From Pseudomonas kermanshahensis (lineage in GTDB: Bacteria > Pseudomonadota > Gammaproteobacteria > Pseudomonadales > Pseudomonadaceae), in contig NZ_JABWRY020000001.1 in NCBI RefSeq assembly GCF_014269205.2, forward strand, positions 2,728,001-2,792,000: a stretch of 64,000 bases of DNA, written 5' to 3'. The notes under the pieces were generated by a model, which did no database searches, was not told the DNA's origin, and was given only the letters and a program-made list of their open reading frames with translations. The stretch's first letter is position 1. Every line of letters begins with the position of its first letter. Of the stretch, positions 1 through 64,000 are shown piece after piece. The translations under genes were made by a program, and so were the position numbers.

Positions 1-298
1 CGGCATCGACGAACGAGAAAATATCAATGGTCTGGGTCGCTTCTGGCCGGGCCGTGCGGATCTCCTCCTCGCTGATCACCACATAGCGGCCTTTTTCATA
101 CTCCACACCTTTGACGATGTGCTCCTTGTCGATTTCCTTGCCTGTGACCTTGTTGACCCGCTTGTACCCGACCGGCTCCATGCTGCGTTTGTCGAGCCAG
201 TCGAAATCCACCCGCTCGGTGCGCACAGCGGTATTGAGCGAGACAGGGATGTGCACCAGCCCAAAGCTGATCGCGCCTTTCCAGATTGCCCTAGCCAT
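1..298 (-). CDS. ku: Ku protein, non-homologous end joining (partial, 3' end outside window)
   Basis: The translation begins MARAIWKGAISFGLVHIPV and continues with YKRVNKVTGKEI and ISEEEI, the typical N-terminus of bacterial Ku. Bacterial Ku is a homodimer that rings DNA double-strand ends and recruits the ligase LigD. About 99 residues are visible of a family length near 260-290; the rest lies beyond base 1. The start is well supported: a perfect GGAGGTGA ribosome-binding sequence sits about 6 bases upstream of the ATG. No LigD gene is visible in this window. The identification is confident from sequence similarity alone. Confidence 0.93.
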   Translation of the reverse strand, partial: MARAIWKGAISFGLVHIPVSLNTAVRTERVDFDWLDKRSMEPVGYKRVNKVTGKEIDKEHIVKGVEYEKGRYVVISEEEIRTARPEATQTIDIFSFVDA

Positions 299-380
299 CG
301 TTAATCACCTCCCGCCAGGCCCCGCGTCTATCGGGGCTTCTACTGGAAGTGACTGCGGCGCGCCGGGAAGGTTTAGTCAG

Positions 381-411
381 GCTGCCCTGCGGCGGGCAGC
401 GCCGCTTTTTT
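381..411. repeat. GC-rich inverted repeat followed by a T-run
   Basis: Arms GCTGCCC (381-387) and GGGCAGC (394-400) flank a 6-base loop and are followed on the plus strand by GCCGC and six T residues. This looks like an intrinsic terminator, but both neighbouring genes are transcribed on the minus strand, so the T-run faces the wrong way for them. A second small repeat, GCCCCG/CGGGGC, lies at 319-337. It may stop antisense transcription or only punctuate the gap before ku. Confidence 0.4.
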
Positions 412-991
412 AGCTGAACAACACACGCTTGAAGGCTTCGGCGGCCAAGTGAACCTGCACCGACCAGTCGTCTGCCGCGTCGCTGCCGGCATCGTCTGAA
501 ATGTACTTGAGGCACACGAACGGAATGCCTTCGTCACGGGCGATCAGGGCCAGCACATAGGCTTCCATGTCGACGATATCGTAAGGTGCCTCGCCGTGAC
601 TGACTTCGAAACTGTCACCACTGCCGCAGGTACCCAGGGCAAGCCCGGGGATTTCCTCGCCGTGTTCCAGCAGCACCGGGATGTCAGACAGCGGCGTCTC
701 GTACCGGGCGAAGCCCAATGGCGTGACGTCCATGTCGCGCTGCACGAAACGGGTACAGCACACCACCTCGCCCTTGCCATAGCGTTGGCTGCCGGCAGAG
801 CCCAGGTTGACGATCAACTTGGGCTTGCGCTGGGCAATGGCCTTGGTCAGTGCGATGGCGGCATTGACCTTGCCGATGCCGGTGAACACGGTGTTCACAT
901 CGGCAAACACAGTGCCCGCCTCTGCCTCGAGGGCGAAGACAAAAAGCGTGTCGGTCGGGGTGATCTGGGGAAATTGCTTGATCAGCATCAT
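410..991 (-). CDS. MTA/SAH nucleosidase-like protein (PNP/UDP family)
   Basis: Predicted to cleave S-adenosylhomocysteine or methylthioadenosine to adenine and a ribosyl thioether, clearing the by-product of SAM-dependent methylation. Family hallmarks are visible: FALEAEAG near the N-terminus, GIGKVNAA, NLGSAG, CGSGDSF, the catalytic-region VDMEAYV and SDDAGSDA near the end. I start it at MMLIKQFPQ (193 aa). A longer reading from 1057 adds 22 unlike-family residues and would overlap the previous gene. It is the last gene of a four-gene minus-strand operon that includes a methyltransferase, so removal of SAH from that enzyme is a sensible role (inference). Confidence 0.8.
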   Translation of the reverse strand: MMLIKQFPQITPTDTLFVFALEAEAGTVFADVNTVFTGIGKVNAAIALTKAIAQRKPKLIVNLGSAGSQRYGKGEVVCCTRFVQRDMDVTPLGFARYETPLSDIPVLLEHGEEIPGLALGTCGSGDSFEVSHGEAPYDIVDMEAYVLALIARDEGIPFVCLKYISDDAGSDAADDWSVQVHLAAEAFKRVLFS

Positions 992-1037
992 GGCGCAGGA
1001 CGTTCCGAGTGGCTGCAAAGGGCGCGGCCATTTTCGG

Positions 1038-2189
1038 TCAACCCTGTGTAATTGCAACCCCAGCCGTTGGCAATCCGGCGTGTCCTTGCGTCACCACTTG
1101 CTCGACCACGGCCTGTAAAGCGTGTGCTGCGCTTTGCCCATCGGCGTGAGCGCGCTCCAGGCAGTGCAATTGCCGATCCGCGCTGGTGCCCTCGCGCAGA
1201 ATGCCGTGGGCATGCAGGAAGGCGCGTTCGGCGTCGACAGTGTCGACCGGAAACTGGCCCTGCAACTGCCCAAGCCAGCCTTGCGCCGTGACCGGCTGCT
1301 GCGCATCGGCACCGATGAATTGACCATGGCGCCCATAGCGCATGGCTCGCCAGTAGTTTTCCTGTGCGACCCAGCGCAGCTCGCGATTGAAGGGGCTACG
1401 TTCATGCCTTGGCTGCAGGCTGTGCTCGACCAAGTGGCGAAACACGCCGGCAATGCTCAATGCGTCCTCAAGGCAAGGGCAACCATCGCAGATACGTAAC
1501 TCGACTGTCGGAAAGCGCTGCGAAGGCCTGATCGCCCACCAGAAATCACCCTTTTCTGCCAGTGAGCCGGTCCTTTGCAGCAAGGCTCGGTAGCGCTCGT
1601 AGGCGGGCCAATCCGCTAATGGCTCTGGCAACCCCATGTGAGGCCACTCGCCACAAATGACCCGCCGGTAGCTCATGTAGCCGGTCGCCTGGCCCAGCCA
1701 TAAGGGTGACGATGTGCTGAGCACCAGTAGCAACGGCAACCAGGGCACCAGGCGATTGATCAGTTGCATGCGATCGCAGTCAGCCGGTACGCCTACGTGC
1801 ACGTGCAAACCGTTGAGCAGGCTGCGCCGTGCCACATGCCGGTAGTCGTCGAACAGCTGGCGGTAGTGTGCCGAGGCTGCCGGCTTATGCCGTAACCAAG
1901 GTGCATTGGGGTGGCTGGCTGCGCCATACAGGCCCATACCCTGCGCCGCCAGTACGTCGCTCAGCCGCTGCCGCGCATGCACGAAGAATTCCCGTGCCTG
2001 GTACAGGTTAACGAACACCGGTGAGGCGACTTCTATCTGGCAGCGGAACATCTCTTGGGCAAAGTACGGCCCCAATACCTCTCGGCAGTGCCTGGCCAGG
2101 CTCGACGCTGGCAACGTTGGGACCTTGCCGGTGGCAAGGTCCACCAACAGGTATTCCTCTTCGAGGCCAAACGTGCAAGGCCGGAGCAT
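1038..2189 (-). CDS. YbdK-type carboxylate-amine ligase (glutamate-cysteine ligase family 2)
   Basis: A 383-residue protein of the GCS2/YbdK family, ATP-dependent enzymes that join a carboxylate to an amine; E. coli YbdK shows weak glutamate-cysteine ligase activity. Visible signatures: FGLEEEYLLVD at residues 7-17 (the acidic metal/ATP motif), HVHVGVP near 128, and AIRPSQRFPTVELRICDG near 215-233. It lies 6 bases after the methyltransferase gene in the same operon. Its true substrates are unknown; given its partners (iron-dependent oxygenase-like protein, methyltransferase) a role in making a small peptide-like metabolite is possible rather than glutathione synthesis (inference). Confidence 0.85.
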   Translation of the reverse strand: MLRPCTFGLEEEYLLVDLATGKVPTLPASSLARHCREVLGPYFAQEMFRCQIEVASPVFVNLYQAREFFVHARQRLSDVLAAQGMGLYGAASHPNAPWLRHKPAASAHYRQLFDDYRHVARRSLLNGLHVHVGVPADCDRMQLINRLVPWLPLLLVLSTSSPLWLGQATGYMSYRRVICGEWPHMGLPEPLADWPAYERYRALLQRTGSLAEKGDFWWAIRPSQRFPTVELRICDGCPCLEDALSIAGVFRHLVEHSLQPRHERSPFNRELRWVAQENYWRAMRYGRHGQFIGADAQQPVTAQGWLGQLQGQFPVDTVDAERAFLHAHGILREGTSADRQLHCLERAHADGQSAAHALQAVVEQVVTQGHAGLPTAGVAITQG

Positions 2190-2195
2190 GCTGGT

Positions 2196-3158
2196 TCAGC
2201 CGTCGCGGGTAACAGTAAGCGCTACGGCGGCTATGCGCTCGACGTGTTCATAGCCGGGTTCGGCCAGTTGCTCGCCGAACACATCAGGGTCGATTTCCCG
2301 GTAGACCCAAGACCACGCCTGGCCCGCCAAGCGCAAACGAACAGCCTCAAGCAGCGGGTCGCGGCCTTCGATGATCGCCACACCGGTATACAACAACAAG
2401 GTGCCCCGAGGGCTCAGGCGCTCCAGAGCCTGTTCGATGATACGCAGCGACAGCGCTTCGCCCAGCGCCCCACCGCCGTGGCGGTAGGTGCGCGCGCTGA
2501 GGTCCAGCATGTAAGGGGGATTGGCGACGATCAAGTCGAATCGGCCGCTTAGGCCGTCGAGCAGGTCACTGGCCACCACCGACACGTTGTTGATACCCGC
2601 CAAGGCGGCATTGATGGTGGTGTAGCGTAGCGCAAGCGGGTTGATGTCGACCGCGCTGACCTGCGCATGCTGAGCGGCGCGCGCGATGATCAACGCGCCC
2701 ACGCCGGTACCGCAACCGATGTCGACCGCATGCTCCACCCGACACGGGCTGTGCCGCAGGTGATCGTGGATGACCTGGGCAAAGCGGTAGCTGTCGGGGC
2801 CGAAGAATACTGCGTCGCAGGCGTGGGTCGGGTAAGCCGAATGGACCAGCAGCAGGTCATCCAGCGTGGACCAGCGCACCGAGCTGGCCATCAGCCCGCC
2901 GTGGTGCTCCAGCACTTGCGCGCGCTCCAACGGGGCTAATTGGTCGGCAGGCATCTGCGAAGGCGCAAACGGTCGGCTCCAGCCGAACACGTCGCGCACG
3001 TTCGTCGCCTGCCTGGCGTCATCGCGGGCATTGTTGCGGGCATGGGTGGCCGGGCTGACGCAGGTAAAGCGGTAGCCGTCGGCACGCAGGCGCTGGCCCA
3101 GTTGCAGCAGTACCTGGTCTGCCTGGGACAGGTCTGTTTCAAGCAGCATCAATGGCAT
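2196..3158 (-). CDS. SAM-dependent methyltransferase, small-MTS/HemK-like
   Basis: A 320-residue class I methyltransferase. The SAM-binding loop VDIGCGTGVGAL is near residues 144-152, and NPPYML near 212 is the NPPY motif used by enzymes that methylate planar nitrogens (HemK/PrmC, RsmC, N6-adenine families). The first 100 residues are not a recognisable domain. The start codon overlaps the end of the upstream iron-enzyme gene by 10 bases, so the two are translationally coupled. The acceptor is unknown: the NPPY motif points to an amide or amino nitrogen, and a small-molecule or peptide acceptor is as likely as a ribosomal protein given the neighbours. Confidence 0.85.
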   Translation of the reverse strand: MPLMLLETDLSQADQVLLQLGQRLRADGYRFTCVSPATHARNNARDDARQATNVRDVFGWSRPFAPSQMPADQLAPLERAQVLEHHGGLMASSVRWSTLDDLLLVHSAYPTHACDAVFFGPDSYRFAQVIHDHLRHSPCRVEHAVDIGCGTGVGALIIARAAQHAQVSAVDINPLALRYTTINAALAGINNVSVVASDLLDGLSGRFDLIVANPPYMLDLSARTYRHGGGALGEALSLRIIEQALERLSPRGTLLLYTGVAIIEGRDPLLEAVRLRLAGQAWSWVYREIDPDVFGEQLAEPGYEHVERIAAVALTVTRDG

Positions 3159-4483
3159 CCTTCTTGAGCCAGGCCGGTTGCACGCACGAAAGCTTGAGTG
3201 GCCAGCAACCCCTCAGGCAATGCATGACGATTGCCGGCCATGCGCTCTACCAGGGTATCCAGCGAGGCCGTCTGCTGGTTGAAATCGGGCAGGCTTTCAC
3301 CTGGCAAACCCGTGTCCCAACTGCCCGGCATCACGCGTCGCGTGCTGGCTTGCCAGCTGTCAGCGATCCAGTCATGCCACAACTGCTTTTCGTACGCGGT
3401 GAATACCCCGAACATGGGCGCAGTAGGCCCATCGATCAGTGCCCACCAGCGGCTGTGCACTGGGTTTTCTCCGCGCCGAATCCAGCCTTGGGCCTGCAGC
3501 GCATCGACGAAAGCTGGCATGGCGCCCGGTTCTGCCAACCATTGATTGATGGTGCGCTTTTGCAAGCGGCAGTGGTCGGAGTGCATGTATTGACCATACT
3601 GGCGCTTGCGCTCCAGGGCAGCGAACAACTGCGCCTGCAGGTCGAATTCACCGATCAGGGTGGCCGCTGGCGTTCCGAGTTCGTTAAGCCTGTAACCGCG
3701 TCGCACCCGTTGATAGAAGGTCTGCGGATCTTCTGCCGGGCACAGCTGTTGTAAAGCCTGGATAGACAGATGAGCATGGCCACTGGCAGCGTTATCAATG
3801 GTCACATGCAGTTGGAAGTAGTGGCCATCGATACCCAGCTCTGCCAATTCATACGTGGTAATCAGCAGGTGCAGTGGCGGCTGCTCATAGCCCAGGTTAT
3901 AACCCAGTACTTCGGGTAAAAAAGCGTCACCGTGCGCGCCAAGGGCGAGCTGCACGGCGCCCTGCAGATAGCGACTGTCATCCAGATGTGACGGTTCCAG
4001 GCAGCCAAGACGGCTCAGTAGCCGTTGGTAGATCAACACGTGGTTACAACGCGGATCGCCATTGCCCAGCTCTTCAAGGTAAGTGCGGATCAGCCCGTGG
4101 TAACGCGGGTCCTGCCAATGCTGGAGGGTGCCGTGCAGCCACGCCCCATCCACGGCTTTGGTCGGCGCGATTTGTTGCAGAAACCACAACGCATGGGCGC
4201 GGTTGCTGAAATACCGGCGTGCTCCCCCTTCGCGTCGCTGCTGTAAGTATTCGGCATAGGCTTTGGCAACCTCGGCGGCATGCTGCGCGCTCCAGGCAGG
4301 GAGCTGTGAGGGGCTGGGCGGAAGGTCGTCGGGGTGCTGCTCTACGCGGGTGATCTGTTCATCAAGCCACACAGCGCTTGTGCCGTCGTGACCTTGCAAA
4401 AGGCTCTGGTACCTGTGCTGCAGGCTATGGCTTGCGGTCATAGACCTTTCATGTATAGCGGTCTTGCGGGTCAGCACCGTCAT
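3149..4483 (-). CDS. Iron-containing redox enzyme, haem-oxygenase-like fold (HDO-type)
   Basis: A 444-residue protein of the iron-containing redox enzyme family, the haem-oxygenase-like fold that in several characterised members binds two irons and activates O2 (UndA, SznF, BesC types). Likely metal ligands cluster at residues 212-238: the Glu of TTYELAELG, the His of IDGHYF, then the Asp/His of IDNAASGHAHLS. It opens the operon; a ribosome-binding AGAGGA lies about 7 bases before the ATG. The remaining operon members are a methyltransferase, an amide-bond-forming ligase and an SAH nucleosidase, suggesting oxidative tailoring of a small molecule (inference). A substrate cannot be read from sequence. 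Confidence 0.8.
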   Translation of the reverse strand: MTVLTRKTAIHERSMTASHSLQHRYQSLLQGHDGTSAVWLDEQITRVEQHPDDLPPSPSQLPAWSAQHAAEVAKAYAEYLQQRREGGARRYFSNRAHALWFLQQIAPTKAVDGAWLHGTLQHWQDPRYHGLIRTYLEELGNGDPRCNHVLIYQRLLSRLGCLEPSHLDDSRYLQGAVQLALGAHGDAFLPEVLGYNLGYEQPPLHLLITTYELAELGIDGHYFQLHVTIDNAASGHAHLSIQALQQLCPAEDPQTFYQRVRRGYRLNELGTPAATLIGEFDLQAQLFAALERKRQYGQYMHSDHCRLQKRTINQWLAEPGAMPAFVDALQAQGWIRRGENPVHSRWWALIDGPTAPMFGVFTAYEKQLWHDWIADSWQASTRRVMPGSWDTGLPGESLPDFNQQTASLDTLVERMAGNRHALPEGLLATQAFVRATGLAQEGCH

Positions 4484-4500
4484 GCCGTGTTCCTCTGAAT

Positions 4501-4526
4501 GCAGTGCCAGGTCGCCCCGGCACTGC
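4501..4526. repeat. Inverted repeat between KGG gene and HDO operon
   Basis: Perfect 8-bp arms GCAGTGCC (4501-4508) and GGCACTGC (4519-4526) with a 10-base loop. It follows the stop of the KGG gene and precedes the ribosome-binding site of the downstream iron-enzyme operon. No strong T-run follows in the minus-strand reading, so it could be a weak terminator or attenuator. Confidence 0.45.
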
Positions 4527-4537
4527 GTATTCCTCAG

Positions 4538-4720
4538 TTACGAACGGCCGCCTTTACGGCTGGTGTCGTTGGGCATGTTGCCGCCCGAAGACTGACCGCC
4601 TTTGCGTCCGGCTTCAGAAGCCTTCTCGCGGTCGTTGGCGAAGTTGCCTGGGTTCTTGCTGCCGCCTTGGCTGCCTTCCTTGCCCTGGGTGCCGGTGCGG
4701 CTGTTCTCTTTGTTAGCCAT
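4538..4720 (-). CDS. KGG-motif stress protein (YciG/GsiB-like)
   Basis: A 60-residue, very hydrophilic protein rich in Gly, Ser, Asn and Lys. It contains the repeated signature EKASEAGRKGGQSSGG and ends DTSRKGGRS, the KGG motif of stress-induced proteins related to B. subtilis GsiB and E. coli YciG. Members are usually induced by general stress (sigma-S in enterobacteria). It is probably an independent transcription unit. The family identity is confident; molecular function is unknown. Confidence 0.88.
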   Translation of the reverse strand: MANKENSRTGTQGKEGSQGGSKNPGNFANDREKASEAGRKGGQSSGGNMPNDTSRKGGRS

Positions 4721-4834
4721 GGTCGTGAAACCTCATATGACTTCAGGAAGCACGGCGTTTTGCCGTACATAGCTTCGGAGTTCGGCGATATCGAGGGATT
4801 CGTTTTATTGCGAGAGGTTCGGACCGGTGGCATT

Positions 4835-4857
4835 AAATAAGCAGTGGTTGCTTATTT
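4835..4857. terminator. AT-rich hairpin downstream of the MFS-like gene
   Basis: Arms AAATAAGCA (4835-4843) and TGCTTATTT (4849-4857) form a perfect 9-bp inverted repeat with a 5-base loop. It lies between the end of the transporter gene at 4881 and the KGG gene, both on the minus strand. The T-rich 3' arm and position suit a terminator, though the stem is AT-rich. Confidence 0.45.
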
Positions 4858-4880
4858 GGCGCGCCAAGCGCTCCGGCGCT

Positions 4881-6164
4881 TTACTCAGCGCCGGACGGGT
4901 CCAGCTTGACTTGGCAACGGCCCAGCCAGCCGCCTGTTGCCGCCCAGCCCAACGCAATGGCCGCGCCAATCAGCATCGCCAGTTGCGGGTGCTCCCCCAG
5001 CACATCCAATGCCCGCTTGAGCCAACCGCTGAGGGCGTCACCGCCGCGGTAGACCACAGTGTCGATGAAGTTCTTGGCTTTGTACTTGTCTTCTGCCGAC
5101 AACACGGTGAAGAGCATCTCCCGCCCCGGCCGGACGAGCGCATATTCACCGGCCCGACGCACCACCATCACCACCACGAAGGCGGCGAACACTGGGGCCA
5201 CTGCCAGCCAGACAAAGCCTGCGGCCATCATCAACGGCACCGCCACCAGCAATACGCCCACGCCCATCCTTTTCGCCAGGCGCCCGGTCAGAAACACCTG
5301 CGTGAGTATCGCCAAGGCCTGGACAACGGTGTCGATCAGGCCGAACACTTGAGTTTGCCGGGTACGGTCGGTGAAGGTTTCGCTGACAATACGCGCCTGT
5401 TCGAAGTACAGGAACGTGCTGACACTGGCCAGCAGCACCACGAACAGCGCGATGCCCAACAAATAAGGAGAGCGCAGCACGGCAGTAGCCCCCGCGAACG
5501 GGTTGCCACCCAACGGCTTGGACGTCGAGCGCTGCAGATGGGCCGGCAGCGGATGACGGTCTCGCCAGCGCTGCAAAAACAGGGCAGCGCCGGTGCTGCC
5601 TAGCAGAAATAGCCCGGCCAGTACCAGCAGGCCTTCATGCCCCAGCGGGCCCACCAGCAAGGTACCCAGGATCGGCCCGCAGAGGCCGCCCAGGCTGGCA
5701 CCCGCTGCCAGCAGGCCAAACAACCGTTTGCCTTGTTCGGTGGCAAACAGGTCCGCGAGCACGCTCCAGGCCAGTGAAATGGTCAGCAAGTTGAACACCG
5801 ACAGCCAGATATAGAACGCGCGCGCAGTCCATACATCGTCCGGGGCCTGGGCAAACAGCACCGCGAACAGCAACAGGTTGCTGGTGAAGAACCCGTAGGT
5901 CCAGGGCAGGATTTGCCGCCGCCTCACCTTGGATGCCAGCCAGCCGAACAGCGGCAGGCATGCCAGGGTGGCGACGAAGGTGCCGGTGAACAGCCACTGC
6001 AGGTTATCCACGCCACCGGCCACACCCATGGTCTCGCGCACCGGGCGCAGCATGAAGTAGCCGGTGAACAGCAAGTAGAACAACAACAGGCCGGCAACCA
6101 CCGCCGGCCCTTCGCCCGGTTGTATGTTCAGCCCTTGGTCCAGACGCCGCCGCCAGCCTTGCAT
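4881..6164 (-). CDS. MFS / NTP-NDP exchange transporter-like membrane protein
   Basis: A 427-residue integral membrane protein with about 12 hydrophobic segments. The start RPVRETMGVAGGVDNLQWLF and the WSVLADLFATEQGKRLFG segment are typical of the bacterial relatives of ADP/ATP carriers (TLC/NTT-like, within the MFS). In free-living proteobacteria the substrate of this family is not established. It starts 4 bases after the stop of the exported aldo/keto reductase gene, so the two are probably co-transcribed. Nucleotide exchange should not be assumed. Confidence 0.8.
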   Translation of the reverse strand: MQGWRRRLDQGLNIQPGEGPAVVAGLLLFYLLFTGYFMLRPVRETMGVAGGVDNLQWLFTGTFVATLACLPLFGWLASKVRRRQILPWTYGFFTSNLLLFAVLFAQAPDDVWTARAFYIWLSVFNLLTISLAWSVLADLFATEQGKRLFGLLAAGASLGGLCGPILGTLLVGPLGHEGLLVLAGLFLLGSTGAALFLQRWRDRHPLPAHLQRSTSKPLGGNPFAGATAVLRSPYLLGIALFVVLLASVSTFLYFEQARIVSETFTDRTRQTQVFGLIDTVVQALAILTQVFLTGRLAKRMGVGVLLVAVPLMMAAGFVWLAVAPVFAAFVVVMVVRRAGEYALVRPGREMLFTVLSAEDKYKAKNFIDTVVYRGGDALSGWLKRALDVLGEHPQLAMLIGAAIALGWAATGGWLGRCQVKLDPSGAE

Positions 6165-6168
6165 GGTG

Positions 6169-7077
6169 TCAGCCGAACTGTTCGATCAGCGCCTGTTGCT
6201 GCGCCTGGCTGAGCAATGGCGTATGCCCGGCCTTGAGCTGATCGAGCTGGCGATCAGGGCGGCTGGTGGCGGGAATGACCGTGGTCACTGCCGGGTGGCT
6301 GATGGCGAACTTCAGAAACAGCTGTGCCCAGCTGCCGATGCCCACTTCTGACGCCCAGCCAGGCAACGGTTGGTCCTTGACCCGGGCAAACAGCCGGCCG
6401 TCATCGAACGCCCGGTTGATCAGCACCGCGACGCCCTTGTCTTGGCACAATGGCAGCAGCTCACGCGCGGCCTGTGGGGCGTTGACCGAGTAGTTGATTT
6501 GAATGAAGTCGAGCGGTTCGCTACGTACGATCCTGGCCACTTCATCCTGGCCGCTGTTCAGGTAATGGGTGATGCCGACGTAGCGGGTCTTGCCCTGCTG
6601 CTTGAGTTCGCGGGCGTAGGGCAGTTGGGTCTGCCAATCGCGCAGGTTGTGGATCTGCAGCAGGTCGACCTTGTCGGTGCGCAAGCTGCGCAGGCTGCTT
6701 TGCCACTGCGCTTGTGCGTCGGCCTGGCTGTCGGCGGCGATCTTGGTGGCTAAAAAACACTGCTTGTGCCAGCCGCCCTCTTCCAGCAACTGGCCCAGAA
6801 TGCTGTCGGCCCCCCCGTAGTTGGGCGAGGTGTCGATGACCCTGCCGCCACCTTCGAAGAAGGCCTTGAGCACCGCGCCGAGCTGCTGGTACTGAGGCGA
6901 GCCGGCCTCGACCTCGAAACTGCCAGAGGTACCGGCACCGATGACCGGCAAGGCCTCGCCGGTGGAAGGGATAGTGCGCGTCAGCAGGCCACTCGCCGCC
7001 CCTGCGTGCAGCCAAGGGCTTGCGGCCAGCAACCCCAAGGCTGCACCGGCGCGTAGGACATCACGACGTGCATACAT
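6169..7077 (-). CDS. Tat-exported aldo/keto reductase
   Basis: A 302-residue aldo/keto reductase. The N-terminus carries a twin-arginine signal (RRDVLRAGAALGLLAASPWLHA), so export in folded form to the periplasm is predicted, less usual for this NADPH-dependent family. Catalytic elements are present: the Asp/Tyr pair in VIDTSPNYGG (about 80-89), Lys in FLATKI (about 113), and His in LLQIHNL (about 142). C-terminal VIPATSRPDRQLDQL is the usual cofactor-binding stretch. It heads a two-gene unit with the transporter that follows. Substrate unknown. Confidence 0.85.
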   Translation of the reverse strand: MYARRDVLRAGAALGLLAASPWLHAGAASGLLTRTIPSTGEALPVIGAGTSGSFEVEAGSPQYQQLGAVLKAFFEGGGRVIDTSPNYGGADSILGQLLEEGGWHKQCFLATKIAADSQADAQAQWQSSLRSLRTDKVDLLQIHNLRDWQTQLPYARELKQQGKTRYVGITHYLNSGQDEVARIVRSEPLDFIQINYSVNAPQAARELLPLCQDKGVAVLINRAFDDGRLFARVKDQPLPGWASEVGIGSWAQLFLKFAISHPAVTTVIPATSRPDRQLDQLKAGHTPLLSQAQQQALIEQFG

Positions 7078-7165
7078 GGAAAAGCCCCCGTCATGAACCG
7101 GAAACTTTCAAGGCTAGCCGCTCTACCCCGCCTCGGCGAGTGATTCTGTATCTGGATGTTAGCGA

Positions 7166-8047
7166 TCAGGCCTGCAACAGCAGGCGCAGGTCCAGGCCGG
7201 TTTCACCCATCGGCGGGCACCAGTAATAACCACCGGTCAGTGGCCGGCTGAAACGGTAGAGGCCGTCGATGATGCCGTCTTCCAGGCCGCTCATGCGCCG
7301 CAGTTGCACTTCGAAGGCATCGAAGCTGTGGCCCAGCGCCACGAAGGCAAGGCCAGCACCACGGGCGTCAGCCCAGGCGACCGAGCGACGGACCATGAAC
7401 GCCTCAGGTTCGAAGCTTTCCTGGGCGGTGCGTTTGACGTGCGCGGACGCCGGGGCGTCGTCAAGCTCTTCGTTGTCGCTGAGGCGGCGGCCGATGATGT
7501 TGTCCTGGTCCGCCTGGGGCAGCGACTTGAAGTACTCCAAGTCATGCTTCCACAGTTGGAACGCGGCAAAGCTGGAACCGTTGAGGCCAGGGGGCGCGTC
7601 GTCAACGATGGCGGCTTGCACGGCGTCTTCGTCCACCGGGTTCTCGGTGCCGTCTTCATAGCCGGTCAGGTCGTGGCCACCCCGGTGCAAAAAGCCATCG
7701 ACGCTGTCTGCCAGGCGCAACGCCGGTGCCAGCGCGTGTTCCAGGGCCTGGGCCCGCAGCAGCAGGTCGCCACGCTCGTTACCCCGCAGCCACAGCCACA
7801 AGGCGTGCTGGGTGCTGGGGTTCTCCACGGCGGCGTCCAGCAGCGGGAAGGCACGCAAACCCGGCACGTCACGGCCCAGGGCCTTGGCCAAGGGCGCGCC
7901 GACGCCCAGGATCAACTGTTGGCCGTCGACCTGCGGCAGCAAGGCGTCGAGTGCGGCGGGCAGCGCTTCGGGCGAGTGCAGCGTGAAGAACAGGTGGCGG
8001 GCATGGGCCGGCACCGGCGTGGCAAGCAGACCTTGCTGAAACGGCAT
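7166..8047 (-). CDS. Dye-decolourising (DyP-type) haem peroxidase
   Basis: A 293-residue DyP peroxidase resembling E. coli YfeX. The signature GYEDGTENP (about residue 128, with the catalytic distal Asp of GXXDG) is intact. The proximal-His region (SAHVKRT) and the haem-side Arg region (MVRRSVAWAD) are also present, as is the C-terminal FVALGHSFDAFEVQLRRM. No signal peptide is seen, so it is cytoplasmic or encapsulin-loaded; no encapsulin gene is adjacent. It is divergent from the symporter gene. DyP enzymes oxidise dyes and phenolics with H2O2; the native substrate is unknown. Confidence 0.92.
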   Translation of the reverse strand: MPFQQGLLATPVPAHARHLFFTLHSPEALPAALDALLPQVDGQQLILGVGAPLAKALGRDVPGLRAFPLLDAAVENPSTQHALWLWLRGNERGDLLLRAQALEHALAPALRLADSVDGFLHRGGHDLTGYEDGTENPVDEDAVQAAIVDDAPPGLNGSSFAAFQLWKHDLEYFKSLPQADQDNIIGRRLSDNEELDDAPASAHVKRTAQESFEPEAFMVRRSVAWADARGAGLAFVALGHSFDAFEVQLRRMSGLEDGIIDGLYRFSRPLTGGYYWCPPMGETGLDLRLLLQA

Positions 8048-8136
8048 GACAGGCTAATCCTCGGTAAAAGCGCGCATGCTACTGCGCCGGGACGCCCATC
8101 GCAACGCGGCATGCAGACGCTGCGCACGGTGCACTC

Positions 8137-8153
8137 GGTAACAAAAGGTTACC
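8137..8153. promoter_or_regulatory. Candidate operator in the DyP/symporter divergent region
   Basis: GGTAAC (8137-8142) and GTTACC (8148-8153) form a perfect inverted repeat with a 5-base spacer, about 90 bases upstream of both divergent start codons. The location suits a regulator binding site; no adjacent regulator gene suggests which. Confidence 0.35.
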
Positions 8154-8244
8154 AAGAGGTGGCGCTTTGCAATTAGCTATCAATGCAGTGCCACCTACAC
8201 TCCTCGGAATCCTTTGTGCGACTCCCTGATCCGAGAGCCCCTTC

Positions 8245-9144
8245 ATGACTGCCTCGCCCCTGCTCACCGCATTTCTGCCCCTGGCCCTGGGCATCATCAT
8301 GCTCGGCCTCGGGCTGTCGCTGACCCTGGCCGATTTCGCCCGTGTGGTGAAATACCCCAAGCCTGTGGTGATTGGCCTGGTCTGCCAGATCCTGTTGCTG
8401 CCGCTGGTGTGCTTCCTGATCGCCAACGGCTTTGGCCTGGAGTCCGCCCTGGCGGTGGGGCTGATGCTGCTGGCGGCCTCGCCGGGGGGGACCACGGCCA
8501 ATCTGTTCAGCCACCTGGCCCACGGCGATGTGGCATTGAACATCACCTTGACGGCGGTCAACTCGTTGATTGCGATCCTCACCATGCCGCTGCTGGTGAA
8601 CCTGTCGCTAGGCTGGTTCATGGCCTCGGACCAGGCCATCCCGCTGCAGTTTGCCAAGGTGTTGCAGGTGTTCGCGATTGTCCTCCTGCCGGTGGCGCTG
8701 GGCATGTTGATCCGCCACTTTGCCCCGCGCTTTGCCGCACGCATGGAAAAACCGATGAAGCTGGTGGCGGCACTGTTTCTGGCCTTCACCATCATCCTCG
8801 CGCTGGCCAAGGACTGGCAGACGGTGGTCGAGTACGCCCCCGTGGTAGGCCTGGCTGCCCTGTTGTTCAACGTACTGAGCCTGGCCGTAGGCTACTGGGT
8901 GCCCCGGCTGTTGAAGATTCCCAAGCGCCAGGCCATCGCCATCGGCATGGAAATCGGCATCCACAACGGTACCCTGGCGATCGCGCTGGCCTTGAGCCCT
9001 TCGTTGCTGAACAACGCCACCATGGCGGTGCCGGCGGCGCTGTACAGCCTGATCATGTTCTTCACGGCGGCAGGGTTTGGCTGGTGGGTGAGCCGCGGGC
9101 ACGTGGCAGAAACCGTTGAGGCTGAGGGCAACGCGGTCAACTGA
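8245..9144 (+). CDS. Bile acid:sodium symporter family (BASS) transporter
   Basis: A 299-residue membrane protein with about nine to ten hydrophobic segments. Family marks are visible: GIIMLGLGLSLTLADF near the N-terminus, LMLLAASPGGTTANLFSHLA in the core (the substrate/Na+ crossing region), and AIGMEIGIHNGTLAIALA near the C-terminus. Bacterial members import small organic anions with sodium, such as pantoate or 2-oxoacids, rather than bile acids. It stands alone, facing an unrelated gene downstream. The substrate cannot be told from sequence. Confidence 0.9.
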   Translation: MTASPLLTAFLPLALGIIMLGLGLSLTLADFARVVKYPKPVVIGLVCQILLLPLVCFLIANGFGLESALAVGLMLLAASPGGTTANLFSHLAHGDVALNITLTAVNSLIAILTMPLLVNLSLGWFMASDQAIPLQFAKVLQVFAIVLLPVALGMLIRHFAPRFAARMEKPMKLVAALFLAFTIILALAKDWQTVVEYAPVVGLAALLFNVLSLAVGYWVPRLLKIPKRQAIAIGMEIGIHNGTLAIALALSPSLLNNATMAVPAALYSLIMFFTAAGFGWWVSRGHVAETVEAEGNAVN

Positions 9145-9156
9145 GCGCCGTGACGG

Positions 9157-9624
9157 TCAGGGCCGCTCGCGTCGGTCGCGCAACTGGCGCTTGAGCACTG
9201 CAAGGGGCGGAGCGTAGAAAAAGCCGAACGACACGCTGCCTTGCCGGCCTTTGACCGCATGGTGAAGCCGATGGGCACGATGCAGGCGCTTGAGGTAGCG
9301 GCTGACTGGCCGCGGTTTTTTGGGCCAGTGACGATGAAAGAAGCCGTCGTGAGCCAGCACATACAACAGGCCGTACCCCGCCACGCCCCCACCCACCCAC
9401 TGCAAGGGGGCGTACCCGGCTTTACCCAGCGCCACCAGGCCGGCGGCGATCAGCCCCAGCGCAAGCAGGTAAACGTCATTGGTCTCGAGCATGCCCAGGT
9501 GTGGCTCATGGTGCGAGCGGTGCAGCCACCAGCCCCAGCCATGCATGATGTACTTGTGCGCCAGTGTGCCGACACCCTCCATGGCCACCAGTGTGCCGAG
9601 CAGCACGGCGAGATTGAACAGCAT
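9157..9624 (-). CDS. crtZ: Carotenoid 3-hydroxylase-like protein (CrtZ, fatty acid hydroxylase superfamily)
   Basis: I start this at MLFNLAVLL, giving 155 residues, the usual CrtZ length; an upstream extension to 9894 is unlike the family. All histidine boxes of the di-iron hydroxylase superfamily are there: HKYIMH, HRSHHEPH, HDGFFHRHW and HRAHRLHH. CrtZ adds 3-hydroxyl groups to beta-carotene rings to give zeaxanthin. No other carotenoid gene (crtE, crtB, crtI, crtY) is in the window and P. putida is not known to be pigmented with carotenoids, so the true substrate may be another isoprenoid or lipid. Confidence 0.85.
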   Translation of the reverse strand: MLFNLAVLLGTLVAMEGVGTLAHKYIMHGWGWWLHRSHHEPHLGMLETNDVYLLALGLIAAGLVALGKAGYAPLQWVGGGVAGYGLLYVLAHDGFFHRHWPKKPRPVSRYLKRLHRAHRLHHAVKGRQGSVSFGFFYAPPLAVLKRQLRDRRERP

Positions 9625-9800
9625 GTAACGGGTCCGGGTGATCGCAAGGGAAGGCGCAAGGTTACCGACTACCCGCCTATTTTTCCATGCAGGCGTGACG
9701 GGCTGTAGGCACTTTCCTGATGAAGCCCTTGTCATGTTTTTACCCTTGACCTCGCCTATCTCGGGGCGTAAGGTCCGCGACGCAATTTCGCATCCCCAAA

Positions 9801-9886
9801 CAGGAGTCCTGCATTGGACAGTAGCCCCAGTCGCTTGCGACAGGCCCACTTGGCGAGCTAGTCCGGCAGTGCCCTGCCACTGTCTC
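9801..9886 (+). promoter_or_regulatory. Candidate structured 5' leader upstream of mgtC
   Basis: The 414 bases between crtZ and mgtC contain no gene but several foldable elements. GGAC (9816-9819) can pair with GTCC (9861-9864), enclosing GTCG-CTTG-CGAC (9830-9841), a hairpin with a CUUG tetraloop. CAGTG (9867-9871) and CACTG (9878-9882) form a second hairpin. mgtC genes in enterobacteria have Mg-responsive leaders, so a regulatory RNA is possible. I could not match it to the M-box or yybP-ykoY consensus. Confidence 0.35.
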
Positions 9887-10038
9887 GCCGTCATGGCTTG
9901 ATGGTGGATTTCTTCAGCCCCCGTGGCTGCAGCTTCCTCTTTTCTTCCCTTCTGTGGTCCTGCGCATTTTCTGGTTATTCAACCACGCCAACACCAGATG
10001 GCGTTCATGCGGGCGTGTGCCCGTGGAAGAGGTTTGCT

Positions 10039-10752
10039 ATGGATTGGAAAGTCTTTCTGCTGCGTGTCAGCATCGCCCTGCTGCTGGGTGCCCTGATCGG
10101 CGCCGAGCGTCAACTGCGTCAACGCCTCACTGGCTTGCGTACCAATGCGCTGGTCAGTACCGGCGCTTGCCTTTTCGTACTGATGACCCAGGCTGTGCCG
10201 GGCATGGCCCCCAACGACGCCTCGCGCGTGGCCGCTTATGTGGTGTCGGGGATCGGCTTTCTCGGGGGCGGCGTGATCATGCGCGACGGTTTCAACGTGC
10301 GCGGCCTGAACACTGCCGCCACGCTGTGGTGCACGGCCGCCGTTGGCGTATTGTGCAGCCTTGGGCTGCTGCTGGAAGCGACACTGGGCAGCTTGGCCGT
10401 GTTGTGCGCCAACATCCTGCTGCGCGACATCGCCCAGCGCCTGGACCGCCAGGACATCGTCCCGGCCACTGAAGTGGAGCAACGCTTCGAAGTGCGTGTT
10501 GTGTGCCGTGCCGAGGATGAAATCCAGGTTCGCAGCCTGATGCTGCACAGCCTGGGCGACCCGGAGCTGCGCCTGCAATCGCTGCACAGCGAGGACCTGC
10601 CCAACCCGGCGCGCCTCGAAGTACGCGCCGAACTGCTGGGCAACCCGCAGGCACCGGCGCAGCTGGAACGGCTGGTCAGCCGGGTGAGCCTGGAAAAAGG
10701 TGTAAGCTCGGTGCGCTGGCAGTTGCAGCCACAAGAGGTGGCGGCAGACTGA
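10039..10752 (+). CDS. mgtC: MgtC/SapB family membrane protein
   Basis: A 237-residue protein beginning MDWKVFLLRVSIALLLGALIGAERQ. Diagnostic MgtC segments are GALIGAERQ, the Cys in STGACLFV, and GIGFLGGGVIMRDG followed by VRGLNTAATLW. Four to five membrane helices are followed by a soluble C-terminal ACT-like domain of about 90 residues. MgtC supports growth at low Mg2+ and intracellular survival in pathogens by acting on the F-type ATP synthase or phosphate uptake. The ATG has a GAAGAGG ribosome-binding site 6-7 bases upstream. It has a long leader that may be regulatory. Confidence 0.9.
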   Translation: MDWKVFLLRVSIALLLGALIGAERQLRQRLTGLRTNALVSTGACLFVLMTQAVPGMAPNDASRVAAYVVSGIGFLGGGVIMRDGFNVRGLNTAATLWCTAAVGVLCSLGLLLEATLGSLAVLCANILLRDIAQRLDRQDIVPATEVEQRFEVRVVCRAEDEIQVRSLMLHSLGDPELRLQSLHSEDLPNPARLEVRAELLGNPQAPAQLERLVSRVSLEKGVSSVRWQLQPQEVAAD

Positions 10753-10786
10753 CGCCCACCCATCCCACGGTTTGCAGGACCCGACT

Positions 10787-11293
10787 GTGCATATACGCCC
10801 TACCCTCACCCGCGACATCCCCTGGCTGGCCGAGGTCGAGCGTTCAGCCGCCCAGGCCTTCGCCCAACTGCCGGCGCTGGCGTGGCTGGCACAAGGCGAT
10901 GTGCTGGACAGCACAGCGCATCAAGGATTCGTCGATGCAGGCGCAAGCTGGCTGGCGGAGGGTGACGCCGGGCAGATCCTAGGCTTTGTGTGCGCACGGC
11001 GGGAGCAACAGGCATTGCACATTCATGAAGTTTCCGTGCGCCGGGAGGCTCAAGGGCAAGGGATCGGGCGCCTGCTGCTGAATCAACTGGTCGATGCGGC
11101 GCAAGCCGCCGGCGTTCGAGAACTGACCTTGACCACCTTTGTCGACGTGCCCTGGAATGCACCTTTCTATGCACGCTATGGGTTCGAGGCTATTGATGAA
11201 GGCCTGTTGTGCACGCGGCTGCGGGACATTCTGGCCAACGAGCATGCCCATGGGCTTGTCGGGCGTTGTGCAATGCGCATGAGCATCGATTGA
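10787..11293 (+). CDS. GNAT family N-acetyltransferase
   Basis: I choose GTG at 10787, because CAGGA lies 7 bases upstream and the protein then begins VHIRPTLTRDIPWLAEVE, the classic GNAT opening; a TTG at 10772 is an alternative. The acetyl-CoA motif is VSVRREAQGQGIGRLLL near the middle, followed by TLTTFVDVPWNAPFYARYGFEAI, the characteristic motif-B end. It probably acetylates an amine on a small molecule or protein; the acceptor is unknown. It lies 34 bases after mgtC on the same strand and may be co-transcribed. Confidence 0.85.
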   Translation: MHIRPTLTRDIPWLAEVERSAAQAFAQLPALAWLAQGDVLDSTAHQGFVDAGASWLAEGDAGQILGFVCARREQQALHIHEVSVRREAQGQGIGRLLLNQLVDAAQAAGVRELTLTTFVDVPWNAPFYARYGFEAIDEGLLCTRLRDILANEHAHGLVGRCAMRMSID

Positions 11294-11326
11294 ACAGCGC
11301 CTGCCGTGCTCACCCTTGATGGGCGA

Positions 11327-12895
11327 TCATGGGTCTACACCTGCCGAGGCATTGTTAGCCACGCAGTAACCGTCCCGCCCCTGCCCCTTGGCCTGGTACA
11401 ACGCGCTATCTGCCGCCGCCATCAGGCGCTCGGGCGTTATGGCTTGCCGAGCCGGGTCGCCGATGGCAATGCCGGCACTGAATGACACCCGCCCCAATGG
11501 GCTGCCGCCGTGCTCGATCACATGGCGGCGCAACACCTGCTGTATTTCCTGCACGATAAGCTCGGCGCCCGGCCCATCGGTGTCGGGCATCAATAGCGTG
11601 AACTCCTCGCCACCGAAGCGCACCGCCAGGTCTGCCGGGCGCTTCAACGCCTGTTGCAGCAGCTCGGCGAAACGCCGCAGGCACTCGTCGCCGGCAAGGT
11701 GCCCGTAACGGTCGTTGTAAGCCTTGAAGTAGTCGAGGTCGAGCATCACCAGCGCTACTGGGTAACCTTGCCGTCGAGCCCGCCGCACCTCGGGCTCGAA
11801 CACTGCATCCAGCCGCCGGCGGTTGCCAAGCCCAGTCAGGCTGTCGGTCATGGCCAGGGATTTCAGCGTCTGGTGCGCCTGGTGCAAGGCGCGCTCTATC
11901 ACAATGCGTTCGCGCAGTTGGCGCAACACTACCCCGCCGAACGCTGCCAACCCCACTAACAACAGCAACAGCACAGCCACTGATTTGATCGCGTCGTGCC
12001 GCCAGGGCGCCACTATGGATTCCCGCGACAGGCCAGCCTCTACCACCAACGGGTAACTCGACAGCGCCCGGTAGGCATATAGGCGAGGCGTGCCATCGAC
12101 TACCGCGACTGCCTCGACCAGCCCTTCATCGGCATAGGGCAAGTGGTTGCGAAAGACTTCGCTGTTGGCCAATGTGCGCCCAACGACCCTCGAAACGAAC
12201 GGGCGACGGACCAGAATCGTGCCGTCACGTTTGGCCAGCACCAGCGCGCCACGCTCGTCGATCTTGAAATCGCCGTAATAGCGCACGAACCAGTCCACTT
12301 TGATCGTGCCCAACAGCACCCCGGCAAAATGCCCGTCGGGGTACTCCAGGCGCCGCGAGATGGGGATGATCAAGTCGCCAGTCGAGCGGCTTCGCACCAC
12401 CGAACCGATGCGTACCTGCCGGTCGCGATGATTGCGGTGGTAAACGAAATAGTCGCGGTCAGCATTGTTGAGGTTGGGCGGTAGGGTCGCCTGGTCGGTA
12501 ACCAGCCAGCGGCCATCCGCGCCATACACGAACAGCCCGTGCAACTGCGGCATGAGCGCTTTTTGCCGCGCAAGCAATGCCTGCAGGCGCGGGCGGTTCA
12601 TATGCTCGAAACCATCGCCCTCCAGGCGCTCGGCCAAGGACGCGCTGACGACATCCACTTGGCGAATGGCGTCCTCGGCGTGTTGCGCCGTCGCCCGAGC
12701 CAGGTTGGTCACCATGTTTTCGGCATTGCTGAACGCGTGACGGTAATCACGCCAGATTCGCCAGCCTTCTACCATCACGAAGGCCAGCATCACCACCACC
12801 ATGAACGCCAGGACCTGGCGGAACAACGCCACAGCGCGGCCCTCGCCCGCTACCGCGAGGTGCCCATCGTCATCCTGTTTCCTGGCTGCGCACAT
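11327..12895 (-). CDS. Membrane diguanylate cyclase with dCACHE-type sensor
   Basis: A 522-residue inner-membrane signalling protein. One transmembrane helix lies near residues 24-46 and a second near 300-322, with a periplasmic sensor of about 250 residues between them (LFVYGADGRWLVTDQA, DYFVYHRN and IKVDWFVRYYGDF resemble dCACHE_1). The cytoplasmic GGDEF domain has an intact RFGGEEFTLL active site near 424-433 and an RPAD inhibitory (I-site) motif five residues before it, so it should make c-di-GMP under product feedback. The ligand is unknown. No EAL domain is present. Confidence 0.92.
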   Translation of the reverse strand: MCAARKQDDDGHLAVAGEGRAVALFRQVLAFMVVVMLAFVMVEGWRIWRDYRHAFSNAENMVTNLARATAQHAEDAIRQVDVVSASLAERLEGDGFEHMNRPRLQALLARQKALMPQLHGLFVYGADGRWLVTDQATLPPNLNNADRDYFVYHRNHRDRQVRIGSVVRSRSTGDLIIPISRRLEYPDGHFAGVLLGTIKVDWFVRYYGDFKIDERGALVLAKRDGTILVRRPFVSRVVGRTLANSEVFRNHLPYADEGLVEAVAVVDGTPRLYAYRALSSYPLVVEAGLSRESIVAPWRHDAIKSVAVLLLLLVGLAAFGGVVLRQLRERIVIERALHQAHQTLKSLAMTDSLTGLGNRRRLDAVFEPEVRRARRQGYPVALVMLDLDYFKAYNDRYGHLAGDECLRRFAELLQQALKRPADLAVRFGGEEFTLLMPDTDGPGAELIVQEIQQVLRRHVIEHGGSPLGRVSFSAGIAIGDPARQAITPERLMAAADSALYQAKGQGRDGYCVANNASAGVDP

Positions 12896-12938
12896 CCTAT
12901 TCCCTTGTTGTCTCGCGTTCGCCGCTTATGACTATAGT

Positions 12939-13733
12939 TCAGCGCTGCTTACGCGAAGCCAGCTCGATCCACACCGGTGCATGGTCGCTGGCCTTGGGTT
13001 CGTTGCGTACCCAGGCGTCCACGCCTGCAGCCTTTAGGTAAGGCGCAAGTTCAGGGTTGAGCATCACATGGTCGATGCGCAGCCCGGCGTTACGCTGCCA
13101 GTGATTGCGAAAATAGTCCCAGAAGGTATAAACCCGCTCGTCAGGGTGCAGGTGGCGCAGCGCATCTGTCCAGCCCTGGTTGAGCAAACGCTGGTAGCAA
13201 TCGCGGGTCTCAGGTTGCAGCAACGCGTCCTTGAGCCAGGAGCGCGGGTTATAGATGTCGAAATCGGTGGGGACGACGTTGAAATCGCCGGCTAACACTG
13301 CCGGGTGCCCGCTCTTTTGCAAACTGGCCGCATGGTCGATCAGGCAGTGGAACCAGCGCAGTTTGTAGTCGAACTTAGGCCCGGGTTGCGGGTTGCCGTT
13401 GGGCAGGTAGAGGCAGCCGATGATCAGCCCCTGCACCGCTGCCTCCAGGTAGCGGCTCTGGGCGTCATCCTCCATGCCGGGTAGGCCGCGGCGCACTTCG
13501 AGTGGCTCACTGCCACGCGCGAGAATAGCAACGCCGTTCCACGAAGGCTGCCCTTGGTACAAACACCCGTAACCCACCGTTTCTAGCGCTTCACGCGGGA
13601 ACTGCTGGTCGGGCGCTTTCAGCTCTTGCAGGCAGGCGATGTCAGGCTTCTCTCGCTCTAGCCAGGCGATCAATGCCGGCAATCGGCTGCGAATACCGTT
13701 GATATTGAAGGTGGCGATCTTCAGCGCTTTCAT
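12939..13733 (-). CDS. xthA: Exodeoxyribonuclease III
   Basis: A 264-residue apurinic/apyrimidinic endonuclease of the exonuclease III family, which repairs AP sites and blocked 3' ends. All active-site elements are present: FNINGIRSR (Asn), CLQELKA (Glu metal ligand), GDFNVVPTDFDIYNP (Asp/Asn), RIDHVMLN and SDHAPVWIEL (catalytic Asp-His). Length fits the family. Its start overlaps the end of the small upstream gene by 4 bases (ATGA), so they are translationally coupled. Confidence 0.95.
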   Translation of the reverse strand: MKALKIATFNINGIRSRLPALIAWLEREKPDIACLQELKAPDQQFPREALETVGYGCLYQGQPSWNGVAILARGSEPLEVRRGLPGMEDDAQSRYLEAAVQGLIIGCLYLPNGNPQPGPKFDYKLRWFHCLIDHAASLQKSGHPAVLAGDFNVVPTDFDIYNPRSWLKDALLQPETRDCYQRLLNQGWTDALRHLHPDERVYTFWDYFRNHWQRNAGLRIDHVMLNPELAPYLKAAGVDAWVRNEPKASDHAPVWIELASRKQR

Positions 13734-13972
13734 GCGTCAGGGTCGTCGATATGCGCCTGTACTGCATCTTCGAGCGCGTTGATGTGTGCCTGGTCGGCCA
13801 TGGCCTTGAGCTGCAACCAGTCATCCCAGTCGATGGCGCCGTCATCACGCAGGGCTTCGGCCGTGCGCACCAGTTCATGATGATAGGCATCCGGTGACTC
13901 GCGCTGGTAACTGACATCGTCATACTGGGCGTACCAAGCCTGCAACTCAGGAATGCTGCGTTCAATGCTCAT
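13730..13972 (-). CDS. Small conserved hypothetical protein coupled to xthA
   Basis: An acidic 80-residue protein beginning MSIERSIPELQAWYAQYDDV. It has no signal peptide or membrane helix and looks all-helical. It overlaps xthA by 4 bases and is almost certainly translated with it. I do not recognise the family. The tight coupling is the main evidence that it is a real gene, and it hints at a DNA-repair or stress context. Confidence 0.7.
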   Translation of the reverse strand: MSIERSIPELQAWYAQYDDVSYQRESPDAYHHELVRTAEALRDDGAIDWDDWLQLKAMADQAHINALEDAVQAHIDDPDA

Positions 13973-14139
13973 GTGCGTGGCTCCTCGCTACCCGCTTTGA
14001 ATGTGTGAGCCTTGCCCTGCGCCAGCGTTCAACCTCACTGAGAAAAGGAGCCGGCCGGCAAACTCTTTAAACCTTTGCCGCCTGCGAGCGCTCAACTGTA
14101 AGCGACACTGAAGTCGCGCCAACGGTTAAGGAGTGAAGC

Positions 14140-14640
14140 ATGAGCAATTTATTGATCAAGCGCATCGGGTTGTCGATAGCATTGGGCCTGGCCTCTGTGC
14201 ATGCGATGGCAGCGAGTTCCGATGATTTCGTTGACGCGGCCACCGAAGCGGGTATTGCGGAGGTGGTGACAGGCAACCTGGCCAAAGAGAAAAGCCAGAG
14301 CGCCGACATCAAATCATTCGCACAGCAGATGGTGACTGACCATACCCAGGCCAACCAGAAGCTTGGCGACATTGCCCGTAAACTCGATATTTCTGTCCCG
14401 GATGAAGCAGCGCTGACCGACAAGGTCAAGAAGATGATCTTGGAATGGCGTGATGAATCCTTCGACAAGTCTTATATCAACAACCAGGTCGATGCCCATG
14501 AGAAGGCCGTCGAACTGTTCAAGAAAGAAGCGGCATCGTCCGATAAGGCTGAACTGAAGGCATTCGCCAGCGCTACGCTGCCTAAACTCGAACAGCACCT
14601 GGAGCATGCCAAGGCACTTCAGGCCAAGCACGGTAAGTGA
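14140..14640 (+). CDS. DUF4142 secreted protein
   Basis: A 166-residue protein with a cleavable signal peptide (RIGLSIALGLASVHAMAAS, cut near residue 25). The mature part matches DUF4142, a ferritin-like four-helix family: SSDDFVDAATEAGIAEV, SFAQQMVTDHTQANQKL and the repeated AHEKAVELFKKEA and LPKLEQHLEHAKAL helices. Members are periplasmic and often stress-related; their activity is unknown. A good AAGGAG ribosome-binding site precedes the ATG. A weak inverted repeat GGCAAA/TTTGCC lies upstream at 14057-14079. Confidence 0.88.
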   Translation: MSNLLIKRIGLSIALGLASVHAMAASSDDFVDAATEAGIAEVVTGNLAKEKSQSADIKSFAQQMVTDHTQANQKLGDIARKLDISVPDEAALTDKVKKMILEWRDESFDKSYINNQVDAHEKAVELFKKEAASSDKAELKAFASATLPKLEQHLEHAKALQAKHGK

Positions 14641-14648
14641 GGCCAGAT

Positions 14649-14900
14649 ATGAGTAATGATGCATTGCGCTCGGAAGTGTTGACCCGTCTGCTGCATGCCC
14701 ACCCCGAGGGGTTGGGCAAGGAGGTGCTGGACAACTACCGCGGTGAAAAAGCGGTGGCCGGCATGTTGAAGACACTCCAGGACCACGGATTGATTCACGA
14801 TGGCGCCGTTGCCATAGACGGTGATCACCGCATTAGCCTGCAGTATCCGATAAAGCTGTCCGCTTCGGGGGTAGAAGCCGCGAAGCAATTGGCGCGCTAG
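14649..14900 (+). CDS. Small hypothetical protein, possibly winged-helix-like
   Basis: An 83-residue protein starting MSNDALRSEVLTRLLHAHPEGL; the ATG at 14649 is preferred over an in-frame ATG 12 bases upstream. Helical segments followed by VAIDGDHRISLQYPIKLSASGVEAAKQL have the look of a small winged-helix fold, but I cannot assign a family. It begins 8 bases after the DUF4142 gene and ends at a strong terminator, so the two form a short operon. Confidence 0.65.
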   Translation: MSNDALRSEVLTRLLHAHPEGLGKEVLDNYRGEKAVAGMLKTLQDHGLIHDGAVAIDGDHRISLQYPIKLSASGVEAAKQLAR

Positions 14901-14913
14901 CCAACGTGAATGC

Positions 14914-14938
14914 GGGGCCGCTCAGCGGCCCCTTCTCT
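14914..14938 (+). terminator. Intrinsic terminator of the DUF4142 operon
   Basis: GGGGCCGC (14914-14921), a TCA loop and GCGGCCCC (14925-14932) form a perfect 8-bp GC stem followed by TTCTCT. It ends the plus-strand unit and lies against the stop of the small minus-strand gene, so it may serve both directions. Confidence 0.85.
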
Positions 14939-15108
14939 CATTTATCTTTCTCGACGTCACGCGGAGCGATAGCCGGGCCTTGCGGGTCAACCTGCGGGTC
15001 TTCCAAGTCTGGTGAGTCCGGGTCGAACCCCAGGTCTTCCTGTTTGTCACCGTGATCGGAAGAATGAGGCCCCTCTTGCTGTGTGTGCTGCTTTCCAGGC
15101 GTTGGCAT
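14938..15108 (-). CDS. Small acidic hypothetical protein
   Basis: A 56-residue reading frame beginning MPTPGKQHTQQEGPHS and ending APRDVEKDK. It is hydrophilic and acidic, with a proline/aspartate-rich middle (FDPDSPDLEDPQVDPQ) typical of a disordered small protein. AGGAGA sits about 8 bases before the ATG, a strong ribosome-binding site, and a terminator follows. A competing frame starting at GTG 15113 gives a basic, low-complexity peptide and is less convincing. Function unknown. Confidence 0.65.
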   Translation of the reverse strand: MPTPGKQHTQQEGPHSSDHGDKQEDLGFDPDSPDLEDPQVDPQGPAIAPRDVEKDK

Positions 15109-15175
15109 GGCACTTTCTCCTGTGAATGTATACGGAAGAAAGCATCAGCCCGAGGAAGTTTGATTTATCAGTAGC

Positions 15176-16168
15176 TCATTTTGCTTGAGTGGCTTCGCTC
15201 AATTGCGAGCGAACCGCCTTCAGCGCCTCATCGCGCTCTAGCAGCTCATCCTGCAGACGCTGCACTTGGCGCACCTGTTCGGCATACAGTTCGCGCTTGT
15301 CTTCCAGGTTTTGCGTTTGCACATCCAACTGCCGCCGCATTTCCTCGGTCGCCCCTTGGGCTTGAGCCAAAATCGTTCGCAGGCCCTGAATCTGCGCGTC
15401 CCGCTGTTCAAGCAGTTCGTCACGTGCCTTGCGTTCGTTGGTGGCCTGGCGATGCTCGCCGAGCAAGCGCTCGTTATCACGGTGCAGGCGGGTCAGTTCG
15501 TCCTGCTTGACCATCATGCCCTGCTGCAGTTGCCGTACTTCAACTTGCAACTGTTGCAGTTGCGCCTCGTGGCGGCGCTGGTCCTGCTCGCGCTGTTCGC
15601 GGCTGGCGCTGCGGTAGTGCTCCAGGGCATCTCGGGCGTGGCGATGCTTGTCTTCGAGTGACCGCACCTGCTCTTCCTTGTCGTTCAGGCGCAACTGCAA
15701 CTCGCCCAATGACTGATTGAGGCTGGCACTGCGCAGTTGCTCAGCCTGCAAGGTGCTTTGCGTGGACAGCAGTTTCTCCGATTCGGCAGCCAGTGCCGCG
15801 TCCTGGATCTTTTGCTGTTGATGCGCCGCAGCCAGCGCTTCTTGGGCCAGCTGCAATTGTGCTTCGAGCTGTTCGCGTTGCTGGGTGAAAACGCTTTCGG
15901 CCTCTTCGATGCGTATATCCGCCTCTTCCTGTAGCTGTGTTGCCAACTGCCCGACAAAACGCCCAAGCGTGTCGCTCAACCCAGGGGCGCCCGCCGTGGC
16001 CACGGTTTGCTGGCCATTGAGCTCCTTCAGGTAGCGATGAATCGTGCTTTTCGAGCCGGTGTTGCCCAGCTCAATACGTACCGCATCGATGCTGGGGTTC
16101 TCCCCGCGGGCGATCAGCGCCTGACGCGCTTGCTGCACTACCACCTTGTTGATACCGCCCCGGGCCAT
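15176..16168 (-). CDS. KfrA-like DNA-binding coiled-coil protein
   Basis: A 330-residue protein with an N-terminal DNA-binding domain of about 60 residues (MARGGINKVVVQQARQALIA, then RIELGNTGSKSTIHRYLKEL) matching the KfrA_N family, and a long alpha-helical coiled coil from about residue 100 to the end rich in Gln, Glu and Arg heptads. KfrA was described on IncP plasmids as an autorepressor that assists segregation; chromosomal homologues in Pseudomonas are less understood. A perfect inverted repeat lies about 28 bases upstream of the start and is the obvious autoregulatory site. No ParA/ParB genes adjoin it, so it acts alone here. Confidence 0.85.
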   Translation of the reverse strand: MARGGINKVVVQQARQALIARGENPSIDAVRIELGNTGSKSTIHRYLKELNGQQTVATAGAPGLSDTLGRFVGQLATQLQEEADIRIEEAESVFTQQREQLEAQLQLAQEALAAAHQQQKIQDAALAAESEKLLSTQSTLQAEQLRSASLNQSLGELQLRLNDKEEQVRSLEDKHRHARDALEHYRSASREQREQDQRRHEAQLQQLQVEVRQLQQGMMVKQDELTRLHRDNERLLGEHRQATNERKARDELLEQRDAQIQGLRTILAQAQGATEEMRRQLDVQTQNLEDKRELYAEQVRQVQRLQDELLERDEALKAVRSQLSEATQAK

Positions 16169-16195
16169 GCGTGCTCCTACGATTTTGTACTGGAA

Positions 16196-16216
16196 TACGT
16201 AATATGTAATTACGTA
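16196..16216. promoter_or_regulatory. Likely operator of the KfrA-like gene
   Basis: TACGTAAT (16196-16203) and ATTACGTA (16209-16216) are perfect 8-bp inverted arms with a 5-base spacer, 28 bases upstream of the KfrA-like start codon. KfrA proteins repress their own promoters, so this is the best candidate binding site. Confidence 0.6.
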
Positions 16217-16345
16217 CTAATTTTGACCGTTCATCACCTCTAATTCAAGTGATATCTAACATGGAATAATCACGGCTTATCGCATGTGAAGGGCTGAATA
16301 AGCGGTTTTTGACTGGGAAACGCGTACACGAAGCGCAGAAAGCAA

Positions 16346-16378
16346 AACGCCCCGCCTGGCAAAAGCCAGCGGGGCGTT
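16346..16378 (-). terminator. Intrinsic terminator of codA
   Basis: A long stem of CGCCCCG with CGGGGCG plus CTGGC with GCCAG around an AAAA loop (one bulged C), followed on the minus strand by TTTTGCTTT. It lies about 20 bases after the codA stop codon and ends the cytosine operon. Confidence 0.88.
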
Positions 16379-16400
16379 GCGTTTGCAGCGTGCAGCGGTG

Positions 16401-17642
16401 TCAGGCCAGGCGTTCGACCTGCGCCGGCGTACGCCGCATCAGCACCTTGCCGTTGCGCACCGACACCAGCGCATGCCCCTGGCTGCGCACCATCTCGTAA
16501 TCATCCGGCGCCGACAGCAGCAGCAGGTTCGCCGGCCGCCCCACCTCGATGCCATAACGCTCCCCCAGGTTGAGCGTGCGGGCGCTGTTGTCGGTGATCA
16601 GGTCCAGGCAGCGTTGCAAGTCTTCGTAGCCGAGCATGTGGCAGATGTGCAGCCCGGCTTCAAGAATGCGCAAGATGTTGCCATTGCCCAACGGGTACCA
16701 CGGGTCGACGATCGAGTCCTGGCCAAAGCACACGTTCATGCCCGCCCGGTCGATCTCCGCCACGCGGGTCACGCCGCGGCGCTTGGGGTAGCTGTCGAAG
16801 CGCCCTTGCAGGTGAATGCTCTCGGTCGGGCACGAGACGAAGTTGATGCCCGACAACTTGAGCAAACGGAACAGCTTGTAGCAGTAGGCGTTGTCGTAGG
16901 AGCCCATGGCCACGGTATGGCTGGCCGTGACCCGGGCGCCCATGTCGCGCACCCGCGCTTCTTCGGCCAGCACTTCGAGAAAGCGCGACTGCGGGTCGTC
17001 GGTTTCGTCGCAGTGCACGTCCACCAGGCAGCCGGTTCGCTCGGCCAGGTCCATCAGGAACTTGACCGACGACACGCCCTGGTCGCGGGTGTTTTCGAAA
17101 TGCGGAATACCGCCGACCACGTCGGCGCCGATGGCCACGGCTTCGGTCATCAGCGCCCGCCCGTTGGCATACGACTCGATGCCCTCCTGCGGGAAGGCGA
17201 CGATCTGCAGGTCGACCAAATGGCGCACCTCCTCACGCACTTCGACCATGGCCTTAAGGGCAGTGAGCTTGGGGTCGGTGACGTCGACATGGGTGCGCAC
17301 ATGCTGGATACCGTGGTCCACCAGCATGTTGATGGTCTTCTTGGCGCGGCCCTTGATGTCTTCGTGGGTGGTGATTTCCTTGCGCTCGGCCCAGCGTTCG
17401 ATGCCTTCGAACAACGTGCCGCTCATGTTCCACTTCGGCTCGCCGGCCGTCAGGGTGGCATCCAGGTGAATGTGCGGCTCGACAAAGGGAGCAACCACCA
17501 GGTTCTGTTTGGCATCCAGGTCATCAGCGCCGCCTGGCGCCACCGGGTCGCCCTGTGGCGTGATGCTGGCGATGCGGTCACCGTTCAGTTCGATGCGAAA
17601 CAGGCCAGCCTTGCCTCGCAGTTTTGCGTTGATGATGTTCAT
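16401..17642 (-). CDS. codA: Cytosine deaminase
   Basis: A 413-residue amidohydrolase converting cytosine to uracil and ammonia, pyrimidine salvage in the cytoplasm. The metal-binding motif FVEPHIHLDATL is near residue 55, then HVDVTDP, DVHCDETDDPQ (catalytic Glu), ASHTVAMGSYDN and NVCFGQDSIVDPWYPLG, which matches E. coli CodA closely. It is last in a codB-regulator-codA unit, starting 5 bases downstream of the regulator's stop codon, and is followed by a strong terminator. Confidence 0.95.
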   Translation of the reverse strand: MNIINAKLRGKAGLFRIELNGDRIASITPQGDPVAPGGADDLDAKQNLVVAPFVEPHIHLDATLTAGEPKWNMSGTLFEGIERWAERKEITTHEDIKGRAKKTINMLVDHGIQHVRTHVDVTDPKLTALKAMVEVREEVRHLVDLQIVAFPQEGIESYANGRALMTEAVAIGADVVGGIPHFENTRDQGVSSVKFLMDLAERTGCLVDVHCDETDDPQSRFLEVLAEEARVRDMGARVTASHTVAMGSYDNAYCYKLFRLLKLSGINFVSCPTESIHLQGRFDSYPKRRGVTRVAEIDRAGMNVCFGQDSIVDPWYPLGNGNILRILEAGLHICHMLGYEDLQRCLDLITDNSARTLNLGERYGIEVGRPANLLLLSAPDDYEMVRSQGHALVSVRNGKVLMRRTPAQVERLA

Positions 17643-17646
17643 GGCG

Positions 17647-18864
17647 TTACTCCTTGCCTTGGGCTTCGGTCATGCGCCACACCAGCATGGCGACCGAAGC
17701 ATTCATACGGAAAAGCGGGTCGTCCAGCGACTGCCCACTCAGGTGTTCGATGCGTTGAATGCGCTGATTGATGGTATTGCGGTGCAGCCCCAGGCGTTGC
17801 GCGGCTTTCAGGCCGTTGCCGTTTTCCTTGAGCAGGGCATCAAGGGTATGCACCAGTGTATTCGGGTGCTTGCGGCCGGGCGCGATCAGCGGCCCTAGTG
17901 TCTGGGCGACGAAGTCGTCGATCAACGACCGATCGACGATCCCTTGCAGCAGGCGCAGCACGCCCAGCTCGCTGAAATCGCAATAGCCATTGGCGGGACG
18001 CAGGTTTTGCGCCACTTCCAGGGCCTGGCGGGCCTCGTTGAGCGCGCGGCGGTAGTGCGCGCAATCTTCCGCGAGGCTCGACAGCCCCATATAGAGGCCC
18101 AACTCCCCTGCCACGCCCGCCAATTGCCGGTGCAGCGCGGCCAGCGTAGCAGGCAAGCCCGGTGCATCGGGCAGCAACAGTACGAACAGGTCACCCGGCA
18201 AGTGGGCCGTCACGCTGCCCGGCCGGCTGCGGCACCAGGCCTCCAGCTGGTCTTCAAGGGCTTGGCGAATGCCTTGCCACAAGCGCTCGCCTTGGGCCAG
18301 CCCATGGCGCTCGAATACGCCATCGACGCCCGACAAACGCAGCGCCAGCAGGCGTCGCGGCTCGTCCAGCGCCAGGGCCAGGTGCGTTGCCCGTTGCCGG
18401 GCGATGGCCAGGCTTGGGTAGTCGCCGGTCAACAGCTGCCCGAGGATGTCGTTGCGCGAGCGGCGCACCTGGGTCATCTGCACCAGGGCCGTGCCGATCA
18501 GGTGGGTGACCACGACCATTTTCAGCGCATAGGGCTGCTCAATCAACGGCAAGCCCAGTTGCTCGGCGCGGGCAACCACCGCTGGCGGGATTGCCTGGAT
18601 GAAAGTGCCGCCAGTGAGGATCACCAAGCCGGCAATACCCTCGGCCTCGCCGTCTTCCACCAGGCTCAGCAGGTTGGCCTCGCCACGCGGGTGGTTGATG
18701 CCGGTGACGAACACCAGTTCGCCGCCCATCACCCACTCGGCGATGCCCTCGTTCTCTGCGACGTAAGGCCAGCGCACCCGACGCTGCAGGTTGCGTGCGC
18801 CTGCGCGCACGGTCATCTCCTGCAAGCCAGGCAGGTGCAGAATGTCTTCCAGTGCCAGGCTCAC
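17647..18864 (-). CDS. PucR-type transcriptional regulator within the cod operon
   Basis: A 405-residue regulator with an N-terminal purine-catabolism sensor (LEDILHLPGLQEMTVRAGARNL, GGELVFVTGIN, GLVILTGGTFIQAIPP) and a C-terminal helix-turn-helix of the PucR/CdaR type (LKAAQRLGLHRNTINQRIQRIEHLSG). PucR regulates purine and related nitrogen-compound degradation in Bacillus. Here it sits between codB and codA and its start overlaps codB by 4 bases, so it should respond to cytosine or a related base and control its own operon (inference). Confidence 0.88.
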   Translation of the reverse strand: MSLALEDILHLPGLQEMTVRAGARNLQRRVRWPYVAENEGIAEWVMGGELVFVTGINHPRGEANLLSLVEDGEAEGIAGLVILTGGTFIQAIPPAVVARAEQLGLPLIEQPYALKMVVVTHLIGTALVQMTQVRRSRNDILGQLLTGDYPSLAIARQRATHLALALDEPRRLLALRLSGVDGVFERHGLAQGERLWQGIRQALEDQLEAWCRSRPGSVTAHLPGDLFVLLLPDAPGLPATLAALHRQLAGVAGELGLYMGLSSLAEDCAHYRRALNEARQALEVAQNLRPANGYCDFSELGVLRLLQGIVDRSLIDDFVAQTLGPLIAPGRKHPNTLVHTLDALLKENGNGLKAAQRLGLHRNTINQRIQRIEHLSGQSLDDPLFRMNASVAMLVWRMTEAQGKE

Positions 18865-20126
18865 GGCTCGACACCGGCCTCGCCCACCACCCGGCGCCGG
18901 CCGCTCAGTTCAAGCAAGAGGATGTAGCACAGCGCCGAGGCAGCAATACCTACCAACGGCGCAACCCAGGGCGAGGCATACGCCAGTACCGCGCCGACGG
19001 CATAGGCACAAAGCCCCCTCAGGTTGTAACGCGGCAGGGTGGCTGTGGCCAATGCGGGATACTGGCCACGGTGGCGATACCAGAAATCGGCCATGATCAC
19101 CCCACCTACTGGCGGGATGACCGACCCCAACAGCACAAAAAACGGAATCAGCAATTCGTACATGCCGCCGATCGCCAGCACAATGCCCACCCCTGCCGCC
19201 ACCAGCGTCGCGGTCCGCCGCCGCTCACTGCGCAGCAGGTGGCAGGCAGCTGCCGACACGTTGTAGATGGTCGGGCCCTGGATGGTCCAAAGGTTCAGGC
19301 AGAGCATCACCACCGCCGCGAACGACAGGCCCTGCAGCATCATCACCTCGACGATGTCGGCCTGCTGATACACCATCGCGCACCAGGCACCGGCAACCAC
19401 CATCAGGCCGTTGCCCAGCAGAAACGCAACGATGCTGGCAACCACCGCCACCCGCCCGCTGCGTGCCAGGCGTGTCCAGTTGGTGGCCTGGGTGGCGCCA
19501 CTGGCGAAGGTGCCGAAAACCATGGTCACGGCCGCCGAAAAAGTCATGGTCTCGTGTGGCACCACCGCGGCAAGGCCAGCAAAGCCACCGGCATCGTGGG
19601 TGGCGATGTACATCGACACCAGCAACAGCACGAACATCAAGGGCACTGATACCCGCGACAACAGGTCCAGCCCTTTGAAGCCGATAATGGCCGTAATACT
19701 GAAGCCCAGGCCGAACAGCACCATCAGCGGCACAGTGAAGCCGCTCGCCAGGCCCAACAATTTGACCAGCACGATCGCCACGGTCGCGGTGCCCCAGGCG
19801 TACCAGCCCAGTTCAGCGAACCCCAGCAAGAAGTCGGAGAGTCGGCTGCCCGCTTCACCGAAGCAGAAGCGGCCCATCAACACGGTGTTCAGCCCACTGC
19901 GTGACGCGATGAACGCGAGGGTTGCGGCGTATAACGCCAACAGCGTGTTGCCGACCGTGGCAACCCACAGCATGTCGACGAAGTTGAAGGCCATGCCCAA
20001 TTTGCCACCGGCGAACATCGTGCCAGTGAAGAACGTGAAACTGAACAGCACCATGGCTATCGGTAGCAGGCCCTTGCGGGACGACTGCGGGGCTTCGCAA
20101 AGCGGGAATTCGGTTGGTGAGCTCAT
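18861..20126 (-). CDS. codB: Cytosine permease
   Basis: A 421-residue NCS1-family permease with about 12 transmembrane helices, importing cytosine. I start it at MSSPTEFPLCEAPQSSRKG, with GGAG about 10 bases upstream; an upstream extension to 20393 is not family-like. FTFFTGTMFAGGKLGMAF, ASGATQATNWTRLARSGRV and SVIPPVGGVIMADFWYRHR are characteristic of CodB. It is the first gene of a three-gene unit with a PucR-type regulator and codA. Confidence 0.92.
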   Translation of the reverse strand: MSSPTEFPLCEAPQSSRKGLLPIAMVLFSFTFFTGTMFAGGKLGMAFNFVDMLWVATVGNTLLALYAATLAFIASRSGLNTVLMGRFCFGEAGSRLSDFLLGFAELGWYAWGTATVAIVLVKLLGLASGFTVPLMVLFGLGFSITAIIGFKGLDLLSRVSVPLMFVLLLVSMYIATHDAGGFAGLAAVVPHETMTFSAAVTMVFGTFASGATQATNWTRLARSGRVAVVASIVAFLLGNGLMVVAGAWCAMVYQQADIVEVMMLQGLSFAAVVMLCLNLWTIQGPTIYNVSAAACHLLRSERRRTATLVAAGVGIVLAIGGMYELLIPFFVLLGSVIPPVGGVIMADFWYRHRGQYPALATATLPRYNLRGLCAYAVGAVLAYASPWVAPLVGIAASALCYILLLELSGRRRVVGEAGVEP

Positions 20127-20627
20127 TGCACGGGGCTCCGGGTGGTAGACGGGAGCAGGAAGAGCAATATGCGGGCCGGTTTTACAAGGGATGGAAACCG
20201 AAGCGCAACGGGCGAACAGCACAGACAATACTGTGCACTCTGCACATTTAAGCATCGAATGAGTCGAGATGATGTGTGCCAGCTGCCTTGATTTGAGGCA
20301 TTTACGCACCAAAGGTGAACAGCGTTGAGTAGTTTTCACCCATGCTTCAGCCAGGGCTTTGCCCGTAAGGCCCCGCGTCACGGGCAAGCACACGCCTTAC
20401 ATGCATTATTCAAATATCATCGCTATTTTTTATTCGTAAAAATAATAATAAAAATAGATCAAAACAGTATTTCTTCCCGCCCCTACCCCCTTGCTACAGT
20501 CCCTTCAGACCCGACCCCTCGCATGGTGGAGGCCCCGATTCATCCCCCTGCGAGCCCTGCCCTTGAAACGGCGGACATGGCAGAACGGATGATCGGCAAA
20601 CGATCATTTCCTCCGTGAGGTACTGCC
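20127..20627. other. Divergent intergenic region between codB and the scavenging cluster
   Basis: Five hundred bases with no convincing gene. It must hold promoters for both codB and the divergent aldolase gene. Two inverted repeats could be operators: TGCCT/AGGCA at 20284-20300 and TTGCCCGT/ACGGGCAA at 20359-20387. A strongly AT-rich stretch follows at about 20401-20470, unusual for this genome and a possible binding zone for MvaT-type silencers. I cannot assign a -10/-35 pair with confidence. Confidence 0.5.
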
Positions 20628-21452
20628 ATGAGCCAACCTGCTGCGCGCCACAGTGTCGCCCGCCTGCCCAACCTCGACCATCGCCTGCAAATCACCGCTG
20701 CGCCCACGTTAAGCGACCCGCTCGCCGAGCGCCTGCACCGCAAGCAGCGCCTTGCAGCGTCCTATCGGCTGTTCGCCGAACTGGGCTTTGAAGTAGGCCT
20801 GGCCGGCCATTTTACGGCACGCGACCCGATCGAGACCGACCACTACTGGATCAACCCTCTAGGGGTGCCGTTCTCGCACATCCGCACCCGTGACCTGCTG
20901 CGGGTAAACGGCGAAGGCCAGGTGGTCGAAGGTGACGGCCTGCTTAATACCAGCGCCCTTGAGCTGCATTACGCGTTGCAACGCGCCCGGCCTGACGTGG
21001 TGGGTATTGCGCACCTGCATGGCTTCCATGGGCGGGTCTGGTCAGCGCTGGGGCGCTTGTTCCAGCCAATCACTGCAGAGTCGTCTGCCTTCGCCGGTGA
21101 GCAGGTGCTGTTCGACCGCCACGCCCTGCGCACGCCGGAAGGCGGCCTGCTGCAAAACCGCGACCAAGTGGCACAAGCCTTCGTCGAAACCTTCGCCGAC
21201 AACAACCTGCTGGTCTGGCAGAACCACGGCCTGTGGACCACGGGCCAGACTGTGGAAAGCGCCGCCTGGCGCTTCATCCTCGCCGACGACAGCGCCCGCG
21301 CCCACCTGCTGGCTTACGCTGCCGGCCAACCGCGTATCCCGGACCTTGACGAAGCCCAAGTCGACCCTGCCCAGCGCGAGCTGTTCGGTTGGCTAAACTT
21401 CCTGCCGCTGTGGGACCGCATCGTCCAGCAACAACCCGACCTGTTGGACTGA
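20628..21452 (+). CDS. Class II aldolase/adducin-domain protein
   Basis: A 274-residue protein with one class II aldolase/adducin domain (about residues 40-250). Visible family features: LAGHFTARDP, INPLGVPFSHIRTRDLL, the metal-binding HLHGFHGRVWSAL and the later His of LVWQNHGLW. Such enzymes cleave or epimerise sugar-phosphate-like or hydroxy-acid compounds, but many are uncharacterised. It is the first gene of the 20.6-31.5 kb scavenging cluster, ending 10 bases before a substrate-binding protein gene, so it probably acts on something released from the imported compound. Substrate unknown. Confidence 0.85.
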   Translation: MSQPAARHSVARLPNLDHRLQITAAPTLSDPLAERLHRKQRLAASYRLFAELGFEVGLAGHFTARDPIETDHYWINPLGVPFSHIRTRDLLRVNGEGQVVEGDGLLNTSALELHYALQRARPDVVGIAHLHGFHGRVWSALGRLFQPITAESSAFAGEQVLFDRHALRTPEGGLLQNRDQVAQAFVETFADNNLLVWQNHGLWTTGQTVESAAWRFILADDSARAHLLAYAAGQPRIPDLDEAQVDPAQRELFGWLNFLPLWDRIVQQQPDLLD

Positions 21453-21462
21453 GGCGCACCCC

Positions 21463-22431
21463 ATGGCAATCAGCATCAGCCGCCGCACCTTGCTACGCCA
21501 CAGCGCCATTGCCGGGCTGGCCGTAGGCTTGGCCCCCGCCCTGGTACGCGCCAATGAAGCCTTGCGGGTTTGGCGCTACAAGGGCCAGGCCGCGAGTTTT
21601 CTCGCCGACGCGGGGCAAGCGCAAACACCCTACCCGCTGCACTGGGTAGACGTGCCCGGGGGCGCCATGGTGCTGGAGGCCTTTGCCAGCAACAGCCTCG
21701 ACTACGCCTTCATGAGCCCGGTGCTACCCCTGTTCGCCAGCGTGGCCGGTAACCCGCTGGTGTTGATCGCCAGCTACCAAGGCGAGCAGAACCGCAGCAG
21801 TGTGATCGTCAAACGCAGCAGCGGCATCGCCTCCATCGCTGACCTCAAGGGCAAGCGCGTGAGCTTCGTCCGCGCCACCGACACCCACTACCTGATGCTC
21901 AACCTGCTGCGCGACAACGGCCTGACCCTTGCCGATATCCAGGCCAGGCCCATGCCTGCCCGGGATGCGCTGGTGGCATTTCAAAACGGCCACCTGGACG
22001 CCATCGTCGCCGGCGGTATCGGTGCCCTGCAAGCGCAGACGGCCATGGATGGCATGGCGCTGGCCGACGCCAGCCCCTATCACTGCGGCAACTACCTGAT
22101 TGCAACCACCGCCCAGGCGTTGCAGCAGCCGGGCAAACAGGCCGCCATTCGCGACTTTTTGCAGCGCGAAAAAGCCACTTGGGACTGGGTCGAGCACAAC
22201 CCCCATGAATGGGCTGCACGTAACCATGCCCTTACCGGGATTTCCAGCGACCTCTATTTGCAACAGTTCGCGCAACGTCAGCAGCCCTGTCGGCTATTGC
22301 CCGTCAGCGAGGCAGACATCGTTGCCCAGCAACACATCGCCGACCTGTTCCACGACAGTGGGTTGATTCGCCAGGCACTGGATGTGCGGGGCTTCTGGGA
22401 CGACCGCTTCACCCCCTTGCTCAGCGGCTAG
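21463..22431 (+). CDS. Tat-exported SsuA/NMT1-like substrate-binding protein
   Basis: A 322-residue periplasmic binding protein with a twin-arginine signal (SRRTLLRHSAIAGLAVGLAP). The mature part has the layout of aliphatic-sulfonate/taurine/nitrate binding proteins: LRVWRYKGQ, GGAMVLEAFASNSLDYAFM, SSGIASIADLKGKRVSFV, and PARDALVAFQNGHLDAIVAG. Family members deliver sulfonates or related compounds to ABC permeases, but no matching SsuB/SsuC genes adjoin it; the downstream ABC genes are oligopeptide-type. It may be an accessory receptor for the same substrate. Confidence 0.85.
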   Translation: MAISISRRTLLRHSAIAGLAVGLAPALVRANEALRVWRYKGQAASFLADAGQAQTPYPLHWVDVPGGAMVLEAFASNSLDYAFMSPVLPLFASVAGNPLVLIASYQGEQNRSSVIVKRSSGIASIADLKGKRVSFVRATDTHYLMLNLLRDNGLTLADIQARPMPARDALVAFQNGHLDAIVAGGIGALQAQTAMDGMALADASPYHCGNYLIATTAQALQQPGKQAAIRDFLQREKATWDWVEHNPHEWAARNHALTGISSDLYLQQFAQRQQPCRLLPVSEADIVAQQHIADLFHDSGLIRQALDVRGFWDDRFTPLLSG

Positions 22432-22606
22432 AGACCCGCGCGGCACCCCGCACCGGCGCGCGCCGGACGATTCACAGGCACCTAGCCACGGGAGCAACGG
22501 ACCTCCTGCGGGCCAGGCTGCGCCTGCACTGCGTGAAACACCTTATGAGAGCCCGTTCGATCGCACATCCAGGGCCTGATCTGCCAATCGAACCCAAGGA
22601 ACAGTC

Positions 22607-25045
22607 ATGAAGTCTGTGTTTACCTCTTTAACGCTGGCACCCGCCGTATTCGCTGGCTACCTGCTCACCCCCCTGGCCATGGCAGCGGAGGATGATGCCG
22701 CCCTCGACACGGTGATCGTCACCGGCTCGCGGGGCAGCGAAGTGCGTACCGTCACCAGCAGCCCGGCACCGATCGACGTCATCGACAGCAAGCAACTGGA
22801 GCAAACCGGCGAGTCCAGCCTGCGCGGTGCCCTGCAGAAAACGCTGCCATCGTTTTCCCAGCGCCCTTCCGGTTCGTCCAATGACAGCATCGCCCGCCCC
22901 TATAGCTTGCGCGGGCTTAATGGCTCCAACGTACTGGTGCTGGTCAACGGCAAGCGCCGCCACAACAGCGCAGTGATCAACCTCGACTCCACCGCCGCCT
23001 ACGGGACCAACCCGGTGGACCTGGACATGATCCCCATCAGTGCCATCGACCACGTCGAAGTACTGCGCGACGGCGCCTCGGCGCAGTACGGCTCCGACGC
23101 CATCGCCGGGGTGATCAACATCATCCTCAAGCAGCGCGACAACGGCGGATCGGCCAGCACCCAGTACGGCCAATACTATGAGGACGGCGACGGCGGTAAC
23201 CTGCGCCAAACCCTCAACCAGGGCCTGGCCCTGGGCGACAACGGCGGCTTCTTAAACTATGCGTTGGACGCCAAGTCGGTCCAGACCGCCACCCGCTCAC
23301 GCGCCGCCACCGGCAACCTGTATTTCGCCGGCGACCCCCGCAACGACACCGCCGACCGCGAAGTGCAAAAAAACGGCCTGCCCAAGATCAAGGCCATCAA
23401 CCTGTCGTATAACGCCGAACTGCCGGTGAGCGACGCGCTGACCCTGTATTCCTTCTCGACCTTCAGCAAGCGTGATGCCCGCGGCGGGCAAAACTACCGC
23501 CGGCCCAATTCCACCAACATCATCCCCGAGATCTACCCGGACGGCACCGCCCCCTTCTACACCCTGGAAGAAACCGACTACCAGGCAGCCGCCGGTGGCA
23601 AGGGTGAGTTCGCCGAATGGCACTGGGACCTGAGCTCCACCTTCGGCCGCGACAAAGGCCAAGCCGGTGCCGACGAGACCCTCAACGCCTCGCTCGGCCC
23701 GACCAGCCCGACCCGCTTCGACACCTATACCAATACCTTCGACCAGTGGACCAACAACCTCGACCTGACCCGCGCCTTCGAGGTTGGCTTGGCCAAGCCC
23801 TTGCAGGTTTCCTGGGGCCTGGAACACCGCCACGAACGTTACAAGACCGAGTCCGACGACCCGCTCTCGTACATCAACGGCGGCTACTTCTACCCCAGCG
23901 GCCCCTTGGCAGGCCAACCGGCAGCGGTGGGCGCCCAAGGCGCCATTACCCTGACCCCGGAAGATGAAGGCCAACTCAGCCGCAACAGCTACGCCAGCTA
24001 CCTCGACCTGGGCCTGACCCCGACGGAAAAACTCTGGCTCGGCGTGGCCGCGCGCTTCGAAAAATACGATGACAGCAGCGGCAATACCCGCAGCGGCAAG
24101 TTTTCCGCACGGTACGACTTCACCCCAACCTTTGCCCTGCGCGGCACCCTCAGCAACGGCTTTCGCGCCCCGTCGCTGTCGCAGTCGGTCTACGCCCAGA
24201 CCGCCAACCAGTACACCACCGTCGACGGTGTGGCGCAGTTCGTCGAAGCCAAGACCGTGCGGGTTGATTCGCCGTTGGCCAAAGCCCTGGGCGCCGAAGA
24301 CCTCAGCCCGGAAAAGTCACGCAACATCAGCCTCGGCCTGACCTGGCAACCCTTGCCGCAGGCCAGCGTGACCCTGGATGCCTACCAGATCGAAATCCGC
24401 GACCGCATTGCATTGACGGGCTTTCTTTATGGCAACGGCGTCGATCAGCAACTGGTCGCCAACGGCTACAAGCCAGGCTACCGCGTCAAGTACTTCACCA
24501 ACGCAGCTGACACCACCACCCGTGGCGTCGACCTGGTGGCCGACTACCGCGTCGACTATGGGCGCTTTGGCCGGGTCAAGTACGGCCTGGGGGTCAACTA
24601 CAACAAGACCATCATCGACGACATCAAGCAGACACCGGCATCGCTGCGCGCCGCAGGCAACAACCTCGAACTGTTCGACCGCGTCGCCCAGGGTTACCTG
24701 ACCGTGGCCAACCCCAAGACCAAGCTGATGCTCAGCGCCAACTGGCAGATCGAGCGCTTCACCATCAACGCCGGCCTGACCCGCTACGACAAAGTCATCG
24801 CCCGCGACGCCAACCCCGATTATGACGTGACCTACGGCGCCAAGTGGCTGACTGACCTGGAAGTCGCCTACGCCCTGACCGACCACTTCGATGTCGCCGT
24901 GGGTGCCAACAACCTGTTCGACGTGCGTGCCGACAACAACGGCTACCCCGCCGGCGATACCAATGGCTTCCCCAAGTTCGGTGCCATTTCGCCGTTCGAC
25001 CCTTACGGCGGCTTCTGGTACACGCGCATCGCCTACAACTTCTGA
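22607..25045 (+). CDS. TonB-dependent outer-membrane receptor
   Basis: An 812-residue receptor with a signal peptide (cut near AMAAEDD), a TonB-box-like LDTVIVTGSRGSEVRTV, a plug domain (LNGSNVLVLVNGKRRHN, VEVLRDGASAQYGSDAIAGVINI) and a 22-strand barrel ending in Phe (RIAYNF). It imports a scarce compound across the outer membrane with TonB energy. The surrounding genes (binding proteins, flavin monooxygenase, ABC importer) suggest an organic sulfur or similar compound rather than a siderophore (inference). AAGGAA precedes the ATG. Confidence 0.93.
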   Translation: MKSVFTSLTLAPAVFAGYLLTPLAMAAEDDAALDTVIVTGSRGSEVRTVTSSPAPIDVIDSKQLEQTGESSLRGALQKTLPSFSQRPSGSSNDSIARPYSLRGLNGSNVLVLVNGKRRHNSAVINLDSTAAYGTNPVDLDMIPISAIDHVEVLRDGASAQYGSDAIAGVINIILKQRDNGGSASTQYGQYYEDGDGGNLRQTLNQGLALGDNGGFLNYALDAKSVQTATRSRAATGNLYFAGDPRNDTADREVQKNGLPKIKAINLSYNAELPVSDALTLYSFSTFSKRDARGGQNYRRPNSTNIIPEIYPDGTAPFYTLEETDYQAAAGGKGEFAEWHWDLSSTFGRDKGQAGADETLNASLGPTSPTRFDTYTNTFDQWTNNLDLTRAFEVGLAKPLQVSWGLEHRHERYKTESDDPLSYINGGYFYPSGPLAGQPAAVGAQGAITLTPEDEGQLSRNSYASYLDLGLTPTEKLWLGVAARFEKYDDSSGNTRSGKFSARYDFTPTFALRGTLSNGFRAPSLSQSVYAQTANQYTTVDGVAQFVEAKTVRVDSPLAKALGAEDLSPEKSRNISLGLTWQPLPQASVTLDAYQIEIRDRIALTGFLYGNGVDQQLVANGYKPGYRVKYFTNAADTTTRGVDLVADYRVDYGRFGRVKYGLGVNYNKTIIDDIKQTPASLRAAGNNLELFDRVAQGYLTVANPKTKLMLSANWQIERFTINAGLTRYDKVIARDANPDYDVTYGAKWLTDLEVAYALTDHFDVAVGANNLFDVRADNNGYPAGDTNGFPKFGAISPFDPYGGFWYTRIAYNF

Positions 25046-25058
25046 CCCTACCTACACA

Positions 25059-25082
25059 GCGCCCGCCGTGTGTGGCGGGCGC
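25059..25082 (+). repeat. GC-rich hairpin between receptor and monooxygenase genes
   Basis: GCGCCCGCC (25059-25067) and GGCGGGCGC (25074-25082) form a perfect 9-bp stem with a GTGTGT loop, one base before the AGGAGA ribosome-binding site of the next gene. No T-run follows. It could limit read-through, protect the upstream mRNA end, or modulate translation of the monooxygenase. Confidence 0.6.
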
Positions 25083-25095
25083 CAGGAGAAACACC

Positions 25096-26415
25096 ATGAG
25101 CCACGGCCCGTTCATACTCGGCGCGTTCATCCCCGGCACCCTCAGCGGCAGCGCCTGGCGCCTACCGGAGGCACCGCTCGATACCTTCAAGAGCCTGGAG
25201 CATTACCAATACATTGCCCGCAAGCTGGAAGCCGGGCGGTTTCACGCGCTTTTTTTCAACGACACCCTCGACGTCAAACTCGACCTGGCCCTGCAGCGTG
25301 GCCCCAACAGCGTGCGTTGGGACCCTTTGATCCTTGCCCCGGCGCTGGCCGCCAGCACCCGCCATATCGGCCTGATCGCCACGGCCAGCAGTACTTATAA
25401 CGAGCCCTACAACATCGCCCGCAAATACGCTGCACTGGACCACCTGAGCGGAGGCCGAGCCGGCTGGAACCTGGTGACGTCGCTGGGCGGCGGCGAAAAC
25501 TTCAACCGCCAGGAGCACGTCGAACACGATGACCGCTACGCCCGTGCCGAAGAGTTCTACGACGTGGTCAGCGGCCTGTGGGACAGCTGGGCCGACGATG
25601 CGTTTGTCCAGGACAAGGCCACTGGTACCTGGCTGGACATCGACAAACTGCATGTGCTCGAGCATCAGGGCGAGCACTTCCAGGTGCGCGGGCCGCTCAA
25701 CGTGGCGCGATCGCCGCAAGGTCACCCGGTGGTCGCCCAAGCCGGCGCTTCTGTGGCTGGCAAGCGGCTGGCAGCGCGGGTTGGCGAATTGATCTTCACC
25801 GCCCAGCACACCATTGCCCAAGGCCAGGCGTTCTACCAGGAGACCAAGCAGGCCGCCGCCGGTTTTGGGCGCCGTGCCGATGCACTGAAAGTGTTGCCGG
25901 GCGTCTCGCCGGTAGTGGGCAAGACACAGGCTGAAGCCCAGGCCAAGTACGACCGCCAGCAAGAACTGCTGGAGCCCAAAGCCTTTCTCAGTTCCATCTC
26001 GCGTTTCGCCAGCCTCGGCTACGACCTCTCGGAGTTGCCCTTCGACGAAGCAGTGCCCCTGCCCCCAGAGACTTTCACCACCAACACCCACCAGAGCCGG
26101 CAAAAGCTGGTGTTCGACCTGATCCGCCGCGAGCGGCCGACCGTGCGTCAACTGTTCAACCAACTCACCTCCGGCGGCCATCGCATCCTGATCGGCACCC
26201 CGCAGAGCATCGCCGACGACCTGCAGGCCTGGTACGAAGCCGGCGCCGCCGATGGCTTCAACATCATGTTCAGCGGCCTGCACTCAGCCATCGATGACTT
26301 CGTAGATGGCGTGATCCCAGAGCTGCAACGCCGCGGCCTGTTCCAGCGCGAATACGCCGGCACCACCCTGCGGCAAAACCTAGGCCTGCCTTACCGCGCC
26401 AACCGCTTCTTTTAA
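25096..26415 (+). CDS. LLM-class flavin monooxygenase, NtaA/SnaA/DszA type
   Basis: A 439-residue flavin-dependent monooxygenase that would use FMNH2 from a partner reductase. The family segment ATASSTYNEPYNIARKYAAL, DHLSGGRAGWNLVTS, and the end GVIPELQRRGLFQREYAGTTLR are characteristic of the NtaA (nitrilotriacetate), SnaA and DszA (dibenzothiophene sulfone) group. ATG at 25096 follows AGGAGA. The ABC importer genes begin 9 bases later, so substrate import and oxidation are coupled. Sulfur scavenging is a likely purpose, but a C-N bond substrate is also possible. Confidence 0.9.
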   Translation: MSHGPFILGAFIPGTLSGSAWRLPEAPLDTFKSLEHYQYIARKLEAGRFHALFFNDTLDVKLDLALQRGPNSVRWDPLILAPALAASTRHIGLIATASSTYNEPYNIARKYAALDHLSGGRAGWNLVTSLGGGENFNRQEHVEHDDRYARAEEFYDVVSGLWDSWADDAFVQDKATGTWLDIDKLHVLEHQGEHFQVRGPLNVARSPQGHPVVAQAGASVAGKRLAARVGELIFTAQHTIAQGQAFYQETKQAAAGFGRRADALKVLPGVSPVVGKTQAEAQAKYDRQQELLEPKAFLSSISRFASLGYDLSELPFDEAVPLPPETFTTNTHQSRQKLVFDLIRRERPTVRQLFNQLTSGGHRILIGTPQSIADDLQAWYEAGAADGFNIMFSGLHSAIDDFVDGVIPELQRRGLFQREYAGTTLRQNLGLPYRANRFF

Positions 26416-26424
26416 GGAGAGCCC

Positions 26425-28026
26425 ATGTTCCGACCCCTGGCGACACTGAGCCTGGCCATCGCCCTGAGCCTGGCCGGCTGCGATGGTAAAAGCGTGCAGC
26501 AGGCCAACACGGGCGCCCCGGCGCAGCCGCAGCATGGCGGCGTGCTGCGGGTGGCGTTCGACGGCGACCCCAACTGCATCGACCCGCAACAGGCGGGCAA
26601 CAACACCGCCCTCAACGTTGGCCGGCAACTGGTGGACTCGCTGACCGACCAAGACCCGCAGACCGCCGAGATCGTGCCCTGGCTGGCCGAGCGCTGGGAA
26701 GTCAGCGACGATTCGCGCCAGTTCATCTTTCACCTGCGTGAAGGGGTGACCTTCAGCGACGGCAGCGTGCTGGACGCCGCAGCGGTCAAGGCCAATTTCG
26801 AGGCCATCGTCGCCCTCGGTGCCCAGGCACAACTGGCCAGCACTTACTTGGCTGGCCTTGAAACCGTCGAAGTCATTGGGCCGCTGAGCGTGCGCATCCG
26901 CTTCAAACAGGCCAACGCGCAGTTCCTTCAGGCGACCTCGACCATGAGCCTGGGGCTGCTGGCACCCAGTACCCTGGCACGTAGCGCCGAACAACGCTGT
27001 CAGGGCGCCTTGGTGGGCTCCGGGCCATTCAACGTAAAAAGCTTCGAGCACAACCGCCTGGTGCGCATCGAGGCCCGCGCCGATTACGCCTGGCCGTCTT
27101 CGCTGGCCGAACACAAGGGCCGTGCCTGGCTGGAGGCTATCGAGTTTCACATCCTGCCCGAGTCCGGTGTGCGCCTGGGCAGCCTGCTGTCCGGGCAAAT
27201 CGACGTGAACACCAGCGTGCCGGTACAGGACGAAGCGGTGCTGCAGGCCCAGGGTATTGCGTCCATCGCGCGGTCCAACCCAGGCATCGTCTTCAACCTG
27301 ACGCCCAACGAGTCCCGCCCGCCGCTGGACGATGCCAAGGTGCGTCAGGCACTGAACAAGGCGATCGACCGCAGCCAGTTCAAGGGCGTGATCTCCCGCT
27401 ACCAGAAACCAGCAAGTTCCGTGCTCGCCAGTAGCACGCCCTACTACCAGGACCTAAGCGCGGTGCTCGCCTACGACCCACAAGGTGCCGGCCAATTGCT
27501 GGACAGCGCCGGCTGGCACAAGGGCGCCGACGGTTGGCGGCAGCGTGAAGGCAAGCGCTTGAGCTTTGCCCTCGACTACTGGCAGGCCAGCACACCGGTG
27601 CTGGAATTGGTACAGCAGCAACTGCGCCAGGCCGGCATCGAGCTGCGCCTGAACAAGTCCACCATCGGCCAAGTCAGCCTGCTGCAGGCATCGCTGAACT
27701 ACGAACTGTGGTTCTTCAACCTGACCCGCGCCGACCCGGACGTGCTGCGCACGGTGTTCCTCGCCAGCGGGCGCAACGTCAACGTGCGAGGCCCGCTGGC
27801 ACTGGACCAGACCCTGATCGATTCGGCCGCCAGCCTCGATGTGCAAAGGCGCGGAGCGTTGATCCACCAGGCCAGCCGCGAGCTGCTCGAGCAGGGCCAC
27901 GTGATCCCGCTGGTCGAGGCCGCTACGGTCACGGCGTTCCGCGATGCGGTGCGCGGCCTGCATTACGAGGCCTCGACCCGCTTGCAGTTCTACGACACCT
28001 GGCTGGCACAGCCGGGGAGTCACTGA
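26425..28026 (+). CDS. Lipoprotein substrate-binding protein, oligopeptide-type ABC importer
   Basis: A 533-residue SBP_bac_5 family protein with a lipoprotein signal and lipobox LAGC near residue 19, anchoring it to the inner membrane. Family landmarks: HGGVLRVAFDGDPNCIDPQ, EIVPWLAERWEVSDDSRQFIFHLREGVTF, and VRQALNKAIDRSQ. Such proteins bind peptides, nickel chelates, opines, glutathione and small sulfur compounds. It opens the importer (binding protein, two permeases, fused ATPase), all with gaps of 3 bases or overlaps. Confidence 0.92.
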   Translation: MFRPLATLSLAIALSLAGCDGKSVQQANTGAPAQPQHGGVLRVAFDGDPNCIDPQQAGNNTALNVGRQLVDSLTDQDPQTAEIVPWLAERWEVSDDSRQFIFHLREGVTFSDGSVLDAAAVKANFEAIVALGAQAQLASTYLAGLETVEVIGPLSVRIRFKQANAQFLQATSTMSLGLLAPSTLARSAEQRCQGALVGSGPFNVKSFEHNRLVRIEARADYAWPSSLAEHKGRAWLEAIEFHILPESGVRLGSLLSGQIDVNTSVPVQDEAVLQAQGIASIARSNPGIVFNLTPNESRPPLDDAKVRQALNKAIDRSQFKGVISRYQKPASSVLASSTPYYQDLSAVLAYDPQGAGQLLDSAGWHKGADGWRQREGKRLSFALDYWQASTPVLELVQQQLRQAGIELRLNKSTIGQVSLLQASLNYELWFFNLTRADPDVLRTVFLASGRNVNVRGPLALDQTLIDSAASLDVQRRGALIHQASRELLEQGHVIPLVEAATVTAFRDAVRGLHYEASTRLQFYDTWLAQPGSH

Positions 28027-28029
28027 CCG

Positions 28030-28989
28030 ATGAACGCCCTGAACCATCACCCCGCGCACCTGTGGCGCCTGGCCCAGTCACTGCTGGTGCTGTGGGCAGC
28101 GTTTAGCCTGTCGTTTGCCATCCTTTATGGGCTGCCCGGTGACCCGGTAGCGATCCTGCTGGCGCAAAGCGGCGAACCGGGCTCGGCAGACCCGGTCAAG
28201 GTCGCTGAGCTGCGCGCTCGCTATCACCTCGACGGCAGCCTCTGGCAGCAGTACACCGGTGCCCTGTGGCGGTTGCTGCAGCTAGACCTGGGTACTTCGC
28301 TGCAGACCGGCAAGCCGGTCAACGCAGCCCTTGCAGCGGCATTGCCGGCCACGCTGGCGTTGGCCTTGACGGCGCTTGGCCTGGCGCTGCCACTGGGCAT
28401 CTGCCTAGCGCTCGCGGCCCATCGCGTGCGCCAGCGACCGTTGCAGAGCGTGCTGCACAATGCCCCCGCTGTGGTGGTGTCGCTGCCGACCTTCTGGGTC
28501 GGGCTGGTGCTGCTGCAACTGTTTTCCTTTCAACTGCACTGGCTGCCGGCCATGGGTGGGCAAGGCTTGGCCAGCCTGGTTCTGCCGGCCGTGACCTTGG
28601 CCCTGCCGTGCGCGGCGATGATCGCCCAGGTGCTTGGCCGCTCGATCGTCACGGTCAGCCAACAGCCCTTTGTTCAGGCCCTGCGCAGCAAGGGTGTCGG
28701 GCCATGGCGGCTGCTTGGCGGGCATATTCTGCACAACGCAGCGATCCCCTTGCTGAGCCTGGCCGGCACCCTGCTGGGCAATCTGCTGGCCGGCGCGGTG
28801 GTGACTGAAACCGTGTTCTCCCGTGATGGCATCGGGCGCTTGGCCCAAGGTGCTGTTGCCAGCCAGGACATCGCTGTGGTCCAGGGCGTAGTACTGCTGG
28901 CCGCCGCCTTGTACGTGCTGACCAACGTGCTGACCGACCTGGCCTACCCGTTGCTCGACCCCCGTATCCGCCAAGGAAGCCGCCTATGA
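28030..28989 (+). CDS. ABC importer permease, DppB type
   Basis: A 319-residue inner-membrane permease with about six helices. FAILYGLPGDPVAILLAQSGE at the N-terminus, PAVVVSLPTFWVGLVLLQLFSF, and the cytoplasmic coupling (EAA) loop QALRSKGVGPWRLLGGHILHN identify the DppB/OppB family. It starts 3 bases after the binding protein gene and its end overlaps the second permease by 4 bases. It should form the transmembrane channel with that partner. Confidence 0.92.
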   Translation: MNALNHHPAHLWRLAQSLLVLWAAFSLSFAILYGLPGDPVAILLAQSGEPGSADPVKVAELRARYHLDGSLWQQYTGALWRLLQLDLGTSLQTGKPVNAALAAALPATLALALTALGLALPLGICLALAAHRVRQRPLQSVLHNAPAVVVSLPTFWVGLVLLQLFSFQLHWLPAMGGQGLASLVLPAVTLALPCAAMIAQVLGRSIVTVSQQPFVQALRSKGVGPWRLLGGHILHNAAIPLLSLAGTLLGNLLAGAVVTETVFSRDGIGRLAQGAVASQDIAVVQGVVLLAAALYVLTNVLTDLAYPLLDPRIRQGSRL

Positions 28990-29825
28990 TCCTGCAACCT
29001 GCCTACCGCCTGGCACGCCCGGTGCGCTGGCCCAGCCTGCCACTGACGCTGAGCGTGGCCTTGTTCATCGTGGTGCTGGGCTGGGCCTTCTGGCCGAACC
29101 TGTTCAGCAGCGCCGACCCGCTGCTGGCTGACCCACGCCAGGCCCTGCAAGCCCCCTCCGCCGACCACTGGTTCGGCACGGACCACCTGGGCCGCGACCT
29201 GTATGCGCGTTGTGTGCATGGCGCGGCACTGTCGCTGCAGGCCACCAGCATCGCGGTACTGATCGCCCTGGTTGCCGGCAGCCTGCTGGGGGGCATTGCC
29301 GGCTGGTTCGGTGGCGTCGCCGACCGGCTGCTGGCGATGGGGGTGGAAGTCCTGATGGCGATTCCTGCCTTGTTGTTGGCGATGGCCATCGTCACCGCCC
29401 TGGGTTTCGGCACGCTGGAAATCGCCCTCGCCGTGGGGCTTTCCTCGGTGGCGATGTTCGCCCGCCTCGCCCGTGGCGAAGTCTTGCGCTGGCGCCGCCG
29501 CAGCTTTGTCGAAGCGGCGCAGGTGGCCGGGGTTGGCAGTTGGACCAACCTTTGCCGCCACGTGCTGCCACATGCCGCGGGGCCGTTGCTGGCCCTGGCC
29601 GCACTGGAATTCGCCAGCGCTGTGCTGGCCGTCTCGGCGCTTAGCTTTCTGGGTTTCGGCGCGCCGCCGCCCCAGCCGGAATGGGGCTTGCTGATCGCCG
29701 AGGGGCGCAACTACATGGTCGTCGCCTGGTGGTACACCACCTTGCCTGGCCTGGTGGTGGCCGCAGTGGTCCTGGCCACTCAACAACTGGCGCGCAGCCT
29801 GCAACAACTTCAAGGAGCAGCGTGA
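28986..29825 (+). CDS. ABC importer permease, DppC type
   Basis: A 279-residue inner-membrane permease of the DppC/OppC family. The family segment DHWFGTDHLGRDLYARCVHGA lies before the core, and the coupling loop FVEAAQVAGVGSWTNLCRHVLPHA is intact, followed by SALSFLGFGAPPPQPEWGLLI. It overlaps the first permease by 4 bases and the ATPase gene by 1 base, so all are translated together as a heterodimeric channel for the cluster's substrate. Confidence 0.92.
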   Translation: MILQPAYRLARPVRWPSLPLTLSVALFIVVLGWAFWPNLFSSADPLLADPRQALQAPSADHWFGTDHLGRDLYARCVHGAALSLQATSIAVLIALVAGSLLGGIAGWFGGVADRLLAMGVEVLMAIPALLLAMAIVTALGFGTLEIALAVGLSSVAMFARLARGEVLRWRRRSFVEAAQVAGVGSWTNLCRHVLPHAAGPLLALAALEFASAVLAVSALSFLGFGAPPPQPEWGLLIAEGRNYMVVAWWYTTLPGLVVAAVVLATQQLARSLQQLQGAA

Positions 29826-31450
29826 TGAGTTCGCCATTGGTTCGTATCCGCCAGTTCCGCGTCGACTACCCCGGCAGCCAACAACCCGCCGTACAGGCGT
29901 TGGACCTGGAGATTGGCGCGGGCGAAATCGTCTGCCTGGTCGGCGAGTCCGGCTCAGGCAAGTCCACCACCGCTGCCGCCCTGGCGGGTCTGCTGCCGGC
30001 TACAGCACGGCAAAACGGCCAACTGTGGCTACAGGGCCAGGCACTCGACACCTTCAATGAGCGCGACTGGCAAACCCGTCGTGGCCGGCTGGTCGGCTTC
30101 GTGCCACAAGACCCAGGTACGTCGCTGGACCCGGTCAAGACCATCGGCGCCCAGGTAATCGAAGCCATGACCGTGCATGGCGTAGCGCACAGTGAAGCCC
30201 ATGCCAAGGCGCTGGTCTTGCTACAGCAAGTTGGCCTCAAGGCACCTGAGCAACTGCTGCGGTGCTACCCCCATCAGTTGTCGGGCGGCATGTGCCAGCG
30301 GGTATTGATCGCCATCGCCCTGGCCAATGACCCGCCGCTGCTGATCGCCGACGAGCCCACCAGTGCCCTCGACGTAAGTGTCCAGCGGCAGATCCTCGAC
30401 CGTTTGCAGCATTTGGTGCGCGCGCGCGGCAGCAGCCTGTTACTGATCACCCATGACTTGGCGGTGGCGCTGGACCGGGCCGACCGTATTCTGGTCATGC
30501 GCCACGGCCAACTGCTCGAAAGCGGCACGCCCGAACACCTGTGGCATACCCCCAGCCACCCCTACACCCGCCAGTTGCTCAATGCCTCACCCTTGGCACG
30601 GTTGCAGCAGCGTCGTACCCGCCCGGCCGATCACCCTGCGGCGCCCTTGCTGCAGGTCACTGGGCTGCAGCGGCGCTTCAACCGCCAGGGGCCGGCGGCG
30701 GTGGCGGATGTCAGTTTCAGCCTGCCTCGTGGCAGCACTACCAGCCTGGTTGGCGAGTCGGGCTCTGGCAAGTCCACCACGGCGCGCATCATCCTGGCCC
30801 TAGAGCAGGCCGACGCAGGCAGCGTGTTGTTTGATGGCGAGCAGGTGCTTGGCGCAGGGCGCAAGCAGTTGCAGGCCTATCGGCGCCGGGTGCAGTTGGT
30901 CTACCAGAACCCTTGGGCTGCACTCGACCCGCGGCACAACCTGCTGGACATCATCAGTGAGCCGCTGCGCGCCTTCGCCATCGGCAACCGGCGCGATGAT
31001 CGCCAGCGGGTGGTCGAGCTGCTGGAGCGTGTCGGGCTACCTGCCGACTTGCTGCAGCGGCGCCCTGGCCAGTTGTCCGGTGGGCAACGGCAACGGGTCG
31101 CCATCGCCCGTGCGCTGGCCGCCGAGCCGGAACTGTTGGTACTGGATGAGCCGCTGTCAGCGCTGGACGCACCGGTGCAGGCGCAAGTGCTGGAGCTGTT
31201 GCAGACCTTGCAACGCGACCTGGGCCTGACCTATCTGTTCGTGTCCCACGACCTTGCCACGGTACGCGGCATCAGCGACCAGGTGCTGGTGATGAGCCAG
31301 GGCAGGCTTGTGGACCAAGGGCCTACCGAGCAGGTATTCGAGCAACCAGCGAGTGAGTACACACGCCGCTTGCTGGCGGATATGCCAGGGTGGCGAGGCC
31401 TGCAGCCGGCCCCACTACCCTTGCCTACCCGTCATGCGCGATCCGGGTAG
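29825..31450 (+). CDS. Fused double ATPase of the oligopeptide-type ABC importer (DppD-DppF fusion)
   Basis: A 541-residue protein with two complete ABC ATPase domains. Walker [11 protein letters not shown] occurs near residues 39 and 309, signatures are LSGGMCQRV and LSGGQRQRV, and Walker B segments are [12 protein letters not shown] and [12 protein letters not shown]. The first half corresponds to DppD and the second to DppF, joined as in YejF and GsiA. The ATG at 29825 overlaps the previous stop (TGATG). The stop codon TAG lies inside the first bases of a REP repeat, so the very C-terminus may have been altered by repeat insertion. Confidence 0.92.
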
Positions 31451-31540
31451 GAGCAGCCTTGTGCTGCGAAGAGGCCAGTGGCAGCAGCGAAGATTAACGG
31501 TGTCTTCACCGGCCTCTTCGCAGCGCAAGGCTGCTCCTAC
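31447..31540. repeat. P. putida-type REP pair 1
   Basis: Two inverted copies of a roughly 32-base element, starting GTAGGAGCAGCC and ending in the reverse complement GGCTGCTCCTAC, separated by about 30 unique bases. Each copy contains a small hairpin (GCAGC/GCTGC around CTTGT). Near-identical pairs occur at 36727 and 55001. Such pairs are intergenic in P. putida and are spread by RAYT transposases, none of which is in this window. Confidence 0.9.
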
Positions 31541-31576
31541 CTGGAGTTTCCAATGATCAACGAGGACCATTGATCC

Positions 31577-32236
31577 CTACTTCGCGCCATCCAGCCCCAT
31601 CTGCCAGAAATCGGCCTCCAGGCTCGACGCCTGGCCAAAGATCCCTGCCAGCTCCTCGAAGCGTTGTTCGGTCATGCTCCGCGCGGCCAGTTCATCCAGG
31701 TGCTTGCGGGCATTGGCCGCCACCTGCTGATACCCTTCCCCGGCATACTCAGCGATCCACTCACGGTAAGGGTGATCGCTCAGGTCACCAATCCGCTCAG
31801 CCAACGTCCGGCCAATTTCCGCATAGCCGATCACACAGGGCGCCAACGCCACATGCAGCTCCAGCAAATCGCCGGCGGCGCCGCAGTCGAGCACATAGCG
31901 GGTGTACGCCACCGTGGCCTGGTGCTCGGGTGCGGCCTGGATATCAGCCTGGGTCAGCCCCCAACGCGCGCACAGGCGCAGGTGCAGTTCGGTTTCGTCG
32001 AGAATCGCCGCGAGGCCCGCCTGGGCGGCGCGGATGTCGGCCGGCAAGCGGCTCTTGTAAGCGGCCAGGGCCCAGGCGCGGGCGAATTGGATCAGAAACA
32101 GGTAGTCCTGCACCAGGTACGTCCGAAACGCCGCCTCGCTCAGCGTGCCTTCGCCCATCTGCTGCACGAAATCATGCTCGACATAGCGGTGCCACTCGCC
32201 CGTGGTGGCGGCCTTGAGGCGATCGAAAATATCCAT
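31577..32236 (-). CDS. tenA: TenA family aminopyrimidine aminohydrolase, Cys class (TenA_C)
   Basis: A 219-residue all-helical TenA protein starting MDIFDRLKAATTGEWHRYVEHDF. The nucleophile-region Cys is present in ALAPCVIGYAEIG and the conserved Glu/Phe lie in FEELAGIFGQASSLEADFW. TenA_C converts 4-amino-5-aminomethyl-2-methylpyrimidine to HMP, salvaging degraded thiamin. It is the second gene behind the TPP riboswitch, 2 bases after a TenA of the other class, so its supply should be thiamin-controlled. Confidence 0.9.
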   Translation of the reverse strand: MDIFDRLKAATTGEWHRYVEHDFVQQMGEGTLSEAAFRTYLVQDYLFLIQFARAWALAAYKSRLPADIRAAQAGLAAILDETELHLRLCARWGLTQADIQAAPEHQATVAYTRYVLDCGAAGDLLELHVALAPCVIGYAEIGRTLAERIGDLSDHPYREWIAEYAGEGYQQVAANARKHLDELAARSMTEQRFEELAGIFGQASSLEADFWQMGLDGAK

Positions 32237-32238
32237 GC

Positions 32239-32886
32239 TCACGCCTCCCCCTCGTAAACCGCATCGAAGAAGGCCAGCTCCAAGGCCACGGTACGCAGGT
32301 AGAAATCGGTGCTCAGCTCGGCTTCCTGCGGCCCAACGCGGTCCAGTTCGGCCTGCAGGAAGGCGACGAACGCCTGGAACGCCGGGTTGTCGTGCAAGGT
32401 GATCCATTCGGCATGCACGAAGTGTTCAGGCAAGGGTTTCGGCGCCTTGAGCGCCCAGTCCAGGTACAACCCTTCGGCGACATTCAATACTGCCAACGCG
32501 GCGGCGTACGAGCGGGTGGCGGCCGCTTCACGCATGATCGCCTTGAAGCCTGCGGTCGGCGCAGTGTCTGCGGCCTCTGCGCGTTGCGCCGGGCTGACGT
32601 CCAGCGCCTCGAAGGCGCGCAGGAAATAGGTGTTTTCATCGCTGGAGATCATGCCGGCGAACTGGCCGAAGCGCAGGCGTGCCTCGAAGGTGTCCGCGGT
32701 GGCGATCGCAGCGCCGAGCAGGGTCAGGAAGCTGTCGAGAAAGCGGTGGTCCTGCACCAGGTAGCGGACCATGATCGGGTCCGGCAGGCTGCCGTCGCAC
32801 AGTTGGCTAACGAAGCGGTGCCCGATGGCCGCCGACCAGGTCGGCTCGCTCTGACGGCGCAGGGTTTGCGTGAAACGTTCGGTCAT
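32239..32886 (-). CDS. TenA family protein, Glu class (TenA_E-like)
   Basis: A 215-residue TenA homologue starting MTERFTQTLRRQSEPTWSAAIGH. The Cys of TenA_C is absent at the equivalent site; the segment reads LAVLNVAEGLYLDWALKA with a Glu. This is the pattern of TenA_E proteins, which in plants act on the N-formyl and/or amino pyrimidine breakdown products of thiamin. It is the first gene after the TPP riboswitch (AGAGGA ribosome-binding site) and ends 2 bases before the TenA_C gene, so the pair may do successive steps of pyrimidine salvage. I am sure of the family, less so of the exact reaction. Confidence 0.82.
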   Translation of the reverse strand: MTERFTQTLRRQSEPTWSAAIGHRFVSQLCDGSLPDPIMVRYLVQDHRFLDSFLTLLGAAIATADTFEARLRFGQFAGMISSDENTYFLRAFEALDVSPAQRAEAADTAPTAGFKAIMREAAATRSYAAALAVLNVAEGLYLDWALKAPKPLPEHFVHAEWITLHDNPAFQAFVAFLQAELDRVGPQEAELSTDFYLRTVALELAFFDAVYEGEA

Positions 32887-32978
32887 GATGCTGTCCTCTG
32901 CAGGGGGTGACAGCGAGACCGTTGAAGCTGGCATGGACTGGCCTCGCAGTGAGGCCGGCAAAAAGGCAGGTTTCATGT

Positions 32979-33070
32979 CCCATCCCTTCGCCGGCATGAT
33001 CCGGATCAGGTTCGAAGGGTCACCGCGCTGCAACGCTCAGCGGTTTCTCAGCCCGTTGCCGGGCTCCCCT
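32979..33070 (-). promoter_or_regulatory. TPP riboswitch (THI element)
   Basis: Read on the minus strand this shows the conserved parts of a thiamin pyrophosphate riboswitch: GGGGAGCCC, CGGGCTGAGA, then ACCCTTCGAACCTGATCCGG and ATGCCGGCGAAGGGA. It ends about 93 bases before the first TenA start codon. TPP binding should lower expression of the two TenA genes when thiamin is plentiful. No obvious T-run terminator follows, so control may be at translation. Confidence 0.95.
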
Positions 33071-33082
33071 TGGTGGCCCACA

Positions 33083-33112
33083 GGTATACAGCAGGTAGGA
33101 AGGTGCTGTCAC
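33083..33112 (-). promoter_or_regulatory. Candidate sigma-70 promoter for the TPP riboswitch transcript
   Basis: On the minus strand GTGACA (33112-33107) and TATACC (33088-33083) are separated by 18 bases, a good -35/-10 match. Transcription would start near 33076, just at the 5' edge of the riboswitch. Confidence 0.6.
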
Positions 33113-33322
33113 GCCCCAAACTCTGGGCCTTGGGTGACCCGCTTGTGGGTACAGGTCCCCAGCCTGGCACGCCATTATTTAGCGCGACTCAGGTTTTTAA
33201 AGGATTTGTTTAACAAAGCATTACCGCAACATCTGTTGGCACAGCCGTTGCTCAGGCCCTGTTACTAGGCAAAACGCCATTGATGGCCCCAAGCCATAAC
33301 GCCGCGAGCGAGGCACCAGGCA

Positions 33323-36715
<3,393 letters not shown>

Positions 36716-36726
36716 GCAAATCAGCT

Positions 36727-36820
36727 GTAGGAGCAGCCTTGTGCTGCGAAGAGGCCAGTGACAACACAATGCAATTTCGGTGCTTTCACTGGCCTTTTCG
36801 CAGCGCAAGGCTGCTCCTAC
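36727..36820. repeat. P. putida-type REP pair 2
   Basis: Inverted copies of the same element as at 31447, between the multicopper oxidase and SCO genes. One copy has TTTTCG instead of TCTTCG. It ends 38 bases before the SCO gene start; its hairpins could separate expression of the two genes. Confidence 0.9.
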
Positions 36821-36857
36821 AACGGTTTGTGTAGGATCTTTTACGGAGGACGACTTC

Positions 36858-37844
36858 ATGACTGGCTCATGGCGTGTTCTGCTCGTGCTGTCGCTGTTCG
36901 CTGCCAGCATCCCGTTCTGGCCCGTGCAACCCCGGCAAGCCCCTCCCCAAGAAACCGCCACCCCCTGGGGCGCCGACTACTTCCCCAATACCCCCCTGCT
37001 GACCCAGGACGGTGAAAAAGTGCACTTCTTCGATGACCTGATCAAAGACAAGGTCGTCGCCATCAACTTCATTTTCACCGGCTGCTCCGACTCCTGCCCA
37101 GTGGAAACCGCGCGCCTGCGCCAGGTGCAAAAGATTCTCGGTGACCGGGTCGGCAAGGACATATTCCTCTACTCCATCAGCATCGACCCCTACAACGACA
37201 CGCCGGCCACCCTCAAACGTTACGCCGAAAAATTCGCCATTGGGCCTGGCTGGACCTTGCTTACCGGCGAGCCTGCCGACATCGAGCAATTGCGCAGAAG
37301 CTTGGGCCTGTACATTGAAGGCCTGGAAAACGGTCGCTCCAAAGACCACAACCTGAGCCTGATCATCGGCAACCAGGCCACCGGCCGCTGGATGAAAGCC
37401 TCGCCCTTCGAGAGCCCCTACATCCTCGCCGACCGCCTGGGCAACAGCTTGCACAACTGGAAGCAAGCCAGCGCCATGGCCAACGACTACGCCCATGCGC
37501 CGGAAGTCCGCTCGCCCAGCAGCGGCGAGCAGATCTTCCGCACCCGCTGCTCTTCCTGCCATACCCTGGGCGACGCCGAGCCAGGCGTGCAACGGGGCAT
37601 CGGCCCCGACCTGTTAGGCGTGACCCGGCAACGCGATGCCCGCTGGCTGAGCCGCTGGCTGAAAGAGCCAGATCAGATGCTTGCGCAAAAAGACCCACTG
37701 GCGATGCTGCTGTACGAGCAATACAACCGCCTGGCGATGCCCAACATGCGCCTGGGCGATGCCGAGGTCGCTGCGCTGATGACCTACATCGAAGAAGAAA
37801 CCACACGCTTGCAGACGCCTTTGGCGGATACAGCGAAACCTTGA
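36858..37844 (+). CDS. SCO1/SenC-cytochrome c fusion protein
   Basis: A 328-residue exported or membrane-anchored protein with an N-terminal hydrophobic segment (RVLLVLSLFAASIPFWPV). The SCO domain has the copper Cys pair in FTGCSDSCPVET (about 73-80) and the His ligand in SKDHNLSL. A cytochrome c domain follows with CSSCHTLG near residue 230 and an axial Met likely in LAMPNMRLGD. SCO proteins deliver copper; the fused haem suggests a redox partner role. GGAGGA lies 7 bases before the ATG. It follows a multicopper oxidase gene, so copper loading or electron transfer for that enzyme is the natural role (inference). Confidence 0.9.
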   Translation: MTGSWRVLLVLSLFAASIPFWPVQPRQAPPQETATPWGADYFPNTPLLTQDGEKVHFFDDLIKDKVVAINFIFTGCSDSCPVETARLRQVQKILGDRVGKDIFLYSISIDPYNDTPATLKRYAEKFAIGPGWTLLTGEPADIEQLRRSLGLYIEGLENGRSKDHNLSLIIGNQATGRWMKASPFESPYILADRLGNSLHNWKQASAMANDYAHAPEVRSPSSGEQIFRTRCSSCHTLGDAEPGVQRGIGPDLLGVTRQRDARWLSRWLKEPDQMLAQKDPLAMLLYEQYNRLAMPNMRLGDAEVAALMTYIEEETTRLQTPLADTAKP

Positions 37845-37897
37845 TGGCAAATAATCTTACCGTCATCAACCTACTTATACCGCTGCACGGCCCGCAA

Positions 37898-38941
37898 CTA
37901 ATTAGATTTCCGTAGCCTTTTCGCTTTGGCCAATACTGATTGCCAGATGCCCTTGCGGACAGGCACTTCAACAATAAAGCCCAACTTGTGCCATTCTATA
38001 TTTCCAGATGAACCCTGCATTTTACCTTCGATCACTAACTTGCGAGCCAACTTAGTTTGCTCAACACTTAATTTTCCCACGGAGGTAGTCATAGAATCGT
38101 TCCACCTCAGCAACGCTGGGACCTGGGCTATTGCAATACCCTCTTTAGTCATTGTAAAACCGTAACGCCTGACGAGCGGCCCAAGTGGTTGATACAAAGC
38201 TGAGGAAGTTCCGGGAACGGGTGATTGCCTACCCATCTGTGCGGGGGGGATTGTTACGGGATCGGGTGATTGCCTACCCGTCTGTGCGAGGGGGCTTGCT
38301 ACGGGACTGTTTGAAACAGCCGGCGAGGGCACTGGGGAGGTAGGTATGGCAGCAGGAGATGGCAGAGGATATAAACCCTCATCCCAACTAGCATCCCAAC
38401 TAGGCGTCGAGAGCGGTGCGCCAATGGGGGAACTGGGAGGGTGGATTCTTTCTGGCGTATTCATTCCTCTGGGTTTCCCCGCGTGCCCCGAGGGATCCGT
38501 ATAATTTACCGGATCGTTACTGCAGTAGATGTAGGCATTGAAACCGCCTGCACCGAAAGGGCTAAAAGAATCTGGCGTATAGAAGCGCATGAGGGATGGA
38601 CTGTAAATGCGTGTGCCATTGCCTAATAGGTAAAGATGCTCCTGCAGGCGTTGTAGCTCCCCATTAAAGCCGAGTCTCGTACTGAGGGCATTGTTGTCAT
38701 GCCCATAGGCTGTGTAGCGACAAGGTTCAAGTGGGTGAGCCGTATGATCGGACCGATCAAGTACCGAGTGGTTGCCATCACAAGCCAGTAATAACGTACG
38801 GCTTAAGGTCTCGTCATGCCGAAACTCAGCCAACGGCAGAGGTCCACTACGAACGAAAACAAACTTCCCCCTGGTGCTCATCACAACACTTGGGTGGCTG
38901 CCTTGATAAAAGTATTGTGTTTTGAGAACCATGCTGCCCAC
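37898..38941 (-). CDS. Short RHS-repeat core protein with unfamiliar C-terminal tail
   Basis: A 347-residue protein. Residues about 75-160 are the RHS repeat-associated core: YTAYGHDNNALSTRLGFNGE, YLLGNGTRIYSPSLMRFYTPD, then NAYIYCSNDPVNYTDPSGH. A proline/serine-rich stretch (about 170-250, with SPVASPLAQTGRQS and PPAQMGRQSPVPG repeats) leads to a 100-residue C-terminal tail ending KAKRLRKSN that I cannot assign. Full-length Rhs toxins are over 1000 residues, so this is a short orphan form. No immunity-like gene follows on the same strand. The coding sequence appears less GC-rich than its neighbours, in keeping with transfer. Confidence 0.8.
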   Translation of the reverse strand: MGSMVLKTQYFYQGSHPSVVMSTRGKFVFVRSGPLPLAEFRHDETLSRTLLLACDGNHSVLDRSDHTAHPLEPCRYTAYGHDNNALSTRLGFNGELQRLQEHLYLLGNGTRIYSPSLMRFYTPDSFSPFGAGGFNAYIYCSNDPVNYTDPSGHAGKPRGMNTPERIHPPSSPIGAPLSTPSWDASWDEGLYPLPSPAAIPTSPVPSPAVSNSPVASPLAQTGRQSPDPVTIPPAQMGRQSPVPGTSSALYQPLGPLVRRYGFTMTKEGIAIAQVPALLRWNDSMTTSVGKLSVEQTKLARKLVIEGKMQGSSGNIEWHKLGFIVEVPVRKGIWQSVLAKAKRLRKSN

Positions 38942-38991
38942 CGTCGACTGAACTGTATGCTTGAGCTTACCGCTGCCCTCCCTGAGAGGTA

Positions 38992-39009
38992 ACTGGTAAA
39001 TTTACCAGT
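38992..39009. promoter_or_regulatory. 18-bp perfect palindrome between Rhs and integrase genes
   Basis: ACTGGTAAATTTACCAGT is perfectly self-complementary and lies 50 bases upstream of the Rhs start and about 85 bases upstream of the recombinase start. It could be a dimeric repressor operator in a divergent promoter region or the core of a recombination site. Confidence 0.5.
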
Positions 39010-39094
39010 CTTCAATCCTGGGAGCCGGATCAATTTGTCCATATACTGAATACCCAATATCATGGGGACGTTGGATGAGGATGAACGCAGCACC

Positions 39095-40045
39095 ATGACC
39101 GACATCGAGCGCTACGTCCGCGCCGCCACCCGTGACAACACGCGGCGCAGCTACCAGGCTGCCATCGACCATTTCGAGACCCAATGGGGTGGCTTTCTGC
39201 CGGCCACCGCCGAGGGCGTGGCCCGTTACCTGGCCGACCACGCCGAGCAGCACGCGGTGAGCACTTTGCGTCAACGCCTCGCGGCCCTCAGCCAATGGCA
39301 CATCAGCCAGGGCTTCCCCGACCCGACCAAGGCGCCGCTGGTGCGCCAGGTACTGCGCGGTATTCGCACCCTGCACCCGACACCGCCAAAACAGGCTGCA
39401 CCGCTGTTGCTGCAACACCTGCAAACTGCCGTGCAATGCTTCGAGGACGAAGCCCGCCAGGCACGCGAATGCCATGACTTGACCACCCTGCGCCGAGCGC
39501 GTCGCGACACGGCGCTGCTGTTGCTGGGGTTTTGGCGAGGGTTTCGGGGGGATGAGCTGGCGCGCCTGCGCGTCGAGCACATCCAGGCTGAAGCCGGTGT
39601 CGGTATCACCTTGTTTCTGCCTCGCAGCAAGGGTGACCGCGAAGCGCTTGGCGTGCAGCACCGCACGCCGGCACTCAAGGCATTGTGCCCGGTCAGCGCT
39701 TACCTGCAGTGGATCGAAGTGGCTGGCATCGCCCATGGCCCAGTGTTTCGCAAGCTCGACCGCTGGGGCAACCTCAGCGACACGCCGCTCAACAGCAACA
39801 GCCTGGTCGGGCTGCTCCGGCGCATGCTGGAGCGTGCCGGGGTACCGGCGGCGTTATACACCGGCCACTCGCTGCGCCGTGGTTTCGCCACGTGGGCCAC
39901 GGCCAATGGTTGGGAACTGAAGTCGTTGATGAGCTACGTGGGTTGGAAGGACGCCAAGTCAGCACTGCGCTACATCGACTCGGCGCAACGCTTTGGCGAG
40001 TTGGCCGTGTTACCGGCCAGCCAGGTGCACAACCTCATTCCTTGA
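39095..40045 (+). CDS. Tyrosine recombinase / site-specific integrase
   Basis: A phage-integrase-type recombinase of 316 residues from MTDIERYVRAATRD; an upstream in-frame ATG at 39062 would add 11 residues and has no better ribosome-binding site. The N-terminal SAM-like DNA-binding domain (YQAAIDHFETQWGGF) is followed by the catalytic domain with FRGDELARL (Arg I), GHSLRRGFATWA (HxxR) and YVGWKDAKSALRYIDSAQ (Tyr nucleophile). Its 3' end overlaps the opposing dehydrogenase gene by 11 bases. No att sites or tRNA target were found, so it may be a resident recombinase or a relic of an island. Confidence 0.88.
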   Translation: MTDIERYVRAATRDNTRRSYQAAIDHFETQWGGFLPATAEGVARYLADHAEQHAVSTLRQRLAALSQWHISQGFPDPTKAPLVRQVLRGIRTLHPTPPKQAAPLLLQHLQTAVQCFEDEARQARECHDLTTLRRARRDTALLLLGFWRGFRGDELARLRVEHIQAEAGVGITLFLPRSKGDREALGVQHRTPALKALCPVSAYLQWIEVAGIAHGPVFRKLDRWGNLSDTPLNSNSLVGLLRRMLERAGVPAALYTGHSLRRGFATWATANGWELKSLMSYVGWKDAKSALRYIDSAQRFGELAVLPASQVHNLIP

Positions 40046-41759
40046 AGGCGTGGCGCGCAATGCCGCCGATTTCCGGGCGAATTGCATAGAGGTCGCCGGC
40101 ATCCGGGTAGTGCCGCAGCTCCACAGCGTTCATGCCGAACCGCGCGGTGGTGATATACAAGGTGGTCATCCCTTCACCGCCAAAGCAGCAACTGGTCGGG
40201 CGCGTCACCGGCATCACCACCTGGTCGGTCAGGTGGCCGTGACGGTCGTAACGCAGCAGGCAACTGCCATTGAACTGGCACACCCACAGCCCGCCTTCGC
40301 GGTCTAGCGCAATGCCGTCTGGGCGCCCCAGCTCGGCAGGCGTTTCGGCAAACAGCGTAACCTCGGTCAAGCGGCCTTCGGGCAGGTACACGGCGCGGTA
40401 GATGGCGCGGGCGACCGAGTCGACGAAGTAAACGCTGTGCCCGTCTTCCGACCAGGCCAGCCCGTTAGGCAGCGCCATGCCATCGTGGATCACCTGGTCG
40501 CTCAGTTCCGCGTCGAAACGGAACAAGGCGCCGGTCTTGCCACTTGGGGCTTCGTCCATCAGGCCGCTGACGAAACGGCCCTGGGGGTCGCAGGCACCAT
40601 CGTTGAAACGGTAGGTGGAACGCGGGTGAACCGGCACGGAGTATTGCCGCACCTTGCGCGCGTTCACGTCCAGAATGGCGACACTGGAATCCTCGGTGAA
40701 GATTAGGTTGCCCTGGTCGGTCAGGGCCAGGGCGCCAATGCGTGCGGCCGACTCATACAGGCTTTCGACCTCGCCGTCCGGGTTCAACCGATTGATGCGC
40801 CCATCGGTGATATCGACGAAGTACAGCGCGCCGCTGCGCGCGTCCCAAACCGGGCTCTCGCCCAGGTCGGCGCGGGTGTTGGCGACCTTGACCGGTACGT
40901 AGTGGCATTCCTTGATGCGGCTCCAGCGTTCGGCCACTTCCTTGAAGTTGCCCGCCTGTACCCGCGCCAGGTCGCGTGGGTAGCTGACGCCGCTGTTCTC
41001 GGTGAAACGGGTGGCGGTGAACTGCCCGTTGCTGGCACGCAGGATGTAGCCCGTGTCGCGGCACAGCGAGCTGGCCAGGTACAACAACCCTGGGGTGACC
41101 CATTCGGGCTTGAGCTCTTCCGGTGCCTGGGTCACGCCCCACATGCGAGTCTTGGCCACGGGCGAGATGGCATTGACCAGGATGCCGTGCTCCATCCCTT
41201 CCATGCTCAAGGCGTTCATGATGCCGACCTGGGCCATCTTGCCGGCTGAATAGGCCACCAGCCCCGGCTGCGAATAGCGCTGGTACATGGCGCGGTCCGA
41301 GGTGGTCAGCACCACGCGCGGGGCGGCGGAATGCTTGAGGTACTTCCAGGCATGCTTGGCCAGCCACACCGGGGCGTGCACGCTGATGCCCAGCGCGCGC
41401 TGAAGAAAGGCTTCTTCCTGCGCTTCGATGCCCTGGTAATCGACCCAGCCTGCATTGTGAATGAGGATATCCAGTGCGCCAAACTGCGCGATGGCCAGCT
41501 CGATCAATTGTTGGCAGGCGCCTTCGTCTTCCAGTTGCCCGGCATGGGCGATCGCGTTGTAGCCCTTGGCCTGCAGGGCCGCGAGTGCCTGGGCCAGCGC
41601 CGACGGGTCCTCGCCCTGGCCTGCCCGGTCAGTCCCCAGGTCGCTGATGACCACGCGGGCGCCTCGCTCGGCCAGTGCCATGGCGTAAGCCAGGCCCAGC
41701 CCTTGAGCAGCACCGGTGATGATCGCGACTTTGTTCTTGAATGGGTCTGTGATTGGCAT
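40035..41759 (-). CDS. Fusion of short-chain dehydrogenase and SMP-30/gluconolactonase
   Basis: A 574-residue two-domain enzyme. Residues 1-270 form an NAD(P) short-chain dehydrogenase with ITGAAQGLGLA and the catalytic YSAGK. Residues from about 295 form a six-bladed SMP-30/lactonase domain with the metal ligands in LGESPVWD, LPNGLAWSEDG and GRPDGIALD. The order suggests oxidation of a sugar or cyclic alcohol to a lactone, then hydrolysis to the open acid on one chain. A divergent LysR gene lies 190 bases away and is the likely regulator. Substrate unknown. Confidence 0.88.
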   Translation of the reverse strand: MPITDPFKNKVAIITGAAQGLGLAYAMALAERGARVVISDLGTDRAGQGEDPSALAQALAALQAKGYNAIAHAGQLEDEGACQQLIELAIAQFGALDILIHNAGWVDYQGIEAQEEAFLQRALGISVHAPVWLAKHAWKYLKHSAAPRVVLTTSDRAMYQRYSQPGLVAYSAGKMAQVGIMNALSMEGMEHGILVNAISPVAKTRMWGVTQAPEELKPEWVTPGLLYLASSLCRDTGYILRASNGQFTATRFTENSGVSYPRDLARVQAGNFKEVAERWSRIKECHYVPVKVANTRADLGESPVWDARSGALYFVDITDGRINRLNPDGEVESLYESAARIGALALTDQGNLIFTEDSSVAILDVNARKVRQYSVPVHPRSTYRFNDGACDPQGRFVSGLMDEAPSGKTGALFRFDAELSDQVIHDGMALPNGLAWSEDGHSVYFVDSVARAIYRAVYLPEGRLTEVTLFAETPAELGRPDGIALDREGGLWVCQFNGSCLLRYDRHGHLTDQVVMPVTRPTSCCFGGEGMTTLYITTARFGMNAVELRHYPDAGDLYAIRPEIGGIARHAFKE

Positions 41760-41836
41760 TGCAGGGCACCTTCGATTCTCCTTTTTTACGATAACAATAA
41801 AAAAATCAATGACTTAATATTAAAAGCATGCAACTT

Positions 41837-41855
41837 TGATATCTCAGGGATATCA
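41837..41855. promoter_or_regulatory. Candidate LysR-regulator binding site
   Basis: TGATATC (41837-41843) and GATATCA (41849-41855) form a perfect inverted repeat with a 5-base spacer in the divergent region between the fusion enzyme and the LysR gene. A second repeat, CACCGAG/CTCGGTG (41854-41876), adjoins it. The position suits control of both genes. Confidence 0.5.
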
Positions 41856-41951
41856 CCGAGGCTTTGTCACTCGGTGGCCACGCACTATGATGGCCGCCTT
41901 GCAGGGGGGGCGCCTGCCAGGCACCCCGGCAAGTCGATGAAGGAACATAGA

Positions 41952-42893
41952 ATGATCGAGACACGTTTGCTCAGGCAGTTCATCGCCGTGGCCGAAGAAC
42001 TGCACTTCCACAAGGCCGCCATCCGCCTGCACATGGCGCAGCCGCCCCTGAGCCAAGCGATCAACCGCCTTGAAGAAAAGCTCGGCTTCAGCCTGTTTCT
42101 GCGCAACAAGCGCGGGGTCAAGCTGACTGCCGCTGGCATGGCCTTTCTGGAAACCGCCTACCGCACGCTCAAAGAGCTGGAGCAAGGCATCGAGTACGCG
42201 CGCAATGTCTCGGAAGGGATCTGCGGCAAGCTGACCATCACGGCCATCTCCATTGCGTATTACGAGTCGCTGCTCACGACCTTGCGCAGGTTCCGCGAGG
42301 TCTACCCGAATGTACGCCTGACCATCCGCGAGATGCCCTCAGCCTCGCAGGCCAAGGCCTTGATGGCCGGCGAAGCCGACATCGGTTTCATGCGCAAGCT
42401 GCCGATGCCGCCCGATACCATCGAGTCGCGGCTGTTGCTCAACGAGCAGATCATCATGGCCCTGCCCGCCAACCACGCCAGGGCCCATCAGCCGCTGGTC
42501 GACCTGCGCGACTTTGCCGAAGAGGACTTCGTCTTCACCCCGCAAGCCCTGGGCAGTGGCTACCACAGCCAGTTGATCGCCCTGTGCGAATCGGCCGGTT
42601 TCTACCCCAAGGTGGTGCAGGAGGCGGCGCAGATCCACACCCTGATCGGCCTGGTCGCCTGTGGCTTCGGCGTGGCCCTGGTGCCGGAATCGATCGCTTA
42701 CTCGACGCTGCGTGAGCGCGTGCAATTCCGCCCGATCCGCCCGATCAAGGACCAGCCCACCCCAACCATGGGCCTGTACATGAACTGGAACATCCAGAAC
42801 GCTTCGCCGGCCCTGGGCAGTTTCATCGCCATGCTCGACCAGGGCGCGCCGAAGCGCTTCAGCGACACCCTGCAGAACCCTCTGATCCTGTAG
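41952..42893 (+). CDS. LysR family transcriptional regulator
   Basis: A 313-residue LysR regulator. The N-terminal helix-turn-helix is typical (MIETRLLRQFIAVAEELHFH, then QPPLSQAINRLEEKLGFSLF), followed by a ligand-binding domain with EGICGKLTI and VRLTIREMPSASQAKALMAG. AAGGA lies 7 bases before the chosen ATG at 41952; an in-frame ATG at 41937 is possible. It is divergent from the dehydrogenase-lactonase fusion, its most likely target, and converges with the large biosynthetic operon (2 bases apart at the stops), which it could also control. Confidence 0.92.
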   Translation: MIETRLLRQFIAVAEELHFHKAAIRLHMAQPPLSQAINRLEEKLGFSLFLRNKRGVKLTAAGMAFLETAYRTLKELEQGIEYARNVSEGICGKLTITAISIAYYESLLTTLRRFREVYPNVRLTIREMPSASQAKALMAGEADIGFMRKLPMPPDTIESRLLLNEQIIMALPANHARAHQPLVDLRDFAEEDFVFTPQALGSGYHSQLIALCESAGFYPKVVQEAAQIHTLIGLVACGFGVALVPESIAYSTLRERVQFRPIRPIKDQPTPTMGLYMNWNIQNASPALGSFIAMLDQGAPKRFSDTLQNPLIL

Positions 42894-42895
42894 CC

Positions 42896-44731
42896 CTACA
42901 CCGTCAACCGGTACTCACGTAGCCAGGTGTCCAGCGCCAGGGCCGTCTCCAGGTTGTTACGCCGCAGTTGCGAGTTGAAATAGCCCTCGGGCTGGCGCAA
43001 CTCGGCGGCCAGCCGACCATGGTCGATGACCTGGAACACGGGCCTGTCTGGCGCCTTCAGCAACTGCCGAATGCGCTCGCGCAGAAAGCGCTCATAGGCC
43101 AGGTTCGCCGACGTTGGGTACGGGCTTTTGCGCCGTTGCAACACCGCAGGCGGAACCCGGTCGGCGCCGGCCTGCTTGAGCAGCCATTTTTCCTCGCCAT
43201 CCTTGCCCTTGATCGACCACGGCACGTTGTACACGTACTCCACCAGTGAATGATCAGTGAACGGCACCCGCACCTCAAGGCTCGCGGCCATGCTCAGGCG
43301 GTCCTTGCGGTCGAGCAGAATCGGCAGCCAGCGCTGCAGGTGCATGTGGCAGATTTCGCGCATGCGCCGTTCCTGCGGGCTGTCCCCTGACAGATGCTCG
43401 ACGCTGTCCAGGGCCTGGTGATAACAGCTGTCCTGATACTGGGCAAAATCGCAGGCCCGGTTGAACTCAGGGTTGATCAGCTCGGGCTGCAGCAGTTGCA
43501 TGCGCGACAGCCAAGGGAAGCGCGATGCGGCCACGGCCTGCGGGTCGCGGAACCAGGCGTAGCCCCCAAACACTTCATCTGCCGCCTCACCGGAGATGGC
43601 CACCGTGGAATGCGCGCGGATCGCCTTGAACAACAGGTACAACGAGGTGTCTACGTCGCCGAAGGTGGCCGCGCTGTCGTTGGCGCGATACACCGCCAGG
43701 CGGGCCGGGTCCGACACCAACTCCCGGTTGTCGATGAGGATGGTCTGGTGCCGGCTGCCAATATACTGGGCCGCCGCCAGGGCATAAGGCTGGTCACGTT
43801 CGGGGCGAAACGCATCACCCTGAAACTGCTCGGCCTGGCCGACGAAATCCACCGAGAACGAATTCACCGCCCCGCCCTGCTCGGCCACTAACCGCTGTTG
43901 CGCCATGGCGGTCAGCAGGGTCGAGTCCAGGCCACCGGACAGCAGCGAGCAAACCGGCACATCAGCATGCAACTGCTCGCCCAAGGCATTGTCGAGCAGC
44001 TCGCGGGTGTGTTCGACCGTGGTCGTCAGGTCGTCCTGATGCTCACGGCGTTGCAACTGCCAGTAGCGGCTGATCTTCACCTGCCCCTGGGGCCGCCAGG
44101 ACAAACGATGCCCCGGCGGCAATTCGCTGACCCCGCGAAAGGCCGTGCGGGTGGTGCCGCGGGACAGGCTCAAGGCATCCACCAGGCCGACCGCGTCCAG
44201 GGTGCTGGCAACCTCGGGGTGAGCAAGAATCGCCTTGATCTCAGAGCCGAACAGCAGCCCCTGCTGGTGACGGGCATAGTACAGCGGCTTGACCCCCAAG
44301 CGGTCACGCACCAGCAGAAAGTGGCCATCGCGCCCATCGAACACGGCGAAGGCGAACATGCCATTGAGATGGTCGCAGCACAGCTCGCCCCACTCCAGGT
44401 AGGCGTGCAGCACCACCTCGGTGTCGCTGCGTGTTTTAAACACATGCCCGGCCTGGCGCAACCGCTCGCGCAGAGCATGGTGGTTATAGACCTCGCCGGT
44501 GTACACCAGTACGACTTCCTCACCCGTGGCGAAGCGGTAGGTCATGGGCTGCACGCCACCGCTCAGGTCGATGATGGCCAGGCGCCGATGCCCCAGCAAG
44601 GCGTTGCGGTGCTGCCAGCTGCCGCTGGCATCCGGCCCGCGCAAGGCCAGGGTATCGGTCATGGCGCCGAGCACCTGGCGCTGTTGCGCGAGGTCGCGGG
44701 TGTAGTCCACCCAGCCTGTAATTCCGCACAT
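42896..44731 (-). CDS. AsnB-type glutamine-dependent amidotransferase (asparagine synthetase family)
   Basis: A 611-residue class II glutamine amidotransferase joined to an ATP-pyrophosphatase synthetase domain. The catalytic Cys2 is present (MCGITGWVDYTRD), and the PPi loop LLSGGLDSTLL lies near residue 264. In this family glutamine ammonia is passed to an adenylated carboxylate, giving an amide; relatives make asparagine, malonamate (OxyD) or beta-lactams (CarA, Bls). As the last gene of a seven-gene operon with ACP and adenylating enzymes, it probably amidates a pathway intermediate rather than making asparagine (inference). Confidence 0.88.
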   Translation of the reverse strand: MCGITGWVDYTRDLAQQRQVLGAMTDTLALRGPDASGSWQHRNALLGHRRLAIIDLSGGVQPMTYRFATGEEVVLVYTGEVYNHHALRERLRQAGHVFKTRSDTEVVLHAYLEWGELCCDHLNGMFAFAVFDGRDGHFLLVRDRLGVKPLYYARHQQGLLFGSEIKAILAHPEVASTLDAVGLVDALSLSRGTTRTAFRGVSELPPGHRLSWRPQGQVKISRYWQLQRREHQDDLTTTVEHTRELLDNALGEQLHADVPVCSLLSGGLDSTLLTAMAQQRLVAEQGGAVNSFSVDFVGQAEQFQGDAFRPERDQPYALAAAQYIGSRHQTILIDNRELVSDPARLAVYRANDSAATFGDVDTSLYLLFKAIRAHSTVAISGEAADEVFGGYAWFRDPQAVAASRFPWLSRMQLLQPELINPEFNRACDFAQYQDSCYHQALDSVEHLSGDSPQERRMREICHMHLQRWLPILLDRKDRLSMAASLEVRVPFTDHSLVEYVYNVPWSIKGKDGEEKWLLKQAGADRVPPAVLQRRKSPYPTSANLAYERFLRERIRQLLKAPDRPVFQVIDHGRLAAELRQPEGYFNSQLRRNNLETALALDTWLREYRLTV

Positions 44732-44741
44732 GGTTCGCCCC

Positions 44742-46127
44742 TTACACCTGAAGACGACGGGTAGGCAGCAGGCCGATCAACGCCTGCACACGTTTGGCGA
44801 TGTCCAGCAACTGTTGCTCGCTGTCGCGTCGGCCCATGATCTGTATCGCCAGGGGCGCCTTGCCGTCAGCGCTGAGGGCGATCGGCACGGTAATCGCCGG
44901 CAGGCCGCTGAAACTGGCCAGAGGGGTGAAACCGATTTTCTGGGCGTAGTCGTGATCGTCCGGAGACGGAATGGTCGAATCACCTGGTTGTGGGCTACGC
45001 CGGTCGAAGGGCCGGTTCGGGTCCATCGGGAAAATAACGACATCCACCTGGGCGGCCTCGAACCAGGCATCGATACCCGCCCGCACGGCGTCCATGCGGG
45101 CATGAATGCGCGAGTAGTCGCTGTCGCTTACCCCTTCACCCACCTTGAGCGCGCTAAGCGTTGACCAATGCAGTTCGCAGTCGAAGCGCCGCGCCCAGGC
45201 CGCAGATGCCAGCCAAGCGTCGCGCGCGCACAGCTGCCAAGCATCGCCACGGCAGGCCCACAGGTCGGGCATGGCCACTTCACGCGGGGCCATGCCCAGG
45301 TCGGCCAGTGCAATACGGGCCTGGCTCAACATGTCGAGCATTGGTGCGCTGGTCAGCGCAGGGTCGAGCGCGTGTTCAAGCACGCCGACACGGTACTGCT
45401 GCTTGAGCGGCTGCTGATCGCCCAGCAACGGCCCCAAGCCCAGCATCGGCAGCAGCAGGGCAAGGTCGTCGGCGCTGCGAGTCACCCAACCCAAGGCGTC
45501 CATGCGTGGCGACAGCGGGAATACACCGGCCAGGCTGGCGGCCTTGTGGGTCATGCGCAGGCCGACCATGCCACAGTGGGACGCCGGCCAACGCACCGAG
45601 CCCAGCACATCGGTACCCAACGAGATGTCGCACAGGCCTGCAGCCACGGAAACCGCAGAACCGGTGCTGGAACCCGATGGGTCGATGGTCGGGAAATGCG
45701 GGTTGCGGCAGCCTGCGCCGAACGCGATGTTCAGCTCGGTGGTCGCCACCTTGCTGGTCAGCGCGATACGCGGGTCGAGGTGGCTCAGCGCCTCGGCGCT
45801 GCGTTGCGGGTAGTGACGGTAGCTGCGCAGCCCCAGGCGGGTCGGCAGGCCGGCGACGTCCACGGTGTCCTTCACCCCCAGCCGGACCCACGGCGCTTCG
45901 GCTGGGCGGGTGCTGGTCAGGCAGCGATAGTGGCTGTCGGCGTGATCGCGCCACGCCTCATACTGTGCAGCCCAATCAGCCGCCAGCGCAGGGCTGCGTT
46001 CCAGCAGTTCGAGGCGCTTGCGCAGGCTTAGGCCGAGGTATTCGGGCTGTTCGCGGCCACTGGCCAGCGGCGCACCGCAGTGGTTCAGGTAATGGGCGAT
46101 GGTGCCCTGGGTATCAGCGTGGCTCAT
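44742..46127 (-). CDS. Amidase-signature family hydrolase
   Basis: A 461-residue amidase. The Ser-cisSer-Lys triad is readable: Lys86 in GVKDTVDV, Ser153 in SGSSTGS, and the nucleophile Ser177 in GTDVLGSVRW. Family members hydrolyse or transfer amides (GatA, FAAH, biosynthetic acyltransfer amidases). Its start overlaps the short adenylating enzyme by 14 bases and it ends 10 bases before the AsnB-type gene, so it belongs to the operon. It might deprotect the product, remove an amino-acid tag, or serve as resistance; the sequence does not decide. Confidence 0.87.
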   Translation of the reverse strand: MSHADTQGTIAHYLNHCGAPLASGREQPEYLGLSLRKRLELLERSPALAADWAAQYEAWRDHADSHYRCLTSTRPAEAPWVRLGVKDTVDVAGLPTRLGLRSYRHYPQRSAEALSHLDPRIALTSKVATTELNIAFGAGCRNPHFPTIDPSGSSTGSAVSVAAGLCDISLGTDVLGSVRWPASHCGMVGLRMTHKAASLAGVFPLSPRMDALGWVTRSADDLALLLPMLGLGPLLGDQQPLKQQYRVGVLEHALDPALTSAPMLDMLSQARIALADLGMAPREVAMPDLWACRGDAWQLCARDAWLASAAWARRFDCELHWSTLSALKVGEGVSDSDYSRIHARMDAVRAGIDAWFEAAQVDVVIFPMDPNRPFDRRSPQPGDSTIPSPDDHDYAQKIGFTPLASFSGLPAITVPIALSADGKAPLAIQIMGRRDSEQQLLDIAKRVQALIGLLPTRRLQV

Positions 46128-47109
46128 GGGTGTAGTCCTTGACAGTGGATGAGGCGGCCCACGGTTGGGGCTTGCCAGTGGCAGACAGCGGCAGGTGTGC
46201 GACCCGGCGCACGGCGACCGGTCGCGGGTGGTGCGCAGGCCAGTGCTTGAGCGCTTCGCGCACGGCCTGTTCGGTTAACGTTGGCGAACTGAACAGCACT
46301 TCGAACGCTTCGGCGCGCAACCCATCGCGCACCGCTACGCAGGCCAGGGCCGGGCATTGCAGGCGTTGGCCGAGTTCGCTGGCCAGGCGCGCCAGGTCGA
46401 GCCGAACCCCGTTGACCTTGATCAGGCTGCTGGCCCGGCCCAGCCATTGAAAGCGTCGCGCGTCCAATGGCAGTACCAGGTCATCGCAACGATGATGGTG
46501 TGCCGGGGTTGCAGCGCCCTGCTCCCGCGCGATGCGTGGGCTGCTGACGTCCAGCGGGCCGGCTGCGCCGATCGGGCTTAGCAACTCGACATCGCTCAGC
46601 AGCGTCCACAGTTGCTCTGCGGTACTCTGCGCATCCAGCGCGCGATAGGCCATGGCGCCGGTTTCGGTGGCACCCAGCAGCTCGATGAAGCGCACCTGCG
46701 GCCCTGCGAAGCGGTGCACGGTGGCCAATGCGTCCGGTGGCAACAGCGATGCGCTGTGCACCACCAGTACTGAACGCCGTGCTGACAGGCGCGCCAGCAG
46801 TGCAGGCAAGAGCCGCCAGGTGCTGGCAATGGCGAGGATCACACAGGGCCCGTCGCCATCGAGTTGCGGTAAAAGCTGCTGTTCCAGCGAGCAGGCCTGT
46901 AACCGCGCGCTCAGCCATTGCGCACCGACCTCGCCCAGGATCATCCCGTAGCTGTGGCAACTCGGCGCGAATGACAGAATCTCGGTCGCGTCAGCCGCCC
47001 AGCGGCCGAGAATCAGCGCGGCCTCGTCGACCATCTGCGCGTGGCTGCGTAGCCAGTGGCGTGGCGCGCCGGTGGAGCCCGACGTGGTGAACAGATGATC
47101 GCCGCTCAC
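46114..47109 (-). CDS. Short AMP-forming adenylating enzyme (ANL superfamily), lacking the N-terminal subdomain
   Basis: A 331-residue ANL enzyme. It begins almost directly at the nucleotide-binding A3 motif (FTTSGSTGAPRHW, residues 7-19), then has LLGATETGAM near 144, the hinge region SSLIKVNGVRLDLARLASEL near 225, and the catalytic-Lys motif LPLSATGKPQPW near the end. Typical family members are 500-600 residues; the N-terminal 150-200 residues are missing and cannot be encoded upstream because the ACP gene overlaps (GTGA). It most likely loads a carboxylic acid onto the adjacent ACP. Start is GTG. Confidence 0.83.
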   Translation of the reverse strand: MSGDHLFTTSGSTGAPRHWLRSHAQMVDEAALILGRWAADATEILSFAPSCHSYGMILGEVGAQWLSARLQACSLEQQLLPQLDGDGPCVILAIASTWRLLPALLARLSARRSVLVVHSASLLPPDALATVHRFAGPQVRFIELLGATETGAMAYRALDAQSTAEQLWTLLSDVELLSPIGAAGPLDVSSPRIAREQGAATPAHHHRCDDLVLPLDARRFQWLGRASSLIKVNGVRLDLARLASELGQRLQCPALACVAVRDGLRAEAFEVLFSSPTLTEQAVREALKHWPAHHPRPVAVRRVAHLPLSATGKPQPWAASSTVKDYTHEPR

Positions 47110-47390
47110 GGGGTGGCCTGCAGGGTCAATTGGTCTTCGCGTTTCTGGGCGACGAACTGCTCCATCTTTTCCAGTGTTTCAAACCAGTAGCGAACGTCGT
47201 CACTCAGGTAATCCACTTCGATGGCGAAACAGGCTTCAATGGCGGTGATGACTTCGACGGCCATCAGGCTGTCGAAGCGTTCGCCTAGAAAATCGCGGAA
47301 GCTGTCACGCTTATCGATGGCGTTGACCTCGTCGCCGAGTAGTTGCGCCAGTGCCTGACGAATCTGCTGCTCAATAGAAAGGTTGCTCAC
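47106..47390 (-). CDS. Free-standing acyl carrier protein
   Basis: A 94-residue acidic helical protein with the phosphopantetheine site in GERFDSLMAVEVITAIEACF (Ser41 of the DSL motif). It resembles discrete carrier proteins of secondary-metabolite clusters rather than the fatty-acid ACP, whose site usually reads LGADSLD. It overlaps both neighbours by 4 bases, the tautomerase-like gene upstream and the short adenylating enzyme downstream, so the three are made together. It should hold the acyl intermediate as a thioester. Confidence 0.9.
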   Translation of the reverse strand: MSNLSIEQQIRQALAQLLGDEVNAIDKRDSFRDFLGERFDSLMAVEVITAIEACFAIEVDYLSDDVRYWFETLEKMEQFVAQKREDQLTLQATP

Positions 47391-47794
47391 GCGCCTGGTT
47401 TTCCTTGTTGATGGTGGGCATTGATCAATGCCGTTCCCGCGCTGTAGAACACGTGTTCTGGCAGGATCGGATCAAACTGCAAATAGATGAAAGCGTTCGG
47501 GTAGTGACTGACCAGGCAACGGTGCAGGCCTTCGGCCAAGGCCGCATGGGCCAGCCCGTCGCGCGCCACCGACAGGGTGATGCGCAGGTAGAACTGCAAC
47601 GCCACGCCGCTGCCATCCACGGTCGGCAACGGCATGCCGGCGCTGAACACGCACCCCGGTTCCAGCGGATTGAAAAACACCATGCAGTGCGCGGTATCGG
47701 CGCCCTGCGCTTTCAGCAGGCGGGTGAACGCCAGGGCCAGGCGCTTGCGCTCGATGGGCTGCAGTGGTGCGCAGGTAACAGTAATGGTTGGCAT
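47387..47794 (-). CDS. Tautomerase-like protein with N-terminal proline
   Basis: A 135-residue protein starting MPTITVTCAPLQPIERKRLA. After removal of Met the N-terminal Pro would be the catalytic base of the tautomerase superfamily (4-oxalocrotonate tautomerase, CHMI, MIF). The later VFFNPLEPGCVFSAGMPLP and FIYLQFDPILPEHVFYSAG are not diagnostic to me. The first beta strand and Pro fit the family, but the assignment is tentative. It lies 9 bases downstream of the repeat-protein gene and overlaps the ACP gene by 4 bases. Confidence 0.6.
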   Translation of the reverse strand: MPTITVTCAPLQPIERKRLALAFTRLLKAQGADTAHCMVFFNPLEPGCVFSAGMPLPTVDGSGVALQFYLRITLSVARDGLAHAALAEGLHRCLVSHYPNAFIYLQFDPILPEHVFYSAGTALINAHHQQGKPGA

Positions 47795-47803
47795 GCCTGC
47801 TCC

Positions 47804-49519
47804 TCACGACAGCTGCAGGTTGGGCAGGTGCTGACGCCTGCCTTCGGCAAACGCCTGCAACAGGCGCCCCAGGCAATCGGACAGTGCGTCGTGGCCCTCC
47901 AGGTACAGCGGCGACCAGGCATGGCCTTGGCCGCTGCGCACCTTGTCGAGAAAGAACTGCAGGTGCGCGCGGTCGACCGGCAACCCCTGCGCGGCGCCAA
48001 ACGCCACGGCCTGGTAGGTGCTGAGCAAATCAGGGATGCGCTGCCCCAGGTTGGCGAAGCCGCCCTGGCGCACCTTGTGCGCAACCAGCAGTTCGTTTGC
48101 CTGCTCGCGCACATCCCAGCCCACATGGTTCAGGCAGATCAAGGCTTGCAGGCTGGCACGCAAGGACGCCTGCCCTCGTGGGTAGGCGGCGTGCCCACCT
48201 TGCTGAGCGCAACTGGCCACAAAGGCCTCCAGCGCCACGAGGTCGACCCCAGCGTTATTGCCCAGTTGCTGGAGGATCGCCACCGCAGACGCCGTGGACA
48301 CCAAGTCCGACCCGCGCCCCTCCCAGAACCCGAAGCCACCATCGGGGTTCTGCAATGAGGCCAGCCAGTGCCCGACCGCCTTGCGCGCCGCTGGCTGGCC
48401 GGCGAAGGCGCCCGCCGCCAGGCCCCAATTGGTGCAGCGGACTTCAGCGCCCCGCCCTGGCATGTACATGAGCCCAGGCTCGTTAGGCATCTGGCAGCCT
48501 TCGATCCAGTGCAAGGCTGCCGCCCGCTGCGCAGCGCTCAGCTGATCGCCAAGCACGGCAGCCGCCGTGGTCAGCACATCCGCCGCGCTGTCGATTTGCC
48601 GATAGGTGTAGCCACCCTGAGGCAGCGCCAAGGTCGCGATGAACCGTGCAATGTCATCTGCCAGGTGGGCCACCGGCTCTCCCAACGCCTTGAGCGAGCC
48701 CACCGCGCAAAAAGCGGCCCAGACGTCCTCGCCGTCATAGCCCTGCCAACGCACGAAAGCGCCACTGGGCCGACGCAGTGCGTCGATCCAGGCGATACAC
48801 GCGTGGCGCGCCAACGGCTGCGCGTGCAATGCCGCAAGGCTAGCCGTGGCGCGGTAGGTCGCCCACAGGCACGGCTGCTCGGCAGCCTCGCTGAAACGAA
48901 AGCCGCCGCTTTCCACCTGCTGCGCCTGCAACCAGGCAATCAACCGCGGCAGGTCCCACCGCGGTGCGGGCAGCCCTTGCTGGGCCAGGGCTCGTGCGGC
49001 CATTACGCCGTAGAAGCAGGCACGGGTGTCGGCCAAGTTGCGCTGGGCAAAGTCCGCGGACCAACTGAGGCCGCCATTGCTGCACTGCAGCCCTTCCAGC
49101 CAGGCGTACAACGCCGGGGCATCGGCCACCTGCCCCTGGCACACCTCGATTAACGTGCGCACGGCATAGTGGGTGGCCCAGACATCCGCCGTCTGCCCAG
49201 GGCACATGGCGTAAGCATCACCGTCGAACAGCGTTTGCAGCCAATCGGCAGTTTGGGCGCCATGGTCGATGGCGATACCCAGGTCCTTGAGCGTTTCGGT
49301 GCAATAAAAAGTCGCCCAGGCGTCGGATGGCATGCCCTTGCTCCAGGCGAACCCCCCGTCGCGGTTACGCCGGGACTGGATATAGCTGTGCAGGGCCGGC
49401 GTATCGACGCTGTCGAGGCGCTCGACCCAGGCCAGGCTGCGGATCGCGGCGTACGTGCACCACAAGTCAGGCTGGCCGTTGCCCAGGCCGTGCCCTTGGG
49501 CAAGGGGTGACGTGGTCAT
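47804..49519 (-). CDS. Prenyltransferase/squalene-cyclase-like repeat protein
   Basis: A 571-residue protein made almost wholly of about 45-50-residue alpha-alpha repeats with glycine-rich turns: NRDGGFAWSKG, CSNGGLSWSAD, VESGGFRFSEA, NPDGGFGFWEG, and Trp-rich helices such as VWATHYAVRTL and LWATYRATASL. This is the alpha/alpha toroid of protein prenyltransferase beta subunits and triterpene/diterpene class II cyclases. I do not see a DxDD acid motif, so class II cyclase chemistry is not assured. Its start overlaps the end of the PaaK-like gene by 4 bases. It could cyclise, bind or chaperone a hydrophobic intermediate. Confidence 0.82.
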   Translation of the reverse strand: MTTSPLAQGHGLGNGQPDLWCTYAAIRSLAWVERLDSVDTPALHSYIQSRRNRDGGFAWSKGMPSDAWATFYCTETLKDLGIAIDHGAQTADWLQTLFDGDAYAMCPGQTADVWATHYAVRTLIEVCQGQVADAPALYAWLEGLQCSNGGLSWSADFAQRNLADTRACFYGVMAARALAQQGLPAPRWDLPRLIAWLQAQQVESGGFRFSEAAEQPCLWATYRATASLAALHAQPLARHACIAWIDALRRPSGAFVRWQGYDGEDVWAAFCAVGSLKALGEPVAHLADDIARFIATLALPQGGYTYRQIDSAADVLTTAAAVLGDQLSAAQRAAALHWIEGCQMPNEPGLMYMPGRGAEVRCTNWGLAAGAFAGQPAARKAVGHWLASLQNPDGGFGFWEGRGSDLVSTASAVAILQQLGNNAGVDLVALEAFVASCAQQGGHAAYPRGQASLRASLQALICLNHVGWDVREQANELLVAHKVRQGGFANLGQRIPDLLSTYQAVAFGAAQGLPVDRAHLQFFLDKVRSGQGHAWSPLYLEGHDALSDCLGRLLQAFAEGRRQHLPNLQLS

Positions 49520-50832
49520 TGCTTGCCCCCCACGAAGCGCAGGTTGGTCTTCTTCCAGCTTTTTTGCGAGCCACCGCTCTTGTTGATGGCCGACAAGTTG
49601 TTGACGAACAGCACACGGCTCCAGCGCAGCCCCATCAGTTGCTCGGAACGTGCCAGCAGCTGCGCTTGCAATGGGCCTTCCTGGGCGTTGTCCCAGTGCA
49701 CGTCACGTTCAAGGATTAACGCGGCGCTGTCGTTCTGGCGATCGATTTCGATCACATAACCGGTGGCGTCGCAGGCGCCGTAGACCACCTCTTCGACGGC
49801 GCGAATCTCAAGGTCCACCCCGGCCACCGCAATGCTGTCGCTGTCGCGGCCATTGACCAACAGGCTGGGGCTGCTCTGCCCGGCTTGCCAAGGCGCGGTA
49901 AGGGTGACGCTGTCGCCGGTGTCCAGCCGCAGTAACGGCCGCGCGTACAGGTTCAGCGGGGTGACGACGAGGCGGCCGGTCAGGCCTTCGGCGGGCGTTA
50001 CCAGCCTGCCGTCCGGCAACAGCAGCTCGAAATAATTGGTGGCCGTGGCCAGGCGCATCTGCTGGTCCGCGCCTACGGCTGCCAGCGTGCCGGTCTCGGT
50101 ACTGCCATAACTGGCATCGTGTACCTCGCAGTGCCACCCGCGGGCCAAACGGTCACGAAACGGCTGGGTGTTGACCTCGCCCAGCAGCATGATCGTGCGC
50201 ACCGACTGGGCAAACGTGTCGAGCAGCTCCCGCTGCTTGAGGTAGCGGGTCAGTTGCACCAGTACGCCGGGGGCGATGAACAGCACCGTGGGCCGGTAGG
50301 TGTCGAAGGTCGTGCACACCCGTTCCCAGTCGGTGATGCCGGTGGTAAAGGGATAGAGCCGTACATGCGACACGTCGAGGTATTCGCAGACGTTGGCGAT
50401 CAGGTCGCCGACCGGCACGATGTCCGATGGCATCAGGTTGGCCACCCGCGCCCCGGGCTGCAGCACCGCTCGCCAGTGGCTGGCGACGCTGACGGCATTC
50501 CAGATGATGTCGTGTTTCAGGCGCGGGGTTGGGGTTGGCTCGCCGGTGGTGCCGGTGGTGGCGTAGTACTTGGCCGCATCGCCAAGGGCTACGGTGCAAA
50601 ACGCCAGGGGTTGGCTTTTCAGCGCGGCCTTGGCGGTCAGCGGCAATTGCTGGAACGCTGTGAAGCTGTAGGGGCCAATCCCTGCGTAATGGCTACTGTG
50701 TTGTGCACGCGTCCAGACTGCTTGCAACTTGCGTTCATAGAATGCGGCATCGGGCACACGCCCGACCTGCTGTTGAAGTTCGCCCTCGGCATCCTTCAAC
50801 ACGCCGAAATCCTTATCACCATGAACTAACAT
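49516..50832 (-). CDS. PaaK-like AMP-forming adenylating enzyme
   Basis: A 438-residue ANL enzyme close to the phenylacetate-CoA ligase family. Motifs: YYATTGTTGEPTPTPR (about 88-103, the phosphate-binding loop), DASYGSTETGTLAAVG near 240, then LYARPLLRLDTGDSVTL (the hinge/A7-A8 region). PaaK enzymes activate aryl or small carboxylic acids. As the first gene of the seven-gene operon (ribosome-binding GAGAGGG before the ATG), it should choose the starter acid. A second adenylating enzyme lies four genes on, so two acids may be joined. Confidence 0.86.
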   Translation of the reverse strand: MLVHGDKDFGVLKDAEGELQQQVGRVPDAAFYERKLQAVWTRAQHSSHYAGIGPYSFTAFQQLPLTAKAALKSQPLAFCTVALGDAAKYYATTGTTGEPTPTPRLKHDIIWNAVSVASHWRAVLQPGARVANLMPSDIVPVGDLIANVCEYLDVSHVRLYPFTTGITDWERVCTTFDTYRPTVLFIAPGVLVQLTRYLKQRELLDTFAQSVRTIMLLGEVNTQPFRDRLARGWHCEVHDASYGSTETGTLAAVGADQQMRLATATNYFELLLPDGRLVTPAEGLTGRLVVTPLNLYARPLLRLDTGDSVTLTAPWQAGQSSPSLLVNGRDSDSIAVAGVDLEIRAVEEVVYGACDATGYVIEIDRQNDSAALILERDVHWDNAQEGPLQAQLLARSEQLMGLRWSRVLFVNNLSAINKSGGSQKSWKKTNLRFVGGKQ

Positions 50833-50882
50833 CGACTCGCCCTCTCGAATAAACAGTGCAGAGAATTGGCGAGCGACGGGGG

Positions 50883-50899
50883 TTAAGTAAAATACTTAA
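50883..50899. promoter_or_regulatory. Candidate operator of the biosynthetic operon
   Basis: TTAAGTA (50883-50889), AAA, and TACTTAA (50893-50899) form a perfect inverted repeat about 51-67 bases upstream of the first gene's start, overlapping a possible -10 (TACTAT on the minus strand). The surrounding 320-base gap (50833-51154) is AT-rich and gene-free. Confidence 0.45.
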
Positions 50900-51095
50900 T
50901 AGTAAGTAGCGGTGAGAGTCGGACGGTATTACTGGGCCGAAATAGAGCCTTTTGCGTGGGTTGTATGTAGTGCTTTTCTGATCGAAATCAGCGATTCGGC
51001 CTTTGTTTATGGCGAGATATCAAACAAAGATAATTTCCATATTTGCCAAGACTCATAACTTCGGCATGGACGTGAAGGCGCGGCCTTAGGGCGCG

Positions 51096-51115
51096 AAAGG
51101 GCTGCAAAGCAGCCC
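51096..51115 (-). terminator. Intrinsic terminator of the glycerate kinase gene
   Basis: GGGCTGC (51099-51105), AAA, and GCAGCCC (51109-51115) make a perfect 7-bp stem, followed on the minus strand by TTT and CGCG. It lies about 40 bases after the kinase stop. Confidence 0.65.
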
Positions 51116-51154
51116 CCACACTAGTTGCACTTACACGGAAATCTCTGACCGCGC

Positions 51155-52288
51155 TTACACCGCGCAGCGCCACAGCCGGGCGATATCACCGGCGCGCGCC
51201 TGCAGCAGCTCGCGGGCGTTGGCGCACGCCTGCTCCAGGCTCATCGGCCCGCTCGCCAACGCAAAAGCCGCGTCGATGCCATGGCCATACAACTGCTGAT
51301 ACCCCTCCCCCAGCGTGCCTGCCAGCACCACCACCGGTACACCATGGCGCTTGGCGACCCGTGCCACGCCCATTGGCGTCTTGCCACGTAGGGTCTGGGC
51401 ATCGAAACGCCCCTCGCCGGTCAGCACCAGGTCGGCGCCTTGTACCAGCCCGTCCAGGCCGGCCAACTCAGCCACCACCTCGACGCCAGGTCGGAACTGC
51501 GCGCCCATGAACGCCTTGGCCGCAAAGCCCATGCCGCCTGCAGCGCCGCAGCCCGGGAAATCACGCACGTCCTCGCCCAGCAATTGCGCACAGTGATCGG
51601 CAAAGTGCCCCAGTGCCTGGTCCAGTGCTTCTACTTGCTGCGGGTTTGCCCCTTTCTGCGGGCCGAATATTGCCGAAGCGCCATTGGCACCGCAGAGTGG
51701 GTTGTCGACGTCGGCCGCAACCTCGACCTGGACCTCGGCCAGCCGAGGGTCGAGGTCGCTGGCATCGATACGTGCCAGCTTTGCCAGGGCCAGCCCCCCT
51801 TCTTCCAGTGCTTGCCCCTCGGCATCCAGCAGCCGCAGCCCCAAGGCGCGCAGCATGCCACTGCCGCCGTCATTGGTCGCGCTGCCGCCAATGGCCAAGA
51901 CAATGCGGCGGGCACCCGCAGCCAAGGCGGCGGCGATCAGTTCGCCCGTACCCCAGGTGCTGCTGCGGCAGGCATCACGCTGCTGGGTGGGCACCAATTG
52001 CAGGCCACTGGCCTGGGCCATTTCGATAATCGCCGTGCGGCTCTGCGGCAGCCAACCCCAGCCGGCCTCGACGCTGTGCCCCAACGGCCCACGTACAGCC
52101 AGGCGGCGTAATTCGCCCTGGCTGGCGGCCAAGATGGCGTCCATGGTGCCTTCACCGCCGTCGGCCATGGGGCATTCGACCAGTTCGGCATCCGGCCACA
52201 CCTCGGCCAGGCCGGTGGCAATGGCGCGGGCGACACCGGCAGCGTCGAGGCTGTCCTTGAACGAGTCGGGGGCGATGACGATCTTCAT
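51155..52288 (-). CDS. garK: Glycerate kinase (GarK/GlxK family)
   Basis: A 377-residue kinase beginning MKIVIAPDSFKDSLDAAGVA, with CPMADGGEGTMDAILAAS and VLAIGGSATNDGGSGMLRALG, all hallmarks of glycerate 2-kinase, which phosphorylates D-glycerate to 2-phosphoglycerate. I use ATG 52288; a longer reading to 52384 is not family-like. It follows the CdaR-type regulator on the same strand (114 bases) and a sugar-acid transporter lies divergently, the classic set for glucarate/galactarate/glycerate use. Confidence 0.92.
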   Translation of the reverse strand: MKIVIAPDSFKDSLDAAGVARAIATGLAEVWPDAELVECPMADGGEGTMDAILAASQGELRRLAVRGPLGHSVEAGWGWLPQSRTAIIEMAQASGLQLVPTQQRDACRSSTWGTGELIAAALAAGARRIVLAIGGSATNDGGSGMLRALGLRLLDAEGQALEEGGLALAKLARIDASDLDPRLAEVQVEVAADVDNPLCGANGASAIFGPQKGANPQQVEALDQALGHFADHCAQLLGEDVRDFPGCGAAGGMGFAAKAFMGAQFRPGVEVVAELAGLDGLVQGADLVLTGEGRFDAQTLRGKTPMGVARVAKRHGVPVVVLAGTLGEGYQQLYGHGIDAAFALASGPMSLEQACANARELLQARAGDIARLWRCAV

Positions 52289-52402
52289 GGGGATTCTCCT
52301 GTCCAGATGAGCGGCATGCTGACAGTTGCCTGGCAAGGTGGCCTCGGTCAAATGCACAAGACGGCGGAGGCGTTGTTTGGGCAAATGCCTTCGGCCCGCG
52401 TT

Positions 52403-53500
52403 TCACTCAGCTCGCAACAACTGCAACCCCAGGTACAGGCTGAGCATCCCCTCCATCCGCAAGGGGTCGACCTCGCCCAGCTCGGCGATCCGCTCCAGCC
52501 GGTAGCGCAGGCTGTTGCGGTGAATGCCCAAGGCGTCGGCACAGGCCTGGCTCTGGCCATCATGGGCACACCAGGCGCGCAAGGTCGCGATCAGCTGACC
52601 ACTGGCGTCCTTGGCGCGGATGCGTTGCAGCGGCTGCAACAGCTCATCCAGCGCATCGTCATTGCGATGCCGCCACAGCAAGGCCGGTAGCCGGTACCGC
52701 TCAAGGCTGAGCAGGCGCTCGGCCGGCAGCACCTCTTGCCCATAAGCCAGCAGGTCGCGCACCCGGCGATAACCACGGCGCAGTTGCTCCAGGCTTTGCG
52801 CCATGCACCCCAGGGCCAAGCGCTCAACCTGCCAGCCGTGACGTTCGAGGCGCTCCAGCAACCGCGCGTCGTCCAGCACCAGGCCCGCCGGGCGACACCA
52901 CAGCAGCGATTGCCGTGCGGGGCTGACGCACCAGCTGTCCGGGTAACGGCTCATCAGCCAGGACGACAGGGCTTCGGCAGGCGGCCCTGATTCCAGCTCG
53001 AACAGGCAAGGTACCCTTGGCAGTTGCGGCTTCAGGCCAAGCTGACGGGCTTCATCGAGCAGCCGAGGCGAATCGCCGCTGCCGCCTAACAGCAAGGCCA
53101 GCAGGTCGTCGCAGCGTTGCCGCCGCCATTGCTGTTCAACCTGCAGGTGGCGCTGGGCCAGGAGCATTTCAGCAGTCATGCGCACCAGTTCGCCATAGGT
53201 ACGCAGCTGCTGCGGGTCGCCGGTCAGGCCCAATACCCCCATCAGCCGGCCATCGAGCATCAATGGCAGGTTCACCCCGGGCTGCACGCCCTTGAGGCAC
53301 TTGGCCGCGTCCACGTCGAGCTCGACGATCCGGCCGTTGGCCAGCACCAGTTGTGCGCCTTCGTGGCGGGTGTTGATGCGCTCCGGCTCGCCACTGCCCA
53401 GGATCAACCCCTGGCTGTCCATGACATTGACGTTGCACGGCAAAATGGCCATCGCCCGATCAACGATATCCTGCGCCAGGTCATGGTCGAGTTCGAACAT
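52403..53500 (-). CDS. cdaR: CdaR-family regulator (sugar-diacid/glycerate)
   Basis: A 365-residue activator with the N-terminal sugar-diacid recognition domain (DLAQDIVDRAMAILPCNVNVMDSQG, GSGEPERINTRHEGA, LPLMLDGRLMGVLGLTG) and a C-terminal PucR-type helix-turn-helix (ACADALGIHRNSLRYRLERIAELG). CdaR senses glycerate/glucarate and activates the gar/gud genes in E. coli. It sits between glycerate kinase and a divergent MFS gene and probably controls both. An inverted repeat in the gap is a candidate site. Confidence 0.92.
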   Translation of the reverse strand: MFELDHDLAQDIVDRAMAILPCNVNVMDSQGLILGSGEPERINTRHEGAQLVLANGRIVELDVDAAKCLKGVQPGVNLPLMLDGRLMGVLGLTGDPQQLRTYGELVRMTAEMLLAQRHLQVEQQWRRQRCDDLLALLLGGSGDSPRLLDEARQLGLKPQLPRVPCLFELESGPPAEALSSWLMSRYPDSWCVSPARQSLLWCRPAGLVLDDARLLERLERHGWQVERLALGCMAQSLEQLRRGYRRVRDLLAYGQEVLPAERLLSLERYRLPALLWRHRNDDALDELLQPLQRIRAKDASGQLIATLRAWCAHDGQSQACADALGIHRNSLRYRLERIAELGEVDPLRMEGMLSLYLGLQLLRAE

Positions 53501-53558
53501 TCAAGGGTCCTTAGGGTGGTAGGCTTTGGTCCCTGGCACAGCGCCCCTGGTCAATCGC

Positions 53559-53572
53559 TGTGCAAAAGCACA
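53559..53572. promoter_or_regulatory. Candidate CdaR operator
   Basis: TGTGCAAAAGCACA is a perfect 5-bp inverted repeat around AAAA, in the 162-base divergent region between cdaR and the MFS gene, about 90 bases from the transporter start. Confidence 0.45.
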
Positions 53573-53662
53573 AAGACAGGCACGCCGCTGTCCCCGAGAC
53601 TCGTCAGGGCGAGCGCCGGAACAGGCGACGCGGTGACAACCATAACAACAGAGAACCCGATC

Positions 53663-54991
53663 ATGGCACACAGCCCAGCCCCTGACCAAGGCACGGACAC
53701 CACCCGCAATGCGCTGTACCGGCGCATCACCTTGCGGCTGATTCCGTTCATTTTCATCTGCTACCTGTTCAACTACCTGGACCGCGTCAACGTCGGCTTT
53801 GCCAAGCTGCAGATGCTCGACGCGCTTAAATTCAGCGAAACGGTATACGGCCTTGGCGCCGGTATCTTCTTCATCGGCTACGTCCTCTGCGGCCTGCCGA
53901 GCAACCTGGCGCTCAACCGCTTCGGCCCACGGCGCTGGATCGCACTGATGATGATCGCCTGGGGCAGCCTCTCGACCTGCCTGCTGTTCGTCACCACCCC
54001 CACCGAGTTCTACACCCTGCGCCTGCTGACCGGCGCGGCTGAAGCCGGCTTCTTCCCTGGCGTGGTGCTGTACCTCTCGCGCTGGTTCCCGGCGGCCCGT
54101 CGCGGCGGCATCATGGCCTTGTTCATGTCGGCGATCCCGGTGTCGGGGCTGTTGGGCGGGCCGTTTTCCGGCTGGATCCTCGAACATTTCGCCGCCGGCC
54201 AGCATGGCCTTGCCGGCTGGCAATGGCTGTTCCTGATTCAGGGCCTACCCACCGTCGTTCTGGGTTGCCTGGCAATTCGCCTGCTCAGCGACGGCTACCA
54301 GAAAGCCGCCTGGCTGAGCCCGACCGAACGCCAACTGATCGAAGCCGACCTGAAGGCCGATGCCGCGAGCAAACCCGCCACCACCGGTGACGGCGTGCTC
54401 GCGGTGTTGACCAACCCGTTGATCTGGACGTTCGGCTTCGTCTACTTCTGCATCCAGAGCGGTGTGTACGCGATCAACTTCTGGCTGCCGTCGATCATCA
54501 AGAACATGGGCTTCGACAACCCTTTGCTGATTGGCTGGCTGAGCGCCATTCCGTACCTGCTGGCGGGCGTGTTCATGATCGTCTGCGGGCGTTCGGCAGA
54601 CCAGCGCAACGAACGTCGCTGGCACTTGGTCGTGCCGATGCTGATGGGCGCCATTGGCCTGTTGATTGCGGTCAACTTCGCCGGCAACCCGACCATCGCC
54701 ATTCTTGGCCTGTCGATCGCCACCATGGGCGCCCTCACCGGCCTGCCGATGTTCTGGCCAATGCCTACCGCCCTGCTCAGCGCAGGTGCGGCCGTGGCCG
54801 GCCTTGCGCTGATCAACTCGGTGGGCCAGATGGCCGGCTTCCTCAGCCCGTACCTGGTGGGTTTCATCAAGGACCAGACCGGCTCGACTGATGCTGCGCT
54901 GTATTCGTTGGCGGCATTGATCGTGGTCGGTAGCCTGGTGGCGCTGCGGGTAACGCGCGCAGGGGCGTTGGTCACGGCCAAGGCCAACTAG
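53663..54991 (+). CDS. MFS transporter of the sugar-acid (ACS/GudP-like) type
   Basis: A 442-residue permease with 12 transmembrane helices. The N-terminal LIPFIFICYLFNYLDRVNVGFAKL is diagnostic of the anion:cation symporter family (GudP, GarP and related), which take up glucarate, galactarate or glycerate with protons. LYLSRWFPAARRGGIMALFMS and YLLAGVFMIVCGRSADQRNERR confirm the family. Start ATG at 53663. It is divergent from cdaR and glycerate kinase, so glycerate or a sugar acid is the expected substrate. The gene is followed by a REP pair. Confidence 0.92.
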   Translation: MAHSPAPDQGTDTTRNALYRRITLRLIPFIFICYLFNYLDRVNVGFAKLQMLDALKFSETVYGLGAGIFFIGYVLCGLPSNLALNRFGPRRWIALMMIAWGSLSTCLLFVTTPTEFYTLRLLTGAAEAGFFPGVVLYLSRWFPAARRGGIMALFMSAIPVSGLLGGPFSGWILEHFAAGQHGLAGWQWLFLIQGLPTVVLGCLAIRLLSDGYQKAAWLSPTERQLIEADLKADAASKPATTGDGVLAVLTNPLIWTFGFVYFCIQSGVYAINFWLPSIIKNMGFDNPLLIGWLSAIPYLLAGVFMIVCGRSADQRNERRWHLVVPMLMGAIGLLIAVNFAGNPTIAILGLSIATMGALTGLPMFWPMPTALLSAGAAVAGLALINSVGQMAGFLSPYLVGFIKDQTGSTDAALYSLAALIVVGSLVALRVTRAGALVTAKAN

Positions 54992-55000
54992 AACGCCTGT

Positions 55001-55094
55001 GTAGGAGCAGCCTTGTGCTGCGAAGAGGCCGGTGATAGCAGCGAACATTTGCTGTGTGATCACCGGCCTCTTCGCAGCACAAGGCTGCTCCTAC
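55001..55094. repeat. P. putida-type REP pair 3
   Basis: Inverted copies of the GTAGGAGCAGCC element, starting 10 bases after the MFS stop codon. The two copies are nearly perfect mirror images; even the flanking AGAGGCCGGTGAT/ATCACCGGCCTCT extends the symmetry, so the whole can form one long hairpin. Confidence 0.92.
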
Positions 55095-55181
55095 AGGGCA
55101 ATGCCCCCGATCGTCGGCTCGGGTCAGCAACTCATCACCACAGGCGTCAAATGGTTCCAAAGGCCCCTTTGGAGAACCCCC

Positions 55182-56702
55182 ATGACCCAGCACGCCGTGG
55201 CCCGCCTCGATCAGCTCGACCCCAACCGCCCCCTGCGTGTGCAGGCCGGCAGTGAAGAACTCATCCTGATCCGCCAGGGCGACCTGGTGCATGCCTACCA
55301 GGCCAACTGCCCGCACGCTGGCGCCCCGCTCGAAGAGGGCGTGATCTGCTCGGGGCTGTTGGTCTGCCCATGGCACAAGGCGGCGTTTGCCGTGGACGAA
55401 GGTGCGGTGTGCGAACCGCCGGCACTGGCCGACCTGCGCCGCTACCGTGCGTGGGTCAAAGGTGATGAGGTGTGGGTGGATGACCAACCCCTGGCCAAGG
55501 CCGAGCCACCGCGGCACAGCGATGCCCGTTGTTTCGTGGTAGTCGGTGCCGGCGCCGCCGGCAGTGCCGCCGTCGCTACCTTGCTGCGGCACGGTTTCGC
55601 CGGCCGCCTGGTCTGGCTCGACCAGGAACACCAGCCGGCCTACGACCGGACCGCGCTTAGTAAATTCGTCATTGCTGGGCAAATGCCACCTGATGAAGTC
55701 CCTGCCCTGCTCGAAGCGGATGACTTGCGCAAAGGCCACCTGATCCGTCAGCACGGCAAGGTCCGCACACTCAACAGCGAGAAACGCCAGATCATCCTTG
55801 CCGACGGCCAGCACATCGACTATGACGCTTGCCTACTGGCAACGGGCGGTAAAGCGCAACGTCCAGCGCTCCCGGGGGCAGATCTGCCGGGTGTATTCAC
55901 CCTGCGCTCACGTGAGGACGCCGCGCTGTTGCTCGACGCTGCAGAACCCGGGCAGCCGGTGGTGATCGTCGGCGACGGTTTCATCGGCCTGGAGGCCGCC
56001 GCTGCACTGCGCAAGTACGGCCTGCAGGTGCACCTGGTCACCCGCCATGAGGTGCCGTTGGCCAAACAATTGGGAGAACGTATCGGGCGCAGCATTCGCG
56101 AACTGCACGAACGCAAAGGCGTGGTCTTTCACGGCCCCACCGAAGTCGAACGTTTCGAAGGCCAGGCTAAGGTGGAGGCCGTGTTGCTGGCCAACGGTGA
56201 ACGGCTGCAGGCGCCATTGGTATTGCTGGGCACCGGGGTCAAACCTGCCACAGCCTATGTGCAAGGGGTGGCGCTGGCCGACGATAAATCGCTGCCGGTC
56301 AATGCCGAAATGCGTGCGGCACCCGGGCTGTGGGCCGCTGGTGATATCGCCACCTTCCCCCTGGCTGACCGGCCCGTGCGCATCGAACACTGGCGCCTGG
56401 CCCAGCAACACGGCGTGATCGCTGCGGCCAACATGCTCGGCGAGCAGCGCCGCTACGAAGATGTGCCGTTCTTCTGGACCTACCAGCATGGGCGCACCTA
56501 TGAAGTCCTGGGGCATGCACGGGACTGGAACCGCATCGAGTTCGTCGGCCAGCCGGAGCAAGGCGATTTCGTCGCGCTGCAATGCGTGGATGAGCAAGTC
56601 GAGGCCGTCATCGCCAAGGGCTACTCGGATGCCATGGCGCAGCTATCGCAGCGGATGAAGCGGCCGTTGCGCCTGGACGAGGCGCTGAAGCTGATTGGCT
56701 GA
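55182..56702 (+). CDS. Rieske-FAD oxidoreductase fusion (ferredoxin reductase-like)
   Basis: A 506-residue protein. Residues 1-105 are a Rieske [2Fe-2S] domain with both ligand pairs, NCPHAGAP and CPWHKAAF. From about 115 comes a two-dinucleotide-domain flavoprotein with VVVGAGAAGSAAVATLL, LLATGGKAQRPALPG, VVIVGDGFIGLEAAAALRKYG and LWAAGDIATFP. It resembles AIF-like and dioxygenase-type reductases. GGAG lies 7 bases before the ATG. No oxygenase partner is adjacent, so its electron acceptor is unknown. The divergence from neighbours and the REP pair upstream suggest a single-gene unit. Confidence 0.9.
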   Translation: MTQHAVARLDQLDPNRPLRVQAGSEELILIRQGDLVHAYQANCPHAGAPLEEGVICSGLLVCPWHKAAFAVDEGAVCEPPALADLRRYRAWVKGDEVWVDDQPLAKAEPPRHSDARCFVVVGAGAAGSAAVATLLRHGFAGRLVWLDQEHQPAYDRTALSKFVIAGQMPPDEVPALLEADDLRKGHLIRQHGKVRTLNSEKRQIILADGQHIDYDACLLATGGKAQRPALPGADLPGVFTLRSREDAALLLDAAEPGQPVVIVGDGFIGLEAAAALRKYGLQVHLVTRHEVPLAKQLGERIGRSIRELHERKGVVFHGPTEVERFEGQAKVEAVLLANGERLQAPLVLLGTGVKPATAYVQGVALADDKSLPVNAEMRAAPGLWAAGDIATFPLADRPVRIEHWRLAQQHGVIAAANMLGEQRRYEDVPFFWTYQHGRTYEVLGHARDWNRIEFVGQPEQGDFVALQCVDEQVEAVIAKGYSDAMAQLSQRMKRPLRLDEALKLIG

Positions 56703-56767
56703 CTTTTCCGGGAAAAAATCAGCTATGGTTTCCCCACCTCTAATAACAAGTATTTCGTGGAGCGCCC

Positions 56768-58681
56768 ATGGCCGCGCACACCCCTTCACCCCGCGCCAGT
56801 GAACTGGCCGCCTTCGTCGACTGCCACTTCGCCGAGCGCGGCCTGACGCCAGAACCGGTGATTGCCGAATCCTGGTACCGCAGCCTCACCCAGCACCGCC
56901 TGGACCCTGAACTGCGCCACGTCGACAACATCCTCAGCGCTGCCGAAATCCGCCAGCACCAGGCCCAACACGAGGCCTACCTGAGCATCGCCAGCCAAGG
57001 CGTCAGTGGCCTGGCAAGGCGTGTGGTGGACGCCGGTTTTGCCGTGCTGCTCAGCGACGCCGACGGCATCACCCTTGATGCCCGCCTGCCAGCCGACCAC
57101 CAGCGTTACACCCGCTCCGGGTTGATTGTCGGCGCGCGCTGGGACGAGTCGATCGCCGGTACCAACGGCATCGGCACTGCACTGGCCTCGCAGCAAGCGC
57201 TGACCATCCACCGTCAGGAACACTTCCTGGCAACCAACGCCCGGCTCAGTTGCTCGGTGGCACCGATCTTCGATGCCCATAACCAACTGCTCGGCTGCCT
57301 CAACGCGACCTGCCTCTATAACGACGGCCCCAAGCAGGCCCAGCACCTGACCTTGCAGTTGGTGACGCTGTACGCCCGGCTGATCGAGAACAGCCATTTC
57401 CGCCAGCGCTACCGCGACTGCCTGACCTTGGCCATCAAGCCGCGTGATGATTTCTCCGACCTTGCCGCCGAGCAACTGCTGGCCCTGGACGAAGGCGGCC
57501 GGGTGATCGGCGCCAATCGGGCGGCCTTCCTAGCGCATGCCGGCACGCTGTTGGGCGTGGCGATCGAGCAGCTGCTGCCCGCCAACATTGACCAGTTGCT
57601 CGACCTTACGCGCGGCGGTGCCCGTGGCACTCAATTGCACGGGCATGTGCAGGCGCATCTGCTGGACGTCGGCCTGCGTATACCGGCCGGCTACCGCCAA
57701 TCCACGCCGTCGCGGCCCCTGCCCGCGCGGGCGGCGTACCCCACGCTTGAGCAATTGGCAGGCGAGGATGCACAGTTGCAACAGGGAGTGAAACGCCTGC
57801 GCAAGGTGCTCGACAAGGACATCGCCATTTTGCTGAACGGCGAAACCGGTACTGGCAAGGAGGCCTTCGCCCGTGCCTTGCACCAGGCTAGCCAGCGCCA
57901 CGCCAAACCCTTCGTCGCGCTCAACTGTGCGGCGATACCCGAGTCGCTGATCGAGAGCGAACTGTTCGGCTACCGCGCTGGCAGCTTTACAGGTGCCAAT
58001 CGCAAGGGCATGAAAGGCAAGCTGGAGCAGGCCAATGGCGGCACGTTGTTCCTTGATGAGATCGGCGACATGCCAACGCACCTGCAAACGCGCCTGCTGC
58101 GGGTGCTTGCCGAACGCGAACTGGTACCACTGGGCGCAGAGGCGCCGGTGACGCTGGATATTCAGGTGATTTCGGCAACGCACCAGGACCTGCCAGCCAT
58201 GATTGGCGATAAAGGCTTTCGCGAAGACCTTTACTACCGGCTATGCGGCATGCGCATGACGTTGCCGGCATTGCGTGAGCGCAGTGACCGACGTGAATTG
58301 ATCGAGCGGTTGTTGGCGGGGTTGCCGGGAGGGGCTGTTTTGCGCTTGAGCGATCAGGCCCAGCGTTGCTTGCTGGGGTATGCCTGGCCGGGGAACGTGC
58401 GGCAGTTGCTCAATACGTTGCGCCAGGCGGTCGCGCTGGCGGAAGGTGGGGTCATTGAGCTGGCAGATTTGCCGGAGGAGCTACTGAACCGTGCAGTGCC
58501 TGCCAGGCCAAAAGTGCTGGAACAGCAGGTCGAAGATGCCGAGGCGCGGCACTTGCTGGAGGTTTTAAAGCGAGAGCGCTGGAACATGAGCCTGGCGGCA
58601 GAGGCTGCGGGCATTTCGCGGTCGACGTTGTATCGGAAGATGAAGCGGTACGGGATCGTTCAGCCGAACCAGTTGGGGTGA
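56768..58681 (+). CDS. Sigma-54-dependent activator, AcoR-like
   Basis: A 637-residue enhancer-binding protein. An N-terminal GAF-type sensor (about 60-200; YTRSGLIVGARWDESIAGTN and GTALASQQALTIHRQEHF are AcoR-like) is followed by a PAS-like region and the AAA+ domain: Walker A GETGTGKE near 357, the sigma-54 contact loop as AGSFTGA near 404 (Ser for Ala), and GGTLFLDEIGDMP. A Fis-type helix-turn-helix ends it (MSLAAEAAGISRSTLYRKMKRYG). A near-consensus sigma-54 promoter precedes the nearby quinoprotein dehydrogenase gene, its probable target. Confidence 0.92.
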   Translation: MAAHTPSPRASELAAFVDCHFAERGLTPEPVIAESWYRSLTQHRLDPELRHVDNILSAAEIRQHQAQHEAYLSIASQGVSGLARRVVDAGFAVLLSDADGITLDARLPADHQRYTRSGLIVGARWDESIAGTNGIGTALASQQALTIHRQEHFLATNARLSCSVAPIFDAHNQLLGCLNATCLYNDGPKQAQHLTLQLVTLYARLIENSHFRQRYRDCLTLAIKPRDDFSDLAAEQLLALDEGGRVIGANRAAFLAHAGTLLGVAIEQLLPANIDQLLDLTRGGARGTQLHGHVQAHLLDVGLRIPAGYRQSTPSRPLPARAAYPTLEQLAGEDAQLQQGVKRLRKVLDKDIAILLNGETGTGKEAFARALHQASQRHAKPFVALNCAAIPESLIESELFGYRAGSFTGANRKGMKGKLEQANGGTLFLDEIGDMPTHLQTRLLRVLAERELVPLGAEAPVTLDIQVISATHQDLPAMIGDKGFREDLYYRLCGMRMTLPALRERSDRRELIERLLAGLPGGAVLRLSDQAQRCLLGYAWPGNVRQLLNTLRQAVALAEGGVIELADLPEELLNRAVPARPKVLEQQVEDAEARHLLEVLKRERWNMSLAAEAAGISRSTLYRKMKRYGIVQPNQLG

Positions 58682-58686
58682 CTGTA

Positions 58687-58782
58687 CCGGCCTCTTCGCG
58701 GGCAAGCCCGCTCCCACAGGTACACCACAGTTTTCAAGCCTGTGGACTCACCTGTAGGAGCGGGCTTGCCCGCGAAGAGGCC
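58687..58782. repeat. Second-type REP pair (GCGGGC family)
   Basis: An inverted pair, CCGGCCTCTTCGCGGGCAAG then CTGTAGGAGCGGGCTTGCCC, separated by about 30 bases, located between the convergent AcoR-like and AldA genes. Its stem is GCGGGC/GCCCGC instead of GCAGC/GCTGC, and the copies are arranged in the opposite order to the other three pairs. Confidence 0.9.
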
Positions 58783-58796
58783 AGAAAAGCCAACCC

Positions 58797-60236
58797 TTAT
58801 CCCTGGATGTACACCACCTGCGTGCGCGTGTACTCATACAACCCGTGCTTGCCATCCGCCCCGCCGATGCCGGACTTGCGCGCCCCGGCATGGAAGCCCT
58901 GCATGGCCTCGAAGTTCTCGCGGTTGATGTAGGTCTCGCCAAAATCGATCTCGCGGCTAGCCTTCAACGCCGCGTTCAGGTCGCGGGTGTACAGCGAAGA
59001 CGTCAGCCCGTACTCGCTGTCATTGGCCAAGGCAATCGCCTCGTCCAGGTCATCGACCACTTGAATCGGCAGCACCGGCCCAAAAATTTCCTTGCGCATG
59101 ATCTCCATGTCGGCGGCGCAGCCCGCGAGCACGGTCGGTTGGTAATGGAACCCGGCCCCCAGGTCCGCTACCTGCCCGCCGGTCACCAACTGGGCGCCCT
59201 GCCCGACCGCCGTGCGCACCATCTGCGCTACCTTGTCGAGACCGGCCTGATTGATCAGTGGCCCCATGTCCAGGTCAGCCTGGCGCGACGGGTCGCCGTA
59301 TCGGGTCGCTGCCATGGCCTTGGCCACCTTGTCGACGAAGGCGTCGGCCACCTTGCGCGCCACGTACACCCGCTCGGCGCAGTTGCACACTTGGCCCGTA
59401 TTGATCACCCGCGAGGCAACAATGGCTTTCGTCGCCAAGTCCAGGTCAGCGTCCGCGAGCACAATCGCCGGGGCCTTGCCGCCCAGTTCAAGGTTGAGCT
59501 TGGTGATGTTCGGCGCTGCCGCCGCCATGATCCGTGCCCCCGTAGCGACGCTGCCGGTAAAGCTGACCAGGTCGATACCGGCATGGCTCGACAGCCCATG
59601 GCCGACGCTGGCCCCCTTGCCACCGACCACGTTGAACACCCCCGCTGGCAGGTCAGTCTCGGCCACCAGCTTGGCGAATTCATAGCAGTTGATGGGCGTT
59701 TCTTCACTGGGCTTGATCACGATGGTATTGCCCGTGAGCAGCGCCGGCGCCATCTTGCGGGCGATGAGGAAGAACGGGAAGTTCCAGGGCAGTATCCCAG
59801 CCACCACACCCAGCGGCTTGCGCATCAGGAAAATGTGCTCGTTGGCACGGTCGCTGGTCAGCACCTCGCCTTCAAGGCGCCGCGCCCATTCCGCCATGTA
59901 GTCGAGGTAGTCGGCGGTGAAGTTCACCTCGACCTGCGCCAGCCCCGGCACTTTGCCGCCTTCCTGAGTGATGATGCGCGCTAGGCGGTCGGCATTGGCA
60001 CGCACCTTGGCGGCGATCTGACGCAGGTAGCCGGCGCGTTCGATGGCAGGTTTCGCTGCCCAGCCTTTTTGCGCGTTGCGTGCCGCTGCAATGGCCCGCT
60101 CCACCTGATCGACCGGCGACTCCGGCACACGCCCCAGTAACTGCGCGTTGGCCGGGTTGTACACCTCGATCAGCCCCTCGCTGGGTACGAAGGCGTTGTC
60201 GATGTAGTTCTGGTAGATCGCTTCAGTCATGGTCAT
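58797..60236 (-). CDS. aldA: Aldehyde dehydrogenase, AldA (lactaldehyde/glycolaldehyde) type
   Basis: A 479-residue NAD-dependent aldehyde dehydrogenase, the same length as E. coli AldA and very similar to it: NFPFFLIARKMAPALLTGNT, VIKPSEETPINCYEFAKL, ELGGKAPAIVLADADL (catalytic Glu), NTGQVCNCAERVYV (catalytic Cys), and GETYINRENFEAMQGFHAG. AGGAG precedes two in-frame ATGs (60236 and 60230); either could be used. Its start lies 1 base after the stop of the quinohemoprotein dehydrogenase gene, so it should oxidise the aldehyde that enzyme makes. Confidence 0.92.
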   Translation of the reverse strand: MTMTEAIYQNYIDNAFVPSEGLIEVYNPANAQLLGRVPESPVDQVERAIAAARNAQKGWAAKPAIERAGYLRQIAAKVRANADRLARIITQEGGKVPGLAQVEVNFTADYLDYMAEWARRLEGEVLTSDRANEHIFLMRKPLGVVAGILPWNFPFFLIARKMAPALLTGNTIVIKPSEETPINCYEFAKLVAETDLPAGVFNVVGGKGASVGHGLSSHAGIDLVSFTGSVATGARIMAAAAPNITKLNLELGGKAPAIVLADADLDLATKAIVASRVINTGQVCNCAERVYVARKVADAFVDKVAKAMAATRYGDPSRQADLDMGPLINQAGLDKVAQMVRTAVGQGAQLVTGGQVADLGAGFHYQPTVLAGCAADMEIMRKEIFGPVLPIQVVDDLDEAIALANDSEYGLTSSLYTRDLNAALKASREIDFGETYINRENFEAMQGFHAGARKSGIGGADGKHGLYEYTRTQVVYIQG

Positions 60237-60237
60237 C

Positions 60238-62418
60238 TCACTCCTGTGACGGGTTGTCGGCCAGTGACGGCTGGGCAGCCGGCTTGGCGCTGAATTGCTG
60301 CCAGGCGTTGCCTTCGCTTTTCAGGTCATGGGCACGCTTGATGAGGTACTGGTGCACCTGCTCGACCTGCTCGGGGTTGAGGTTGTCGGCAAACGACGGC
60401 ATGCCATCCGGCACGCGGCCGCCATAGAGGATGCCAAGGAACATCTGGTGCTTGTCAGCACCGAGTTTGCGCAGGTCTGGCAGTACACCGCCGCTGACGG
60501 CATGGATGCCGTGGCACTGTGAGCAGTTGCCGTCGTACAGGGCCGCACCGGCGGCGACAGTCTGGGCGTCGGCGGTCAATGGTGGGGGTTCGGGCGCATT
60601 GGCGGGCGGCGCTGGCTCACGCAATTTGGCGGTACCGCCAATCTTGTAGGTCAGCACTTGCGAGAACGGCTGTACCCCGGCACGCAACGACAACGCCCCG
60701 GCAAACGTCGAGAAGGCCCCGCCCCAGCCGGCCATGAAGGTGACGTACTGCTCGCCATCGACCGAATAGGTGATCGGCGCTGCCATCACGCCACTGGCGG
60801 CGGGTGATTCCCACAGCTTCTTGCCGGTGTCAGCGGCATAGGCGATCACACGGCCATCGGCGCTGCCCTCGAACACCAGGTTGCCGGCGGTGCTCAGGGT
60901 GCCGCCGTTGAAGATGGTGATGTAGGGCACCTCCCAGGCCGGCGCCTGTTTCACTGGGTCCCAGGCGATCAGCTTGCCGGACCAGGTCTTGGCCATCTCC
61001 AGCAGGCCATCGGCACCTTCGGGCATCATGCCGGTGCGTAAGCCCAGCTGGTACACGCTTTTGAACGGGTTGCGCTTGGGTGCTTCGGGGATGTGCTCGT
61101 AATAGGCCGACATGATATGCGCCGGGATGTACACCAGGCCGGTGTTGGGGTTGTACGACATTGGGTGCCAGTCATGCGCGCCCCAGAATGCCGGCGTCAC
61201 CAGCTTGCGCTTGCCGTCCTTCCAGTAGGCCGCTGCCTCATCGTCGAGAATCGGCCGCCCGGTTTTCATGTCGATGCCCTTGGCCCAGTTCACCGGCACG
61301 ATATTCTTCGCGGACAGCAACTCGCCGGTGGCCCGGTCGAGCACATAGAAGAAGCCATTCTTGGGCGCCTGCATCAGCACTTTGCGCTGTTTGCCGTTGA
61401 TCGGCAGCTCGGCGAGGATCATGTGCTGGGTGGCGGTGAAGTCCCAGGCATCACCGGGGGTGGTCTGGTAGTGCCAGGCGTATTCACCCGTATCGGCATT
61501 GACGGCGACAATCGACGACAGGAACAGGTTGTCGCCTTTGGCTTGGCTGCGCCATTTAGGGTCCCACATCGAGCCGTTGCCAACGCCGATGTACAACAGG
61601 TTCAGCTCAGGGTCGTAGGCGAACGAATCCCAGGCCGTGCCGCCGCCGCCCCACTCGACGAAGGCATCGCCGTGCCAGGTCTTGCTGGCAATCTCCATGG
61701 CCTTGTCTTCAGGCGGCAGCTTGGGGTCACCCGGCACGGTGAAGAAGCGCCAGGCCTGCTTGCCGGTTTCGGCGTCATAAGCCGTCACATAGCCACGCAC
61801 ACCAAATTCTGCCCCACCGTTGCCAATGATGACCTTGCCATTGACCACCCGCGGCGCACCGGTGATGGTGTAACTGCGCTTATGGTCGTCGCGGGTGTCC
61901 ACCGACCACACGCGCTGGCCGGTCTTGGCATCGATCGCCTCCAGGCGCCCGTCCAGCACGCCGACGTAGACCTTGCCCTGCCACACGGCCACGCCGCGGT
62001 TTACCGCATCACAGCACGCCTCACCGGCGCGATTGCGGTCTGACTGCGGGTCGTATTTCCACAGCAGCTTGCCGTTGCGGGCATCCAAGGCATACACCAC
62101 GGAAAACGGCCCCGTGGTGTACATCACCCCATCGACCACGATAGGCGTGGCTTCTACACCCCGGTCCAGGTCGAGCTTATAGCTCCAAGCCAGGCCCAAT
62201 TGATTGACGTTGTCCTGGTTGATGGCCTTGAGCGGGCTGAAGCGTTGTTCATCGTAGGTACGGCCGTGGCTCATCCAGTTGCCAGGTTCCTGGTCGGCCT
62301 GGATGATCCGCTTGCCATCCACTTCTGCAGCAAAAGCGGTTGCGCAGCACGCCAAGGCAAGGGCCAGGCAGCCCAAGGCGTGCGGAAGGGGCCGGCGGTG
62401 CGGGCCTGTTCGGTTCAT
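60238..62418 (-). CDS. Quinohemoprotein (PQQ plus haem c) alcohol dehydrogenase
   Basis: A 726-residue periplasmic dehydrogenase. A signal peptide (cut near FAAEVDG) is followed by an eight-bladed PQQ propeller with the disulfide-type vicinal Cys pair in GEACCDAVNRG, repeated tryptophan docking motifs (YDAETGKQAWRFF, WAWHYQT-like DTGEYAWHYQT, AWDSFAYDPELNLLYIGVGNG), and a C-terminal cytochrome c domain with CSQCHG near 630. This is the type II quinohemoprotein design, like P. putida HK5 ADH-IIG. It passes electrons to the respiratory chain while oxidising alcohols or glycols. A sigma-54 promoter lies about 58-72 bases upstream. Confidence 0.93.
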   Translation of the reverse strand: MNRTGPHRRPLPHALGCLALALACCATAFAAEVDGKRIIQADQEPGNWMSHGRTYDEQRFSPLKAINQDNVNQLGLAWSYKLDLDRGVEATPIVVDGVMYTTGPFSVVYALDARNGKLLWKYDPQSDRNRAGEACCDAVNRGVAVWQGKVYVGVLDGRLEAIDAKTGQRVWSVDTRDDHKRSYTITGAPRVVNGKVIIGNGGAEFGVRGYVTAYDAETGKQAWRFFTVPGDPKLPPEDKAMEIASKTWHGDAFVEWGGGGTAWDSFAYDPELNLLYIGVGNGSMWDPKWRSQAKGDNLFLSSIVAVNADTGEYAWHYQTTPGDAWDFTATQHMILAELPINGKQRKVLMQAPKNGFFYVLDRATGELLSAKNIVPVNWAKGIDMKTGRPILDDEAAAYWKDGKRKLVTPAFWGAHDWHPMSYNPNTGLVYIPAHIMSAYYEHIPEAPKRNPFKSVYQLGLRTGMMPEGADGLLEMAKTWSGKLIAWDPVKQAPAWEVPYITIFNGGTLSTAGNLVFEGSADGRVIAYAADTGKKLWESPAASGVMAAPITYSVDGEQYVTFMAGWGGAFSTFAGALSLRAGVQPFSQVLTYKIGGTAKLREPAPPANAPEPPPLTADAQTVAAGAALYDGNCSQCHGIHAVSGGVLPDLRKLGADKHQMFLGILYGGRVPDGMPSFADNLNPEQVEQVHQYLIKRAHDLKSEGNAWQQFSAKPAAQPSLADNPSQE

Positions 62419-62475
62419 GGTCGGTTCTCCGTTCTTGTTATGGCGACACCGCATCAGGCGTCGATAACAGACAGA

Positions 62476-62490
62476 GCAACGGCTGTGCCA
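62476..62490 (-). promoter_or_regulatory. Near-consensus sigma-54 promoter of the alcohol dehydrogenase gene
   Basis: Read on the minus strand this is TGGCACAGCCGTTGC, matching the -24/-12 consensus TGGCAC-N5-TTGC exactly. It lies upstream of the quinohemoprotein gene, with a start site expected near 62463. The AcoR-like activator encoded at 56768 is the obvious regulator. Direct repeats of ATGGCACAG at 62580-62608 might be its upstream binding sites. Confidence 0.82.
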
Positions 62491-62580
62491 GCATCACCCA
62501 GCATCCTCGAAACAGGCATTACAGAGCGGTTGCTAGCCAAACGGCCGGGCAATGGCTGAGGCCTGCACATGCAGCAGCCA

Positions 62581-62595
62581 TGGCACAGCTGATGC
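62581..62595 (+). promoter_or_regulatory. Possible second sigma-54-like promoter, facing the aldo/keto reductase
   Basis: TGGCACAGCTGATGC has GG and GC at -24/-12 spacing but reads ATGC instead of TTGC. If used it would start near 62608, about 85 bases before the aldo/keto reductase gene. It may instead be one of the direct-repeat elements for the divergent promoter. Confidence 0.35.
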
Positions 62596-62694
62596 AGGCA
62601 TGGCACAGGTGTGTCAGCCACTGTGGCGGGCTTTCAATGGCGTGCGGTTGTGTGTAAAACAGGCAGACAAGCCCACTGCAAAGGACTCAACCGC

Positions 62695-63705
62695 ATGATC
62701 TACCGTCCCCTTGGCCAGAGTGGCCTGCAGGTTTCCGCCCTTACCCTGGGCAGCATGATGTTCGGCGAGCAGACCAGCACCGAGGACTCACTGCGGATCA
62801 TCGAAAAAGCCTGGGACCAGGGCATCAACTTCATCGACACCGCCGATGTCTACAACAGCGGGCGTTCGGAAGAAATCGTCGGTGAAGCCGTGGCGCGCCA
62901 TCGCCAGGACTGGATAGTGGCGTCCAAGGTCGGCTTTGGCCCGGCCGACGGCCTGCCCAACCGCAGCGGGCTTTCGCGCAAGCACATTTTCAATGCCATC
63001 GACGCGACGCTCACGCGCATGGACCTGGACTACCTTGACGTTTACTACCTGCACCGCGAAGACCACAAGGTACCGCTGGAGGAAACCGTGCAAGCCATCG
63101 GCGACCTGCTGCGCCAAGGCAAGATCCGCTATTGGGGCGTGTCCAACTTCCGCGGCTGGCGCATTGCCGAGCTGTGCCACCTGGCCGAGCGACTCGGCGT
63201 GGCCAAGCCGGTGGTGAGCCAACCGTTGTACAACATCGTCAACCGCCAGGCAGAGCCCGAACAGCTGACCGCTGCGGCTTACCATGGCCTGGGCGTGGTG
63301 CCGTTCAGCCCCTTGGCCCGCGGTGTGCTCAGCGGCAAGTACGCACCCGGCTCGGTGCCAGATGCCAGCAGCCGTGCCGGGCGCCAGGACAAGCGGATCA
63401 TGGAAGTGGAATGGCGCCAGGAATCATTGGCCATCGCCCGCCAGATCCAGGCCTATGTTGAAGCCAAGGGCGTGGGCATCGTCGAGTTCGCGATTGCCTG
63501 GGTACTCAATAACCAACTGGTGAGTTCGGCCATTGTCGGGCCGCGCACCGAAGCACAATGGGACACCTATGCCGGCGCACTGGACGTGAAGATCACGGCG
63601 GAGGATGAAGCGTTCATCGATTCGCTGGTAACGCCGGGCCATGCCTCGACGCCAGGGTTCAATGACGTGGCGCACTACGTGAGTGGGCGACTGGCGCGCA
63701 ATTGA
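62695..63705 (+). CDS. Aldo/keto reductase
   Basis: A 336-residue cytoplasmic NADPH-dependent aldo/keto reductase starting MIYRPLGQSGLQVSALTLGSMM. The tetrad is visible: Asp/Tyr in FIDTADVYNSG (about 55-62), Lys in IVASKVGFG, His in VYYLHREDHKV, with WGVSNFRGW and VSQPLYNIVNRQAE following. No signal peptide, unlike the reductase at 6169. AAGGA lies about 9 bases before the ATG. It is divergent from the alcohol dehydrogenase operon, with which it shares a promoter region, and may handle a related carbonyl compound. Confidence 0.9.
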   Translation: MIYRPLGQSGLQVSALTLGSMMFGEQTSTEDSLRIIEKAWDQGINFIDTADVYNSGRSEEIVGEAVARHRQDWIVASKVGFGPADGLPNRSGLSRKHIFNAIDATLTRMDLDYLDVYYLHREDHKVPLEETVQAIGDLLRQGKIRYWGVSNFRGWRIAELCHLAERLGVAKPVVSQPLYNIVNRQAEPEQLTAAAYHGLGVVPFSPLARGVLSGKYAPGSVPDASSRAGRQDKRIMEVEWRQESLAIARQIQAYVEAKGVGIVEFAIAWVLNNQLVSSAIVGPRTEAQWDTYAGALDVKITAEDEAFIDSLVTPGHASTPGFNDVAHYVSGRLARN

Positions 63706-63775
63706 TGGCAGCCGTTTGATTGAAGCCAAGGGGCTGCAAAGCCGCTTGGCGGTTCTACCGCGTTGCGGCAGATAC

Positions 63776-63813
63776 AAAAAAAGCTCCCTATCTTTCGATA
63801 CGGAGCTTTTCTT
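63776..63813. terminator. Bidirectional intrinsic terminator
   Basis: A stem AAAAAGCTCC...GGAGCTTTTC with an inner TAT/ATA pair around CTTTCG; a T-run follows on both strands. It separates the aldo/keto reductase gene and the convergent cold-shock gene. Confidence 0.9.
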
Positions 63814-63918
63814 TACACGCCACACAATTGCCAGGCTTCACGCCGTTCGATCAAGCACCCAGGTCAACCCGCAAGGTTGCAAGCACCTGTTCGAACGCCG
63901 AGCCGGCGGGTGCGTGTC

Positions 63919-64000
63919 TTACTCAGGTCGCACTTGGGCGGCCTGCATGCCTTTTTGCCCTTTTTCGGCAACAAAGCTAACAGTCTGGCCTTCTTTCAGC
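63919..64000 (-). CDS. Cold-shock domain protein, C-terminal end (partial)
   Basis: The last 26 codons read LKEGQTVSFVAEKGQKGMQAAQVRPE and end in TAA. This is the end of the CspA family beta-barrel (normally EGQ-V-F--E-G-KGP-A--V). Family members bind single-stranded RNA and DNA and act as RNA chaperones. The rest of the gene, about 40 residues including the RNP motifs, lies beyond base 64000. The bidirectional terminator lies downstream. Confidence 0.9.
   Translation of the reverse strand, partial: LKEGQTVSFVAEKGQKGMQAAQVRPE

Follow-up and report, generated by a model that had tools for sequence, protein, structure and literature searches.

An accessory Pseudomonas operon built on a conserved five-gene core and probably directing synthesis of an undescribed natural product

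Introduction

The core of dipyrimicin is a 2,2'-bipyridine made by an NRPS/PKS route. Its terminal amide is proposed to be formed by the AsnB-type enzyme Dip5, and the cluster includes an amidohydrolase, as does the operon described here, but a toroid or tautomerase is not named for it in the accessible part of the report (PMC13122635). The trichostatin and benzohydroxamate cassettes of the TsnB type (TsnB9, SaHAT) employ an enzyme of the same AsnB clade on a free carboxylic acid. According to the accessible text, SaHAT takes the free acid with ATP, not a CoA thioester, and the transferase stands beside an amidooxygenase with its accessory subunit (PMC13418202). For the furanolides cyanobacterin and maculalactone, 4-coumaric acid is supplied by a dedicated ammonia-lyase and activated by a ligase, and the mac cluster carries a DAHP synthase (PMC13288894, PMC12395478, accessible portions). 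We considered the furanolide pathway for the shared tyrosine ammonia-lyase, ligase and DAHP synthase. It was ruled out by its bond-forming enzymes. One is of the TPP type; the other, the furanolide synthase, bears a 3-oxoacyl-ACP synthase annotation in the accessible portion of the source (PMC8777810); neither is among the seven genes of our locus. The terms "acyl carrier", "prenyltransferase" and "tautomerase" are all absent from the main text of PMC13288894. Within the open-access full-text literature, we found no described pathway with the same gene set.

Results

The window, a stretch of 64,000 nucleotides from Pseudomonas kermanshahensis, contains seven open reading frames, all on the minus strand, which together span 42896..50832. 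In transcription order, the intergenic spacing is -4, +9, -4, -4, -14 and +10 bases, i.e., between -4 and +10 bases except for one overlap of 14 bases. The operon and its flanking genes are listed below.

49516..50832, minus strand: gene 1, core; PaaK-like ANL ligase, 438 aa; Pfam AMP-binding PF00501 at 30.0 bits (cut-off 29.9), best PDB relatives the PaaK-like ligases 9s3l and 6siw
47804..49519, minus strand: gene 2, core; double alpha/alpha-toroid protein, 571 aa; Pfam Prenyltrans at 159 bits
47387..47794, minus strand: gene 3, core; Pro1 protein of the tautomerase superfamily with a predicted cis-CaaD-like fold, 135 aa; Pro after Met and fold match
47106..47390, minus strand: gene 4, core; free carrier protein (ACP), 94 aa; PP-binding PF00550 at 34 bits, above cut-off; Asp40-Ser41-Leu42
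46114..47109, minus strand: gene 5, core; very short ANL ligase, 331 aa; PF00501 at 36.1 bits, TTSGSTG motif, partial match to TIGR02372
44742..46127, minus strand: gene 6, tailoring; amidase-signature protein, 461 aa; Pfam Amidase PF01425 at 141 bits, conserved Lys and Ser residues
42896..44731, minus strand: gene 7, tailoring; AsnB-type glutamine amidotransferase, 611 aa; TIGR01536, Cys2, relative 7ylz
41937..42893, plus strand: LysR regulator, flanking, convergent with the operon, role uncertain; PF00126 and PF03466
40035..41759, minus strand: SDR fused to an SMP-30/gluconolactonase domain, flanking, probably outside the pathway; PF00106 and PF08450

The original prediction had placed the same seven genes on the minus strand, assigned their classes and read them as one dedicated operon with two adenylating enzymes, a carrier protein and an AsnB-type amidotransferase. 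The layout agrees with ours, and the classes are borne out by Pfam and NCBIfam scores or, for the tautomerase-like protein, by the proline and the fold match. The operon is short (8 kb) and is present as one copy in its own genome. Its GC content of 0.60-0.68 shows no anomaly against 0.52-0.67 in the surroundings, and a promoter scan of 50600-51300 gave none on the operon strand.

Neither ligase comes near the cut-off of any named NCBIfam family that it matches. Gene 1 reaches 52 bits against the phenylacetate-CoA ligase PaaK (TIGR02155, cut-off 646.3). Gene 5 starts almost at the P-loop motif, with TTSGSTG at residue 8 and its PF00501 alignment beginning at profile position 169, and at least 100 N-terminal residues of its relatives are absent. 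Among NCBIfam families, gene 5 best matches the 4-coumarate ligase TIGR02372, which we take to be the photoactive-yellow-protein type of short 4-coumarate CoA ligase; the match begins at profile position 100 and scores 51 bits, far under the cut-off of 334.7, while the homologue from Rhizobium rhizogenes scores 82 bits. The ACP carries its phosphopantetheine serine in a DSL motif found in 49 of 49 aligned sequences. Cispentacin, considered because the ACP matches AmcB, was ruled out at a score of 20 bits (cut-off 80).

Gene 3 has no Pfam or NCBIfam match. Proline follows methionine in all 40 sequences of the alignment, which come from the window and 39 loci, and the AF2 model (pLDDT 90) has cis-CaaD as its best PDB match (probability 1.00, TM mostly 0.6-0.8, 15-18% identity). 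The N-terminal proline together with the modeled tautomerase fold places the protein in the cis-CaaD group of the tautomerase superfamily. In the alignment of the 40 sequences, His36 is invariant and Arg78 is kept in 97%, both being candidate residues for the remainder of a cis-CaaD active site.

The core (genes 1-5) is complete in 49 of the 55 related loci; four of the six loci with an incomplete core are interrupted by contig ends. The homologues thus do occur together, contrary to the outcome that the original prediction had named as its refutation, and this recurrence argues that the grouping is more than chance. A script placed 48 of the 49 complete cores on a single strand in a single gene order; in the 49th (L041), the PaaK and toroid genes share one open stretch that the script could not separate. 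Individually, the PaaK-like ligase was found in 53, the Pro1 protein in 51, the ACP in 50 and the short ligase in 51 of the 55 loci; an amidase homologue occurred in the fetched stretch of 35 loci and the AsnB-type protein in 24. The median gap is -4 bases at the PaaK/toroid, Pro1/ACP and ACP/short-ligase boundaries, with start codons chosen by script near those of the window genes. Pairwise distances of four core proteins co-vary with r of 0.83-0.96 over 45 sequences (the window and 44 loci) and 0.79-0.94 over the 32 sequences from outside Pseudomonas, the latter being reached by none of 1000 permutations.

The order of the core is fixed across soil bacteria, including such distant genera as Streptomyces and Rhizobium. 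Among the toroid matches are four plasmid records, all from R. rhizogenes, three of which cover 94% or more of the protein, and no phage records. Other core loci contain ATP-grasp or reductase-type genes; the amidase and AsnB-type enzyme are one of several tailoring modules on the common core. Resormycin was considered for the ATP-grasp loci and set aside, the literature found, in its accessible parts, not being about resormycin genes.

In the tailoring amidase, Lys86 is conserved in 97% and Ser153, Ser154 and Ser177 in 100% of 36 sequences, in line with the Lys/cis-Ser/Ser triad of the amidase signature family. Gene 7 matches Pfam Asn_synthase (290 bits) and GATase_7 (151 bits) and NCBIfam TIGR01536 (545 bits, cut-off 267), and Cys2 and SGGLDS (S265-G-G-L-D-S270) occur in 25 of 25 sequences, as in glutamine-dependent AsnB-type enzymes. 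Its closest solved relative is the trichostatin hydroxyamidotransferase 7ylz at 526 bits versus 153 bits for E. coli AsnB, so that plain amidation is a function that we infer. The enzyme might instead move hydroxylamine from glutamyl hydroxamate, like TsnB9 and SaHAT, and yield a hydroxamate. However, neither an amidooxygenase nor its accessory subunit is present among the seven operon genes and both neighbors of gene 7 (amidase and LysR), and the five core genes are of other kinds than the TsnB-type cassette. The similar enzyme Dip5 is also hypothesized to perform plain amidation in the accessible text (PMC13122635). A hydroxamate product is therefore unlikely.

Because DAHP synthase and MIO genes are both absent from the window operon, we argue its precursor from relatives. 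Of the 55 loci, 34 carry a DAHP synthase gene in the stretch that was fetched (26 class II, 8 class I). Comparison of three class II enzymes from Pseudomonas with eight from actinobacteria gave 36-44% identity, which suggests, by this measure rather than by a tree, that more than one kind was recruited. L024 additionally carries aroA and aroC. A MIO lyase/aminomutase gene is found within the fetched stretch in 25 loci. Among 21 scanned MIO proteins, four (L026, L030, L050, L059) exceed the tyrosine 2,3-aminomutase cut-off, seven best match the tyrosine ammonia-lyase BagA/FevW (618-809 bits, below the cut-off of 1000) and ten fall in neither tyrosine class; a tyrosine-aminomutase type for the whole group holds for only the four and was rejected. 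The linked DAHP synthases and MIO genes, with tyrosine classes among the latter, point to a precursor that is probably tyrosine-derived, perhaps 4-coumarate.

Bagremycin and ferroverdin biosynthesis, with the tyrosine ammonia-lyase BagA and the ligase BagE, resembles these loci through the seven MIO proteins and a weak match of the window PaaK-like ligase to BagE/FevW (51 bits), but scores stay under the cut-offs of 1000 and 800 bits and the window contains no MIO gene. The latter difference also separates the window operon from C-1027, whose SgcC4 we take 2rjr to be; the tyrosine aminomutase of L030 matches 2rjr at 722 bits. Several counts speak against a tyrosine-derived precursor. In the window genome, the sole MIO homologue has 38% identity and the sole class II DAHP synthase 43-44%. 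Of the 14 Pseudomonas-clade loci, five have a DAHP synthase and none a MIO gene. Thirteen of 16 genomes examined lack a MIO gene beside the core; 11 of these have homologues elsewhere (29-45% identity) and two have none. As candidates for a linked MIO gene, L067 and L068 were left out, since L067 is on a different contig (340180 bases) from L009 (406316 bases), and L068 (333081 bases) from L019 (282972 bases).

The four aminomutase-like proteins could also mean that the core builds a beta-amino-acid unit, i.e., beta-tyrosine on the ACP, with the window operon as a version taking its acid from another source. A KamA-like radical SAM protein directly before PaaK in L057 (171 of 525 bits, under the cut-off), with a relative in L058, is in line with this idea. 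We regard it as quite unlikely, given the ammonia-lyase-like and unclassified majority of the MIO proteins, the lack of a MIO gene in every one of the 14 Pseudomonas-clade loci and its absence from the Streptomyces clusters L021 and L041, which otherwise have the same gene order.

The operon occurs in six of 298 Pseudomonas genomes, and operon-free sites were also found; it is accessory in Pseudomonas and inserted at a definable site, adjoining a glycerate kinase gene. One carrier is the plant-associated strain P. capeferrum WCS358 (L008), and operon-free sister genomes are usable as controls. The SDR-lactonase fusion and LysR are found with the operon in every one of the 13 Pseudomonas-clade loci that reach that far (L008-L019, L049). 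Two genomes without the operon (L074, L075) nevertheless have both genes at this site, and a third (L078) has the lactonase part alone, so both were dropped as pathway genes; the fusion is full-length in operon-free G118 and G194. Some link to the operon is nevertheless possible, because both genes stand beside it in L019 and L076 even though the recombinase and glycerate kinase genes are missing from those stretches. Degradation pathways often include PaaK-like and amidase genes, and the neighboring glycerate kinase gene would also suit a LysR-controlled catabolic operon in which the amidase and ligases break down an aromatic amide. This is very unlikely, as the ACP, the AsnB-type amidotransferase, the DAHP synthases linked in relatives and aroA/aroC in L024 are anabolic, and a ring-opening gene is absent among the seven.

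The toroid protein shows the alpha/alpha toroid fold of the protein prenyltransferase beta subunit and a strongly conserved loop from C342 to R361. In that beta subunit, the zinc triad consists of Asp-x-Cys and His. At the level of sequence, the 18-row toroid alignment contains no invariant D-x-C pair, and the DxDD motif of class II terpene cyclases is missing from the window protein and present in one of 50 homologues (residue 561 of L029). A role as genuine terpene cyclase or protein prenyltransferase, with a meroterpenoid as product, is the least probable alternative and was rejected on these motifs and on gene context, with no isoprenoid gene among the seven.

Discussion

The best reading of the locus is an ACP-dependent route to an aromatic carboxamide. 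We give about even credence to the full statement that the seven genes form one horizontally acquired biosynthetic operon with a small, probably tyrosine- or shikimate-derived, carboxamide-terminated product. The dedicated operon, its conserved synteny and the lack of a matching pathway in the open-access literature uphold the original prediction in part; its activation of two acids, the loading of one of them onto the ACP and the amidation of the product stay at the level of proposals. To it we add the probable tyrosine/shikimate precursor, the insertion of the operon as an accessory unit at a definable site and the place of the amidase and AsnB-type enzyme as one module among several.

Gene content, fold classes, catalytic residues, gene order and linkage in relatives suggest a pathway whose reaction order is our proposal. 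The 4-coumarate-ligase-like gene 5 product would load an aromatic acid, perhaps 4-coumarate, onto the ACP, and the PaaK-like ligase would activate a second acid and pass it to the toroid protein. The latter may join or cyclize the acids via its conserved C342-R361 loop, after which the Pro1 protein could shift or hydrate a conjugated double bond. The amidase might trim or release an amide, and the AsnB-type enzyme would convert a free carboxylic acid to the amide with glutamine nitrogen and ATP.

More tentatively, and with slightly less than even confidence, the five-gene core may represent a new assembly logic. Aromatic acids activated by the ligases would be joined or cyclized by a non-terpene toroid of the terpene-cyclase/prenyltransferase fold, assisted by a free ACP and a protein of the cis-CaaD type, and AsnB, ATP-grasp or reductase-type modules would finish the product in each bacterium. 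Since the core recurs in fixed order in distant soil bacteria, it probably makes a real, still undescribed natural product. If so, the core would mark an undescribed small-molecule family in Pseudomonas, Streptomyces, Amycolatopsis, Nocardia, Rhizobium and others, including the core on a plasmid of the crown-gall biocontrol strain Agrobacterium K84, and the toroid would represent new chemistry for a well-studied fold.

Operon organization and conservation of the five-gene core

The seven genes occupy the minus strand at 42896–50832, where the original prediction had placed them. Their open reading frames are, in transcription order:

First, minus strand, PaaK-like ligase, 438 aa
Second, minus strand, toroid protein, 571 aa
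Third, minus strand, Pro1 protein, 135 aa
Fourth, minus strand, ACP, 94 aa
Fifth, minus strand, short ligase, 331 aa
Sixth, minus strand, amidase, 461 aa
Seventh, minus strand, AsnB-type enzyme, 611 aa

The intergenic gaps along transcription are −4, +9, −4, −4, −14, and +10 bases, as expected of one translationally coupled operon. Pfam assignments were obtained for six of the seven proteins, and the Pro1 protein had no family match. Its predicted AF2 structure (pLDDT 90, built from 25 aligned sequences) resembles structures of the tautomerase superfamily, cis-3-chloroacrylic acid dehalogenase included. Proline directly follows the initiator methionine in all 40 Pro1-protein sequences.

The toroid protein search, which scored just the 7995 candidates with the most shared words, identified 310 relatives. 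Among the best 120, those carrying the name Pseudomonas share 62–99% identity with the query, and those from Streptomyces, Amycolatopsis, Nocardia, and others about 50%. When one genome per species was scanned, 55 related loci (L-numbers) emerged, in which profiles detected the toroid (55), PaaK (53), the Pro1 protein and the short ligase (51 each), and the ACP (50). The first five genes, the core, are complete in 49 loci. Contig ends truncate four of the six incomplete ones (L020, L046, L049, L051); L053 comprises the toroid and a weak short-ligase match, and L056 the PaaK, toroid, and Pro1 genes, the last located upstream on the opposite strand. Among the 49 complete loci, a script found 48 with all five core genes on one strand and in one order. 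It was unable to order L041, where a single open stretch spans PaaK and toroid; tblastn indicated the usual order.

The distances of four core proteins (PaaK, toroid, ACP, and short ligase) are mutually correlated, with r of 0.83–0.96 (45 sequences, the window plus 44 loci). The range is 0.79–0.94 in the 32 non-Pseudomonas loci, where none of 1000 permutations equalled any observed r. Judging from these sequences, the core genes have travelled together. The predicted biosynthetic operon is borne out as a real and conserved set. Searches of open-access full text turned up no described pathway with this operon, which is undescribed as far as they reach.

Tailoring genes and alternative layouts

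Within the fetched stretches (up to 10 kb on either side), an amidase homologue is found in 35 of the 55 loci and AsnB in 24. The amidase accompanies AsnB in 23 of these; the remaining one, L046, is truncated by its contig. AsnB is placed after the amidase in the Pseudomonas clade (L008–L020 and L049, n = 14) (with the same order in L026). Of the 11 AsnB loci outside this clade, all but L026 have the gene upstream of the core, on the other strand (10 loci).

In a second layout, the core is joined by ATP-grasp ligases (ATP-grasp match in 9/55 loci) and one more ligase of PaaK type, with a diaminobutyrate aminotransferase in four loci. It also resides on plasmid pAtK84c of Agrobacterium K84 and on plasmid pColt5.8a of R. 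rhizogenes, where an IS256 transposase gene separates the ACP and short-ligase genes. The locus on pAtK84c, a large plasmid of strain K84 (L065, CP000631.1, 6586–19319), contains a core relative together with acetyltransferase, amidase, ligase-SDR fusion, and ATP-grasp genes; the record gives no product name. The third layout, in eight loci, includes class I DAHP synthase and aldehyde-dehydrogenase-like, short AMP-binding, and allene-oxide-cyclase-like proteins. Since other loci bear the second or third layout, AsnB and amidase are just one tailoring option among several.

Eight clusters (L033, L036, L037, L038, L042, L043, L044, and L047) add two proteins to the core, one allene-oxide-cyclase-like and the other a short additional AMP-binding protein. 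A KamA-like protein directly precedes PaaK in L057 (5876–7231), its best match being lysine 2,3-aminomutase at 171 bits, below the cut-off of 525; L058 encodes a relative (7162–8601).

Possible precursor

DAHP synthase is encoded within 34 of the 55 fetched stretches (class II, 26; class I, 8), comprising 5 of 14 Pseudomonas-clade loci and 29 of 41 others. Three class II enzymes from Pseudomonas loci share 36–44% identity with eight actinobacterial ones and 43–45% with the class II enzyme of the window genome itself. Judged by identity rather than from a tree, one kind of gene was recruited on more than one occasion.

MIO genes (ammonia-lyase/aminomutase family) are present in 25 of the 55 loci, counting two fragments (L054 and L061) and L057, which is shortened at its contig end, and in none of the Pseudomonas clade. 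Four of the 21 scanned MIO proteins passed the tyrosine 2,3-aminomutase cut-off (L026, L030, L050, L059). The BagA/FevW tyrosine ammonia-lyase was the best match, below cut-off, for seven (L024, L033, L036, L037, L042, L047, L060), and ten matched the general histidine ammonia-lyase family alone (about 300–335 bits) or nothing at E 1e-90. Both tyrosine types can yield 4-coumarate. The best named match of the short ligase is 4-coumarate ligase, under its cut-off, and L024 additionally carries aroA and aroC. Together with the linked DAHP synthase, these matches point to a putative precursor from tyrosine or shikimate.

However, several observations count against such a precursor: the window operon contains neither an MIO nor a DAHP synthase gene, the window genome has one MIO homologue (38% identity), 13 of 16 genomes checked have no MIO gene adjacent to the core, and none is present in the Streptomyces clusters L021 and L041, whose gene order is otherwise unchanged. 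Alternatively, the DAHP synthase could possibly be a resistant target copy.

Insertion site and evolutionary history

Other features of the window are:

32966–33080, minus strand, TPP riboswitch (71.3 bits vs. gathering score 54.3)
39095–40045, plus strand, Phage-integrase-family recombinase adjoining the operon region
40035–41759, minus strand, single frame encoding an SDR and an SMP-30 lactonase domain

Relatives of the recombinase occur in 150 of 199 Pseudomonas genomes (its own included), and 92% identical recombinases adjoin the three operon-free sites. In L019 and L076, the SDR and the lactonase correspond to two distinct stretches, and L078 has only the lactonase part. The Streptomyces clusters L024, L025, and L029 carry an SMP-30-like lactonase gene after that for DAHP synthase; it shares about 25–28% identity with the lactonase of the window.

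In the window and all 11 loci L008–L018, the operon is flanked by a glycerate kinase gene on one side and a LysR gene on the other. A kinase-side MFS gene is inserted in six (L009, L011, L013, L015, L016, L018), accompanied in four by DAHP synthase. In the operon-free L074 and L075, the LysR and glycerate kinase genes are about 98 and 167 bases apart; L078, a third genome without the operon, also lacks the LysR and SDR parts. The toroid was found in 6 of 298 evenly drawn Pseudomonas genomes, including the window's own. A 50-toroid tree groups the 13 Pseudomonas-clade sequences together (100/100 support), within a part whose other members are Actinomycetota and one Hyphomicrobiales sequence; its deeper branches are weak. 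L011 is labelled Pantoea (sp. Ap-967), yet its toroid falls inside the Pseudomonas clade and its operon and flanks are also Pseudomonas-type; the genome is perhaps misnamed.

The rare occurrence, the operon-free sites, and the toroid tree identify the operon as an accessory acquisition. Identity to the window's LysR is 88–97% in L008–L018 but 78–80% in the operon-free L074 and L075, whereas that of the SDR-lactonase shows no split (78–93% vs. 81–82%). Given this difference, the operon may have co-opted the LysR gene.
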